Of a stretch of DNA of 64,000 nucleotides, positions 1 to 64,000 are shown piece by piece. The notes under the pieces were generated by a model. It made no database searches and had not been told where the DNA came from. It saw only the letters and a program-made list of their open reading frames with translations. Source of the stretch: Lepiota brunneoincarnata (taxonomy: Eukaryota > Basidiomycota > Agaricomycetes > Agaricales > Agaricaceae); the NCBI GenBank assembly GCA_023014365.1, contig JAEBUN010000012.1, positions 1,116,001 through 1,180,000 of the forward strand, read 5' to 3'. Position numbers and translations under genes: made by a program. The first letter of the stretch is position 1, and the number at the start of each line of letters is the position of its first letter.

Positions 1-442
1 TCCTCATCATTTAGGAGCATCATTCTAGGAGTTCCAATATCAGCAACATAATTTGCTCTCAGGAACTTGCTCCCTAAGTGCCTGGTTATTTATATCACAG
101 CCAGTTGGGTTAGCAAGTTTCCTTGCTAACTCTTATCTAAGGGTTTTTATCTCTTTCTTGGATTCTCCACACCCAGATTCTCAACCCTAATGTCCTAAAA
201 GTTCACTTCCATAGCCTTCAGGCAGTAAGCTAATATTAGAATTTAATTAGCTTCTTTCATTCTTATCAATCTTTATTTTCTAGTCCATCATTTCTGGTCT
301 CTTTTGTTACTATGAGGGAGCATCCATCCCTGAGTACCCTCTTGGATACTCCCATCTGATCTTTTATCTTTCAATACCATCAGAGCTGTTCCAAGGGGAC
401 ATTCTTATCAGGGCATTAGCTAATCCCTACATTCTTTTGTCA
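1..442 (+). repeat. LTR-like repeat I, copy 1 (3' part)
   Basis: This stretch is nearly collinear with 14541-14982; both copies end in CATTCTTTTGTCA. Directly after it, A-family gag sequence begins in mid-frame, so the repeat looks like the 3' part of an LTR inserted in the gag of element A1. The 5' end lies outside the window. No coding capacity was seen. The LTR call rests on the CA end and on the clean junction with gag. Confidence 0.6.
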
Positions 443-1180
443 AGATTATACTGCAAGGCAATTGATTGCTGCATTGCCATGAAAATTGACAAATTAGAGA
501 ACCCTCTGACAACCATCACTGCTTGGTACACCTGAGCAAACAAACTTGATGACAATTTCCACCACATCAATGCCTTATACAGCACCCCCAAAAACATGTT
601 CCCACAAAGAAATCAATATCAACCCAACCGCAGACCAAACCATCCCAATAACAATGTGCCATATGCACAGTTTTACCAAAGAAGTAATGCTCCATGATTT
701 ACACCATGCAATCTGCATGCAATAGAAATAGACCAGACCACAATGGAAGAAGGATATGAAGATCCTTATCCTGAGATTCCACAACCAGAATACACCAAAG
801 GAGACCCTGTCCAAGAATCATTGGAACTAGATACAGTTGTCACTGGACAACAGATGAAAGCTTATCAGAAGCAAGTATGCTTCTGATGTGGAGCAAATGA
901 CTATTGAGTTAGTAAATGCCCACATCCACTACTTGCCAGATGCTTCCCAGGAATGTGTACTAATCCACCACACCCAGCCAGAAACCCAAATTGCACTCCT
1001 TTCCAAGGAAATAAGCCTAATCCTGGCTTTAAACCCCAATAATGCAAGTACTCCCTTGCCATGGCAGAAGTAATATCCCAAATATGCCAAATGGTTGATG
1101 AACTTGACCCCAAGTTACAACAAGAACTCCATTCCACACTAGCTAAGGATCTGGAGATGTGTCCATTCTAGGATTTTTAA
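443..1180 (+). pseudogene. Gag remnant of chromovirus A1
   Basis: The sequence is collinear with the better preserved gag of copy A2 (about 45080-45830) and starts in the middle of the capsid-like region because LTR I truncates it. The zinc knuckle survives as a C-x2-C...H...C pattern around 877-925 but has a TGA in the first Cys pair, also present in A2, and a second stop after it. The end carries the heptamer GGATTTT (1171-1177) followed by a TAA stop. Not functional. Confidence 0.8.
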
Positions 1181-3749
1181 AATGGAATGCTGTTGATTGA
1201 TGCGCCCCTGCACATTCCAGAACTCAGAAGGACTTTACATACTCTCACTCCCAGAAGGACAACTTCTCAATAAACTCTGTACAATTACAACTTTCCCCAA
1301 ATAAACAATCCCTTTGCTACCCATCAAGATTTGGAGTGAATGGACATCAAAACCCATGGCTATCACCTCCCTGATAGACTCAGGAGCCCAAGGGAATTTC
1401 ATTTCCCACAAAGTCATTGAATGACATGGTTATCAAACCAAACAGCTGGACCAACCAATTCCCCTCAGTAATGTGGACAGAACTGACAATCAACATGGCA
1501 AGATCCATGAATACATCAAAATCAGGACCATCATTGATGGAAGAGACTATATGCTAGAAGCATACATCACAAACACCAGTGAGAAAGACCTCATCATTGG
1601 ATTTCCCTGGTTGGAACAATACAATCCCAACATCAACTGGAAAACCAAAACATTCTCTTGGAAACCCCAAATTGACCACCAAGAATTTTCCAAACTCCTC
1701 AGAACCCTATGACAACCTGTCAAACTTAACTCCATCACCATGGACATAATGGCTGGAAAAACCTCTCAACCTGAGGACAACCCAGAAGAATACATCAACC
1801 TCTCAAACTTTGATCTTGACACCTTCTCTTTAGAAAGAGAAATGAATCCAATGCTTCTAACCCCACTAGAAGTAAATGCCAAAGCTACACATGCCACAAT
1901 GCTCCACAATGAGCAATACAACCTGATAAAATCAGTAAACCAAAAAGGAAAACAACCAGAATCAAACAAGGAACCACCTGAGATCCCCCAGAGGTTCACC
2001 TGATGAGCTAAAATATTCAACAAGAAAGCCTCTGAACAATTCCCACCATCAAGAATATTTGATCATGAAATTGAACTAAAATCAACATTTGAAGCAAAAT
2101 CAATGAAACCTTATCAAGTGGCACCTGCTGAAGAAAAAGCACTCAAAGAATTTATAGACAAAAATCTCCAAAAAGGGTACATCCGCCCCTCAAAATCACC
2201 TATGGCATCACCCTTTTTCTTTGTTGCCAAGAAAGGAGGAGACCTCTGACCCTGCCAAGACTATTGTTACCTCAACAATCATATGGTCAAAAATGCATAC
2301 CCAATCCCCATGATTTCCTCTATCATGGATAAACTCAAAGGAGCTAAGTACTTCACTAAGCTCAACATTTGCCTAGGATACAATAATGTCAGAATCAAAG
2401 ATGGCAATCAATGGAAAGCAGTATTCAAGACTCCTATGGGTCTTTTCAAACCAACTGTAATGTTTTTTGGATTATGTAATAGTCCTGTGATGTTCCAACA
2501 TATGATGGACACACTATTCTCCAAAATACTAGAGAAAGGAGGAATCATCATCTATATGGATGACATCCTGATTTATGGAAAAACACAAGAAGAAACCAAC
2601 TGACTCACAGAAAAAGTACTGCAGATCCTGCAGGAAAATGACCTATATCTCAAAACAGAGAAATGCAAGTTCAACAAACAAAGACTCAAATATCTTGGCA
2701 TGATCATCATGCCAGATGAAATCAAAATAGACCCTGGAAAACTCAAGGGAATAGAAGATTGGCCTGTGCCAAAAACCATCTGACAAATCCGAAAATTCAT
2801 TGGATTTTGCAACTTCTACTGGAAGTTCATCTGCAACTATTCACACCACACCAAACCCCTTAACCAACTTCTATCCAAATTGACCAAATTTGAATGGAAA
2901 GAAGAACAACAAAAAGCATTCAAAACACTCAAAAATGAATTCATAAAGGAACTGGTACTCCTAATGCCTGACTCCACAAAACCCTTCAAAATAGAAGCTG
3001 ATGCTTCCAAATTTGCATCAGGAGCTGTCCTGTATCAACACAACATCAACAGAATATGGAAACCCATATCATTCTATTCAAAGACATTTGGACCAGTGGA
3101 ACACAATTACAATATCTATGACAGAGAACTCCTCACCATTATCCAAGCCCTCAAAGAATGGCACCACTATCTCCTTGGCAGTCCCCACATTGTTTGTATT
3201 AGAATAAACCATCAAAACCTCACATACTGGTGCAAACCCCAGAAAATCAATCACCGACAAGCATGATGGGTCCAAACCCTTGCTGATTACAAATTCAAAT
3301 TAGAACATGTCCCAGGATCAAAGATCCCTGCACCAGATGCCCTATCAAGATGACCAGACCACATCCCTGATGAGGATAATGATAATGAAGACATCACCAT
3401 GCTCCCAAACAACCTCTTTGTCACCACAACCAACTTAGAAGATCAAAACATGATTACAGTACTCCCAGAACACCTTTTTATCACCACTGTTGATATGAAA
3501 CTCCAAGAAAAGATCACAGAATCACCCAAATATGATGCTAGAACCACTGAAGCATTCAAACTTCTCAAAGAATCACACCCTAATGCTGCCAATAAAGACT
3601 TTGGAACAGTCCCAACCCCAAACAGTCTACTCTTCATGTTCCAAGAACATGTCATCATTCCAGAAGACCTTCAACTCAGATGTGATGTCATCACAAGAAA
3701 CCATGACCACCCTACACATGGCCACCTTGGAGAACAAGAAACATACTGC
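1171..3749 (+). pseudogene. Pol remnant of chromovirus A1 (PR-RT-RH-start of IN)
   Basis: Aspartic protease with DSGAQGNF near 1378-1401, reverse transcriptase with YMDD at 2553-2564, RNase H with the EADASKFASGA block near 2995, and the start of integrase can be followed across several frames. Many stops are TGA where related copies have CGA-derived codons. The element is cut at 3749 by an H-type LTR just before the integrase zinc-binding region; the matching sequence continues in A2 at about 62310. Order PR-RT-RH-IN makes it Ty3/gypsy. Confidence 0.85.
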
Positions 3750-4334
3750 TGATATGCCAATTTCACACCTATACCTGAATTCCATACTCTGGAACAATTC
3801 TCTACATAGAATCATTGGCTATATCATTAAAGAACTCTATAGAGGATTGGTACTATGTCCTGTAGTAGCCAGTTCAACCAAATTAAGGATATTTAAGCCT
3901 CGGAAGTGTTCAAACCAGCTCATTATCACTAAGCTTAGTAAACCAAGCTATCAGAACACTCTCTGGAGGGATTCAGGACTCTACATAGCCTATCAAATAT
4001 ACTCTGGTTGCATCAAAGGACCTTAAGAGCAGTTTTCTGATGAAAACAAATGTGTTTGAACATAAAGAATGTACCTAGCAGCTGTCACAGGTGTATCACA
4101 CCTATAGCAAGCCCAATAGTGATGACTGGACCATGGGATGGAACATCCAATGTTTGGGAGGCAACACCTGATGCCCAAAACCCTAGAAATATCAAAGACT
4201 CATAATTAATGAGTGCTTTGTGGGTTCTGGCACCTTGGCATACTGCCTAACTGAGATTAATTACAACAGATCAAGGGATTGTCCATCCACTATACATTCT
4301 GATCATAATTGATCCAGAGGCTTAATGTGCTTGT

Positions 4335-4634
4335 TGTTAGGGGAATAAGGGGCCTGGAACCAAGTTGATAATCAAGTGAGGGGCTTCACCCCCAAACCTG
4401 TGCCTATATACTACAGACAGTGCTATAAATACTACAGAATGTCCTGGAACATCAGAGAACAACTATTTACAGCACAAGATCAAGTTCTATCTAAGAATAC
4501 CCATCAGGCAACCTACATCAGAAGAGGAGTAAGAATAGATGAGCAGCAACCCATTACACCAGTTAGATACACTGGGTGATCGGTATACTAAGCTCATTAA
4601 GATTGGGATCTAGCTACCCAGCTGTCCCCTTACA
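4335..4634 (-). repeat. Solo LTR, family G (F-related), 300 bp
   Basis: Begins TGTTAGGGGAATAAGG and ends GTCCCCTTACA, flanked by a 5-bp duplication CTTGT (4330-4334 and 4635-4639). The uninterrupted H-type LTR at about 21250-21275 shows the site without it. The left ~35 bp match the reverse complement of the right end of family F (13595 leftwards), so it is placed on the minus strand. No coding content. Confidence 0.85.
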
Positions 4635-4731
4635 CTTGTGTGGATGTAGAATAATGCAGATGAGCATGGAACACATCTGGCTGGATTGCCATTCATCAAT
4701 CAGAGAAAAACCCATAACCCAGGGCAAGGTA

Positions 4732-4736
4732 GAAAT
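4732..4736. repeat. Target-site duplication of element B (GAAAT)
   Basis: GAAAT at 4732-4736 is repeated at 12979-12983 directly after the 3' LTR. The host sequence is the H-type LTR, where the same position in other copies reads GTAGAAATGCTGCTG without interruption. Confidence 0.95.
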
Positions 4737-5434
4737 TGTTATGAACAGTCCGGACTGGGAGGAACAAGAATTATTATTCGACTTTACAAGATGGGTACAG
4801 GAGACTACAGACCAATTACGGGCACAAGAATACGAAGATGAGGAAGGGGAATACTACACCGCCATGCAGGACCTGGCGAGAGAAGCAGGAATGGAGATAA
4901 CCTTGGAGGATATATTGGAATACCCCGAGGATGAGGAAGATAACCATGGATCAACCGATCCAACCTCCGATACGGATGGAAGCACCGAGAGAATGGAGAG
5001 CGAGAACGGAGAAGACTCCATGGAGATACAATTGGGAGAAGGAGATTATGAGTCAGAGGAAAGCGATGGAACATCGCACAGCAGTAGCGAGAGTACTGAC
5101 TCATTGTAATATAAATAACACTAGGATGCCATCAGCCAGGATGTGCATCATGGTCAGGACTGCGCACGACCAGTAGAACAGCCAAGTAACCTATAACGAG
5201 TATATAGCACCTCATAGGTATATAAGGCCTGTACAAGTAGAGATTAAAGCCTTAAGCTTTAATCTTGTTAACAGCGGTCGTTTACCTCTCTGCCTTAACT
5301 TGGCGTCTTCCCTCGTTATCTCATTGAGCGCGATCCACTAAGCTCTATAAGGCCAACCGTCTCGGACACCTTGTAGAGTGATTGAAGGCCGTCTCCAGTT
5401 ATCCTCGGATACAGAAGGAGCACGGATCATAACA
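4737..5434 (+). repeat. 5' LTR of element B
   Basis: TGTTATGAAC...GATCATAACA, 698 bp. U3 carries an open frame of 122 codons (ATG 4741, stop 5107-5109) coding a very acidic protein; in the 3' copy this frame is joined to an upstream ORF. TATA-like TATATAAGG lies at 5219-5227. It differs from the 3' LTR only at four sites (TG/CG, TG/CG, CG/CA and CG/TG), all consistent with CpG decay. Confidence 0.95.
5219..5265 (+). promoter_or_regulatory. LTR promoter and predicted transcript start of B
   Basis: TATATAAGG at 5219-5227 is followed about 30 nt later by AAGCTTTAATCT (5254-5265), the segment complementary to the primer site. If transcription starts near 5254, as TATA spacing suggests, the first 12 nt of the RNA pair with the primer-binding site. 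An inverted repeat (AGATTAAAGC...GCTTTAATCT, 5241-5265) spans the start. The start itself is inferred. Confidence 0.6.
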
Positions 5435-6361
5435 TTAGATTAAAGCTTCCTTTGGACAACCTCCATCGTACACCCCATGGTATCGGTACGCCTTGTCGCT
5501 ACCCTTCCACACCGGCAGACGATACGCTTTATTGCTATCCGAGTGCCAACCGTATCTGACGACACGCCTTGTCGCTGTCCGGTGATACACCCCCGTAGAG
5601 CAGGCCACCATACCCTCTGCACCCTTGGTCAGACGCACCGAAAGCGTTGATAGGTCATCCACACCTTTAAGTGTTGATTGGGATAACGCACCCGTAAGCG
5701 TTGTATACAGGTCATCCGCACCTTCAAGTGTCGATTGGGATAATGCACCCGCAAGCGTTGTTTATTCACCCTCACCTTCACCTTCGACTTCTTCCCTCCT
5801 CACCCTGTCTACAAACCGAAACGACCCCCTTGCCACCGACTACGAAGAATCCAACAGTTCTGACTGGTCGACAACCGACTCTGAACCCGACTTCACACCC
5901 CCTCCACCACGGACCCTAAAAAGAAAACAAAACCTATACCCCTCACTCGTTCACCCTCTGGTTCCGCACCGTACCCTACACAACCTACCGAGAGAGTTCA
6001 ACGTCGAACAGAAGACCCAGGATACCCAGCACCCCCAGCATCAGTTCTTCAATCCCTACCTAAACAACCACCACCTGAAAGAACTGCCACCTCTACCCGC
6101 TCAAAGCTCGGGGAGCCGATTCATAGAACATCTACCCCATCCTCCGGTCCTCAACCCTCAACAAGTACAAGAACTAGCGACAACACTTCGCAACAGAAAC
6201 CCCCAAGAACATTCTCACCCCTCACATCACCACTTGGATCACCGGTACACTCACCGCCTCGATCCAGTTCCCCTGTACAATCCGAACCATCCAAAGTTAG
6301 CCCCACTACCGGGTCTATTCACACTTCCGACGAGGAATCCACAACCTCTGACATTAACAAT
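5435..6361 (+). other. 5' leader of B with out-of-frame Gag N-terminal region
   Basis: A Ser/Pro-rich reading frame opens at 5625 and contains two in-frame 19-residue repeats with the core SVDWDNAP (57-bp DNA period, about 5654-5770). The gag frame itself is open upstream of its first ATG back to 5885, also Ser/Pro-rich. The two frames meet at the A-rich run 5917-5932. The simplest reading is an older, longer Gag N-terminus now split by a one-base indel. Gag of A2 starts with a similar SPPPP-basic segment. Whether the upstream part is translated is unknown. Confidence 0.5.
5437..5448 (+). promoter_or_regulatory. Self-priming primer-binding site of B
   Basis: AGATTAAAGCTT two nucleotides after the 5' LTR is the exact reverse complement of 5254-5265 in the LTR. 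The match is 12 nt and does not extend on either side. This is the layout known from Tf1, whose transcript 5' end primes reverse transcription. No match to a tRNA 3' end beginning TGG is present here. Confidence 0.7.
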
Positions 6362-7486
6362 ATGGCCTCCTCCGCAAAAATCAATACACCCCCAACCTTT
6401 AATGGAGAGACCGACTATTACCGCCTCTGGAAGGATGCAGTGCAACTATACATCGATGCAAAGCCAGGAGCCTTTTCCGATGACAAGACCAAGATACAAT
6501 TCGCCCTTTCATACATGTCCACCGGCCCCGCCGCAACATGGAGAGGAGCATTCTTGGAATCAAACAAAGAACTTGATGGAAGCCAGACCCTTCCGACATG
6601 GAAGAAATTTCTCGAAGGACTCGATACATCCTTCGCCCCAAACAATGTCCCCGCCGATGCAATGGACAGAATCCGCCACCTCAAACAGAATGGACGATAT
6701 ATCGACGATTACATATCCCAGTTCCAGATACTTGCCTATCAGGCCGACCTTGGAGATGGAGTGGCGGCGGTCAACTATTTCAAGAACGGGCTGGATCGCC
6801 CCGTCGCAATCAAGACAATTAGCCTCAATCCAGGAAACAAACTCAGCGACTGGTTCAAGCAAGCTCGAACAGCATATCAAATACTACAAACTCAACGCGA
6901 CTATATGCAAACTCGAGGAACTCCCTCGTTTCCAACGACTTCGCGCACTCGCCCATTTAAAGGGAAAAGAAATGCTTTTACGCGCCGTGTCCCACTGCCC
7001 TATCAAGCAACGGACCCTAACGCAATGGATATTGACCAACTCGCCGAAGCAGTCTACAACCTCAACTTTGAGGACGAGTCAGATCTACTCGCCGAGGAAG
7101 CTGATGAAGACGAGGAGACCGAAGAAGACAGACTCCACCAGTTGGTACAAGAACACACCCGTGAAGCCCTCAATGCAATCCTCACGGATGCCCAAAGAAA
7201 GGATCTCAAAGAAAAGAGATGCTTCAACTGCCGCAAGACTGGACACTTCGCCCGCGAATGCCCCACCAAGAAGACAATATATCGCCGATCCGAATTACCC
7301 CGCAATTTGGATGCCAGAAACCGGTCAAATGCGATATCCAGAAGAAGACAAGCAAGCTACAGGAAAAAGAACTCGCTATACAACATACTAGAAGATGCAA
7401 CCGACGAAGAAGTCGAGGACATCTACGAACATTTTGCAAATGAATCCAACCACCCAGACGCCCCTCTGGTTAAGGATTTTGCCTAA
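6362..7486 (+). CDS. gag: Gag polyprotein of element B
   Basis: 374 residues from the first ATG in frame (MASSAKIN). Residues 1-200 form a Ty3-type capsid region with the usual FNGETDYYRLW start. Then comes an acidic segment and one zinc knuckle C287-x2-C290-x4-H295-x4-C300 (CFNCRKTGHFARECP) that would bind RNA. The protein packages element RNA in virus-like particles. The last codons contain GGATTTT, a candidate -1 frameshift site into pol. The frame is also open upstream to 5885, so a longer form is possible. No internal stop or frameshift is seen. Confidence 0.93.
   Translation: MASSAKINTPPTFNGETDYYRLWKDAVQLYIDAKPGAFSDDKTKIQFALSYMSTGPAATWRGAFLESNKELDGSQTLPTWKKFLEGLDTSFAPNNVPADAMDRIRHLKQNGRYIDDYISQFQILAYQADLGDGVAAVNYFKNGLDRPVAIKTISLNPGNKLSDWFKQARTAYQILQTQRDYMQTRGTPSFPTTSRTRPFKGKRNAFTRRVPLPYQATDPNAMDIDQLAEAVYNLNFEDESDLLAEEADEDEETEEDRLHQLVQEHTREALNAILTDAQRKDLKEKRCFNCRKTGHFARECPTKKTIYRRSELPRNLDARNRSNAISRRRQASYRKKNSLYNILEDATDEEVEDIYEHFANESNHPDAPLVKDFA
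7474..7480 (+). promoter_or_regulatory. Candidate -1 frameshift heptamer GGATTTT
   Basis: In the gag frame the sequence reads AAG GAT TTT GCC TAA, so the heptamer is G_GAT_TTT, two codons before the gag stop. The pol frame is -1 to gag and is open from 7444, so the heptamer lies within the 43-nt overlap. G_GAU_UUU is a known frameshift site in red clover necrotic mosaic virus. The same heptamer ends gag in A1 and A2. Use in this element is inferred. Confidence 0.6.
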
Positions 7487-10400
7487 GGAGACTAGCCACC
7501 ACGTCTAGCCCTCCACAAAGACCTCCTTCCCTTTCCTATTCACAAAATGATATTAATGTTGTAAAGTTACAGGAATCGTCAGCACGCATAATACATCTAC
7601 CCTGTCGAATCCGAAAACACAAGTTCACCAAGGAAGGACCCGAAAGCGTGGAACTACTCACCCTACTCGACTCAGGAGCAGCAGGAAACTTCATTGACCC
7701 CGGAATGATCAAACAACATTCATTCAAAACAACACCCCTCGATCGACCCATCGAAGTACGAAATGCCGATGGATCTGTTAACGAAAATGGAACAGCCACC
7801 CACTACACGACCCTCAACCTAACGGTTAACGGGAAGAATATGGAGATCAAACCAAAAGTAGTCTCCCTCGGAAGCCCAAGACTCATCCTTGGATTCCCTT
7901 GGCTTGCAGAACACAACCCAGACATCGACTGGGATGCCAAACAACTACGCTGGAGAAACGAACGTTGGGACAACACTATATTCCGAGAACTCATCCAATC
8001 CATGGAACCCGATTGGATCTACAACGACCAACTCAACCACATCTCCACACTAGAGCCCACAAGCTTCGAAGAAATCAACTTCAAAGCCTCCGCATCACAA
8101 TTCCTCGCCGTACAACATGGAGAAAAGAAAAACGACGACCCAAGAAAAGTCGTACCCACGGAATTCCACGAATACCTCCCAGTATTTAGCAAGAAACAAG
8201 CCGAACGATTCCCCCCACAACGACCATGGGATCACAAAATTGAACTCAAGGAATCATTCAAACCAATTGCCATGAAGTCCTACCGACTCTCCCTCAATGA
8301 AGAAAAGGAACTCGACACGTTCCTAGAAGAAAACCTTCAAAAGGGATACATTCGACCATCCGAATCGCCAATGGCATCACCTTTCTTCTTCGTAGGAAAG
8401 AAAGATGGAAAACTACGCCCCTGTCAAGACTACAGGTACCTCAACGAGCATACCGTCAAAAATGCGTACAACCTCCCCCTCATCTCTCATATTCTCGACA
8501 AACTCCGAGGATCAAAGTACTTTACCAAACTCGACGTACGAGCAGGATACAACAACATCTGCATACGCAAAGGAGATGAATGGAAAGGAGCCTTCAGGAC
8601 ACCCCGAGGATTATTCGAACCCACGGTTATGTTCTTTGGAATGTGTAACTCCCCAGCAACATTCCAAACCATGATGGACTCATTATTTCGAAAACTCATC
8701 GACAACGGAGGAGTAATCGTTTACATGGACGACATCCTCATTCACGCAAAAACAAAACAAGAACTTCGACGCCTCACAAGAGAAGTACTCAAGATACTCA
8801 AGGACAACGATCTATACCTCAAAACCGAGAAATGCGAATTTGAACGACAACGACTCGAATATCTAGGAGTTATTATCACTCCCGACTCAGTTTCGATGGA
8901 CCCAGCAAAGCTCAAAGGCATCGCTGAATGGCCAACACCAACTACCCCGCGCGACGTACGAAAATTCATGAGATTTTGCAACTTCTATCGAAAATTCATA
9001 CACCAATACGCCACATGGGCAAAACCTCTCAATGCCCTAATGTCCAAAACCAAGAAATTCGAATGGACAGAAGAATGCCAGAACGCCTTCGATACTCTCA
9101 AAAGGAAATTCCAAAGCGAACCGGTATTAATGGTCCCTGACCGAGACAAACCCTTCGAAATCGAATGCGACGCATCACTATTTGCATCAGGAGCAGTCCT
9201 ACTTCAACGCGACAACAACGGAATTAAACACCCAGTTGCATACTTCTCAAAAGGATTCTCACCAGCCGAACGCAACTATCATTGCTCTGAACAGGAACTC
9301 TTCGCCATCATCCGAGCACTCAAAGAATGGCGCCACCACATAGAAGGATCATCACACAAGACCATCGTATGGTCAGATCACGACAACCTTCGCCGCTGGA
9401 GAAAACCTGAAGACCTCAGCAGAAGACAAGCCCGATGGATTGCCTACATGCAACGATTTGACATCGAAATCCGACATATCCCTGGAAAGAAAAATGGACC
9501 AGCAGATGCCCTTTCCAGACGACCCGATCATGAACCCAAGACAAGAGACAACAAACAGGTCGTTGCACTCCCTGACAAATTCTTCACCCCAGAACAGCCA
9601 CAACATATCCATATTATCGACGAAAACACTAAAAAGGAAATAAAAGAGCTGTGGAAGAAAAAGAAACAGACCGACATCGCCCAAGAAGATGACTCAGGAC
9701 ACCCACATGTTCAAGGAAAGCTATTTATACCACAAGATCTACACCTCAGACGCCGCTTACTGCAAAGAGTACATGACTCACCTACCGCAGGACACCCTGG
9801 AATCGCAGAAACAACTAGAAAACTCCAGGAATACGCCTACTGGCCCGGGATGCGATCATTTGTCAAAAACTACGTCAAAGGATGCGGTACTTGCCAACAA
9901 TACAAGATCAATCGCCACCCCCTAAAACCACCGCTTCAACCTATCCCTGGACCCCGTTCTACCTGTCCATTCTCGAACATCTCGATGGATCTTATCACAG
10001 ACCTACCCCCGGACGGACCCCATGATTCTATACTGGTCGTGGTCGACCAGCTTACGAAGGGGATAATTCTAGAACCTACTGCGAAAACCACCAACGCGGA
10101 CAAGATCGCCGAAATTCTTATCAAACGACTATTCTCTAGATTTGGCCTTCCCGAGAAAGTTCTCAGTGATCGCGACCCCAGATTCGCTGCCAAATCCATG
10201 AAAGAATTCTACAAACAACTCGGAATCGAACAAGCACTCTCTACCGCCTACCACCCCCAGACAGACGGACAAACAGAGCGATTCAATCAAGAAATAGAAC
10301 TCTACCTTGGCATCTATTGCTCATCGAACCCGAACAAATGGGTAAAGGCACTCCCACTCCTGGAATATGTCCACAACTCGAAGACACACGCCGAACACCA

Positions 10401-11142
10401 ACATACCCCATTTGAACTCCTCTATGGATCAAGCCCCAAAGGATTTCCGACCTCCGAGGAGCCAACGAACATTCCAGCAATAGGAGAGAAGTTTAAATAC
10501 CTCGCCAAGATACGCCAAGAAGCTCAAGCTGCGCATGAACAAGCCAGACTAAAAATGGCTGCAAGATATAACCGGCCAGATATCAATCTAAAAGTTGGAC
10601 AGAAGGTTTGGCTCGACAACCGCAACCTCCCAATTCAGTACGCCTCAAAGAAACTGGCCCAACGCCGAGAAGGTCCCTTCACCATAACAAGAAAACTCGG
10701 ACCTGTAACCTATGAACTAAAATTACCCACCAAATGGAAAATTCACAACAAGTTTCATGCGAGCCTCCTAATGCCTGCAGAAGAGAACGACACGCATGGG
10801 GAATACAACACAGCCCCACCACCCGACCTTGTAAATGGAGAAGAAGAATACGAGGTCGAGTCAATACTGCGCCACAGAAAATTCCGGAACAAGTATCAAT
10901 TCCTAGTCAGATGGAAAGGATACCTTCCCACTGAGGATTCCTGGGAGCCAGAAGCAAACCTGGAGAACGCCAAGGAAGTCATTGAAGAATATAAAAGGGC
11001 CCACAAACTAGACAACCCCACCAATGACCCAACCACCCAACACTCGAGCAACCACTCCAGACCTCCCAGAACCAGACAACGATGGACGCCTTCTCATCCG
11101 GGAAAGAATCATATCCCTGGCGAACCGCGTCGAAGGAAATAG
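7474..11142 (+). CDS. pol: Pol polyprotein of element B (PR-RT-RNase H-IN-chromodomain)
   Basis: The frame is open from 7444 to 11142, -1 relative to gag; the start given here is the frameshift site. Counting residues from codon 7648: protease DSGA at D8; RT active site YMDD at 359-362; RNase H first catalytic D at 508 (ECDASLFASGA); integrase zinc-binding H2C2 from H709; integrase D781, D841 and E877, with exactly 35 residues between the last two; chromodomain about 1068-1120 (YEVESILRHR...WKGY...WEP). Every expected catalytic residue is present and there is no stop, so the protein could be functional. The chromodomain suggests targeting to histone-marked heterochromatin. Confidence 0.95.
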   Translation, partial: GFCLRRLATTSSPPQRPPSLSYSQNDINVVKLQESSARIIHLPCRIRKHKFTKEGPESVELLTLLDSGAAGNFIDPGMIKQHSFKTTPLDRPIEVRNADGSVNENGTATHYTTLNLTVNGKNMEIKPKVVSLGSPRLILGFPWLAEHNPDIDWDAKQLRWRNERWDNTIFRELIQSMEPDWIYNDQLNHISTLEPTSFEEINFKASASQFLAVQHGEKKNDDPRKVVPTEFHEYLPVFSKKQAERFPPQRPWDHKIELKESFKPIAMKSYRLSLNEEKELDTFLEENLQKGYIRPSESPMASPFFFVGKKDGKLRPCQDYRYLNEHTVKNAYNLPLISHILDKLRGSKYFTKLDVRAGYNNICIRKGDEWKGAFRTPRGLFEPTVMFFGMCNSPATFQTMMDSLFRKLIDNGGVIVYMDDILIHAKTKQELRRLTREVLKILKDNDLYLKTEKCEFERQRLEYLGVIITPDSVSMDPAKLKGIAEWPTPTTPRDVRKFMRFCNFYRKFIHQYATWAKPLNALMSKTKKFEWTEECQNAFDTLKRKFQSEPVLMVPDRDKPFEIECDASLFASGAVLLQRDNNGIKHPVAYFSKGFSPAERNYHCSEQELFAIIRALKEWRHHIEGSSHKTIVWSDHDNLRRWRKPEDLSRRQARWIAYMQRFDIEIRHIPGKKNGPADALSRRPDHEPKTRDNKQVVALPDKFFTPEQPQHIHIIDENTKKEIKELWKKKKQTDIAQEDDSGHPHVQGKLFIPQDLHLRRRLLQRVHDSPTAGHPGIAETTRKLQEYAYWPGMRSFVKNYVKGCGTCQQYKINRHPLKPPLQPIPGPRSTCPFSNISMDLITDLPPDGPHDSILVVVDQLTKGIILEPTAKTTNADKIAEILIKRLFSRFGLPEKVLSDRDPRFAAKSMKEFYKQLGIEQALSTAYHPQTDGQTERFNQEIELYLGIYCSSNPNKWVKALPLLEYVHNSKTHAEHQHTPFELLYGSSPKGFPTSEEPTNIPAIGEKFKYLAKIRQEAQAAHEQARLKMAARYNRPDINLKVGQKVWLDNRNLPIQYASKKLAQRREGPFTITRKLGPVTYELKLPTKWKIHNKFHASLLMPAEENDTHGEYNTAPPPDLVNGEEEYEVESILRHRKFRNKYQFLVRWKGYLPTEDSWEPEANLENAKEVIEEYKRAHKLDNPTNDPTTQHSSNHSRPPRTRQRWTPSHPGKNHIPGEPRRRK

Positions 11143-12238
11143 CCAACCTAACCCTGCCACCGATACCGCTGACAACCAATCAGACAGGACCAACAGTCCT
11201 TATATCATCCGGCATACCTTCCTTCCCTCCAACCAACCCGAGATACGATCCATCCTTTTACACGAAGTTCCCTTTCATATTACCGGAACCCGTCTTAAAC
11301 GCAGTCCAGCAATAGTACCCCTGGTCGACACCTGCTGGAAGACATTTACTGCTCTTCTGTATCACAAGCGCCTCATCCACGACCGAGCAACAGAATTCGA
11401 AAAACTATGCGCCACTATTCTTTCTAGCGCAACAGAGGAACAGGACCGCAACACCATTTCTGCCATGCTATCAACCGCTCTCACCGAATTCCCGTTCGAG
11501 AGTCCGATCCCAAGCCCGAGCAATGGAAGTGGAAGTCAGGACCGCCCTATCCTACCTATCGGGACCACCACCCAACCTTCCAACCCTCCCATGGTGGATA
11601 CGAGTAACCAACCATCAAGTGCTGTACAAGCTATATCTACTTCTAATGACGCCCCCATCGGGACTACCACCACTCACTTATCCACCACCCGAACTCGCTG
11701 CAATTGCTGCCGTCGATTCGGCCATATCAAAGCAGGATGCCCGCGCTACCAATGTCGATATTGTCGAAAGATTGCCCCAGGCCATTACGAGAAGCACTGC
11801 GAGAGAAACCCTTACCAGCATCAACCCGCAAGTATGGTACCTGGCCTGTATCGCCACCCACGAGGAATACCAAGCAGAGCTCGATCCCTCACACACGAAA
11901 CCACAAACAACAATATTCGACACATTGTTGCAAGCACCGAGCAGCGCCCCGCTTCAGCCAGACCCCTCCGCACCCGAATTCAAAATGCCCCCATCGTCAT
12001 TCCGACCACCAACGCCACCACCACATCTGCTAGCGGAAGCCACCGACTTCCTGAATCGATCTTTCGGCGCACCCGCCATCATTCACTCCAAAGAACCCAT
12101 CGTCATCGACCTCACCCAAGACCCACCATCCCCAGACCGCCAAGCTACCGAAGCGACTCCCCAGAACCCGACCCATACTTCGACTGGGACCCCATCGCCG
12201 AATCAAACACTACAGGAGAGCCTGTCGGATTATACTGA
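11024..12238 (+). CDS. ORF3 of element B, double zinc-knuckle protein
   Basis: 404 residues, starting inside the 3' end of pol (119-nt overlap, different frame). Residues 226-259 hold two zinc knuckles with spacing C-x2-C-x4-H-x4-C-x4-C-x2-C-x6-H-x4-C, the second ending in APGHY..HC. The same spacing and the APGHY block recur in A1 (15467-15566) and C (42242-42343), at the same place between pol and the 3' LTR. The flanks are Ser/Pro/Thr-rich. Nucleic-acid binding is inferred from the knuckles; the role is unknown. It is not an envelope-like protein, as no signal peptide or membrane segment is seen. Confidence 0.75.
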   Translation: MTQPPNTRATTPDLPEPDNDGRLLIRERIISLANRVEGNSQPNPATDTADNQSDRTNSPYIIRHTFLPSNQPEIRSILLHEVPFHITGTRLKRSPAIVPLVDTCWKTFTALLYHKRLIHDRATEFEKLCATILSSATEEQDRNTISAMLSTALTEFPFESPIPSPSNGSGSQDRPILPIGTTTQPSNPPMVDTSNQPSSAVQAISTSNDAPIGTTTTHLSTTRTRCNCCRRFGHIKAGCPRYQCRYCRKIAPGHYEKHCERNPYQHQPASMVPGLYRHPRGIPSRARSLTHETTNNNIRHIVASTEQRPASARPLRTRIQNAPIVIPTTNATTTSASGSHRLPESIFRRTRHHSLQRTHRHRPHPRPTIPRPPSYRSDSPEPDPYFDWDPIAESNTTGEPVGLY

Positions 12239-12653
12239 GGATATGTCTGATGAGGACATCAGACCTTACGAAGGGGATAATGTTATGAACAGTCCGGACC
12301 GGGAGGAACAAGAATTATTATTCGACTTTACAAGATGGGTACAGGAGACTACAGACCAATTACGGGCACAAGAATACGAAGACGAGGAAGGGGAATACTA
12401 CACCGCCATGCAGGACCTGGCAAGAGAAGCAGGAATGGAGATAACCTTGGAGGATATATTGGAATACCCCGAGGATGAGGAAGATAACCATGGATCAACC
12501 GATCCAACCTCCGATATGGATGGAAGCACCGAGAGAATGGAGAGCGAGAACGGAGAAGACTCCATGGAGATACAATTGGGAGAAGGAGATTATGAGTCAG
12601 AGGAAAGCGATGGAACATCGCACAGCAGTAGCGAGAGTACTGACTCATTGTAA
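11523..12653 (+). CDS. Overlapping ORF reading from post-pol region into U3 of the 3' LTR
   Basis: 376 codons in the +1 frame relative to ORF3, overlapping it by about 716 nt and continuing 373 nt into the 3' LTR. The C-terminal 120 residues are encoded in U3 and are strongly acidic and Ser-rich. Upstream is PIVIDLTQD (about 12096-12122), which resembles a SUMO-interacting motif. Retroviral nef and MMTV sag are known precedents for ORFs entering U3. The overlapped part may be open by chance because the strand is poor in T and G; the U3 part looks more protein-like. A spliced or frameshifted product with ORF3 is possible. Confidence 0.45.
   Translation: MEVEVRTALSYLSGPPPNLPTLPWWIRVTNHQVLYKLYLLLMTPPSGLPPLTYPPPELAAIAAVDSAISKQDARATNVDIVERLPQAITRSTARETLTSINPQVWYLACIATHEEYQAELDPSHTKPQTTIFDTLLQAPSSAPLQPDPSAPEFKMPPSSFRPPTPPPHLLAEATDFLNRSFGAPAIIHSKEPIVIDLTQDPPSPDRQATEATPQNPTHTSTGTPSPNQTLQESLSDYTEDMSDEDIRPYEGDNVMNSPDREEQELLFDFTRWVQETTDQLRAQEYEDEEGEYYTAMQDLAREAGMEITLEDILEYPEDEEDNHGSTDPTSDMDGSTERMESENGEDSMEIQLGEGDYESEESDGTSHSSSESTDSL
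12270..12280 (+). promoter_or_regulatory. Polypurine tract of element B
   Basis: GAAGGGGATAA directly before the 3' LTR, the usual plus-strand primer position. Element C has the nearly identical GAAGGGGGTAA at 42568-42578. Confidence 0.8.
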
Positions 12654-12978
12654 TATAAATAACACTAGGATGCCATCAGCCAGGATGTGCATCATGGTCA
12701 GGACTGCGCACGACCAGTAGAACAGCCAAGTAACCTATAACGAGTATATAGCACCTCATAGGTATATAAGGCCTGTACAAGTAGAGATTAAAGCCTTAAG
12801 CTTTAATCTTGTTAACAGCGGTCGTTTACCTCTCTGCCTTAACTTGGCGTCTTCCCTCGTTATCTCATTGAGCGCGATCCACTAAGCTCTATAAGGCCAA
12901 CCGTCTCGGACACCTTGTAGAGTGATTGAAGGCCGTCTCCAGTTATCCTCGGATACAGAAGGAGCACGGATCATAACA
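12281..12978 (+). repeat. 3' LTR of element B
   Basis: 698 bp, 99.4% identical to the 5' LTR. Contains the C-terminal part and stop (12651-12653) of the ORF that enters U3. Followed by the GAAAT duplication. Confidence 0.95.
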
Positions 12979-13279
12979 GAAATGCTGCTGAACCTTCCAA
13001 AATATTTTGCAGTACCTGTAACAATTAAGCTTATTGTTTTCTATTTCATATTTACTATCTCTTGTATGTATCTAAACAATATAAATATGGTTGTGCTTGT
13101 TCATGGAGAAGCAAGAGGTCTCACCCTCACTTCCACATGCAAGTCTGTGAGCTGTGATCAAGAATGGTTTCAGAGGACTATTTAGTGTGCATCATTAAGT
13201 GTGATTTCTTCAGTTGTTGACCAACCCAGAGACAGAGACAGAGAACAGAGTCCAGAGTTTAGAGTTCCAGAGTGCTAGA

Positions 13280-13595
13280 TGTAAGGGGACTGGCATCATG
13301 CCCCCCTTATGCAAGGTATGCCTAGGGGTCTGGTAGGACATCTGGGCTTGGCCACTCTAGCCAATGCCTGATGCCTGAGCTTGGCCTCAGCCTCCAGCCA
13401 CTCCAATCCCCAGGTCCAACCTGCATGCAACTACTATTATTTGTATATTGTTTGTGCATGTTATTACTGGTAGTCACTTAGTGTTTGGTTGCCTGGTCTG
13501 TGTGCAGACCATTATTTGTATATAAGTAGCACACATGCTGATTGTGGTCAGCACTCAAATATCAACTTGGTTCCAGCCTACTTATTCCCCTTACA
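13280..13595 (+). repeat. Solo LTR, family F, copy 1 (316 bp)
   Basis: TGTAAGGGGACTGG...TATTCCCCTTACA flanked by CTAGA on both sides (13275-13279, 13596-13600). The unoccupied site is visible in the H 5' LTR near 21650 (GTGCTAGAGACAG). A TATA-like GTATATAAGTAG lies near 13520. A second copy is at 29369-29689. No internal retroelement sequence of this family is seen in the window. Confidence 0.9.
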
Positions 13596-13657
13596 CTAGA
13601 GACAGAGACAGAGACAGAGAACAGAGTTCAGAGACCAGAGACCAGAGACTAGAGATC

Positions 13658-14540
13658 CCACTGAAAAGCAGATTACTTTATGGGATTGAAAATGAGGTTT
13701 GTTAACAAGATCACTAATTCTGACGTTATAAGTTCATGGGGGAGAGGTTGTCACAAATCTCCAGAAATATATTCAATTCTAATGTTTTAGGGTTTTGGTA
13801 TGTTATTCTCTTAGTCTCCAACTAGACAGACAGTTGTCCTATCTGAATACAATGGGAACTTTGATGGTTGTTACTATATAATATGTTAACTAATATCTTC
13901 ACAATTCGATAAGTCAGGCAAAATGCAAGCTTTTGCAATCAGTGAGCCTCTGGAGACCTAGCGGCCAGCATGTTCTAATGGGCCCTAGTGTACTACATCC
14001 TTTTCTCTTGACAATACTATAACTTTACACTGCCCAGCGAGACAGGCTTCTTGTGAGCCCCTGCAGTAAGTATCTTTAAACTTGATAGACCTAGTGGACA
14101 GCATTTTCAATGGGCCCTAGCATACTATGTTTGCTTCTCAATTAAACAGCTCTACAATTCAATGGTATACTTCTGAGGCAAGGCCTCTAAAAGGAACCCA
14201 AAGAAATGGAAGTTAGTGAACTTTCTACTTAAGAACAGAAGAGTCATATCAACTTGTATCCAGCTCTCAAGTCAAGTGGAAGGGTCTGTCAATATCTCAA
14301 TCATTTCAAAGGGTCTGGTTTTAAAGAGTATAACTCTCTAAGTCTCTGGTGGTCTATGACCGAAGAAAATTGCATAAAATTGCTTTATATTCCTATCCTA
14401 ATTGACCATACAATCAGGGGGGGAGATAGGCAAGCAGTTTCTTGCCTCCCATGTAATTTACAGATGAGTTTTATAACAAAAATACAATTAACTTATGGGT
14501 ATACCAGAAAACAAGCCTTCAGCATCATCATTTTATTGTC
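13658..14540. other. Unassigned sequence
   Basis: No coding feature could be supported. It contains a degenerate direct repeat with the core GACCTAG..GACAGCAT...GGGCCCTAG at 13955-13995 and 14087-14125. Part may be the 5' portion of LTR-like repeat I, whose matched part begins at 14541. Confidence 0.5.
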
Positions 14541-14982
14541 TCCTCATCATTTAGGAGCATCATTTTATGAGTTCCAATATCAGTGACATCAATTTGCTCT
14601 CAGGGACTTGCTCCCTAGGTGCCTGGCTATTTATATCACAGCCAGCCAGGTTAGCAAGTTTCTCTGCTAATGTTTATCTATAGGTTTTTATTTTATTCTT
14701 GGACTCTCCACACCTGAGTTCTCAACCCTAATGTTCTAAAGTCCACTTCCATAGTCTTCAGGCAGTAGACTAATACTAGAATTAATTAGCTTATTCCATT
14801 CTTATCAATCTTCATTTTCTAGTTCATCATTTCTGATCTCTTTTTGTTTCTATTAGGAAGCATCCTTCCCTGAGTACCCTCTTGGATACCCCCATCCAAT
14901 CCCTTAGGTTTCAATACCATCAGAACCATTCCAAGGGAACATTCTCACCAGGGCATTAGCCAATCCCTACATTCTTTTGTCA
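14541..14982 (+). repeat. LTR-like repeat I, copy 2
   Basis: Collinear with 1-442 over its whole length with scattered substitutions, many of them transitions. Ends CATTCTTTTGTCA like copy 1, then unrelated sequence follows. The true 5' end may lie further left, because copy 1 is cut by the window edge. Confidence 0.65.
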
Positions 14983-15379
14983 ATATACACTCCTGGACCT
15001 GTTATTATGGCTACTGTAGGTACCATCCAAATGACATAGGTGTTACAGCTCATCTGCTTTCTAGGGCAAAGACAGAGCAATGGGTCTTTTGTACAGTCAT
15101 GAGGATCTTAACTAATATCTTAGTTAACATGGTATTGGATACAACACTCAGATACATTCATACCAGAGTTATTCTTCCATAGCCTTATCACTAATAAGTT
15201 AGTCAGCATCGCTTTTACTTGTCTGGGTATTCTGATTCAGTTTCTGAGATATCTGCCTTCACATATTTAGATAGTATTCCAATCTCTCATACCCAGTGTC
15301 TGACAATGGCCATATACTGATATTATTCAGTATCAGAGAGTTAGTTACTTTGTTAACTAGTGATTTCATAAATGAAATG
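14983..15379. other. Unassigned sequence
   Basis: AT-rich sequence between repeat I and the ORF3 fragment. I see no reading frame of interest, no repeat shared with the rest of the window and no RNA gene. Confidence 0.4.
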
Positions 15380-15743
15380 ATTTTGTGGCACAACAACATC
15401 TTGATTTGGAACTCCCCCAATCCCATTCACTCACAAACCAACCCTGGAACCACTGACCGATCCATCTGCATCCAATGTAGACACACCAGACATTGGGCTA
15501 TGGACTGCCCACAATTTGCCTGCCTGGGATGCAAACAGTATGCCCCAGGACATTATTCATACAACTGCATCAAATATGATGCCCCCAGTGTGCTGTCTTC
15601 CAACCCCACCATAAATGGACTGAATGTCCAGCCCAAAAGACCCAATATGCCCCCTACTCCAGAAATTTGGCAGCCTGCCCCTCAACTACCCCCACAACTT
15701 ACAATTGATACATCAACCTCACCAATGATAACTACTACAGTTC
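15296..15743 (+). pseudogene. ORF3 fragment with double zinc knuckle (element A1)
   Basis: An open frame with the cysteine pattern C-x2-C-x4-H-x4-C-x4-C-x2-C-x6-H-x4-C from 15467, including APGHY, identical in spacing to ORF3 of B and C. The following part is Pro-rich. The fragment ends at an inverted H-type LTR and an A-family LTR follows at 16853, so it is assigned to A1. The first ~85 nt of the frame may be unrelated sequence. Confidence 0.7.
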
Positions 15744-16671
15744 TCTGTCTCTGTCTCTGAGTTGGCCAACAACCAAAGAAATGACATACACTAAATAGTC
15801 CTCTGAAACCATTCTTGATCACAGCTCACAGACTTGCATGTGGAAGCAGGGGTGAGACCTCTTGCTTCTCCATGAACAAGCACAACCATATTTATATTGT
15901 TTAGATACATACAAGAGATAGTAAATATGAAATAGAAAACAATAAGCTTAATTGTTACAGGTACTGCAGAATATTTTGGAAGGTTCAGCAGCATTTCTAC
16001 CTTGCCCTGGGTTATGGGTTTTTCTCTGATTGATGAATGGCAATCCAGCCAGATGTGTTCTGTGCTCATCTGCATTATTCTGCATACACACAAGCATGTT
16101 AAGCCTCTGGATCAATTATGATCAGAATGTATAGTGGATGGACAATCTCTTGATCTGTTGTAATTAATCTCAGTTAGGCAGTATGCCAAGGTGCCAGAAC
16201 CCACAAAGCACTTGTTAATTATGAGTCTTTGATATTTCTAGGGTTTTGGGCATCAGGTGTCGCCTCCCAAATGTTGGACATTCCATCCCATGGTCCAGTC
16301 ATCATTATTGGGCTTGTTATAGGTGTGATACACCTGTGACAGCTGCTAGGTACATTCTTTATGTTCAAACACATTTGAGTTCATCAGAAAACTGCTCTCA
16401 AGGTCCCTTGATGCAACTGGAGTATATTTGATAGGCTATGTAGAGTCCTGAATCCCTCCAGAGAGTGTGCTGATAGCTTGGTTCACTAAGCTTAGTGATA
16501 ATGAGCTGGTTTGAACACTTCCAAGGCTTGAATATCCTTAATTTGGTTGAACTGGCTACTATGGGACATAGTACCAATCCTCTATAGAGTTCTTTAATGA
16601 CATAGCCAATGATTCTATGTAGAGAATTGTTCTGGAGTATGGAATTCAGGTATAGGCATGAAATTGGTGTA
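15744..16671 (-). repeat. H-type LTR, inverted partial copy
   Basis: Reverse complement of the H LTR from its first base (TGATACACCAAT at 16671 leftwards) to the (GAGACA)n tract at about 15744-15760. Roughly the last 600 bp of the LTR are missing, much as in the copy that starts at 3750. No target duplication was found, which fits truncation at one end. Confidence 0.8.
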
Positions 16672-16852
16672 TCACCACCACGCTTGACCTTCACAGAACC
16701 TCCACTCCCACCTTCTCCCCTGTCATTCCCCCTTGACCAGACTCCACCAAAAACCCCCAAGTCAACTACTATGAACCCTACTACCTAACCAAATACCCCA
16801 AGGAAGGAAACTAACAAGTTGTGATGGAAAACAACTCTAAGAACAGACCTAA
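16672..16852 (+). pseudogene. Probable 3' end of A1 ORF3
   Basis: C- and A-rich sequence of the composition seen in ORF3 of the related elements, lying between the inverted LTR and the A-family 3' LTR. No clear motif remains and the reading frame is broken. Assignment is by position and composition only. Confidence 0.35.
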
Positions 16853-17245
16853 TGTTATCAGAATTCCATACAGAAGGATGGTTATGTTTAGTTTAGTCTC
16901 TCATGTCATATATCACTATGAAACAATCAGTAGTGTACATCAGAAGGACTATATTTAGCTTATGACTCACCCTCTGATCTCTGACTCATAATTACTCAGG
17001 TCCATACATTTATAGTAGGAGCACAGCCACACTTAGTAGTATATAAGGATACAGTACATCACTATGTATCCTTATCTTAGTGTTATACAGTTCTTGCCTC
17101 TTATACCTCTTTGCCCTTAAAACCGGCTGGACTTATAGTGCTCTGTTGTCTCCAAGTCACACCTAGTAGGACAAGACCAAGTCTGGATAGACATCTTGCC
17201 TTGAATGCTGTGCTACTTAAGAGCAAACTTCTAACCTGGGTAACA
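16853..17245 (+). repeat. 3' LTR of chromovirus A1 (393 bp)
   Basis: TGTTATCAGAATTCC...CTGGGTAACA, collinear with the A2 5' LTR at 19938-20310. It follows ORF3 sequence rather than preceding a leader, so it is read as a 3' LTR. Contains AGTATATAAGG and the TATCTTAGTGTT segment used for self-priming in A2. Confidence 0.8.
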
Positions 17246-17299
17246 GGATCAGAATTCCAAATCTGAGGTTGTGAGCAATGACCCAGAGTTCCCCTTACA
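17246..17299 (-). repeat. Fragment of a family E LTR
   Basis: Matches the last ~54 bp of the inverted E LTR at 49392-49861, ending in GTTCCCCTTACA. The rest of this copy is probably on the far side of A1, outside the window. Confidence 0.6.
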
Positions 17300-17370
17300 G
17301 CAACTGTTTCATCAGTCCCACTTGTCCCTTTCTTTACCTTAGTTGTAAATGTGACCCATTGATCTTCAAC

Positions 17371-17381
17371 TGGAGCCCACC
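17371..17381 (+). promoter_or_regulatory. tRNA-type primer-binding site of element J
   Basis: TGGAGCCCACC begins two nucleotides after a sequence ending TTCA (17368), which is taken as the end of the J 5' LTR. The same 11 nt with the same 2-nt spacing follow the H 5' LTR (22634-22644). The leading TGG is the usual complement of a tRNA CCA end. The tRNA was not identified. Confidence 0.6.
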
Positions 17382-19937
17382 ATGAGGGGCTTCCAGGTCC
17401 ATCAACCTGCCAAAATCACCTGATTGCTCTCTCAAGAGCTTGCACTTGCTATCCAAGATCCAACCCTCTCCCTATCTGATACCTCAATTCCTTGGAACTT
17501 CACACCATACTACCCTTCATCAGACTCCTCATCAGCAATGACATTTTACACAGCTCATGGATGCACACCACAGGCCACAATGGCATACTACAGAGCAAAT
17601 TCTTCAAAGACCAGCAAGCTTGGGCTGGCACCCCAATGTGGAACCCTAACCCACACTGTTACCTAGCACCCTGTTATAGTAATGATGCCCAAGCTGGACC
17701 CTCAAGACCTGGGTTTGTTCCTGCACAATGGGGGGATCCAGCCAACCCCTTGTCATCCTCCTCAACTGCCCATCCATCATCAACATCAAGCAACAGATCA
17801 AGCTCCTCCTCAGTGAATGGACCTGCCCCTAACCATCCTTTGGCACCACCTGTCCCATATGGCCCCCAGCAAGCATTCCCTCAAGCCCTGCCACAGCCCC
17901 AACCTTTGTGAATACCACAGCAGGCACCTACCCACTTCCCACAGCAGCTGCCACCCCAGTACCAGCCTCCAGCACCAGCTCAGCCAGTGGCTCCTGCCCA
18001 ACAGCCAGCACCAGCCTATCCAGTAGCACCTGTCTAGCCACCAGTGCTGGTACCAGCACAGCCCCAGCATGTCCACCACCACTACTGAGCCCCCCAGCCC
18101 CAACAACACATGTCAGCTCCTCATGACCAAAGTGCTCCCAAGTTTGATGGCCAGCCTCTATCTCTCATGCACTTTCTAGATAAAATGGTGATCTTGGGTG
18201 ATGACTGTGGATTATCCCCCCAGGAATCAATCCAACACATGCTCTACTACCTCAAGAGCCAAGAATATGAAATCTGGTGATCCTGTACTTCTGCCCAGGA
18301 CTGGGACCAATTCAAGCAAGACATTATTATACTATACTCTGGAGCCAAAGATGATGACAAGTACTCTGTTGCTGATCTAGAAGTGTTTGTGGAGACACAA
18401 GCCACTATCCCTATGTGTAGTTGCTACCAATTCAGCAAGTATTTCTGCCAATTTGTCACCATAGCTAATTGGTTGCTTGATGAAGATAAGCTCACAGCCA
18501 GGGAATGTAATGCCTTTTTCCTTTCAGGCTTTCATATCAACTTCTGTAATCAGCTATGCAGTCAACCCCATCTGAAAGACCCTGACCACCCACCCACACA
18601 GCCATGGGATATTCAAGATGTTGAACAAGCAGCCAGGTTTTTCCTGGATCACAATGGAGCCACCAGTGCAGCCACCTTCCCAATGCACTTCTACAGCCAG
18701 CCACATACCACCCCCAGTATTCCCATTCCACCACCCATTCCTTCAGTGACCCCCTGGCCAACATTTGACATGTCTTCAGTGGAGCAGTTTCTTGTGTCGG
18801 ATACATTCCCCAATTGATTAGCAGGAAAGCTGGGACAACAGCCCAATACAGGGCCCATTACCTCTTATATACAACATACCAGGACCACACTTCAACATTG
18901 TTTTTTCTGTTCTGAAAGCCATCAATTTCACAGCTGCCCCAAGGTTACTGAGTATATACAAAGAGGGCTATGCAGATACAATGCACAGAACTACCTCATC
19001 CTGCCTAATGGTACCACAGTATCAAGACAAAACACCCCTGGTTGAAACATGATGGAAGGAATTGATAGCTGGCACCAAGGCAAGAACCAATTGGCACCTC
19101 CACCTCAGCAACTGACAGCACAGGCCAACATCCTTGAAGCCTCAATGGTACACTAGTACTCCTATGATGCAACTCCAGCTAACATAGCCACAACTGATCC
19201 AGGGACCATGTCTGTCCAAGAACTGGAAGAGTTATGACTACTTGATACAGTTGCTGTCTCATCTATGAAGTGTGCTGACAAAATTTGCAAGTGTTTAGGA
19301 CCCACCAGAAAGCCTAAGGATGCAAGTACCCCTCAAACCAGTAAGGTACCAACCCCCCAGCCCTCTGAAAACACTCTGCAGCACCCTTCAAGTACATCTA
19401 CACCTCAGTACCACTATACAACACCAATTGAAGGCATGACTTCAGTACAGGACATCATTGACCAGAGTTTGAATAGTACAGTCACTCTAACACAATGTGA
19501 GCTCTATGCAATTGCCCCTGACATTCAAAAACACATCAAGAATCAAGTTACAACCTGAAGGATACTCCCAGGCACTACTGGTGTCTCAGCAATCTGTGAA
19601 TTCCCTTCCAAAGGCCCCATCGCCTCCCTTATTCAGCAGAAACCCCTCCCTGACAATGTTATAGTTGTCAACTCCATCAAAGACCTCCACACTTACTACT
19701 CAATATCAATGGCAAACTCACAGTTGATGCAATTCTTGATGAAGGATTGCAGATCATAGGTATTCAGAGAGATGTGTGGGAAAAGCTGGGCATACTGATG
19801 AGACCCCATCATACTATGATTATGGAGTCTGCTAACACCTCTAGGGATGCTACTATAGGCCTCCTAAAGGACCTCCCAGTCTACATCAGCACCTCAACCT
19901 TCTATATCTAAGCTCAAGTTGTCAAAAATGCCTCTTA
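17382..19937 (+). pseudogene. Gag and protease remnant of gypsy element J
   Basis: A Pro/Gln-rich N-terminal part is followed by a capsid-like block starting APKFDGQPLSLMHFLD (about 18136) and a zinc knuckle CFFCSESHQFHSC (about 18900-18940, C-x2-C-x4-H-x4-C). At about 19690-19790 comes a protease-like segment with AILDEGLQIIGI, where the catalytic motif is altered. Several stops and frame changes are present. The 5' LTR of A2 cuts it at 19937. It shares primer site and gag type with H but is clearly diverged. The rest of J should lie beyond the far end of A2. Confidence 0.7.
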
Positions 19938-20310
19938 TGTTATCAGAAGCACCAAGTATATAAATAGATAGAAGAACTGTCACTCTGAAACAATCAGAAG
20001 TGCACATCAGAACAATCTATAATTAGATAGATAAGACCTTGACTCAGTATGACTCACTTTACCTGGGTCCAGATATATATAGTAGGAGCATAGCCACACA
20101 TAGTAGTATATAAGGATACCATACTGTACCTTGTATCCTTATCTTAGTGTTATACAGTTCTTGCCTCCTATACCTCTTTGCCCTTAAACTGGCTGGACTA
20201 TAGTGCTCTGTCATCTCTAAGTCACGCCTAGTAGGACAAGACCAAGTCTGTATAGACATGTTGCCTCAAACGCTGTGCTACTCATGAGCAAACCCCTAAC
20301 CTGGGTAACA
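19938..20310 (+). repeat. 5' LTR of chromovirus A2 (373 bp)
   Basis: TGTTATCAGAAG...CTGGGTAACA. TATA-like TATATAA at about 20108-20114 lies 30 nt before TATCTTAGTGTT (20140-20151), the predicted transcript start and self-primer. It interrupts the protease region of J. Confidence 0.85.
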
Positions 20311-20311
20311 A

Positions 20312-20323
20312 AACACTAAGATA
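20312..20323 (+). promoter_or_regulatory. Self-priming primer-binding site of A2
   Basis: AACACTAAGATA, one nucleotide after the 5' LTR, is the exact reverse complement of 20140-20151 in the LTR. Same length and geometry as in B and C. Confidence 0.7.
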
Positions 20324-20675
20324 CTCTTGCTGCTTATCTCTTGCTCACCCTCTGCTCTGCCAATGTACTGAACACGTTGAGGTACTTTGTGTCATGGAAT
20401 ACAATGTTGTTGCCAATTGTGATGTTCTCTGTAGCCATTGCTACATTCTTATCCTCCATCCCACCTCTGCCAGCAGACCTGGCTCACCTATTGCTAGTGA
20501 CCTTTGTCACCATAGCTGTACTCTCAGCACACCACATCCTTATGGTTGAACTCAAACTCATACATTGCTACTGCAACTGCTGTTGCATCAGATCTTGGAA
20601 CTTGTACCTTGGTATACAAGTCATCCTCACTCAATTCTTCATACTTCTAGCAGTAATTGATCACTAGACAACCAC
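20324..20675 (+). other. Leader of A2 upstream of the H insertion
   Basis: Sequence between the A2 primer site and element H. The leader continues after H at 44049 for a few bases before the gag ATG at 44057. No other feature was recognised. Confidence 0.5.
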
Positions 20676-22631
20676 TGATACGCCAATTTCATGCCTATAC
20701 ATGAATTCCATACTCCGGAATGATTCTCGACAGAGAATCATTGGCTATATCATTAAAGAACTCTATAGAGGATTGGTACTATGTCCCATAGTAGCCAATT
20801 CAACTGAATTGAGGATATTCGAGCCTTGGAAGTGTTCAAACCAGTTCATTATCACTAAGCTTAGTGAGCCAAGCTATCAGAATGCTCTCCAGAGGGATTC
20901 AGGACTCTACATAGCCTATTGAGTATACTCCAGTCACATCAGAGGACCTTACAAGCAGTTTTCTGATGAACTCGGATTTGTTTTGAACCCAAAAGAATGT
21001 ACATAGCAGCTGTCACAGGTGTATCATGCCTATAGCAAGCCCAATAATGATGACCAGACCATGGAATGGAACATCCAACATTTGGGAGGTGACACCCAAT
21101 GCCCAAAACCCTAGAAATATCAAAGACTCATAATTAACAAGTGCTTTGTGGGTCCTGGCACCTTGGCATATTGCCTGACTGAGATTAATTACAATGGATC
21201 AAGGGATTGTCCATATGCCATACATTCTGATCATAATTGATCTGGAGGCTTAACATGCTTGCATGGATGCAGAATAATGCAGATGAGCATGGAACACATC
21301 TGGCTGGATTGCCATTTGTCAATCAGAGAAAAACCCATAACCCAGGGCAAGGTAGAAATGCTGCTGAACCTTCCAAAATATTTTGCAGTACCTGTAACAA
21401 TTAAGCTTATTGTTTTCTATTTCATATTTACTATCTCTCATATGTATCTAAACAATATAAATACGGTTGTGCTTGTTTGTGAAGAAGCAAGAGGTCTCAC
21501 CCCTGCTTCCACACACAAGTCTGCAAGCTGTGATCAAGAATGGTTTCAGAGGACTATTTAGTGTACATCGTTAAGTGTGATTTCTTTGGTCATTGACCAA
21601 CCCAGAGACAGAGACAAAGAACAGAGAACAGAGTTTAGAGTTCCAGAGTGCTAGAGACAGACAGAGACAGAGAACAGAGTTTAGAGACCAGAAACCAGAG
21701 ACTAGAGACCCTATGCTGTGAATTGACAGGGATTGTCCTTTCATTGTTGCACTGTATGGCTAAGATAGCTTCAATGGCTGTGTCATATCCATGCCAAACC
21801 CAGAGCTTAACCATTATACTTCAGCTTCTCGACTCCACGTACATTCCACACAACAACCCTCTGCCCTCTGACTCGGCCCCAACTCACTCCGACTGCAACC
21901 CACTGCCCCGATCACGCGACCACCTCCACACATGCCGTGGTCACCTGACCCTCACTGTCTCTATTTCCCAGTCTCCATTTCCTGTCTGTAGCCAAGATAC
22001 ATTACCAGTCTCCATACCCGTACTGGTCTCCGTTTTGTTTGTAATCCGTTTGTAACCATATGGGTCTCCATTTCACTCTGTCCATAATCAGTACAAGTCA
22101 TAGTTTGTAGGACCAGAAGTATATATACCGTAGGTACTTGGCTTGTACTCTTCAGTCTGATAATCGAATCGAGCAGTGGACCAGCTCCCTGTTCCCTATC
22201 CTCTCCTCTCTTCTGCCTCGCTCCACTTCAGCTCCAACTTTCTGAAATACAGACTAGGACAGTAGGAGGGCACAGCACATAAGCTGAGGCTGCAAGTCCA
22301 ACCCCCCGCCTGACGTACTCCACCTCAGTTCCGAAGTCTACGTACTGACTTCGCCCCGTCTCCCGGTTACCTTATATCAAGGATACCACCCCAACCCTCC
22401 GCTTCGGTCCTGACCCGCACTGGCTCTAACAGGCTGTTTGTTAACCCCTAAAACACTACTCTCTTGAATTTCAATGTCAGAACACATCCCCAGAACACCC
22501 CAAAAGACAAAACTATTCATTATCTATCTCATACCACTTGTATCAGCTTAAGCTTATCAAATTTTGGCTAAGCTTAGTGAAAACAAGCCCTCTATCTATA
22601 TTAAAAATCCACGAATGTTTCCACCTTTTCA
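20676..22631 (+). repeat. 5' LTR of element H (about 1,300 bp without insert)
   Basis: Starts TGATACGCCAAT and ends CACCTTTTCA. It holds a 651-bp solo LTR (21781-22431). Contains a TATA-like AATATAAATACGG (about 21455), a (GAGACA)n tract (about 21600-21690) and four TAAGCTTA palindromes. Other copies in the window are at 3750-13657, 15744-16671 (inverted) and 34754-44048. Confidence 0.85.
21781..22431 (+). repeat. Solo LTR, family K (651 bp)
   Basis: TGTCATATCC...GGCTCTAACA flanked by GGCTG on both sides (21776-21780, 22432-22436). The H 3' LTR at about 43850 reads GGCTGTTTG without the insert, which proves the empty site. It is richer in CpG than its surroundings, so it is comparatively young. 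TATATATA-like box near 22118. No other copy is in the window. Confidence 0.92.
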
Positions 22632-22633
22632 TC

Positions 22634-22644
22634 TGGAGCCCACC
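22634..22644 (+). promoter_or_regulatory. tRNA-type primer-binding site of element H
   Basis: TGGAGCCCACC two nucleotides after the 5' LTR, identical to the site of J at 17371-17381. Unlike A, B and C, no complementary segment was found in the H LTR, so tRNA priming is expected. Confidence 0.65.
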
Positions 22645-22899
22645 ACAAGGGGGGTTTTCAGTTAAATTTCACAAGACAAACACCAAAAGACTTGGACACT
22701 GGCCCACCTTTCACCTGCAAAGCAGAAAAAGGTTCAAGCAAAGACTGTAAAGTCACCCAAAATGTCCTTCAAGAGCAGTCTCAGGAAGGTTGACCCCTCA
22801 AAACAGAGAACTACTTGGAATTCTAATCATCCAGAAGGTTCTGAAGGCATCATTGCCACTAGTACCTCTTGAAAGTGAAAAGATCCTACTAGTTCTATA

Positions 22900-24665
22900 G
22901 CTGGAAACACAACAAGCAGTTCAGCAGTTGCAGTATCGAGAGAAGCCATACCACTGACCTCTACTGCTCCCAGATTTACTATAGGGCTTCTAGCCTCAGC
23001 TCACAACATAGTGCATATTCTGCACACTGAAAGCCAGGATGGTCAGATCGTTCCTATGCTAAGCTTAGCATTTACAAACCAAAGCTCGTTTCATACAAAC
23101 CCTCCTGGTGCCTCTATGGTACCACAGATATCACAGTCAACTCTGACTGTACAGACAAACCAAACTATGCTGTCTATGATGACTACAGCTAGTAAAATGG
23201 GACATGAGCATACATATGCCAATTCCCTTTAGCAATAATGCTCCCAGATGGGATGCATCAAAACCACAGATATTGAGAAATTATCTCTGGATGCTTGAAT
23301 GGCTCTTCATGATAACAAAGACAATGGATGATGCAGAAAGGATAAATTTGGCAGTATCATATGCGGACCAGGATATCCATGAAGAGTGGATGAGTTTTGC
23401 AGAGTTCCTAGCAGGAAGCTGGACAGGCTTCATAGAGAGATTGAAGAAAGAGTATCCCAAGACTGTGGCAGCCAAGCAGGGCTCAGCGCAATGATTGAGG
23501 GAACTCTGCACAGAGAGTAGAGGCATTGTGATGAATGAAGAGCATAAAGTCTTGGACTTTAAAAGGTGATTCATTCTAGAAGCAGAGAAGTGTCTGAAGT
23601 CACTGGTGGTAGTCTTGAACTGAGAGCTAGTTGAGTTATTTACAAGCACACTGGACTTAGTGTTCCAGGATGTACTCAATGCAAGATTAGTGATCACCGG
23701 GGCACGTAAAACTGCAAGTGATGGGTCAGCACTAACTGTGAAGGATTTACACAAAGAGGATCCCTAAGATTGGAGGATCATCATGGATAAAGCTGTCAAA
23801 ATTTCAATTGGCAAAACACTTATGCAATCCCTTCATCAGGATTCAAGGCCAGTGAATTTGGCATTGATGAGTCATCCACCTGCAATGTCCAGAACAGGAA
23901 CTTACATATGACCCTGTAGTAAAGTGAGAGCTACAAAGCTTAAAACAGAAATTTCAGGACAAAGTCTCACAGATGGCAGGCAGTCTCACTGAGCTTAAGG
24001 ACCTCATGAATATCCAGGGGCATACCTTAAAATCATACTTAAAGAGTTTGGCAAAGGACAGACATAATCATGCCAGCTATAATCATGCTCAGAGGAATAC
24101 TGGAAGTGGGCTGGCAGGGTTGCTTTCCAATTGCAAGTGTTTCTACTGTTGGTTATTAGGGCATAGTTGGTTATTCTGCCTGGATATGGAGGCAGATAAA
24201 CAAGCCAGCCAAATTAGAGTCAAAGGGAACAAAACATATATGGGAGATGGCTCGAGTATCCCTCAAGGAGAAGGGCCTATTAAAGGGAAAGTGGCAAAGT
24301 ACTATGCGACAAAGGGACAACTCTTCATTCAGATACCAGAACTGCTGGAGGTTGAGCCTGAGTTACTGCAAGTGCCAGTGGCAGCAGTATTTGCACAGAA
24401 AGCATTCTTGAGGTCAGAAAACCAAAGGTCACCAGCAGAAGAAGAAATCTGCTGTCTGAAGCAGCACATGGAAATATTGGAGACAGCTGCCATCCATGCT
24501 GGAAGTGCCCCAAAGGTTAAGGTTATGACCAGAAAAGATGATAATGTTGAGATACAGTCTTTGGCCAAGCAATTGGCCCAGATACAGGCTAAGCTTAGTG
24601 GTTTGATGGATGGTATGCCCTCAGCAAGCCAGTATTTGGACACCAGGAGTGGCGCAAAGACTTAG
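22900..24665 (+). pseudogene. Gag remnant of element H
   Basis: Capsid-like segment with APRWDASKPQILRNYLWMLE (about 23229-23290) and a zinc knuckle CFYCWLLGHSWLFC (about 24138-24180, C-x2-C-x4-H-x4-C), followed by a segment with PQGEGPIKGKV. Reading frames run 23204-23494, 23500-23770 with stops, and 23973-24665. Leader and start are unclear. RNA packaging role by family. Confidence 0.7.
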
Positions 24666-27600
24666 AACTCAGATTTGGGTTTCTAAAGGGTTCAAGGAAG
24701 GAGCCAGCTCTGAAGAAGAAGGTCACCTTTGCCAGAGGACAGACTCCTGAGGACGCATCAGATTCCAAGCGATCAGAAGAATCAGAAAATGAGGAAGTAG
24801 AGCAGATGACAGAGAAACCAACATGTGCAGTGGCAGGGGAACTACCATATAGAAATGTGAAACCACTGTGCTTGGTCATTGAGGTACCACCACTGCCTGT
24901 CAGAAGGATGGAATCATCCAAGAAGGAGCCTGTAAATAAGCACCAGGCCCCTATAGAGAGGAATGTCAATGTTGAGGAAGTACTCAGCAGGGTATTGAAG
25001 TGAGAAGCCTCAGTATCACATGGAGAACTCTTGGCATTGTCACCTTTATACAGGAACACTTATAGAGAGCAAATTATGAGAAAACGGGTACCCACAAATC
25101 AAAGCTTAATAGCAGGAGTTGGGCCTTTGGAAGATGATACAGAAGATATAGAAATTAATAGTGGGCTAGTACAGGTCATGATAACAGAGTTGGCAGATGG
25201 CCCTTGGAAGTATGATACAGTGCTCTGAGAAGGCTTGGCAACCCAAGCCTGGGTAGCTCAGGATCCAATCATGCAGTACTTGGAGTCACTTCCCAGAAGA
25301 GACAGGGGATGGCAAGGGTTTATTGCTAAAGAATGCAAACCGTTGAGAATAGTTCTGACTCTGATAAATGGGATTTGGCAGGAAAAGGCCTTGCTAGATA
25401 GTGGGTCACAGATTGTATCCATGAGTCAGGAAGCAGCAATTGCATGTCAAGTTTCTTGGGACCCAGACACTATGATTAATTTGCAGAGTGCAAATGGGCA
25501 GGTTGAAAAGACTTGTGGATTGGCAAAGAATGTAGGCTTTACCTGTGGGGGAGTCACAATCTATTTGCAAGTTCACATAGTTTGCAACCCTGCATATTGA
25601 GTACTGCTGGGATGACTGTTTGACGTAATGACTGCTAGCAAAGTCAGGAATAGCACCAGTGGCAAGCAAACCTTGGTTATTACAGACCCAAATACCAGAG
25701 AAAGGGCTGTGTTACCAACTTATGCTTGAGGAGAGTGTAATCCTCCTAAGCTTAGAGAAAACAGTCAAAAATTTCAAGAAACCTTGATGAGTTGACTAAG
25801 GGACAAGGAGAGGTGGCTTGTATAATAGACTATGATGATGAGAAGGGCCCTGTCATTGCACAAACATTAAGCTTAGCAAAAGGAAGCTTCTCAGAGGCCA
25901 AGCTACAGCTAATGTTCATTGACCAAGTCATATGCAATGAGGACTGTCCACAAGAAGATAAAGCAATGGCATTATTGTGCCTAGGACGCATAGCCAAGGA
26001 CCAGGAATAACTGTCTTCGAAACTGAAGAAAATGACAAAGATATGGTACAATGCCTGGCTGGGAAGAAATATAAACCAGTTGCCTTAAAAGTGAGGCCAG
26101 TGTTGGGTGATTCACTGGAGAGATTTAGGATAAAATGAGAAATAAAAGGGGACCTGCTGGCAGAAATGCCTGAGCTTAGCATGCATCCTCCAGAGTTTGT
26201 CCTGACAGGCAGATATACTGAGGAGCATAAGCTTAAGCTGGATGAAGCCCATGCAGGGGATTTCTTGTGGCCAGAGGAAAGAAAGCTGATGCACCATGTC
26301 ATGATGCTTCAAGAGAAAGCATTTACATGGACAGATGAGGAAAAGGGATGTTTTAGGGAGGATTTCTTCCTGCTGATCAAGATACCAATGGTAGAACATA
26401 CTCTGTGGGTTGAAAAGCCCATTCCAATTCCACCAGCAATCTATGATGAAGTCTGTGCCATTATAAAGAGAAAGATTAGTGCTGGTGTATATGAGCCATT
26501 GAACTCATCCTATAGATCCAGATGGTTCTGTGTGGTGAAGAAAGATGGAAAAAGTTTGAGACTGGTACACAGCTTGGAACCACTGAACAGAGTAACAATA
26601 GCGCATTCAGGGCTGCCGCCAGCAATGGAAGATTTGGTGATGCACTTTGCAGGCAGGGCTTGTGGAGGCATCCTAGATCTGTATGTTGGATATGACAAGT
26701 GATTGTTAGCTGAGTCATCTTGGGACTTAACAATGTTCCAGATGCCTTTTGGAGCACTATGCTTAGTGATGCTACCTATGGGATGGACCAATTCAGTGCC
26801 TATATTTCATGAGGATGTAACAGTGATCCTAGCCAGTGAGATGCCAGAATACACAATGCCATACATAGATGATGTTCCTATCAGGGACCAAAAACCAGAT
26901 ATGAGTTGCCTGATGGCACTGAAGAGATGTTGAAAGAGAACCCAGGGATCTGGCAATTTGTATGGGAACACATGCAGATGGTCAATAGGATTCTACAGAG
27001 GATGAAATACATAGGGGGAACCTTCTCTGGGCCCAAGATGACTATCTGCACTGATGAAATCACTGTAGTGGGTTTTGAATGCTCCTATAAAGGACGGTTG
27101 CCTGCCACAGACACCATTGGAAAGATTTTAAGATGGGGGGATTGCAAGAATGTCTCAGAGCTAAGAGGTTTTCTAGGAACAGCTACATGCTGCAGGAATC
27201 ATATCCCCAAGTTTATAGCCATTGCTGCACCTCTATACGAAAAGCTTAAGAAGGGACAAGAGTTTGAATGGGGAGAAAATGAACAGAAAGCACAGCAGGA
27301 GCTAAAAGATGCAATTCAGCACTGTTTCCCAACCAGGAACCCTGAATTTCCAAGTAAACAACCCATAGTAGTAGCCGTGGATACCTCATGGAGGGTGGTG
27401 GGATACTATATATATCAGAGAGATGTAGAAGATGCTAAGCTTATACATTATGTGAAGTTTGGGTCAATATTATTGGACAAGAGACAGCAGAGGTATTCTC
27501 AGCCCAAGTGAGAGCTATGTGGCTTAAGAATGGTGCTGGAACAAGAGAAATATTTACTGTGGGGATCAAGAAACCTAGTGGTTGAAACAGATGCAAAGTT

Positions 27601-29849
27601 TCTCTTTGGGATGTTAAACAACCCAGGGAAGCTCCCGAACACTACTGTAAACTGTTGGGTGGACTTCATTAGGTCATACCACTTCACACTAGTACACAAG
27701 GAAGGGAAGATATTTGGGCTGGATGGGCTGTCCAGGCAACACTACTATCCTGGTGATGAGACAGTGTGTCACTTCAACGATGGATCAGAGGATGAGGGAG
27801 AAGAGTTCAAGTTAATTAAAAAAGATCCAGGAGCTGCAGATCCTTTACCCTTGGAGGCTTTCTGTGATGAAATCGACAGCCACTCTGGCTTCAACCAGGG
27901 TCTGGTGCATGATGTATATGATTTTGAGTATGAGCTGGATCAAGCTTGGGAAGAGTACTTGGATGAACAACAGGCTAAGCTTAGGGTTATAGAAGACCCA
28001 GCATGCCCAGAAAACCATTGACAGGTACTAAGCTTAATGACAGATGTCAGGCTAGTGCCAGATTTCGAAGAGGAAAAGTTGACCAAGATAGGGGAAGTGT
28101 ATGATGAATTGTGCAGGACAGATACAGCATGAATACAAGACAAGAGAATACCCAAAGTCAGGGAATACCTGAAAACAGGGGGCAGTAGTGCAGCTGAAGG
28201 CTTGGCTGAGCCCGATCTGCATAAGCTTAAACATATGGTGGAGCATTTCTTCTTTGATGAAGAGGGGAGACTGTACAGGACGAGTTCTAGCAGTCAACAT
28301 CAGCTAGTAGTGGATAAGGAGCAGTGTATGTATATGTTGTGAGCCAGCCATGACTTCCTAGGACACAGAGGAATATACGCAACCACTAAGCTTATAACAC
28401 AGAGGTTCTGGTGGCTGGAAGTTGAAGGAGATGTAGCTTGGTATGTGCAATTGTGCCATCTATGCCAGCAATGGCAAAAGGTGATCATTGAGATGCCGCC
28501 AATAGTAATGCCCACGCCGTCAATATTCCAAGTGCTACATGTGGACATGCTACATATGACACCAAGTTCTAATGGGTGTAGTTACATTGTGCATGGAAGG
28601 TGTGGACTGTCATCCTGGATGGAGGCAAAAGCTTTGAGAAAAGAGAATGCTAGTTTGATTGCACAGTGGTTATTTGAGGATATCATTTGCCAATGGGGCT
28701 GTATAGTGAAGATTGTCATAGACAACAGTTCTCCATTTAAGAAAGCTGTTTGATGGCTGGAAGAAAAATATGGGATAAAGGGAGTAACAATATCTCCTTA
28801 CAATTCCAAAGTGAATGGGATTATTGAGAGACCCCACTGGGATGTGTGGCAAATGTTGTACAAAGCTACAGATGGAGATGTCAAAAAGTGGTATTGGCAC
28901 CTACTGCACATTATGTGGGCAGATCGGATAACCATTAGAAAAGGAATGGGGTGTTCCCCGTAACTTTCTGGTAACCAGAGCGCACCCGATGCTAACTCTG
29001 GATGTCAAAGAGGCCACTTGGCTAGTACAACTACCAAATAAGCACTTAACCATGGCCGAGTTGATAGGATATTGAGCTCAGGCTTTGGCAAAACATGTTT
29101 GGCATGTTGAGGAGATGTGTCAGCATGTTTCAGCCACTAAGCTTAGCAAGGCTTGGGAGATGGAATGACAAGCAGCACATAAGATAAGAGATTATCACTT
29201 TGGCCCAGGAGATTTAGTATTAGTGAGAAATACGGCTATAGAGAGCTCAGCAGACAGGAGGATGAAACCCAGGTATCTAGGACCCATGGTGGTCATATCT
29301 AGATCAAAAGGAGGATCTTATATCCTGGCAGAGTTGGATGGTTCTGTATGGCAGAATAAAGTGGCAGCCGTAAGGGGACTAGCGTTATGTGCACCCCCTT
29401 ATGCAAGGTACGTCTAGGGGTCTGTGGTTGGGTGTCTGGGCTTGGCCTCTCTAGCCGATGCCCAATGCCTAAGCCTGGCCTCAGCCCCTGGCCACCCCCA
29501 TCCCCAAGTCTGATCTGCATACGACTAATGTTGTTTGGATATTGTTTGTGTACATTATATTCTAGTAGCTATGTAGTGTTTGGCTACCTGGTCTGTGCGC
29601 AGACCTCTATGTATATAAGTAGTGTGGGTGTCGATTGTATTTGCCACCCAAATATCAACTTGGTTCTGGTGCTCTTACTTCCCCTAACAGCGGCATTCAG
29701 AGTAATTCCCTACTTAGCCAGAAAACATATGCTGTTACCACTGGAGTTACAAGAATTGATAGACCTGTCACCAGAGGGACTGAAGAACCTGGAGGAGACT
29801 ACTGAGGATGAGCCTAGTGACAGAGGGGAGCCAGAAGAGTTGGGAGGAT
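24666..29849 (+). pseudogene. Pol remnant of element H (PR-RT-RNase H-IN)
   Basis: Protease ALLDSGSQIVSMS at about 25388-25426; RT from about 26370 with SRWFCVVKKDGKSLRLVHSL and the active site YIDDV at 26862-26876; RNase H with VVAVDTSWRVVGYY (about 27369); integrase zinc-binding SHDFLGHRG...C..C (about 28343-28475), then catalytic D in HVDMLH (about 28539), D in VIDNSSPF (about 28717) and E in IIERPHW (about 28821). Order is Ty3/gypsy. Stops and frame changes are spread along it, and a family F LTR splits the C-terminal region at 29369. The C-terminal tail ends at about 29849. Non-functional copy. Confidence 0.85.
29369..29689 (+). repeat. Solo LTR, family F, copy 2
   Basis: CGTAAGGGGACTAG...CTTCCCCTAACA, collinear with 13280-13595. 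Flanks are GCAGC (29364-29368) and GCGGC (29690-29694), a 5-bp duplication with one CpG-type change. Inserted in the C-terminal end of H pol. TATA-like GTATATAAGTAG near 29610. Confidence 0.85.
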
Positions 29850-29931
29850 AGAAAAAACCTGATTTTTTGAACAGAACTATCTACTTATCAAAGGAAAACT
29901 ATCCTAGGAACTGTCAAAGCAAAAAGCTTAA

Positions 29932-30640
29932 GTGGGGGAGGACTTGTCCAAGTCAGAGAGGTTGCACAGAAGGTTTTTGAGATGGATGCACTCTTGAATG
30001 AGGAATTGGAACCTCTTTAAGTTGGCTTTGAGCGAAGGAATAGCCTCAATGAAGTCAGCTGAGCAAATTAAGGTTGCATTTGACCAACCGAGCATTGTCA
30101 CTGCAAGATTCAGACTCATACTTGTTGCGAGAGTGAGACAGGAGATTTTGGAGTTCCTGAAGCAAATGAGCTGGCCGGGATAAGTGTCAGAATCATTAAG
30201 CTTAGCAAATAGAAGTGAGAAAATGCCCACCAGATAAGTCTGCAAAGGTGCACTCATCAGAAGCAGACTCAGTACAGGCGCGCCTGGTGGTATTGGCGTT
30301 GGCTTTGGCTAGAACCTGTTCAGCCCAGGCATAACAGCAGTGTTTAGTATTCATATTGGGAACTTGACAATAGGGGAGAAGACGGATGGTGCCTTTAGAT
30401 GATGAGGACTTTTTGACGGTCTCCTAAAGAGGGAGGAAGTCAGAATCAGTGGTTAGGTTAGGGGGAGTGGAGCTGGCACACCACATTGGAGGTAGACAAA
30501 CAATGCTTGCAATAAGGCAGAACTACACAAACCTCTTCAACGATAGCTTGTGAGACCTCCTCATTGACCATCATGTCCTGAAGGTGAGCAATGATCTCAG
30601 CCAATGTAATAGGTTGGGAAGCAGCTAGATTACCATGTCA
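29932..30640 (-). pseudogene. Antisense coding remnant of H, downstream part
   Basis: On the minus strand, protein-like segments can be read. One is about 30422-30220 (begins ETVKKSSSSKGTIRLLPY) after an acceptor CTCTTTAG. Another ends at a TAA near 29932 (ADFIEAIPSLKANLKRF...LSDLDKSSPT, coiled-coil-like). Intermediate exons are uncertain and some TGA stops may be former CGA. It may be the 3' part of the spliced gene at 30652-31279 or a separate one. Function unknown. Confidence 0.4.
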
Positions 30641-30651
30641 GCACCAGTTGC

Positions 30652-31279
30652 TCAGGAGTTGGAAATGCTGGTCATACTCTCAGCAGGCTCAGTATCGGTG
30701 TCTACCACAACAGCAGCAGAGACAGGGGCCTTGCGACCTTTGCAAGGCTAAGCTTATACATGAGGAGACGATTGGAGCCAAAAGAACGCTAAGCTTACGC
30801 ATTTGGGGACAGCAGAGCCTTCAGCAATGTTGGAGGAAGTAGAGCCAGTCATGGACAATGGGTTCTGAGCCTCTTCAGTCCTGGTTTTGTGGGATTCCTC
30901 AGAGTGGACATGATTAATGTGGCTACAGCATTCAGAGAGCACCTTATAGATCGCAGGCATCTCATAAGACAAATGGTAGTTGTTTTGGTAAATTTTGTAG
31001 AGCTTGTGAATACAGAAGACATAGTCCTGGTTGGCATGAAGCTTGATAGCCTCAGTGTCCTCTGATAACACTTCAATATAAGCAGACTAGAAAGCAATTG
31101 AGCAATAACAAGGGAGACATAAGAATAAATAAACATACCCTGGGAGTGTCAAACACAAGGAGGGCCTTCTCAGCAAGGGGATGAGTGACTTGACTGTTTT
31201 GCAGGTGCTGAAGATGACCTTTGGCATTGCTGATGAGATCATTACGCTCAACCTGGAGATGGGGGATAGCAGAAGCCAT
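30652..31279 (-). CDS. Spliced antisense gene beta inside element H, 174 aa
   Basis: Minus-strand exons 31279-31139, 31086-30799 and 30747-30652 with GT-AG introns of 52 nt (31138-31087) and 51 nt (30798-30748). Exon lengths 141, 288 and 96 nt keep one frame from ATG (MASAIPHLQVERND) to TGA, with no internal stop in an otherwise decayed element. The middle exon includes CIHKLYKIYQNN and the last begins PCKGRKAPV; the C-terminus is Ser/acidic. The second intron starts GTAAGCTTAG and ends AAGCTTAG, so both edges use the TAAGCTTA palindrome. No family was recognised. It lies between pol and the 3' LTR, opposite to pol. Confidence 0.6.
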
Positions 31280-31934
31280 TTTCTTGCAAAGAGTGTCTGC
31301 TAGAATGAGACATCACTCCCTTGCTTTTATAAGAAAAGGCTGTTGGCAGTGATAATGAATCATAGCAAGTGGATAAAACACACCCTCCACCCTAAGCTTA
31401 TGACCTGAGATGCCTAGGAAACTGGTAATCTTGAGTAGCCAGCCTTTGACAGACTTGCTGAACCACAGTTGCCTTATTAGGTAACATGTCACCAGGGTCT
31501 CGTGGTTATCAGTGTGCACAGGGATTCTGATGGAATGGTGAGGGCACTGATTTCAATTTGGCTAGGGGGAGATGGGTCCCAAGGGGTGCTTCAGTTTGAT
31601 GTTCAGTTTGATACAATGCAAGCTTTTTTGTGAAGAGCTTTTTCAAACATTGTGGCCAAGCTGGTTTGGGCTTGTAAGTAAACCAGAGCAGATGAGCTGG
31701 GTTGCTATGCATTGCGGATCATGGCACATTGAGGTGTCAATAGACATCAAGAAGTATCAGAGAAATATCTGATGAGCGTCTAAGTGGCTGGAAGCCTTAG
31801 CTTAGCTCAGGGTCTTCAGAAGGCCTTAAGCTTAACTCAAAAAGATACCAAGAGACAAGAATCTTTAAGTGGAATGTAACTATATACAGGACAAGAGGAT
31901 ATATTACATTCAAGAGAGAAAAGGGAGGCAGGCA
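31280..31934. other. Spacer between antisense genes alpha and beta
   Basis: Short open frames on both strands without recognisable motifs, and two TAAGCTTA copies (31393, 31827). By position it would hold the promoter of beta and the 3' end of alpha. No promoter element could be assigned. Confidence 0.4.
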
Positions 31935-34381
31935 CTAGTCCAAGTCTTCCAGGATGGCCTCAGGATCCTGAGTCATCAGGAAAGCAAGGAAGAGAAGTGA
32001 CTTGAGCTCCTCAAACTCCTTGTATGTTGGGACCCCTGGAAAGTTGTCAGTGAACTCGAAGAACACCTGGATGTCTTTGAGAGAGTTGGCCATTCCCATC
32101 TCAATGAACACCACATCATTACCTTTCATTGCGGTCTGAGTGGCCTGCATCTCCTGGATGAATTGATAAACAACCCATCAATGATGAAATGCCAATGCCT
32201 CATAGGCAACATGATTAGCCTGCAGACTGACCAAGCTGGAGGACACAACACATGTGAAGGCAGTGAGATCTGTGAAACAAAAAGTGAATAAAAGAGAAAA
32301 ATAGTGAACAGAGAAACTTATGGTATTCACTAGTCAGTGAGGATATGACCAGGGCATTCACAATGCCAGCTGAGACCTGCGGATGGTCCATGAAGGTACA
32401 AGGGTAATTATATAAGTTGCAGCTGTGACACTTTTTACCCTTGCCCAGAGGCTTGCACTCCAACTTATGAGCAGCACAAGAAGGGCACTGAGACTGAGGG
32501 GGCATGTACTGGGGTGGGTGCAAAACTGTCAGTAAGAAAACACAAGAGAACTTGGAGAATGTACCAAAAGCTGGCTAGCTGCCAGCAGCCTAGAAAGGTC
32601 TTCACAAAAAAGTGGGACTGGGTTCTGGGATCCATGGTCCTGAATAATGGCGGCCTCAGAGCACCGAATGTGAGCCCAGGGAATGTATTTCTTTGGACAA
32701 GTGTTTGAGCTTTTCTTGGCTGAAATAACATGTTTTGGACACAATGGGCCAGCTTGAGGAGACTCCTTAGGAATCTCTGGAACCACCAGGCTAGGCAAGC
32801 AGGAGGGAATTGGAGTTGGAGAGGCCAGGAACCCATCTTGGAAGACAAAGGCTGGCTCTTGAGGAGAAGGTGAGGGTTCAAGAAGGAGTTCCAAGTCCAG
32901 AGAATATAAGGGGAACTCCAGGTCATTACTCACAACTGCAGATTCGGAATTCTGATTCCCTGACTCCCAATGCTTGGAAATCCGATTTCCAGCCCCCCTG
33001 GGCCCAGAAATCTGTCCCCCAACACCCCTGTACTCGGAATTCCCTCCTACACCCCTCCAATGCAGATGCAAACCCTCACTGGCATGCATAACCCTATCCC
33101 AAGTCCATTCCCAGCTATACTTACTTTAGGCATCCCTGACACCTCATGGCCATTTATGTAGAGTAGATTACTCAACTTGGACCTTATGGCAGGTAGTATA
33201 AGTAGTGTAGGTGAGCTCAGAGAAACCTTACTCGATTCTCTAAGGTTTCTCCCTGCTCAGGTATGTACTTGGTAGAAGTCCAGAAATGACACTAAGGTTT
33301 CTCCCTGCTCAGCCGACACAACATGGTGACCAGATTGCCCTTACAGAGAAGGTGAGATTGCCACAGCACTTGTGGGGGCTTCAACAGGGGCACAAGGAAA
33401 AGGAGGTGGAGAAGGTGTTGGGCACCTAAGAGAGGCCAATGCATGTTGCCCATCTAGAGTAGAGGACCAACTAAAGATTTTGAGGAGGTCTTCTTGGGAG
33501 ACCTCAGGACCCAATGAATGCAAGGGCAAGTTTGAATTTGCCAAGAACAGAGGCGTAGGGGGTGGCATTGATGATTTCACCTTCTGTTTGCCTTTAAGGG
33601 CAGCTGGGATATATGCTAAAGCAGAGGTCAGTGGAAAGGCCAAATATACCTTAAAAAAGACTAAGCTTACGCATTGAAGTAGCTGAAGAGAGTACAGGGG
33701 AGGAGGGGTGGGTTGTTGAAGGGCCCAGCACCTCTGAACCTGATGCAATACCTAGGGGAGGGAGTACCAGTGAGTTTTCCCCATCCAGGGTGCACAAAGA
33801 GACAGCAAGAGGGGGCAGCAGCATAGTGGTTGACAAGGCCTCTCTGGATAATCCAGAAGAACACCTGCCAACAGGGGTACCTGATGCAACCTCTGTGGTA
33901 CATATATCTGGCAGAGGGCCTGTCAATCAGATTACATAGGGATGCAATGGAGATTACATGTCAGAAAGTAGGGGCAGCCAATGGAATCAGCGCAGACAAG
34001 GGAGTCGATGGTTGAGGGGTTGGGTTGCAGGGCAGAGAGTACAGTGGGGGAGGGGTCCTTTCCACACCCACCTGACAATTTTCACAGGCTCTTCATCCCA
34101 CCCTTCCTCCTCAAGCCCATCAAGCACACAGTGCTGGTGCTGGCAGTGGAGGCAGGCAGTCATGACACACCAGCAGGCAAATAGTAAGACCTAAAAATGG
34201 AGAAGAAATATGAGAAGATACTAAAAGAGGGAGAAAAGTGCAACTTACACTGTGCAATTGAAGGGGATGGTGCATCTTGAGCAGTCTGGGCAACATTGCT
34301 TGGCCCAATGTAATCTAAAAGAAATGTCAATAAGACACATTAATGGTGGGGTAAACCCTACTCACCAGAGGAGGAGTCCAT
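31935..34381 (-). pseudogene. Spliced antisense gene alpha inside element H, Zn2Cys6-like cysteines
   Basis: Minus-strand exons supported in frame: 34381-34366, 34314-34249, and from 34190, with 51- and 58-nt GT-AG introns. Further on, an exon ends at 33671, a 55-nt intron covers 33670-33616, and a 61-nt intron covers 32330-32270. The gene ends at TAG 31935. The N-terminal part has CHDCLHCQHQHC. At about 32482-32390 lie six cysteines spaced C-x2-C-x6-C-x8-C-x2-C-x6-C, the spacing of fungal GAL4-type zinc clusters. An E LTR interrupts it at 32906-33345; removing that LTR and one GAGAA restores the frame exactly (AISPSLDLELL). One or two TGA stops and two unresolved junctions remain. Role unknown; DNA binding is only inferred. 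Confidence 0.5.
32906..33345 (+). repeat. Solo LTR, family E, copy 2 (440 bp)
   Basis: TATAAGGGGAACTCC (from TGTAAGGGG)...GATTGCCCTTACA flanked by GAGAA (32901-32905, 33346-33350). Contains two GTTTCTCCCTGCTCAG repeats near its 3' end. Inserted in an exon of antisense gene alpha. Confidence 0.9.
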
Positions 34382-34740
34382 ATCTTCTTTGTATCAGGCA
34401 TGTTTGTTGCACATGTTTTGGTCCATTGCTGATAAAAGTGGATGTTGAAGAGTGAAAGTTGAGATGAAAATAGACAAGTGAGAAGTGAGAGGGAGAACGA
34501 AAGAGAGGAAACGAGATCTTGGGACTTATGAAAGACCCAATAATGAGATAAAAATTTAGGCTATAGCAACAAGAAGATGATCTATACATTTAAACTTGGT
34601 GACATGACATCATTTTGGAATAAGCTTAGTGAAAGTATGCTACTCTCAAAGCTGGTGAACATTCTAGAACATAAAGCATGTCAGAGAGACTCAGATACTG
34701 CAAATTTGAAGGAGATAATGACTGAGGACAGTCAGCAATT

Positions 34741-34753
34741 GGTTAGGGGGAGA
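34741..34753 (+). promoter_or_regulatory. Polypurine tract of element H
   Basis: GGTTAGGGGGAGA immediately before the 3' LTR. A second purine run, GTGGGGGAGGA (about 29933-29943), lies just after pol and before the antisense block; it could be an internal primer site or the ancestral end of a shorter element. Confidence 0.65.
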
Positions 34754-35330
34754 TGATATGCCAATCTCATCCCTATACATGAATTCCATACTCTGGAATG
34801 ATTCTCTCCATAGAATCATTGGCTATATCATTAAAGAACTCTATAGAGGATTGGTACTATGTCCTGTAGTAGCCAATTTGACCAAATTGAGGATATTTGA
34901 GCCTTGGAAGTGTTCAAACCAGTTCATTATCACTAAGCTTAGTGAACCAAGCTGTCAGAATGCTCTCCAGAGGGATTCAGGACTCTACATAGCCTATCAA
35001 GTATACTCCAGTTGCATCAAGGGACCTTATGAGCAGTTTTCTGATGAACTCGGATTTGTTTGAACCCAAAAGAATGTACATAGTGGCTGTTGCAGGTGTA
35101 TCATGCCTATAGCAAGCCCAATAATGATGACTGGACCATGGAACAGAATGTCCAACATTCAGGAGGCAACACCCAATGCCCAAAACCCTAGAAATATCAA
35201 AGACTCATAATTAATGAGTGCTTTGTGGGTCCCAGCACCTCAGCATATTGCCTGACTGAGATTAATTACAATGGACCAAGGGATTGTCCATATGCCACAC
35301 ATTCCAATCATAATTGATCCAGAGGCTTAA
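34754..35330 (+). repeat. 3' LTR of element H, proximal part
   Basis: TGATATGCCAATCTC... collinear with the H 5' LTR until 35330, where a family E LTR is inserted (duplication CTTAA). Contains one TAAGCTTA. The LTR resumes at 43325. Confidence 0.85.
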
Positions 35331-35448
35331 TGGAAGGGGAACTTCAGGTCACTGCTCACAACCTCAAATTCAGAAATCCGATTCCCTGCCTCCCAGCACT
35401 CAGAAATCCAATTCCCTGCCTCCCAGCACTCAGAAATCCAATTCCCTG

Positions 35449-35802
35449 TGTTACCATATTCCTCCTAGTATGCCTGCCCATCTATTTTTGTTTATCACAT
35501 GCCACCGCCCGGTGTCAGTGTCCAGACGTATTTACTTATCACATGCCACCGCTTGTCTATAGTTAGTTCACCTTTGGCTTGTGATTCCCGCCTGTTTACA
35601 TGTGATTCTTTTCTTTATCACATGCCAGTCCCCCCAGTAGTATATGTAGACCTAGATATTACTTGTAATCTCTAGCTTTGTCTTGTTATACATCATATTT
35701 GTTCCTGATCTTTTGGCATCGCCTTAAGACTTGCTTGCATTACTCAATGGTTAACTCATCATTAATCACATTGAGCCTTGCAGATGCCTAACCAGCGTAA
35801 CA
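35449..35802 (+). repeat. 5' LTR of element C
   Basis: TGTTACCATATTCC...ACCAGCGTAACA, 354 bp. TATA-like TATATG at about 35641 precedes the predicted start TAGCTTTGTCTT (35673-35684) by about 32 nt. Contains three TTATCACATGCCA repeats. Confidence 0.95.
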
Positions 35803-35803
35803 A

Positions 35804-35815
35804 AAGACAAAGCTA
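35804..35815 (+). promoter_or_regulatory. Self-priming primer-binding site of C
   Basis: AAGACAAAGCTA, one nucleotide after the 5' LTR, is the exact reverse complement of 35673-35684. Flanking bases do not pair, so the helix is 12 nt as in A and B. Confidence 0.7.
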
Positions 35816-36081
35816 CTTGGTGCCTCTCTTCTCTCTTCTTGCTCTCTTTGGTTTGCACAGTACCAATAACTGTGAGGTCTAAACAGAACTGTAATCTGTT
35901 GAGGATCATCACTTGTCTATTTGAGCGTCTGACACGGTCCTCACCCCGAAGAACTCCGGCTGTTGTTCTTCTGAACTTTCGCACCCCCGCGTCTCTATAG
36001 GTTCTCGGATTCCTCATTCGTCTTGTCAAACGTCTTAGTGAATCTTAAATTCTCAGAGGTTTCTCTTTACCGGAAAAGACA

Positions 36082-36492
36082 TTGTTGCCCATCACGGGTA
36101 GTTATTTCAAATCAAGGACAGATCATCCTAACCCTCATATTTCCCAAACTGGTTCTGGATCTCCAGGACCCTCTCAACCGTCTATTACCCCACGTGCCAT
36201 CCCATCTACTCCTTGCCCTACTCCTTCTTTTCGCGTGCCTTCGTCTTCTCCTGAGTCCGACCAACCCGTATACGCAACCCTGCCCGAACCAGTGGATACC
36301 ACCCTTCAGGTAGCCACCCTGATTACCGAACCATCACCCGTCAAACCACCCCGACTTCCTTTTGGTCTACTAGAAGCAACCACAAGTACAGGAGGCCCTT
36401 TATGTTTTCCTATTCGCCAGATTGAACCCAGACATTATCAGCTTCCCTGAACCTTACAACCCTTTCCACCACCATCCCCTCCTTCCGAAGAT
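36082..36492 (+). pseudogene. Gag N-terminal extension of C with one TGA
   Basis: The gag frame is open from 36082 and Pro/Ser-rich up to TGA at 36448-36450, then continues in frame to the ATG at 36493. The TGA fits a former CGA. It parallels the Pro/Ser-rich region upstream of gag in B and at the start of A2 gag. Confidence 0.5.
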
Positions 36493-37671
36493 ATGTCTGA
36501 AACTATGGGAGACCCGCCAGCCAACCAACCACCACCAGGACCACCACAAGGTCCACCCTGTCCACCGTCACCACAACTGCAGCACAATGGCTATAAAGAA
36601 TTATCATTCGAGAAACCGACACCGTTTGATGGCAACTGCAAAAATTTCCAGGAATTCATTAACTCCGTAGCACTCTACCTTTATGGAAACGCCGACATCT
36701 ACAACACCGACAACAAGAAGATCGTATTCTTCTTATCCCTGCTCAAATCTGGTGAAGCCAGCAACTGGAAGAATCAATACTTTCAGTCGAAGCAAATTTG
36801 GGGAGAATTCACCCCCGGAACCTATGACAAACTTGTCAAAGAATTCACCGAAGCATTAGAGCCCATCGACGTCCCGTCCCAAGCATTCCACGACCTTAAC
36901 ACCCTTCGTCAAGGATCCCGTAATGTCAAAGACATCATCACAGAGTTCAAGACTCTCGTTCACCATTCAGGACTCCACAAAGATCGCGCCCTTATAGAAA
37001 AATTCCAGAACGTTATCAATCGGAACCTCGCCTACAAGATTCTCACTGACCCAAACCCACCTAACACCATAAACAAATGGTACTGCCGCGCTATCCAGAT
37101 TGACCACAACTGGCGCACCGCTTCCACGATCCTCAGACCGTGTCCAGGATTCCATCCATGTCCCGCTCCTGCTAATAACTACCGTTGTACGCAACAACCG
37201 TATCAAAAACTGCAACAGCAATCATCTTACCCAAGACTGAACTGTCATTATCAATTCTGCCCATCGCGTGATCCAAATGCTATGGAGATGGACAACATGT
37301 ACCTTAATGAAGGTCCCAAATATTACCCTTCTTTTAATATCCCCGGTGATCCGCACCAAGAAGAAGCCGAAGAAGACCAACCAGATTATTTCCCCCACAA
37401 TGATGACATTGATATCAGCGCTGTCTTTACACCCGAAGAAAAATGTGCCTATGAGAAAGGCTTATGTTTCCGTTGCTTTAAACCTGGCCACATCTCCCGC
37501 ATCTGCCCCAACGTCGCCCAACCGCAACCGAAAACCGATAAAGCAACTAATATACGAAACACCTCTCTTAAAATCCATTCCATTATTGAATCCATTCCCG
37601 AAACTGAAGCCATTGAAGTCTATGAAACCTGGTCCAAAGACCCGACTATGCAACCGTTTGCAAATTTTTGA
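36493..37671 (+). CDS. gag: Gag polyprotein of element C
   Basis: 392 residues (MSETMGDPPANQ). A Pro-rich start is followed by a capsid-like region (FEKPTPFDGNCKNFQEFINS), then an acidic segment and a zinc knuckle from C325 (CFRCFKPGHISRICP, C-x2-C-x4-H-x4-C). The last codons, GCA AAT TTT TGA, form a slippery sequence. The frame is intact, though upstream coding may have been lost to a TGA at 36448. Confidence 0.88.
   Translation: MSETMGDPPANQPPPGPPQGPPCPPSPQLQHNGYKELSFEKPTPFDGNCKNFQEFINSVALYLYGNADIYNTDNKKIVFFLSLLKSGEASNWKNQYFQSKQIWGEFTPGTYDKLVKEFTEALEPIDVPSQAFHDLNTLRQGSRNVKDIITEFKTLVHHSGLHKDRALIEKFQNVINRNLAYKILTDPNPPNTINKWYCRAIQIDHNWRTASTILRPCPGFHPCPAPANNYRCTQQPYQKLQQQSSYPRLNCHYQFCPSRDPNAMEMDNMYLNEGPKYYPSFNIPGDPHQEEAEEDQPDYFPHNDDIDISAVFTPEEKCAYEKGLCFRCFKPGHISRICPNVAQPQPKTDKATNIRNTSLKIHSIIESIPETEAIEVYETWSKDPTMQPFANF
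37662..37668 (+). promoter_or_regulatory. Candidate -1 frameshift heptamer AAATTTT
   Basis: Read in the gag frame as A_AAT_TTT directly before the TGA stop. It fits the canonical X_XXY_YYZ rule. A -1 slip enters the protease frame, which is open from here. Position matches GGATTTT in A and B. Confidence 0.65.
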
Positions 37672-40600
37672 TTCAGAGGTTCTGTTCAATGCAAGCCCCT
37701 CCCAGTTTCCCTCTCTCTTGTAACATTGTAACTCTCGCATCTACTTCAAACAATAAATCCATATATCTTCCTTTAAAGGTGCAGAGCCTGAGAGAACAAA
37801 AAGACATCCCACTTATCGCCCTCCTTGACTCCAGAGCTCAAGGAAATTTCATATCAGCTGACTTCATCACTGAACACCGTTTATGGAAGCAAGAACTTCC
37901 CCGAGCAATCAGCATGCACAATTTCGATGGATCAAACAACTTAAATGGAATGATTACCCACTACTCTACTTTTTGCACAATAATCGATGGTCAATTAACT
38001 CCCATCACTGCCTATGTTGCAGCAACAGGATTGAAACCAATGTTCTTGGTTTCCCGTGGCTTAACAAAGTCAACCCGAAGATCGATTGGAAATGCCATAT
38101 ATTCCAGTGGAGAAAAGAGAAGAAGCGCAACCACCACCCCGAATACCTAACGTACAACAACCGCCTGATCAATATCGCCACCCTTGCCATGGACTGTCAA
38201 TCATTAGTATGCCCGCTGAACTTGCTCATGTTGAGCTTGAGATCAATTGAACCAGTCAAGCTACAGAACTTGTGATTAAACACGGAGACAGAAAGGTCAA
38301 TGACCCTGCAATAAAAGTACCCCACTGATTTCATTGATGGTTGAGTCATTTCAGCAAAAAGGCTGCCAAACAATTCCCTCCCCGACGATCTTATGACCAT
38401 GCTATCAAATTAAAACCCAAGTTCAAACCCATCGCAATGAAAGCTTACAAACTTTCTCCAAATCAGGACAACTCTTTGAAAGAATTCATTTCTGATAACC
38501 TTCGTAAAGGTTACATCTGCCCGTCAAGATCCCTGATAGCTTCTCCGTTCTTCTTCATCGATAAGAAGGATGGCTCACTCTGCCCCTGTCAGGATTACCG
38601 CTATGTCAACAAGCATATGGTCAAGAACGCATACCGAATCCCAATGGTTACTGAGATTATGGATAAACTCAAAGGAGCTCGTATATTTTCCAAACTCAAC
38701 ATCCATGCAGGATACAACAACATTCGTATCAAGAAAGGAGACGAATGGAAAGGAGCATTCAATACCCCACTTGGACTATTCGAACCAACCATCATGTTCT
38801 TCAGAAGGTGTAACTCCCCCGCAACCTTCCAAGCATTTATGGACAACATCCTAGCATCCCCAATTCGTAAAGGAGGAATTGTCGTATACATGGACAACAT
38901 CCTCATCTTTGCTCGTAACCAGGAAGAACACAACTGCATCATGGAAGAAGTTCTCGAGTGTTTGACCCTAAACGATATCTACCTCAAAACCAAAAAGTGC
39001 AAATTCTATTGTGACCACATGGAATACCTAGGAATGATCATTACGCCTGATAAAATCGAAATGGATCCCGTCAAGCTAGCCGGTATCACCCAATGGCCTA
39101 TACTGAAATGTACCAAAGACATCCGCAATTTCATAGGATTTTGTAACTTCTACCGGAAGTTTATCCATGGTTATTCTGCTATCGCCCAACCTCTTAATGC
39201 CCTTATGTCAACTAAACGACTATTTGAATGGACCGATGAGTGCCGAGACTTGTTTGATGCACTAAAATTTCAGTTCTCAAAACAACCCATGCTTACGATG
39301 CCCGACCAATCAAAACCATTCGAAATCGAATGCAATGCCTCAAAATATGCTACCGGAGCCATACTTTATCAAACCGACATTAACAATCAATGCCACCCCG
39401 TGGCTTTCCTATCAAAAACCCTTACGCCCGCCGAACGAAATTACGATATTCACAACTGTGAGTTACTTGCTATTATTCACACCCTAGGAGAATGGCATCA
39501 TTATTTGGAGGGAGGACCCTTCCCCGTCAAAGTTTGTACCGATCACCAGAATCTTACTTACTGGAAGAAACCACAGGACATAAACCGACACCAGGCTTGC
39601 TGGCATCAATTCCTCTCCTGCTTTAACCTCCAAATTGAGCACGTACCCGGTACAAAAATACCTGCCGCCGACGCCCTTTCCCGACGTCCCAATCATATTC
39701 CCAATGAGGACGAAGACAATAAATCCGTTACTTTGCTACCCGAATCGATATTCGTCAATACCATCGATCAAGAAACCCGTAACAACATACTCTGCCATAA
39801 TACCTATGACCCACATACCACTGAACAAATCACCACTCTCATGACCGCCCCTTACACCCCAACAGATTCCCAATACTCCGTAACTCAAACCCCGAAAGGT
39901 CTAATTATCACCTATGATGGTAGAACCGTATCACCAGAAGACCTCAAACTCCACCAACATATCATATGGAAATATCATAACTCTCCCACCGCAGGACACC
40001 CCAGTATCAATACAACCCTTCACGCATTGGAGTGTGATTTCTACTGGCCCGGCATGGCCAGTTTTACACATGATTATGTCAAGGGATGCGCCGACTGTCA
40101 ACAGTTTAAAATTAACCATCACCCTGCCAAGCCTGCTTTTACCCCTATCCCAGCACCCGAGTCGAACCACCCATTTGCCCAAATTGCGATGGATCTCATT
40201 ACCGATCTCCCTCCCTCCACCGGTTTCAACTTGATTCTGTCCATTGTGGACCATGGACTCTCGAAGGGGGTAATTCTCACCCCTACCAACAAAACCGCGA
40301 CCGCCGACAACATAGCTGACATCATTCTCAACAAATTTTATCCGCGTTATGGCCTACCTGAACAAATCATATCCAACCGCGACCCACACTTTACTGTGCA
40401 CTCATTCCAAAAGCTGTTAGAATGACTCAAAATAACCCCCGCCATGACCACAGCCTATCACCCTGAAGCAGATGGAGCAACCGAACAATTGCACCAGGAA
40501 ACCCAAGCATACCTTTCCATTTTCTGTTCGCATCACCCCGAAAACTGGTCACAGGCTCTCCCTCTCCTCAAGTTCGCATACAACAGCCGACCGCATGCCT

Positions 40601-41375
40601 TGCAAAAACAAACACCATTCGAAATCATTATGGGAATACAGCCGAGAGCACTTCCCACTGTTCTCCTTGAAACCAAATCTCCCACTGTCAATAACTGCAT
40701 GGAATTAATTGACTTATACCACCGAAATGCCAAACTGCACACAAAATCGCCATGAAACACATGGAAAACCGACACCAATCAAAGTTTACCCCATTCCACA
40801 AAAATCAAATGGTTTGGCTCGACGCCTGGAACTTAAATACCCCGTATGTCATGCGTAAAATGGCCCCCAAACGTCTTGGACCATTCCATATCCTTGACGT
40901 TTTATCCCCTGTTTCATATCGACTTGAACTCCCCAAACATTGGAAAATTCACCCCGTATTCCACACCCAACTCCTCATGCCGTATACTGAAACCAAAACA
41001 CATGGACCCAACTACGTCCAACCACCACCCCTCGTGGTTGAAGGTGAACAAGTGTACGAAATCGAAGCCATAGTAAATCACCAAAAACGACAAAACCGCT
41101 TGGAATACCTAGTCAAATGGCTCGGATGGCCCAAATCCGAAAATACCTGGGAACCCGAATCTCACTTTAAATCAGTACCCAATGAAATCAGACCCAAAAC
41201 TCTGGATGGAAAGGTTATTCCCGAAACGGAAGATGAAGGAGATGCAGTATCATTCCTGATGGAATACAAACAACTCAAAGGACTTGACCGAAATGACGAA
41301 AACATGCCCATCGTTTGTTCTCTTAAAGCAACAAAGAAACCACGCCGTTCTCACTGTCACCCCTACTGTAAATAA
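37668..41375 (+). pseudogene. pol: Pol of element C, inactivated
   Basis: Protease region 37668-38110, RT to early IN 38280-40425, IN core 40426-40755, IN end with chromodomain 40752-41375. Several frameshifts and at least two stops split it. Three active sites are changed: protease DSG to DSR (codon 37833), RT YMDD to YMDN (38896) and integrase SDRD to SNRD (40375). Each is a G-to-A change at a former CpG judged by element B. H2C2 and chromodomain (VYEIEAIVNHQKRQ...WLGWPKSENTWEPE) are recognisable. Confidence 0.9.
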
Positions 41376-41401
41376 ATCACACCACCCCATTTAACAGCAC
41401 A

Positions 41402-42578
41402 ATGCCTTCCTCTGTCCATTCACTCCTGTCCGAATCTGCTCTTATTTCTACCCCACCTACATTAGATGGAACCACCAGATCCTCGTCTGCGCAACCCAAC
41501 TCCAACCGCATCTTTTACCAATTCCTCATTGAGAGTGCCCTTAATACCACTGAAGACACACTGCCCCCATGCCACATACCACAACAGACCACTCCCCCCA
41601 GTCCCGTTCCACCCATCGCTGAAATGCCAACCACCGTCCCCACTCCCCTGCTTGTTGCTACCATTAGCAACTATATTAATGAAGTCGACAGTGCCTCTAC
41701 CCTCATCTTTTTGCTTCTTATCGCACCAACACCAGCAGTATCAACAGAAATTTGTGATGGCTTCTTCCAACTCCGTGAAAACCTCCTCTGCCTCCACGGT
41801 CTTGAACAAATTGTCAAAAGAGTCAAAGAAGCAAACCAGAACACATTCAACCGCCTGTGGGCTGACCCCACCTTCTGCCAAATCTTCACCGAGCATTGCA
41901 GCTCCACAACCGGTATATGGATTACACCCGCAATCTCTAGTCCGATTCAACCTACGCCAACCGACAGACCAGCCCGACAAGTCCCCGTGCACTCCACCCA
42001 CTGACGAGTTCAACCTGAACAACCTCCAAGCCCTGTTACCCCACCTGTTATCGTACCCCCCGCCTCTGCACCACCACCCCAAACTCAACAACAAACAGTG
42101 GACGACTTCACCCAGCGAATGGAAGCCCGTCAACAGCAGGAAACCCACCCCCTACCCCAAAGACCTCCTCGACATTGTACTACCCCCACCGTTACACCCC
42201 AAGCCACAACTACCCATTCATACGATGTTGGAAGAAATCGCTGCTTCGAGTGCCATCAAATTGGCCACTGGGCACACAGCTGCCCCTGATACACCTGCCG
42301 TCACTGCAACCGCTCCGCACCAGGACATTATATGCAAGCCTGCCCCACCTACCATCAAAATCAATGAAACGCAGCACTTGAAAGAATGGTGCAACGCTAT
42401 CCCCATACCTTTGGATGAACATATGATATCATTGGCGATGGCCAATACAATGATTACGACTATGCCTACAATGGTTACGGCTACGACTAGGAATGACTAC
42501 TTCCGCAATCCATACCTGATGCCTGTACCCCGCTGCTTGTTAGTTTTGAAACAGAGTTCGAAGATTAGAAGGGGGTAA
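41402..42578 (+). pseudogene. ORF3 of element C, double zinc-knuckle protein with stops
   Basis: Starts MPSSVHSLLSES after pol. Stops interrupt the frame at 42002-42004 (TGA), 42287-42289 (TGA), 42365-42367 (TGA) and later. The cysteine pattern from 42242 to 42343 is C-x2-C-x4-H-x4-C-x4-C-x2-C-x6-H-x4-C with APGHY, the second TGA lying between the two knuckles. The +1 frame (41466-42578) is open to the LTR, but this C-rich strand has few stops in any frame. Confidence 0.75.
42568..42578 (+). promoter_or_regulatory. Polypurine tract of element C
   Basis: GAAGGGGGTAA directly before the 3' LTR, nearly identical to that of B. Confidence 0.8.
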
Positions 42579-42932
42579 TGTTACCATATTCCTCCTAGTA
42601 TGCCCGCCCATCTATTTTTGTTTATCACATGCCACCGCCTGGTGTCAGCGTCCAGACGTATTTACTTATCACATGCCACCACTCGTCTATAGTTAGTTCA
42701 CCTTTGGCTTGTGATTCCCACCCGTTTACATGTGATTCTTTTCTTTATCACATGCCAGTCCCCCCAGTAGTATATGTAGACCTAGATATTACTTGTAATC
42801 TCTAGCTTTGTCTTGTTATACATCATATTTCTTCCTGATCTTTTGGCATCGCCTTAAGACTTGCTCGCATTACTCAATGGTTAACTTGTCGTTAATCACA
42901 TTGAGCCTTGCAGATGCCTAACCAGCGTAACA
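42579..42932 (+). repeat. 3' LTR of element C
   Basis: 354 bp. Of 12 differences from the 5' LTR, 11 fall in ten CpG dinucleotides and one is a G/C transversion. Confidence 0.95.
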
Positions 42933-43324
42933 CCCTGCCTTCCTGCATTCGGAAATCTCATCCCCAGCCCCCTTTGGCCTGGAATTTGGTCCTCCAGCAC
43001 TCCAGTGCTTGGAGTTCCTTCCTACACCCCTCCAATGCAGATGCGAACCCTCACTGGTGCATGCGACCCTGTCCCAAGCCCATTCCTGACCATACCCACT
43101 TTAGACATCCCTGACACCTCACAGCCATTTATGTAGAGTAGATTACTTAACTTGGACTTACGGCAAGTAGTATAAGTAGTGTAGGTGAGCTCAGAGAAAC
43201 CTTACTTGATTCTCTAAGGTTTCCCCCTGCTCAGGTATGTACCTGGATAGATGTCCCAAATGACACTAAGGTTTCTCCCTGCTCAGTCAATGTGATGCAA
43301 CAACCAGGTTGCCCTTACACTTAA

Positions 43325-44048
43325 CACACTTGCATGGATGCAGAATAATGCAGATAAGCATGGAACATGTCTAGCTGGATTGCCATTTGTCAATCAGAGA
43401 AAAACCCATAACCCAGGGCAAGGTAGAAATGCTGCCAAACCTTCCAAAATATTCTGCAGTACCTGTAACAATTAACCTTATTGTTTTCTATTTCATATTT
43501 ACTATCTCTCATATATATCTAAACAATATAAATATGGTTGTGCTTGTTTGTGGAGAAGCAAGAGGTCTCACCCCTGCTTCCACACACAAGTCTGTGAGCT
43601 GTGATCAAGAATAGTTTCAGAGGACTATTTAGTGTACATTGTTAAGTGTGATTTCTTTGGTCATTGACCAACCCAGAGACAGAGACAAAGAACAGAGAAC
43701 AGAGTTTAGAGTTCCAGAGTGCTAGAGACAGAGACAGAGACAGAGAACAGAGTTTAGAGACCAGAGACCAGAGACTAGAGACCCCATGCTGTAAATTGAC
43801 AGGGATTGTCCTTTCATTGTTGCACCGTATGGCTAAGATAACTTCAATGGCTGTTTGTTAACCTCTAAAACACTACTCTCTTGAATTTCACTGTCAGAAT
43901 GCACCCCCAGAACACTCCAAAAGGTGAAACTGTTCATTATCTATCTCATACCACTTGCATTAGCTTAAGCTTATCAAATTTTGGCTAAGCTTAGTAAAAA
44001 CAAGCCCTCTATCTATATTAAAAATCCATGAATGTTTCCACCTTTTCA
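43325..44048 (+). repeat. 3' LTR of element H, distal part
   Basis: Continues the H LTR after the E insertion, including the (GAGACA)n tract and two TAAGCTTA copies (about 43969, 43988), ending CACCTTTTCA. It shows the empty site for solo LTR K (GGCTGTTTG at about 43853). CCAC follows as the presumed target duplication. Confidence 0.85.
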
Positions 44049-44056
44049 CCACCACC

Positions 44057-45830
44057 ATGCCACCAAAGAAATTCTCAGCTCGAGAATCCCCATCACCCCC
44101 TCCTCCCAAATCAAGAAACAGAATCTCAGGACCAGGTATACAAAACCCAGACCCCAGAAGAAACCCTGCACTATGACCCACTCAAACACTGTTGCTGTTC
44201 TATCCTCCATCCCCATTTGATTCACCTACTCCATGTGCATCAACATCTACCCAAATCATCACAAGAACCCCAACATAATCAAGTGTCTCTGCCGCACTAG
44301 CTGAAAGACAAAGACAATGTGAAGAACAAGAAAAACACAATATATTTGCAAACCAACTTGCTCCTCATGAACTTGAAAGACTCAAAAATGCAGTACAACA
44401 ACCAAGAGAACTCACAGGTTCTGAAGAAAACCTCCTTGCAAGATACAAAGCTTTCATTGAACTCAACAAAGGAAAAATCCCAGTAGACAACAACTCAGAC
44501 ATCTATATCACAGATGACAACCAATCAGACCCTGATCCACAACCACCCACATTACCTGTACCAACGATACCCTTAGCCCTACCAGCTCCTCCCCTATGAC
44601 CAAAACAACCTCCAACACTGCCACCACCGCCACCCACTGGACAAATGCAAATGGCCACACAAACCCCAAAGGAGTTAGGCCTCCTCAAACCCATTGCCTT
44701 CGATGGAAATAGAAGACTATTTGAAGATTGGACCTTCCAATGCAAATTCTATGTACTCACAAATAAAACCACTTACAACACCAGCCTTGCTAGGACCCTA
44801 TTTGTCCTCTCAACAATGCAATCAGGAGATGCCTGAGCCTGGGCCAGACAATACCTCCATGAGAGGAATCCTCAAACCCAAGCAGGACAACCAATAGCCA
44901 ACATGGGACAATTTTACTGCCAGACTCAGAACTGACTTCACCCTGGCAGATGAACATATTTATGTGCATACCAAACTCCAGACCCTGCACCAAGCAGGTA
45001 AACCAATGACTGAGTTCAACTCTCAGTTCAAGGAACTTGCCTGTCAGTCTGGACTCACTGAAGATTGTGCCCTGATCAATCTATACTGCAAGGCAATTGA
45101 CCACCACATTGCTGTGAAGATTGATGAATTGGAGAACCCACCAACAACTATCACTGCTTGGTATACCCAAGCCAATAAACTTGATGACAATTTCTGCTGA
45201 ATCAATGCCCTCTACAGCACTCCCAGGAACACATTCCCCCAAAGGAACCAATACCAACCTAATCATGGACCAAGCTGCCCAAACAATAATGTGCCCTATG
45301 CACAATTCTACCAAAGGAGCAATGCTCCACAATTCACACCATGCAACCCACATGCTATGGAAATAGACCATGCCACAATGGAAGAAGGGTATGAAGACCC
45401 TTACTCAGAAATCCCTCAACTGGACTATGCCGAAGAAGATCCTCAAGACTCCTTGGAGTTAGATGCCATTGTCACTGGACAACAAATAAAAGCCTATCAG
45501 AACCAAGAATGCTTCTGATGTAGAGCCAAAGACCACTGGGTTAGCAAATGCCCTCAACCCTCTCAAGCAAGACACTTCCCTGGAATGCATACAAATCCCC
45601 CTTGCCCTGCAAGAAACCCCAATTGTCCCTTCCCTGGCCAACAAAACACTCATCCCAGATTCCCAAACCAGAATGCCCAACAATCACCACAATGCAAGTA
45701 CTCCCTTGCAGTTGCAGAAGTAGCATCTCAGATGTGCCAAATGGTCGATGACCTCAACCCTGAACTCCAACAAGAACTCCATTCTGCACTAGCCAAAGAC
45801 CCAGAGATGCATCCCTTCCAGGATTTTTGA
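44057..45830 (+). pseudogene. Gag of chromovirus A2
   Basis: From ATG 44057 (MPPKKFSARESPSPPPP), just after H, through a capsid-like part (LLKPIAFDGNRRLFEDWTFQ, about 44672) to a zinc knuckle with a TGA inside (about 45508-45552) and the end HPFQDF*. Several TGA/TAA stops and frame changes. The last 82 codons (45585-45830) are open. Confidence 0.8.
45821..45827 (+). promoter_or_regulatory. Candidate -1 frameshift heptamer GGATTTT (A2)
   Basis: CAG GAT TTT TGA in the gag frame, identical heptamer and position to A1 (1171-1177) and, one codon earlier relative to the stop, to B (7474-7480). The protease frame continues in -1. Confidence 0.55.
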
Positions 45831-47752
45831 AATGGAACACAGACCAATGTGCCCCTGCTCATTCCCAGAAGGATTCTATACATTTTCACTCTCAGAAGGA
45901 TACTTTCTCAATAAATTCTGTACAACTACAACTCTCCCTGAATAAACAATCCCTGTACCTACCCATTGAGATTTGGAGTGAATGGATATCAAGACCCATG
46001 GCCATCACCACCCTGATAGACTTAGGAGCCCAGGGGAACTTTATTACCCACAAAGTCATTGAACAACATGGTTATCAAACCAAGTGGCTGGACCAACCAA
46101 TCCCTCTCAGCAATGTTGATGGAACTGGACAATCAACATGGCAAGATCCATGAATATATCAAAATCAAGACCATCATTGATGGAAGAGACTGCACACTAG
46201 AAGCATACATCACAAACACCAGTGAGAAGGGTCTCATCATTGGGTTTCCCTGGTTGGAACAATACAACCCCAACATCAACTGGAAAACCAAGACATTCTC
46301 TTGGAAACCCCAAATCAATCACCAAGACTTCTCCCAACTCCTCAGAACCCTACAATGACCTGTCAAACTCAACTCCATTGCCATGGACATAATGGCTGGA
46401 AAAACCTCTCAACCTGAGGATAACCCAGAAGAATACATCAACCTTTCAAACATTGATCTTGACACCTTCTCTTTAGAAAGAGAAATGAACCTGATGCTTC
46501 TAATCCCATTAGAAGTAAATGCCAAAGCTACAGATGCCATAACACTCCACAATGAGCAATACAACCCAACAAAATTGGCAAACCAAAAAGAAAAACAACT
46601 GGAATCAAACAAAGAACCACCCAAGATCCCTTGGAGATTCACCTGATAGGCTAAAATATTCAACAAAAAAGCCTCCGAATGATTTCCACCATCAAGAACA
46701 TTTGATCATGAAATCAAACTAAAACCAACATTCAAAGCAAAATTGATGAAACCCTATCAAGTGGCACCTGCCAAAGAAAAAGCACTAAAAGAATTCATAG
46801 ACAAAAACCTCCAAAATGGGTACATCTGCCCCTCAAAAACCCCTATGGCATCACCTTTTTTCTTTGTTGCCAAGAAAGGAGGAGACCTCCAACCCTGCCA
46901 AGACTATTGTTATCTAAACAATCACACAGTCAAAAATGCCTACCCAATCCCCATGATTTCCTCTATCATGGATCAACTCAAAGGAGCTAAGTACTTCACT
47001 AAGCTTGATGTCCACTTAGGATACAATAATGTCAGAATCAAAGATGGGGATCAATGGAAAGCAGTGTTCAAGACTCCTATGGGTCTTTTTGAACCAACTG
47101 TAATGTTTTTCAGACTTTGCAACAGTCCTGCAACATTCCAACACATGATGGACACACTATTCTCCAAAATAATGGAGAAAGGAGGAATCATCATCTATAT
47201 GGATGATACCCTAATCTACAGTAAAACCCAAGAAGAAACTGACTGACTTACAGAGAAAGTACTGCAAATCCTGCAGGAAAATGACCTTTATCTCAAAATG
47301 GAGAAATGCAAGTTCAACAAACAACAACTCAAATACCTTGGCATGATCATTACACCAGACAAAATAAAAATGGACCCTGGGAAACTCAAGGGAATAGAAG
47401 ACTGGCCAGTGCCCAAAACAGTCCAACACATTTGGAAATTCATTGGATTCTGTAACTTCTATTGGAAGTTTATCTGCAGCTACTCCCACTACACCAAATC
47501 CCTTAATCAACTCCTATCCAAATCAAACAAATTTGAATGGAAAGAAGAACAACCAAAAGCATTCAAAACACTCAAGAACGAATTCTTAAAGGAACTGGTA
47601 CTCCTCATGCCTAACTCCACAAAACCCTTCAAAATAGAAGCTGATGCTTCCAAATTCACATCAGCTGTCCTATACTAACACAACATTAATGGAATATGGA
47701 AACCTGTATCATTCTACTCAAAGATGTTCAGACCAGCAGAATGCAATTACAA
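45827..47752 (+). pseudogene. Pol of chromovirus A2, first part (PR-RT-RH)
   Basis: Protease with DLGAQGNF (from DSG, about 46018), RT with YMDD at 47196-47207, RNase H EADASKF block (about 47636). Split over several frames by stops and small indels. It ends at the Helitron insertion between A47752 and the T now at 61685; A1 at about 3110 shows the uninterrupted sequence. Confidence 0.85.
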
Positions 47753-47884
47753 TCTTATTAAGAATGGGACAAGGCCGTGAGATGATGGGGACGCTGACAA
47801 ATTTTAGTCAGCATTGGTCAGCATTTGTAATATTTTCTGATTGGCTGGCTGGGGGGGTCAATCACACGGAGGGGGTTTGGGAGT

Positions 47885-48262
47885 CTATAAATTTGGGGAT
47901 CTGGGGGGGTGGATAGCGAGATGTGAACGGCGAAGAAACCAAGGAAGTCGATAGGAAGAATGTTGAGAAATAAATTGATCTTTGTGGGGGAAGAGGTGTC
48001 TGTGGAGCGTTGGGAAATGGTCCAATGGCAATGATACTTGGGAATCCGATTGGGGCACACTGGCCCTCCCTTTTCGCGAAGACGCACAGCAAGCTAATAG
48101 AGAGAACAATGAGGAATAACACCTTTGATGGGAATATTGATGGGGGTATTCCCAGTGCCAGAGGCGTTCGTTTGCAATGTAAATTTGGGATTGGGGAACG
48201 GCTATAGGCATGGCAATCCTCTGATTTAACGAGTATTTATTAATAGGTGGAATGTTGAGCAA
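47885..48262 (-). other. Conserved open frame in Helitron unit 1
   Basis: 125 codons on the minus strand (MLNIPPINKYSLNQRIAMPI). Open frames of 125 and 108 codons are found at the same place in unit 2 (50354-50731) and unit 3 (52961-53287). A 65-codon frame on the plus strand (48010-48207) is also shared. The copies are so similar that conservation does not prove coding. It could be captured gene sequence. No family recognised. Confidence 0.3.
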
Positions 48263-49062
48263 TTGGACATGGGCTTTGATGGCCCATCAGAGGGCAAAAT
48301 GCAAAAAGCGCATTTGAGTGGCTTCTACTGGCTCAATTGCTACAATACTTTGGTACTCATTTCGGGTACAAACTGCGAAGACCTCGCAAAAATCTGGAAC
48401 AGAATCAATAGGGAGAATGTGGAGGAATAGTAATTACACTGTAATTTAAAAGGAAATTCATCCCAGGGCCCTGCAATTATCCTAAATCTTTGCTACATTG
48501 GCACATGTTACCCCTCATCTACATGCACATACCCCCAAAGTCCTGGACTATACCCATAGGACCAATATAGTGCAATGCTCAATTTCATGTTGTACATGAT
48601 ATTGAATATCTCCGCTCATATACTCATTCCCCTCGCGCCAAACCTGGGATTCACGTGTCATACATCCCCATCATGGCCTCCAAGCAATCCACAAATAAAT
48701 CAATAGGTGGAATGTTGAGCAATCGGAATTTCTTTGGGAACATGGAAATTCTGGCAATTGCTGACACATCCGGATCAATGCCCACCTGAGCTTCTCACGC
48801 CCCGTCCACCATTGATCTTCCTGCCACCATCCCTCTCCAGCCATAAAAAATCGCTAAAAATACGCTTAAATTCGTGGAAATTCGGATAATATTAAAAGAA
48901 TACTTATTGTTAAACAAGACCAACCAATATATCCAAAATCATCGTAAATAGCAAATAAAACCATAAAGATAATTGTAAAAATTCAGGAAAATTAGAAATA
49001 AATTAAAGATAAATCTAACTGCTCAGTTACAGGTGAGAGAAATGCAAAGTAAATTGATATAA

Positions 49063-49985
49063 TCAATGCTAAGATCAGGATAGTGGTAAATTGTGATAGA
49101 AAGTAACTACACATGCATGCCAACAGCATGGATTGTGGTTAGTTTCATACTGTGTTTAAAATATAAGTAGTATAAGATATTCAGACAATGCTAGATTGTG
49201 ATGGAAATTGATCACACATGCATGCCAAAGGCATGGATTGTGGTCAGTTTTCTGCTGTGTTCGAGATATCAGTAACACAACATATTCAGATAATGCTAGA
49301 TTGCGATGGAAATTGACTACACATGCATGCTGAAGGCATGGATTGTGGTCAGTTTCATGCTGTGTTCAAGATATAAGTAATATAACAGATTTGTAAGGGC
49401 GATCTGGCCGCCATGTTGCATCAGCTGAGCAGGGAGAAACCTTAGTGTCATTTCCGGACTTCTACCAAGTACATACCTGAGCAGGGAGAAACCTTAGAGA
49501 ATTGAGTAAGGTTTCTCCAAGCTCACCTACACTACTTATACTACCTGCCATAAGGTCCAAGTTGAGTAATCTACTCTACATAAATGGCCGTGAGGTGTCA
49601 GGGATGCCTAAAGTAAGTATAGTTGGGAATGGACTTGGGATAGGGTCATGCACGCCAGTGAGGGTTCACATCTGCATTGGAGGGGTGTAGGAGGGAATTC
49701 TGAGTACTGGGGTGTCGGGGACAGATTTCCAGGCCCAGGGGGGCTGGAAATCAGATTTCCGAGTGCAGGAGGGCTGGGGATTAGATTTCTGAGTGCAGGA
49801 AGGCTGGAAATCAGAATTCTGAGTCTGCAGTTGTGAGTGATGACCTAGAGTTCCCCTTACAATATTCAGACAATGCTAAATTGTGATGGAAATTGACCAC
49901 ACATGCATGCTGAAGGCATGGATTGTAGTCAGTTCCTTACTGAATTCAAGATATAAATAACATAACATACTTAAATAATACTAAG
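49063..49985 (+). repeat. ~105-bp tandem minisatellite in Helitron unit 1
   Basis: Imperfect units of about 105 bp with the core ACATGCATGC..AAGGCATGGATTGTGG, split by an E LTR. The same monomer recurs in units 2 and 3. Each monomer carries the inverted repeat GCATGCC-AAAG-GCATG. Confidence 0.8.
49392..49861 (-). repeat. Solo LTR, family E, copy 4 (470 bp, inverted)
   Basis: TGTAAGGGCGATC...GTTCCCCTTACA, reverse orientation to copies 2 and 3. Flanks AGATT (49387-49391) and ATATT (49862-49866) are a 5-bp duplication with one mismatch; neighbouring minisatellite units read ATATT. Three variants of the internal ~30-bp repeat are present. Confidence 0.85.
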
Positions 49986-50219
49986 CTTTAGATAATATAA
50001 ACAATTAGCACACTCCAAGTGCCCAGGCCAAAGGGTCTGGGCAACCATTCAGATAATGCTAAGGTCATCAAACAAGATCATGTGATCCATTCACTGATGT
50101 ACAAACAATTGTAAACAAAGTCATGTGACTTCCAAAAAAACTTTTTTTTTTACTCAAATCTTCCTATAATACTAAAGTCGCCCAAATATGTGTGCCGAAG
50201 GCACACGAGCGTAAGCTCG

Positions 50220-52775
50220 TCTATAAGAGAATGGGACAATGAGCCTGGGATGATGGCTGATGACCAATTTTTAGTCAGCGCTGACCAATCCTGACATAAT
50301 ATTTTCTGATTGGCTGGCTGAGGGGGTGGATTCCAAGGAGGGGTTCTGGGGGCCTATAAATTTGGGGATCTGGGGGGGTGGGTAGCGAGATGTGAACGGC
50401 GAAGAAACCAAGGGGGTTGATAGGAAGAATGATGAGGAATAAACTGATCTTTGTGAGGGAAGAGGTGTCTGTAGAGGGTTGGGAAATTGTTCAATGGCAT
50501 TGATACTTGCGATTCCGATTGGGGCACGCTGGCCCTCCCCTTTCGCGAAGACGCAAAGCGAATCAATAGAGAGAACAATGAGGAATAACACCTTTGATGG
50601 GAATATTGATGGGGGTATTCCCGGTGCCAGAGGCGTTCGTTTGCAATGTAAATTTGGGAGTGGGGGGCGGCTATAGGCATGGCAATCCTCTGATTTAACG
50701 AGTATTTATTAATAGGTGGAATGTTGAGCAATTGGACATGGGCTTTGATGGCCCATCAGAGGGGAAAATGCAAAAAGCGCATTTGAGTGGCTTCCAATGG
50801 CTCAATTGCTACAATACTTTGGTTCTCATTTGGGGTACAAACTGCGAAGACCTCGCAGAAATCTGGAACAGAATCAATAGGGAGAATGTGGAGGAATAGT
50901 AATTACACTGTAATTTAAAAGGAAATTCATCCCAGGGCCCTGCAATTATCCTAAATCTTTGCTACATTGGCACATGTTACCCCTCATCTACGTGCACATG
51001 CCCTCAAAGTCCTGGACCATACCCATAGGAACAATATAGTGCAACACTCAATTTCATTTTGTACATGATATTGAATGTCTCCGCTCATATACTCATTCCC
51101 CTCGCGCCAAACCTGGGATTCACGTGTCATACATCCCCATCATGGCCTCCAAGCAATCCACAAATAAATCAATAGGTGGAATGTTGAGCAATCGGAATTT
51201 CTTTGGAAACATCGAAATTCTGGCAATTGCTGACAAATCCGGATCAATGCCCATCTGCGCTTCTCACGCTCAGTCCACCATGCCACCATCCCTCTCCAGC
51301 CATAAAAATTCGCTAAAAATACGCATAAATTCCCAAAAATTTGGATAATATTGGATACATCCAACATCATTGTAAATCACAAATAAACTGTAAAAATAAT
51401 TGTTAAAAATTCAGGAAAATTAGAAATAAATTACAGATAAATCTATTTGATATAATCAATACTTAAGGGACTACACACCCATACCATATCCAAGATATAA
51501 GTAACATAATCTATTACAAACAATGCTAAGATTAGGATAATGCTAAATTGTGATGGAAATTGACCACATATGCATGCTGGAGGCATGGATTGTGGTCAGT
51601 TTCATGATGTGTTTAAGATATAAGTAGTATAACATATTCAGATAATGCTAGATTGCAATGGAAATTGACCACACATGCATGCCAAAGGCATGGATTGTAG
51701 TCAGTTTCCTGCTGTGTTCAAAATATAAGTAACATAAGATATTCAGACAATGCTAGATTGTGATGGAAATTGATCACACATGCATGCTGAAGGCATGGAT
51801 TGTGGTCAGTTTCCTGTTGTATTCAAGATATAAGTAGTATAAGATATTCAGACAAGGCTAGATTGTGGTCAGTTTCCTCCTGTGTTCAAGATATAAGTAA
51901 CACAATATATTCAGACAATGCTAAATTGTATTGGAAAGTAACTATACGTACATATGTACTGAAGGGATGGATTGTGGTTATTTTCATGCTGCATTTACAA
52001 TATAAGTAACATAACATACTTAGACAATGCTAAGCTTCAGATAATATAAACAATTAGTACACTCCAAGTGCCCAGGCCAAAAGGTCTGGGCATCTATTCA
52101 GATAATGCTAAAATGATTAAAATATCAGTAAATAAGATTCTGTAACTCAGAGAAATTGAATCTCTCTTAAAACAAGTAAACTACATACTCTAAGTGCCCA
52201 GGCTAAAGGATCTGAGTATCTATTCAGATAATGCTAAGGTCATTAAACAGGATCATATGATCCATTCAGTTGATACCAAACATTAGTAAACAAAGTCATA
52301 TGACTTTCATAAAACTGTTTTTTTACTCAAACCTTCCTAAACTCAACTATTATTAAAATGTTTGTTCAAGATATATATTAAACAATTAGCATACTTCAAA
52401 TACCTAGGCTGAAGGATCTGGGCATCTATTTATATAATCTAAAAAAATAGCTGTCATCAGTCAATTTTAAATCTCAAACAATTAGTGCAATCCAAGTACC
52501 CAGGCTGAAGGGTCTGGGCATCTATTCAGATAATGCTAAAGTCATTAAAATATTGGTAAACATGATCATGTGATTCAGAAAAAACTTATCCCAAACTCAT
52601 TTAACTAATATATTTCAAGTATCTAGGCTAACTCAGATAATTAAATAAGGTTATATGATCAATATATTGACAAATACAGACAAACAAATATCAACAAAGT
52701 CATGTGACCTAACAAAACTCTACTTTTTGTAATTATACTCCCTGTGCCAAAGGCACAGCTAGGGTCTTACCCTAG
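50220..52775 (+). mobile_element. Helitron array unit 2, non-autonomous
   Basis: Starts TCTATAAGAGAATGGG directly at the end of unit 1 and ends CTAG, with hairpins TGTGCC-AAA-GGCACA (52743-52757) and CTAGGGT-CTT-ACCCTAG (52759-52775). Contains the conserved frame (50354-50731, minus), a 74-codon plus frame (51124-51348), the ~105-bp minisatellite, and a second repeat type around 52040-52560. No Rep-helicase. Confidence 0.75.
51540..52560 (+). repeat. Minisatellite arrays in Helitron unit 2
   Basis: About five ~105-bp units (51540-52030), one shortened, then three or four copies of another unit with AAGTGCCCAGGC.AAAGGGTCTGGGCATC (52040-52560). Copy number differs between array units. Confidence 0.75.
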
Positions 52776-55400
52776 TCTATAAGAGAATGGGACAACAAGC
52801 CTGGGATGATGGCTGATGACCAATTGTTAGTCAGCACTGACCAATCCTGACATAATATTTTCTGATTGGCTGGCTGAGGGGGTGGATTCCAAGGAGGGGG
52901 CCTGGGGGCCTATACATTTGGGGATCTGGGGGGGTGGATAGCGAGATGTGAACGGCAAAATTAGTAAGCAGGTTGATAGGAAGAATGATGAGGAGTAAAT
53001 TGATCTTTGTGGGGGAAGAGGTGTCTGTAGAGGGTTGGGAAATGGTTCAATGGCATTGATACTTGGGATTCCGATTGGGGCACGCTGGCCCTCCCCTTTC
53101 GCGAAGACGCAAAGCGAATCAATAGAGAGAACAATGAGGAATAACATCTTTGATGGGAATATTGATGGGGGTATTCCCGGTGCCAGAGGCGTTCGTTTGC
53201 AATGTAAATTTGGGAGTGGGGGGCGGCTATAGGCATGGCAATCCTCTGATTTAACGAGTATTTATTAATAGGTGGAATGTTGAGCAATTGGACATGGGCT
53301 TTGATGGCCCATCAGAGGGGAAAATGCAAAAAGCGCATTTGAGTGGCTTCCACTGGCTCAATTGCTACAATAATTTGGTACTAATTTGGGGTACAAACTG
53401 CGAAGACCTCGCAGAAATCTGGAACAGAATCAATAGGGAGAATGTGGAGGAATAGTAATTACACTGTAATTTAAAAGGAAATTCATCCCAGGGCCCTGCA
53501 ATTATCCTATATCTTTGCTACATTGACACATGTTACCCCTCATCTACGTGCACATGCCCTCAAAGTCCTGGACCATACCCATAGGAACAATATAGTGCAA
53601 CACTCAATTTCATTTTGTACATGATATTGAATATCTCCGCTCATATACTCATTCCCCTCGCGCCAAACCTGGGATTCACGTGTCATACATCCCCATCATG
53701 GCCTCCAAGCAATCCACAAATAAATCAATAGGTGGAATGTTGAGCAATCGGAATTTCTTTGGGAACATGGAAATTCTGGCAATTGCTGACACATCCGGAT
53801 CAATGCCCACCTGAGCTTCTCACGCCCCGTCCACCATTGATCTTCCTGCCACCATCCCTCTCCAGCCATAAAAAATCGCTAAAAATACGCTTAAATTCGT
53901 GGAAATTCGGATAATATTAAAAGAATACTTATTGTTAAACAAGACCAAGCAAGATATCCAAAATCATCGTAAATAGCAAATAAAACCATAAAGATAATTG
54001 TAAAAATTCAGGAAAATTAGAAATAAATTAAAGATAAATCTAACTGCTCAGTGAGAGAAATGCAAAGTAAATTGATATAATCAATGCTAAGATCAGGATA
54101 GTGGTAAATTGTGATAGAAAGTAACCACACATGCATGCCAACAGCATGGATTGTGGTTAGTTTCATACTGTGTTTAAAATATAAGTAGTATAAGATATTC
54201 AGACAATGCTAGATTGTGATGGAAATTGATCACACATGCATGCCAAAGGCATGGATTGTGGTCAGTTTCCTGCTGTGTTCAAGATATCAGTAACACAACA
54301 TATTCAGATAATGCTAGATTGTGATGGAAATTGACTACACATACATGCTGAAGGTATGGATTGTGGTCAGTTTCCTGCTGTGTTCACAATATAAGTAACA
54401 CAACATATTCAGACAATGCTAGATTGTGATAGAAATTGACCACCCACTACTGTGTTCAAATATAAGTAATATATTATACCTAGACAATGCTAAGATTAGG
54501 ATAATGCTAAATTGCAATGGAAATTGACCACACATGCATGCTGGAGGCATGGATTGTGGTCAGTTTCATGCTGTGTTCAAGATATAAGTAATATAACATA
54601 TTCAGACAATACTAAATTGTGATGGAAATTGACCACACATGCATGCTGAAGGCATGAATTGTAGTCAGTTCCCTACTGAATTCAAGATATAAATAATACA
54701 ACATACTTAGATAATACTAAGCTTTAGATAATATAAACAACTAGCACACTCCAAGTGCCCAGGCCAAAGGGTCTGGGCATCCATTCAGATAATGCTAAGG
54801 TCATCAAGATATTGATTAACATAATCATGTAATCCATTCAGTGAATGCCAAAGTCATCAAAGCATTGATAAACAAGATCATGTGATCTATTCAGTCACTT
54901 ACAAACATCAGTAAATAAGGTTATGTGACTTCCAAAAAAAAAATTTCACTCAAAATCTCTAAACTTAACTATAATGCTAAAGTCATCCAAATTTGTGTGT
55001 AAGCTCAGGCATGTATTGTGATTATTTTCATGCTGTATTTAATATATAAGTAATATAACATACCTAGACAATACTAAGCTTCAGATAATATAAACAATTG
55101 TTACACTCCAAGTGCTCAGGCCAAAGGGTCTGGGCATCTATTCAGATAATGCTAAAGTCATTAAAATATTGTTAAATGCAATCATGTGATCCAGAAAAAA
55201 CTCATACTAAAACCATTTAACTAACAGATTTCAAGTACTTAAACCATCTCAAATAATACCAAAGTCATTAAAACATTCATAAATAAGGTCATGTGATCAA
55301 AATACAGACAAACAAATATCATCAAATAAAGTCATGTGATCTAACAAAATTTTGTTATTATACTCCCTGTGCCAAAGGCACAGCTAGGGTCTTACCCTAG
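52776..55400 (+). mobile_element. Helitron array unit 3, non-autonomous, mosaic
   Basis: Starts TCTATAAGAGAATGGG and ends CTAG with the same twin hairpins as unit 2 (55368-55382, 55384-55400). The left third is closest to unit 2, while about 53700-54700 follows unit 1. At about 54980-55007 it has the unit-1 end with the hairpins deleted (TTTGTGTGTAAGCTC) and continues into a unit-2-like tail. This suggests a lost 3' terminator and read-through. Carries six or so ~105-bp minisatellite units (54080-54720). Confidence 0.75.
54080..54720 (+). repeat. ~105-bp minisatellite in Helitron unit 3
   Basis: About six imperfect units with CACACATGCATGCC/TGAAGGCATGGATTGTGG; one lacks its centre. Same family as in units 1 and 2. 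Confidence 0.8.
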
Positions 55401-55679
55401 TCTATAAAGATTGGGACATGGACCCTGAATTAGTCAGCTTAGTCAGAATTGGTCAGCTTTTGTAATTATGTCAGCAGTTGTCCCCTTCATTGGACCAGAT
55501 CAACAGTACATCAAAAAAATTAGATAATCTGCCGAAAATATCACGATATACACCCTTCCCTAGGGGATGTCAATTAGTGGACACCAACTTTCACGCCTCA
55601 TGTCCAAAATGACATAATAGACCCAAAGAAGCCAGAATTCCCTATATGTGAGGGAGAGTGAAGCTCAAACTCACAGGGT

Positions 55680-56060
55680 CATTGCTATATTGTGATACAT
55701 CAGTGATACATCATTACTTTTGTGATTGGCTCACTACAAGGGTCAGGGACATCACTGTTATTGTGATACTTTGGTGATTGGCTTACTGTGGGGTTACAAA
55801 CATCACTATAGTGGTGATCCATTAGTGGTTGGCTTACTCTTGAGTCATATACATCACTATTGGGTATTGCTGGGGCCAAATAAACATTACTATTGTGATA
55901 TATCATTGAATCACTGATTGACCCACAACTGGGGGATATACATCACACCACTACTGCTGAAGTGTGATACACCAACTTGCTAAAGCATACACTCTATTAC
56001 TGTGATATACCAGTGGTTTATTCAACTGCTATTGTGAGTTGGGCTTTTGTTATTGTGATG
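55680..56060 (+). repeat. Degenerate short tandem repeat upstream of the Rep-helicase gene
   Basis: Irregular ~55-60-bp units with GTGATAC..C..TGGTGATTGGCTTACT and CATCACTAT cores. No open frame of note. It lies between the Helitron 5' end and the coding region, so it may include the promoter. Confidence 0.6.
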
Positions 56061-56189
56061 ATATGGTTAACTAATGAAAGAAACAGTGTGATCTCATAGT
56101 GCATTTGTCAAATTGTGAACTTGAGGAATTGGTTAACAAAAATGTTAGTCATATATTGGCATATCTATTGTTTCTGTTTTTGACTTGAT

Positions 56190-59100
56190 GTGATTTACAG
56201 GAACCCTCTTTCACCACCAACTACTCCTGAACAATTGCGCCAATCAACCCGGTCAGCAGACCGGTTAGAACGGTTGGAAATGACAGACCCTGATAAACGT
56301 CGCAATCGAAATCAAGAGCCATTTGCTGTTCCTCTCCAACCCAATTTTGGGGATATAGTTCCTGCACCTGTTGGTGTATCTGATGAGCATCCAGCACCTA
56401 TCCAGACTCTACAGTCAGCATTTGTGATGAATGCAAATATGGGTAGAGACAGTACTACTGGGTGGCACCACATATGGTTGCAGGGCCTTCTAATATTGCA
56501 GGACCTTCAACATCTACTGCTGGCCCATCTAATGTTCATGCTCAACTATCTGCTATACCTGAAACTCCTATACCAGAGTGGTTTAACCAACCAATGATGC
56601 ATCCTATGCCCAGAAATGTGCCTCCTGCACCTCCACAGACAAGAAGTAGGAATAGAGGAAGAGGAAGAGGGAGAGGAAGAGGAAGCAGTAGAGCTGCACA
56701 ACCACTGAGGCCACAGCATAATATTTCAGGTGGTCAGGCTAATCCTGCTTTCAATAATTTGCATAGAGGGCATATAGCACATATCACCCATGATCAGGAT
56801 AGGAGAAGGATAGAACAACTTGAGCAGGAACTTAGGGATAGGGAGAGGATACAACAGCAAAGACTTACTCAACTAGAACAAGCACTTACACAAAGGATGG
56901 AAGAGAATATACAGTCTCAGGTGGATAGAGATGCAGAATTGCAGAGAGACATTTTGGCCAGACATCTCCAAGAGCTGAGAGATGAGCAACAAGCTGAACT
57001 TCAGCAGGAGGATAATCTTGATATTCAGAATGAAGTTGATGAGCTTGATAACCAAGCCAGGATAAATCTTGAGCAATTTCAAGCTGAAGGGCAGGGAAAT
57101 GATCATGAGGTTCTGATCAATGAACCTCAGAATATTAGAGTTGAAGATGATGCAGAGCATAGAAATCCTGTTCAAGACCATAGAAATCATGCTCAGGGTC
57201 ATAGAAATCATGCTCGAGGTCAAAATCCTATTCCTCAAGGACATCGTCCATATCACGAACCCATTGAACCACATTTCTTAGGTCACATGGATATTGAATG
57301 TTCACATTGTCAAGCTCTTCACTTTGACTCTGAGAAACTTACATCATCAACCAGAAATAATATCAAGTTTGGTGTTTGTTGCCTTCAGGGCCAAGTCCAA
57401 TTACCTGCATATAGGGAAATGCATCCTGTCCTGAGACAACACATGTGTGGTATTAGTCCCCAATCTGATTCATTCAGAGGAAACATCAGACAATATAATG
57501 CTGCCTTTGCATTTACATCACTTGGAACTAAGATTGATGAATCAATTACACAAGCTTCAGGTCCTTACTGCTTTAAAATAAGTGGTGAACTTCATCACCT
57601 CTCAGGTGCTCTCTTGCCAGCTGAAGGTCAATCTCCAGTATATGCACAAATCTACATTTATGATTCTCAACAACAAGCAGATATCAGAGCCCAGAATAAT
57701 CAAGGGTTTTGTGATCATGCTGTACTTGCTGAGCTTGGAGATATGTTGTCTCAAGTGCATCCCTATGTTAATCTGTATGAAAGTGCATTTGATATTCTGC
57801 AGCAACAACCTGAGAATAGGCAACCAGTAGTATTTGTCAAGCTACATGCTGATAGATCACAGGACCAAAGAAGATACAATCTTCCTGCAGGTGATGATAT
57901 TGCAGCAGTAATTCCAGGCAGTGGATTAGAGGAACACTCTGATCATAGAGATATTATATTACATCCGAGTGGTGGTGGACTTTGGAGAATTAGTCACCTC
58001 CATCCTTCCTACTCTTCCTTACACTATGTATTACTCTTTCCATATGGTGAAGATGGATGGCATATTGCAATTAGATCACATCCTGGACCAACAGGCAATA
58101 CCAGATCAAAATTCGTGACTCAACGATCATATTATGCCTATCAATTTCATGTACGATCTGATCCTCAGCCTCCACTATTTTGGGGTAGTAAACTCTTCCA
58201 ACAATATGTTGTTAATGTTTGGGCCTCAGTTGAACAGAGTAATCTCAACTGGGTTAGAACTCATCAGAAACAAATTAGAGCTGATGTTTACCAAGGCCTT
58301 CAAGATATTGCTATTGGTGACCGAGATGAAAACCTAAATCTCCAAAACCATGGCAGAAGAATAATCTTACCTTCAACACATATTGGAAGTGATTGTCATA
58401 TGAATCAGTTGTTCCAGGATTCTATGGCTATTTGCAGAACTTTTTGGAAGCCTGATATCTTCTTGACTATGACTGCCAATCCAAACTGGCCTGAAATCCA
58501 GGAAGCTTTGTTTAGAGACTCAAGTGATAATCAGAAGCCCCAAACAGTAACAGACCGACCTGATATTGTTGCTAGAGTTTTTGAACAAAAGAAAGAAGCT
58601 CTTCTGAAGGAAATTAAACAAGGTCTCTTTGGAAAAGCAGTTGCAATGGTCCATACCATAGAGTTCCAGAAGAGAGGATTACCACACATGCACCTGTTAA
58701 TATTCCTGGATCCTGCTAACAAGATCTGGGATGCTGCACATGTTGATTCTATTGTGTCTGCTGTGATACCAGATCCAGTTAATGAACCTGAGCTGTACAA
58801 TGTGGTTACTACCATGATGTTACATGGTCCCTGTGGAAATGACCACCCAAATGCCAAGTGTATGGTAAATGGGAGATGTAGCAAGAAGTATCCAAAAGAG
58901 TTCAATCCTGCCACACTATATGGGGAAGATGGCTATCCCAAGTATGCTAGACCTGATAATGGCTGTACTTTTGTTAAAGGTGGTTTTACATATGATAACC
59001 AATGGGTTGTACCTTATAATGCATATCTTAGCTCAAAGTATTGATGCCACATTAATGTAGAGATCTGTGCTTCAGTTGAGGCTGTCAAGTACATTCACAA

Positions 59101-61480
59101 ATATATCTACAAAGGTCATGATTGAGCTACTCTAGAGGTTTCAACCAATCAGGATCAGCAGTGGGATGAAATCAAAGAGTATCTTGATGCTTGCTATATT
59201 TCTCCAATTGAAGCATGTTGGCATATATTTGAATTCTCTATGCATGCGGAATCACCAACAGTCTATCGCTTGCCAGTCCACTTGCCTAATCAACAGTTGA
59301 TCTACTATAATGAGGATGATCATGTAGAAGCAGTTCTTGCTAGAGACAACCTGGACAAAACTATACTCACAGCTTGGTTTGAAGCCAATCGGAATTATCC
59401 TGATGCACATAACACACTATATCAGGACTTTCCAAGAGCTTGGGTATACAAAAAGGAAAATAAACAGTGGTCTCCAAGGCAACGGGGTGATCCTGCAATT
59501 GGAAGGATGTATTTTGCATCTCCAGTACAGGGTGAAAGATTTTACCTCAGACTTCTGTTGACTTCTGTCCCAGGTGCAACATCATTTGAATATTTATGCA
59601 CCTTTGATGGAGTTGTCTATAATACATTTAGAGAGGCATGTTTGGCAAGAGGACTTCTAGAAAATGATAGAGAGTGGATCCAATGCTTGGATAAGGCCAG
59701 TCATATGCAGACTGGATCTGCATTGCATACATTGTTTGCAGTTATTCTACAAAACTGCAATCCATCTTCACCAGAGGCACTCTGGGATCGGTTCAAGCAC
59801 TCTATATGTGATGATCTTGCAAGGAGGCTAGAACAGATTCCCCATTACCAGGATCGGGTATTTACACCTGAGCAAAGATATGACTATGGGTTACATCTTC
59901 TTGATAAAATCCTGATGAGCTCAGGGAAAACTCTTAAAGACTTCCCACCTATGCCTCTATCACAGGGTCCTGGAGCTGGTGAAATTTGGGATGATATTCC
60001 TATCAACTTTATCCTAGCTGAACAACTCAACTACAATCGTGCTGAGCTGGAAGCTATGGTTGTAAGGAACACCCAGCTCTTTAATCAAGAACAAGCCAAT
60101 GTCTATAATGCTGCTATTCAATCTGTGGATAACAACCTGGGACAAATATTTTTCATTCACAGTGCAGGTGGATGTGGAAAAACATTTGTATGCAATACTC
60201 TTGCTGCTGTGGTCAGATCTAGGGGTCATATTGCACTGTGTGTTGCATCTTCTGGAATTGCTGCTCTATTACTTGAGGGAGGCAGAACTGCTCATTCCAG
60301 GTTTAAAATTCCAATACCTGCAGATGAAACTTCTGTATCTCCAATTACACGTACATCTCATATGTTCCCAGTATTGCAGCAGACAAAGATCATTATCTGG
60401 GATAAAGTTCCAATGCAACATAGCCATGGAATTCATGCTGTTGATCACTGCTTACAAGACTTATTCCAGACAAACTTACCCTTTGGTGGAATTACAGTTG
60501 TCTTTGGTGGTGACTTCCGTCAGACATTGCCAGTAGTTCCATGGGGCTTGAGGCAAGAAATTATTGGTGCTTCTATCATTTGTAGTCTACTCTGGAATAA
60601 TGTCACAATATATTACTTGTGGCAGAATATGAGATTAGACAACACTCCAGAAAGAGAGCAACATGCTGCATGGCTGCTCAGGATAGGTGCAGAAAACACC
60701 CTGGATAATGCTGAGACTGTTGAAATCCCTGCTGAAATGTGTTGCCCTGAGAACTCTATAGAAAGCCTTATTGATTCCACTTCTCCTCAAATTGGACAGG
60801 GCAACAAGCCTGACCAGTACTTCTTAGACAAAACAATTCTGTCTTCAAGGAATGATGAGGTGGATGATATTAATGAAACCATTCTTGACAAATTTCCAGG
60901 AGAGACTCATATACTCATGAGTGCAGACTCAGTACAACTGGAAAACCCAACCTTGAATGACTACCAACCATATCCTGCAGAGTACCTTCAATCACTTCGA
61001 GCAAGTGGACTACCACTTGCAAGGTTAGCTCTGAAGGTTGGGTCCCCTGTGATGCTTCTAAGAAACCTGGATGCATCAAAAGGCCTTTGCAATGGGACAA
61101 GAATAGTTGTAATGGCTATCAGGAGAAGGGTAATACAGTGCAAAGTTATAACTGGAGATGCCAAATATGCAGGGACAATAGTGTTAATTCCAAGAATTAT
61201 ACTAAAGCCAAATGATGAAACACTTCCAATCCCACTCCAACGCAGGCAATTTCCAGTATGACTTGCATTTGCAATGACTATTAACAAGTCACAGGGACAG
61301 TCAGTAAAGCATGTTGGAATTAATCTGCAGACACCAGTTTTTTCACATGGCCAATTGTATGTAGCACTATCTAGATATACATCTGCAAACAGGATTAAAG
61401 TAGTATTTCCTGAAGAAAATATTACCAAAAGAACCACCAATGTAGTATACAAGGAAGTTTTCAATGGACTGGATTTGTAG
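56190..61480 (+). pseudogene. Helitron Rep-helicase, inactivated by stops
   Basis: The N-terminal part (56190 to about 56455, just after a possible acceptor TTTACAG) is one frame off from the main frame. That frame runs 56462-61480: a basic RGRGRG stretch, a Gln-rich coiled coil, a Helitron-like N-terminal domain, the Rep HUH motif GLPHMHLL (about 58676-58699) and the two-tyrosine motif KYIHKYIYKG (about 59088-59117). Then comes a PIF1-type helicase with Walker A AGGCGKT (about 60164-60184) and a C-terminal INKSQGQS motif. TGA stops at 59042, 59123 and 61259 all fit former CGA. The family nicks and unwinds DNA for rolling-circle transposition. Confidence 0.92.
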
Positions 61481-61684
61481 TTAGAACATGAAACATTTAT
61501 TTTTCTTCTCTTATGGAACATTCATCTTTTTCTTTTTCATGGAACATTTAATTTAGGTTTGTTCAGTCATTTGTAATGTACATAGAACTGGAATTGTACT
61601 CAGGATTACAAACTCAGATTTACGTGTGACTTAGAATTGAAGCATAATCACACCCTGTGCCAATGGCATGGGTTCTTACCCTCG

Positions 61685-63599
61685 TATCTATGACAGGGAA
61701 CTTCTCACAATTATCCAAGCCCTTGAAGAATGGCGTCACTACCTCCTTGGCAGCCCCCATACCATCAATATCAGAACAGACCCCCAAAACCTCACATATT
61801 GGCATAAACCCCAGAAAATCAACTGCCAACAAGCATGATGGGTCCAGACCCTTGCCAACTACAACTTCAAATTAGAACATGTCCCAGGATCAAAGATCCC
61901 TGCACCAGATGCTCTATCAAGCCGTCCAGACCACATCCCTGATGAGGATAATGATAACAAAGATGTTACCATGCTTCCAGACAACCTCTTTGTTGCTGCA
62001 GCCAACATAGAAGATCAAAACTTGATTACAGTCCTCCCAGAACACCTCTTTATCACCACTGTTGATATGGAACTCCAAGAAAGAATCACAGAATCACCCA
62101 AATACAATGCTAGAACCACCAAAGCATTCAAACTTCTGAAGGAATCCCACCCTAACACTGCCGATAAAGACTTCAGAACAGTCCTGACCCCAAACAGTTC
62201 ACTTCTCACATTCCAAGAACATGTCATCATTCCAGAAGACCTCCAACTCAGATGCAATGTCATTGCAAGATACCATGACCACGCTACACATGGCCATCCT
62301 GGAGAACAGGAAACATACCGCCTCGCCAAGAAGGAAGTATATTGGCTGGGAATGTTGACGTTCATAAAGAACTACATCAAGGGCTGTCCAGAGTGTCAGC
62401 AACACAAAATCATATGCAGACCAGATCATGCACTGACTCAACCGATTCCACCATCATCTTCCAGATGCCCATTTGCTCAAATCTCATGGGATCTTATCAC
62501 CAGTCTACTGCCTAGCACCAGCCATAAATGCGATATTGTCTGTGGTGGACCATGGCCTTACAAAGGAGGTAATTTTCATCCCAACCTCAGATCAATCAAA
62601 CACTGACAACATTGGACAACTATTAATAGAAAAAGTCTTCACTAGGTTCAGACTACCTGACAAAATCATATCAGATCAGGATCCCAGATTTGCCACCAAC
62701 TCCCTCTGAGAGCTAGCCAAATGCCTAAACATCCAACAAGCATTCTCAACCACATACCATCCCCAGACAGATGGTTCCACTGAATGATACAACCAAGAAA
62801 TTGAGACCTACCTTGCCATATACTGCACCAGGAACCCCCTCAACTGGTCAGAAACCCTCCCTATCGCCGAGTTTGCACACAACTCCAAAATACATGCCTC
62901 AAGGCAGAAATCCCCATTCAAACTAATCATGGGATACAACCCTCCACTGATACCCATGGTCATGGAAACTTCAAACTTTCCATCAGTAGATGAATGCATC
63001 AGACTCCTTGATGATGCCAGAACAGAAGCACACACAGCACACCAACTCTCCACCAATATTATGAAACAAAGAACCAGAAGAACTGTCAAACCCCTTGAAA
63101 CACATCAAAAAGTATGGCTAGAAGCCAAGAACCTCAAACTCCACTTCATCTCCAACAAGATATCCCCAAAATGACTAGGACCTTTCCTCATCTCAGAAGT
63201 CCTATCACCACTCACATACAAACTAAAACTTCTGATCAAATGGAAGATACATCTGGTGTTCCACCGAAACCTCTTAACCCCATACGATGAAACAGAGGCA
63301 TATGGACCTCATCCAACGCCACCGCCACCAGACATCATCAATGAAGAAGAAGAATATGAAATAGAAGCTATTCTCAATCACTGCCATTACCATGGAAAAC
63401 TCCAATACTACATACATTGGAAAGGATACTCCCACACAGAGAACCAATGGATATCCAAAGAAGAACTCCACAACAATGCCAATGAATACTTGGAAGAGTA
63501 TAAAGAAGAACATCAACTTAACAGCAATGACCAGGAACTACCCAGAACCTACCAGAAGCAACTTTGCTCTACCACCAAACATACTCAAAAATGTCCATG
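61685..63599 (+). pseudogene. Pol of chromovirus A2, second part (RH-IN-chromodomain)
   Basis: Resumes exactly at the RNase H site YDRELLT. Integrase zinc-binding residues, C..C (about 62388), catalytic D in ISWDLIT (about 62487), D in ISDQDPRF (about 62670) and E in DGSTE (about 62782) can be followed through frame changes and TGA stops. Chromodomain EYEIEAILNHCHYHGKLQ...WKGY at about 63352-63500. Ends near 63599. Confidence 0.85.
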
Positions 63600-64000
63600 A
63601 ACAACCTTGACCTTGTCCACCCCCAATCCACTCTCCCCTTCTCCTCTTCCTCCACCACTTCTTCCATCATCATCATTGACAATCCCAACATTGAAAGAAA
63701 TTCCCCAACTCCAATCCCAAGGCCATCCCCATTCACACACTCCAACACCTTCACCAATGTCAGAGATGAAACTCCTGATCCCAACACTACACCCAAACCA
63801 GAACCAGTAGCCAGTAGCCACTTTACCCATCAACTTCCACACAACTAGTGTAGAAGACTTGCACACAATTGTCTCCACCCAATTCCTTACTGACAAAGTC
63901 AACAATGCTCCCATCAGTGACTATGACAGAGAAGTATGGGTGAACTATACCCATCACATTAAACAAACAAAACTCCTCCATGATGCCTTCCACACCCAAC
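63564..64000 (+). pseudogene. Start of A2 ORF3 (runs off the window)
   Basis: Ser/Thr/Pro-rich open frame after pol (63564-63848), then a segment VWVNYTHHIKQTKLLHDA that resembles the pre-knuckle part of ORF3 in B (W..F..LLYHKRLIHD). The double zinc knuckle would lie beyond 64000. Confidence 0.55.

What the first reader, a model, noticed from the sequence alone, without database searches (positions are those of the whole stretch)
23060..34628. Palindrome TAAGCTTA repeated 18 times through element H
An 8-bp palindrome expected about 0.2 times in 12 kb occurs 18 times at irregular spacing (mean about 650 bp), in coding, intronic and spacer DNA, often as CTAAGCTTAG. Codon phase varies, so selection on protein does not explain it. 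Up to four more lie in each H-type LTR. Outside H-type sequence I found none in this window. It could be a binding site for an element or host protein, an RNA structure or packaging motif, or a recombination or silencing signal.
Basis: seen in the sequence. Interest (0 to 1): 0.87.

Follow-up and report, generated by a model that had tools for sequence, protein, structure and literature searches.

The report
Retrotransposon tagged with dispersed palindromes
A mobile element in what is likely a mushroom genome repeats one 8-letter DNA word 27 times along its 14,000 letters and keeps it almost unchanged, even inside its genes, while the letters around it drift; the word is likely the docking site of a protein that the element is predicted to make from its opposite strand, which would let it recognise and possibly shield its own copies.

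Summary
Confirmed: TAAGCTTA occurs 18 times in 23060-34628 (0.19 expected). All 29 window copies lie in H sequence (16.7 kb), none in the other 47.3 kb. H is a Ty3-type LTR retrotransposon; a complete copy (C6) has 27 sites in 14 kb. Genome-wide: 5370 against 419 for TTAGCTAA.

Protein selection does not explain it: 7 sites in pol against 0.06 after synonymous shuffling. Constraint is on DNA: 0 of 54 never-CpG motif columns vary among copies against 535 of 3066 others (P 3.5e-5). Flanks extend the site to a dyad, SVC-TAAGCTTA-GBS.

Between pol and 3' LTR lie two predicted antisense genes under purifying selection. One (584 aa) has zinc-cluster cysteine spacing, below Pfam's cut-off. A sister family J (pol 66.7% identical) lacks the enrichment.

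Best reading, inferred: an element-encoded dimeric protein marks H copies through these sites, like VANC anti-silencing of Arabidopsis in logic, but in an unrelated retrotransposon and inside coding sequence. Binding and function are untested.

The parts
20675..21781 (+). 5' LTR of H, first part, sites at 20856 and 21402
   Evidence: matches other H LTR copies in the window; same extent as the LTR of the complete copy
22432..22631 (+). 5' LTR of H, last part (split from 21781 by an insert), sites at 22549 and 22569
22666..24686 (+). gag region (approximate ends); sites 23060 and 24590
   Evidence: collinear with open frames L037:1520-3532
24599..25795 (+). protease region (approximate ends); site 25747; site 25868 lies just after it
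   Evidence: Pfam gag-asp_proteas 2.8e-6 on window:25229-25600; collinear with L037:3445-4641
25938..29368 (+). pol region (RT, RNase H, integrase; approximate ends); sites 26228, 27436, 27976, 28029, 28222, 28387, 29138
   Evidence: collinear with the 1195-aa open frame L037:4800-8387; Pfam RT_RNaseH, Integrase_H2C2. The window copy has interrupted frames
29934..31279 (-). antisense gene B (asB), pieces; sites 30749 and 30790 at predicted intron borders, site 30197 also inside this stretch
   Evidence: tblastn of the predicted protein; pN/pS 0.43 against the complete copy, 1 in-frame stop
31393..31400 (.). TAAGCTTA upstream of antisense gene B
   Evidence: corresponds to L037:9924
31827..31834 (.). 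TAAGCTTA between the two antisense genes; no counterpart in L038, likely counterpart at L040:66
31938..34426 (-). antisense gene A (asA), pieces, with zinc-cluster-like exon; site 33662 at a predicted 5' splice site
   Evidence: tblastn; pN/pS 0.31 and 6 in-frame stops in the window copy
32323..32508 (-). zinc-cluster-like exon of antisense gene A
   Evidence: 80.6% identical to L038:887-1072:-; Pfam Zn_clus E 0.0061 for the L038 exon, below the curated cut-off
34621..34628 (.). last internal TAAGCTTA, upstream of antisense gene A
   Evidence: corresponds to L038:2721
34754..35330 (+). 3' LTR of H, first part, site 34934
43320..44048 (+). 3' LTR of H, last part (separated by nested insertions), sites 43966, 43986
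3747..13279 (+). another H LTR (3747-4348, 4635-4736, 12978-13279) split by element A; sites 3930, 13026
15740..16677 (-). another H LTR piece; sites 15943, 16487

Best explanation
TAAGCTTA is repeated 27 times along a complete 14-kb Ty3-type LTR retrotransposon and stays almost unchanged between copies while neighbouring bases drift; it is likely the binding site of a zinc-cluster-like protein predicted from the element's own antisense strand, which would mark every copy of the family and possibly protect it from host silencing. Shown: number, spread, exactness, dyad-symmetric flank preference, DNA-level constraint, two predicted antisense genes under purifying selection, near-absence of the motif in a sister family, and a CpG-decay pattern in the copies. 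Inferred: that a dimeric protein binds the site; that this protein is the product of antisense gene A; that binding counteracts silencing or activates transcription. Roughly: protein-binding DNA site 0.75, bound by an element-encoded protein 0.5, anti-silencing or trans-activation as the benefit 0.35.
For: Enrichment: 29 against 0.83; top 8-mer of H, 23 against 0.19 in one LTR plus internal region. Codon-aware: pol 7 against mean 0.06, maximum 2 in 2000 synonymous shuffles. DNA constraint: 276 of 289 site-by-copy cells intact over 10 sites and 29 copies, against 52% for all 8-mers; 0 of 630 third-position cells changed in 30 rows (one row, L027, is the reference copy itself) against 6.7% outside; 3 changes against 33.0 expected by trinucleotide and codon position; 0 of 54 never-CpG columns variable against 535 of 3066, P 3.5e-5. 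Sites sit in parts of pol that vary between families: 13 relatives match H at 35% of the 14 codons inside the sites and at 37% of codons 4-6 away, against 60% over pol, so protein selection is not the cause. Dyad flanks: C at -1 in 25 of 46 half-sites, C or G at -3 in 36 of 46; one-mismatch versions number 11 (5.4 expected) beside 27 exact. Spread by substitution, not duplication: best 80-bp flank identity between 19 internal sites 0.45; J's aligned 8-mers differ at 4 to 6 of 8 bases at all 7 pol sites. Antisense gene A: six predicted exons, 584 aa, CX2CX6CX8CX2CX6C, pN/pS 0.31, 0.41, 0.34 in three comparisons. Sister J has 1 site in each of two 10-kb pieces, and a suggestive different word, TAGNTAAC, 14 against 1.57. 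CpG loss or gain accounts for 2370 of 4830 pol differences, as expected of methylated copies.
Against: No binding, expression or methylation data. Zn_clus scores below Pfam's cut-off (17.1 against 21 bits for the exon alone, 12.0 for the whole protein); zf-ChsH2 scores better on the same stretch. PDB sequence search of the exon found nothing up to E 10; the AlphaFold model has mean pLDDT 51.6 and is not usable. No relative of antisense protein A in the protein collection, so the gene cannot be traced outside this genome here. Zinc-cluster proteins typically recognise CGG-type half-sites (recalled), unlike TAAG. The link from protein to motif is circumstantial: no co-variation test succeeded. 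In J the zinc region is matched by eye only; BLAST did not align it. J's TAGNTAAC is not exceptional in a scan of J's reading frames alone (50 of 200 shuffles have a top score as high), and scans of window elements A and B and of one arbitrary stretch reach similar top scores for other words. Three internal sites coincide with predicted antisense splice sites, a partial alternative role.
Confidence: 0.45

Rival explanations
1. The palindrome is likely the binding site of a host protein (transcription factor, insulator, replication, recombination or centromere factor) that the element has recruited by accumulating sites.
For: Same DNA-level evidence. Isolated copies are rare: among the 100 places listed (C1:1-876112) only 207723 and 351887, and perhaps 876105 (the last listed), lie more than 10 kb from another, so a host factor would be concentrated on clustered, mostly H-like sequence.
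Against: Sister family J in the same genome, with 66.7% identical pol, does without it; a host factor useful to H should be useful to J. Sites are spread over coding and non-coding DNA rather than a control region.
Confidence: 0.25
2. The motif acts in RNA: dimerisation, packaging or splicing signals of the genomic or antisense transcript.
For: A palindrome can pair between two RNAs; three internal sites in the complete copy sit at predicted antisense splice sites (GTAAGCTTAG or TAAGCTTAG).
Against: The other 24 of 27 sites are not at a splice site that I predicted, including 7 in an uninterrupted 1195-aa frame; 27 sites over the whole element, four per LTR, exceed packaging needs known to me (recalled); flank preference is dyad-symmetric. 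Rfam has no match in 20600-35400 at gathering thresholds.
Confidence: 0.1
3. By-product: Lys-Leu codons, local mutational cold spots, gene conversion or repeat expansion.
For: 9 of 11 coding sites share the Lys-Leu phase; the word has no CpG, so it escapes CpG decay.
Against: Synonymous shuffles; CpG-free columns still 0 of 54 against 17.4% variable; relatives do not generally conserve Lys-Leu there; internal sites share no flanking sequence; sites also in LTRs and predicted introns.
Confidence: 0.04
4. The element's integrase, Gag or another sense-strand protein, or antisense protein B, rather than antisense protein A, binds the motif.
For: Antisense gene B is also conserved (pN/pS 0.43, 0.42, 0.46, the middle one on 7 differences only) and has a relative in J (29% identity, E 1.8e-7); Gag and integrase bind nucleic acids in general (recalled).
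Against: Of the antisense proteins only A shows a recognisable DNA-binding-type cysteine pattern; Pfam finds no DNA-binding domain in the 183-aa B tested.
Confidence: 0.15

Closest known systems
VANC / VANDAL sequence-specific anti-silencing (Arabidopsis; PMC5735166, PMC10398659)
   Same: A mobile element family carries many copies of a short family-specific word; related families carry other words; the proposed reader is an element-encoded protein. VANC21 binds YAGTATTAY, VANC6 targets carry AGTTGTCC and AGTTGTAC (passages).
   Different: VANDALs are MULE DNA transposons (recalled), H is an LTR retrotransposon; VANC words lie in non-coding DNA and spread by tandem repeats, H words lie in coding DNA too, are palindromic and show no duplicated flanks; the candidate reader is a zinc-cluster-like antisense product, not a VANC; a silencing effect is untested.
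Retand-lineage plant Gypsy elements with antisense ORFs between pol and 3' LTR (PMC11963269)
   Same: Long pol-to-3'LTR region with antisense genes, one domain predicted to bind DNA and proposed to be regulatory (passages).
   Different: Plant lineage, TRP28 domain, tandem-repeat arrays in about half; the passages seen describe no dispersed element-wide word.
HTLV-1 antisense gene HBZ (recalled; HTLV antisense proteins are mentioned in passages of PMC11963269)
   Same: Antisense gene in the 3' part of a retroelement that encodes a nuclear regulator.
   Different: bZIP protein of a virus; no dispersed cognate palindrome known to me (recalled).
Fungal Zn(II)2Cys6 transcription factors (Pfam PF00172)
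   Same: CX2CX6CX8CX2CX6C spacing; the class often binds inverted repeats as dimers (recalled).
   Different: Score under the curated cut-off; typical half-site is CGG (recalled), not TAAG.
Agaricomycete Ty3-type elements such as the Agaricus bisporus var. burnettii pol protein P0001 (67% identity)
   Same: Same pol lineage.
   Different: Their DNA could not be reached, so whether they carry a dispersed word is unknown.

Membership tests
Ty3/Gypsy LTR retrotransposon | LTRs flanking gag, protease, RT, RNase H, integrase in that order | tested here: met
   LTR pair 98.5% identical over 1309 aligned bases, TG..CA ends, GCGG on both sides; protease, RNase H, integrase H2C2 in order. Pfam RVT_1 gave no hit, although the alignment keeps a YIDD-type RT motif.
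VANC/VANDAL anti-silencing system | Element is a VANDAL-type MULE encoding a VANC protein | tested here: not met
   H is an LTR retrotransposon; no VANC-like or MULE domain among the Pfam hits of H frames.
VANC/VANDAL anti-silencing system | Short family-specific word enriched across the element | tested here: met
VANC/VANDAL anti-silencing system | Words in non-coding tandem repeats | tested here: not met
   11 of 27 sites in open frames; no flank similarity between internal sites.
VANC/VANDAL anti-silencing system | Protein binds the word and removes silent marks | not testable with these tools
   No binding or methylation data.
Zn(II)2Cys6 cluster proteins | CX2CX6CX5-12CX2CX6-8C (spacing recalled) | tested here: met
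   CX2CX6CX8CX2CX6C in L038.
Zn(II)2Cys6 cluster proteins | Pfam PF00172 at or above its cut-off | tested here: not met
   17.1 bits for the exon, 12.0 for the whole protein, cut-off 21.
Zn(II)2Cys6 cluster proteins | Fold of the binuclear cluster | tested here: inconclusive
   AlphaFold mean pLDDT 51.6 with three sequences.
Retand-like antisense-gene Gypsy elements | Antisense coding sequence between pol and 3' LTR | tested here: met
   Two predicted antisense genes with pN/pS under 0.5; related antisense gene in sister J.
Retand-like antisense-gene Gypsy elements | TRP28 domain (PF04195) | tested here: not met
   No such Pfam hit at E up to 1 in antisense protein A (584 aa) and B (183 aa as predicted).

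The most novel reading that the evidence does not exclude
A retrotransposon family has written a self-address into its whole length, coding sequence included: about one CTAAGCTTAG-type dyad per 500 bases, read by its own antisense-encoded zinc-cluster protein, so that any copy is recognised as self and kept open against host silencing; sister families carry different address words with diverged readers, giving a protein-word code that evolves like VANC/VANDAL but in retroelements of fungi and by point substitution.
Probability: 0.3. Interest if true: 0.93.

Novelty: new variant of a known kind. Interest (0 to 1): 0.85.

Why it matters
Element-encoded, sequence-specific control of a whole transposon family is known to me mainly from VANDAL elements of Arabidopsis (PMC5735166). 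A second, unrelated case in LTR retrotransposons would show that such self-recognition evolves repeatedly, would give the antisense genes of Gypsy elements (function unknown; PMC11963269) a testable job, and would offer a compact DNA-binding protein with an exact 8-bp dyad whose sites have been fitted into coding sequence.

Tried and rejected
First conservation run was wrong because minus-strand loci were not turned; redone. Protein-level selection, CpG cold spot, tandem duplication and regular spacing were tested and rejected. Splicing rejected as general cause (3 of 27 sites at predicted splice sites). Rfam found nothing at gathering thresholds in 20600-35400; no tRNA in the window by ARAGORN. 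The structure model of the zinc-like exon is unusable, so no fold search was made. Relatives of the pol in viral and prokaryotic contig collections: none confirmed. Relatives of antisense protein A among the proteins scored (7986 and 1967 candidates): none. J's word TAGNTAAC: whole-J score 9.1 beside a maximum of 9.11 in 80 simulations; none of the 80 reached J's own top score 10.0, which belongs to a palindrome that the scan counts twice. In reading frames 8 against 1.01 expected (maximum 4 of 200), but the scan-wide maximum there is ordinary (50 of 200 shuffles as high). Window elements A and B reach 9.5 and 9.6 for other words seen 4 times in a 4+4 scan, and arbitrary stretch L042 reaches 6.7 in the 3+3 scan where J's top is 6.2. 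J's word is therefore suggestive only; H's own score in the same scans is 41.7. Text searches: TAAGCTTA in 0 papers; the listings (12 of 79 listed) show no title describing this; only open-licence PMC papers were searched.
Full report
What was checked. TAAGCTTA occurs 29 times in the window (0.83 expected, largest of 100 shuffles 3), 18 of them in 23060-34628 where 0.19 are expected. All 29 lie in sequence of element H, none in the other 47.3 kb. The window is C6:1116001-1180000 of a 55.6-Mb assembly with 95 contigs; the genome has 5370 TAAGCTTA, 842 of the reversed word and 419 of TTAGCTAA, a palindrome of the same composition.

What H is. A search with pol of H returned 43 matches in its own genome, 40 of 242 first-look candidates being scored. 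One copy on C6 (adjacent pieces L037 and L038) is complete: LTRs 98.5% identical over 1309 aligned bases, TGATAC..TTTTCA ends, GCGG on both sides. It has open gag, protease and pol frames (1195 aa in pol). Protease, RNase H and integrase domains are in Ty3 order. The window copy is decayed and split by nested insertions. The complete copy holds 27 sites: four at the same places in each LTR and 19 internal.

Why it is not protein or chance. Shuffling synonymous codons in pol (2000 times) leaves 0.06 sites on average and never more than 2; 7 are present. Over 10 sites and 29 other copies, 276 of 289 site cells are intact against 52% of all 8-mers; 20,000 draws of 10 non-CpG places reached at most 0.938 against 0.955. 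In pol, over 30 rows (one, L027, is the reference copy itself), 3 of 1680 motif cells changed where 33.0 are expected from trinucleotide and codon position; third positions: 0 of 630 against 6.7% outside. Counting columns instead of copies: 2 of 56 variable against 969 of 3532; without any column that is CpG in some copy, 0 of 54 against 535 of 3066, P 3.5e-5. The 14 codons wholly inside the sites are matched by 13 related pol proteins at 35%, codons 4-6 away at 37%, and all of pol at 60%: the sites lie in stretches where the protein is free, yet the DNA is not. At all 7 pol sites the sister family J differs at 4 to 6 of 8 bases, so H's sites were likely acquired by substitution, not copied as blocks; internal sites share no flanking sequence.

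What the site looks like. 23 distinct sites give a dyad-symmetric extension: C at -1 in 25 of 46 half-sites, C or G at -3 in 36 of 46. One-mismatch versions are few (11, expected 5.4) beside 27 exact. Spacing is irregular, mean 528 bases. This is what a homodimer's site, read with little tolerance, would look like (inference).

A candidate reader. Between pol and the 3' LTR lie two predicted genes on the opposite strand. Antisense gene A has six predicted exons with GT..AG intron borders and 584 aa; antisense gene B has at least three predicted exons, its 3' end being uncertain. Both are under purifying selection: pN/pS 0.31, 0.41 and 0.34 for A (window, L036, L040) and 0.43, 0.42 and 0.46 for B (window, L035 on 7 differences only, L039). 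A contains CPSCAARKLECEPLGKGKKCRSCDLYNYPC, the spacing of a fungal Zn2Cys6 cluster; Pfam gives 17.1 bits for the exon against a cut-off of 21, and zf-ChsH2 scores 23.2 on the same exon; PDB gives nothing, and the AlphaFold model is not usable. The protein has no detectable relative in the protein collection. That A reads TAAGCTTA is an inference from location, class and dyad symmetry.

A natural comparison. Family J in the same genome has pol 66.7% identical to H and appears at six places. It carries an antisense gene related to B (29%, E 1.8e-7) and a short weak match to the end of A (E 0.19); a cysteine-rich stretch resembling A's cluster is seen by eye only, BLAST does not align it. J has one TAAGCTTA in each of two 10-kb pieces. 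Its most enriched non-palindromic gapped word is TAGNTAAC, 14 against 1.57, which passes some controls and fails others. So at least one antisense gene is likely older than the H-J split, while the TAAGCTTA enrichment belongs to H.

Why the element would want it. Of 4830 pol differences among copies, 2370 are CpG losses or gains (145 CpG in the reference frame), the mark of cytosine methylation, so H copies are likely silenced by the host. An element-encoded protein that binds all along H could remove or exclude silent marks, as VANC proteins do at their words (PMC5735166, passages and Discussion section; PMC10398659, abstract and outline), or activate transcription. Dense sites within coding DNA would suit whole-element protection better than a promoter function. 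The function in this paragraph is inferred.

What is known. Antisense genes between pol and 3' LTR with possible DNA-binding are described for plant Retand elements (PMC11963269, passages). No paper in the searched library holds the word TAAGCTTA, and the listings show no title on a dispersed palindrome in an LTR retrotransposon. By logic it works like VANC/VANDAL; it is not a member (different element class, no VANC, words in coding DNA and not in tandem repeats).

Noticed in passing
31938-34426 (-) against L038:497-2527 (-): Antisense gene A of the window and L040 copies differs from that of the C6 copy at 47-49% of synonymous sites, while antisense gene B of the same copies differs at 19-22% and pol third positions at 13-14% (the last measure is not identical). 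The A module may be exchanged between H lineages.
   Followed up: partly
4737-12978: Chromodomain Ty3 element (LTRs 4737-5434 and 12281-12978, 99.4% identical) with long open frames, inserted in an H LTR; the complete H copy on C6 in turn sits inside a copy of this element.
   Followed up: partly
35449-42932: Second Ty3-type element with 354-bp LTRs (96.6%) nested in the 3' LTR of H.
   Followed up: no
56462-61261: Neighbouring frames with Helitron_like_N and PIF1 helicase domains, a likely Helitron.
   Followed up: no
47761-55400: Three long repeats of about 1.6-1.9 kb with internal short tandem repeats; CATGCATG occurs 10 times in 34629-64000.
   Followed up: no
L037:9282, 9323; L038:1782: In the complete copy three of the palindromes coincide with predicted splice sites of the antisense genes (GTAAGCTTAG donor, TAAGCTTAG acceptor), so the word can serve two uses at once.
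   Followed up: partly
   Followed up: partly
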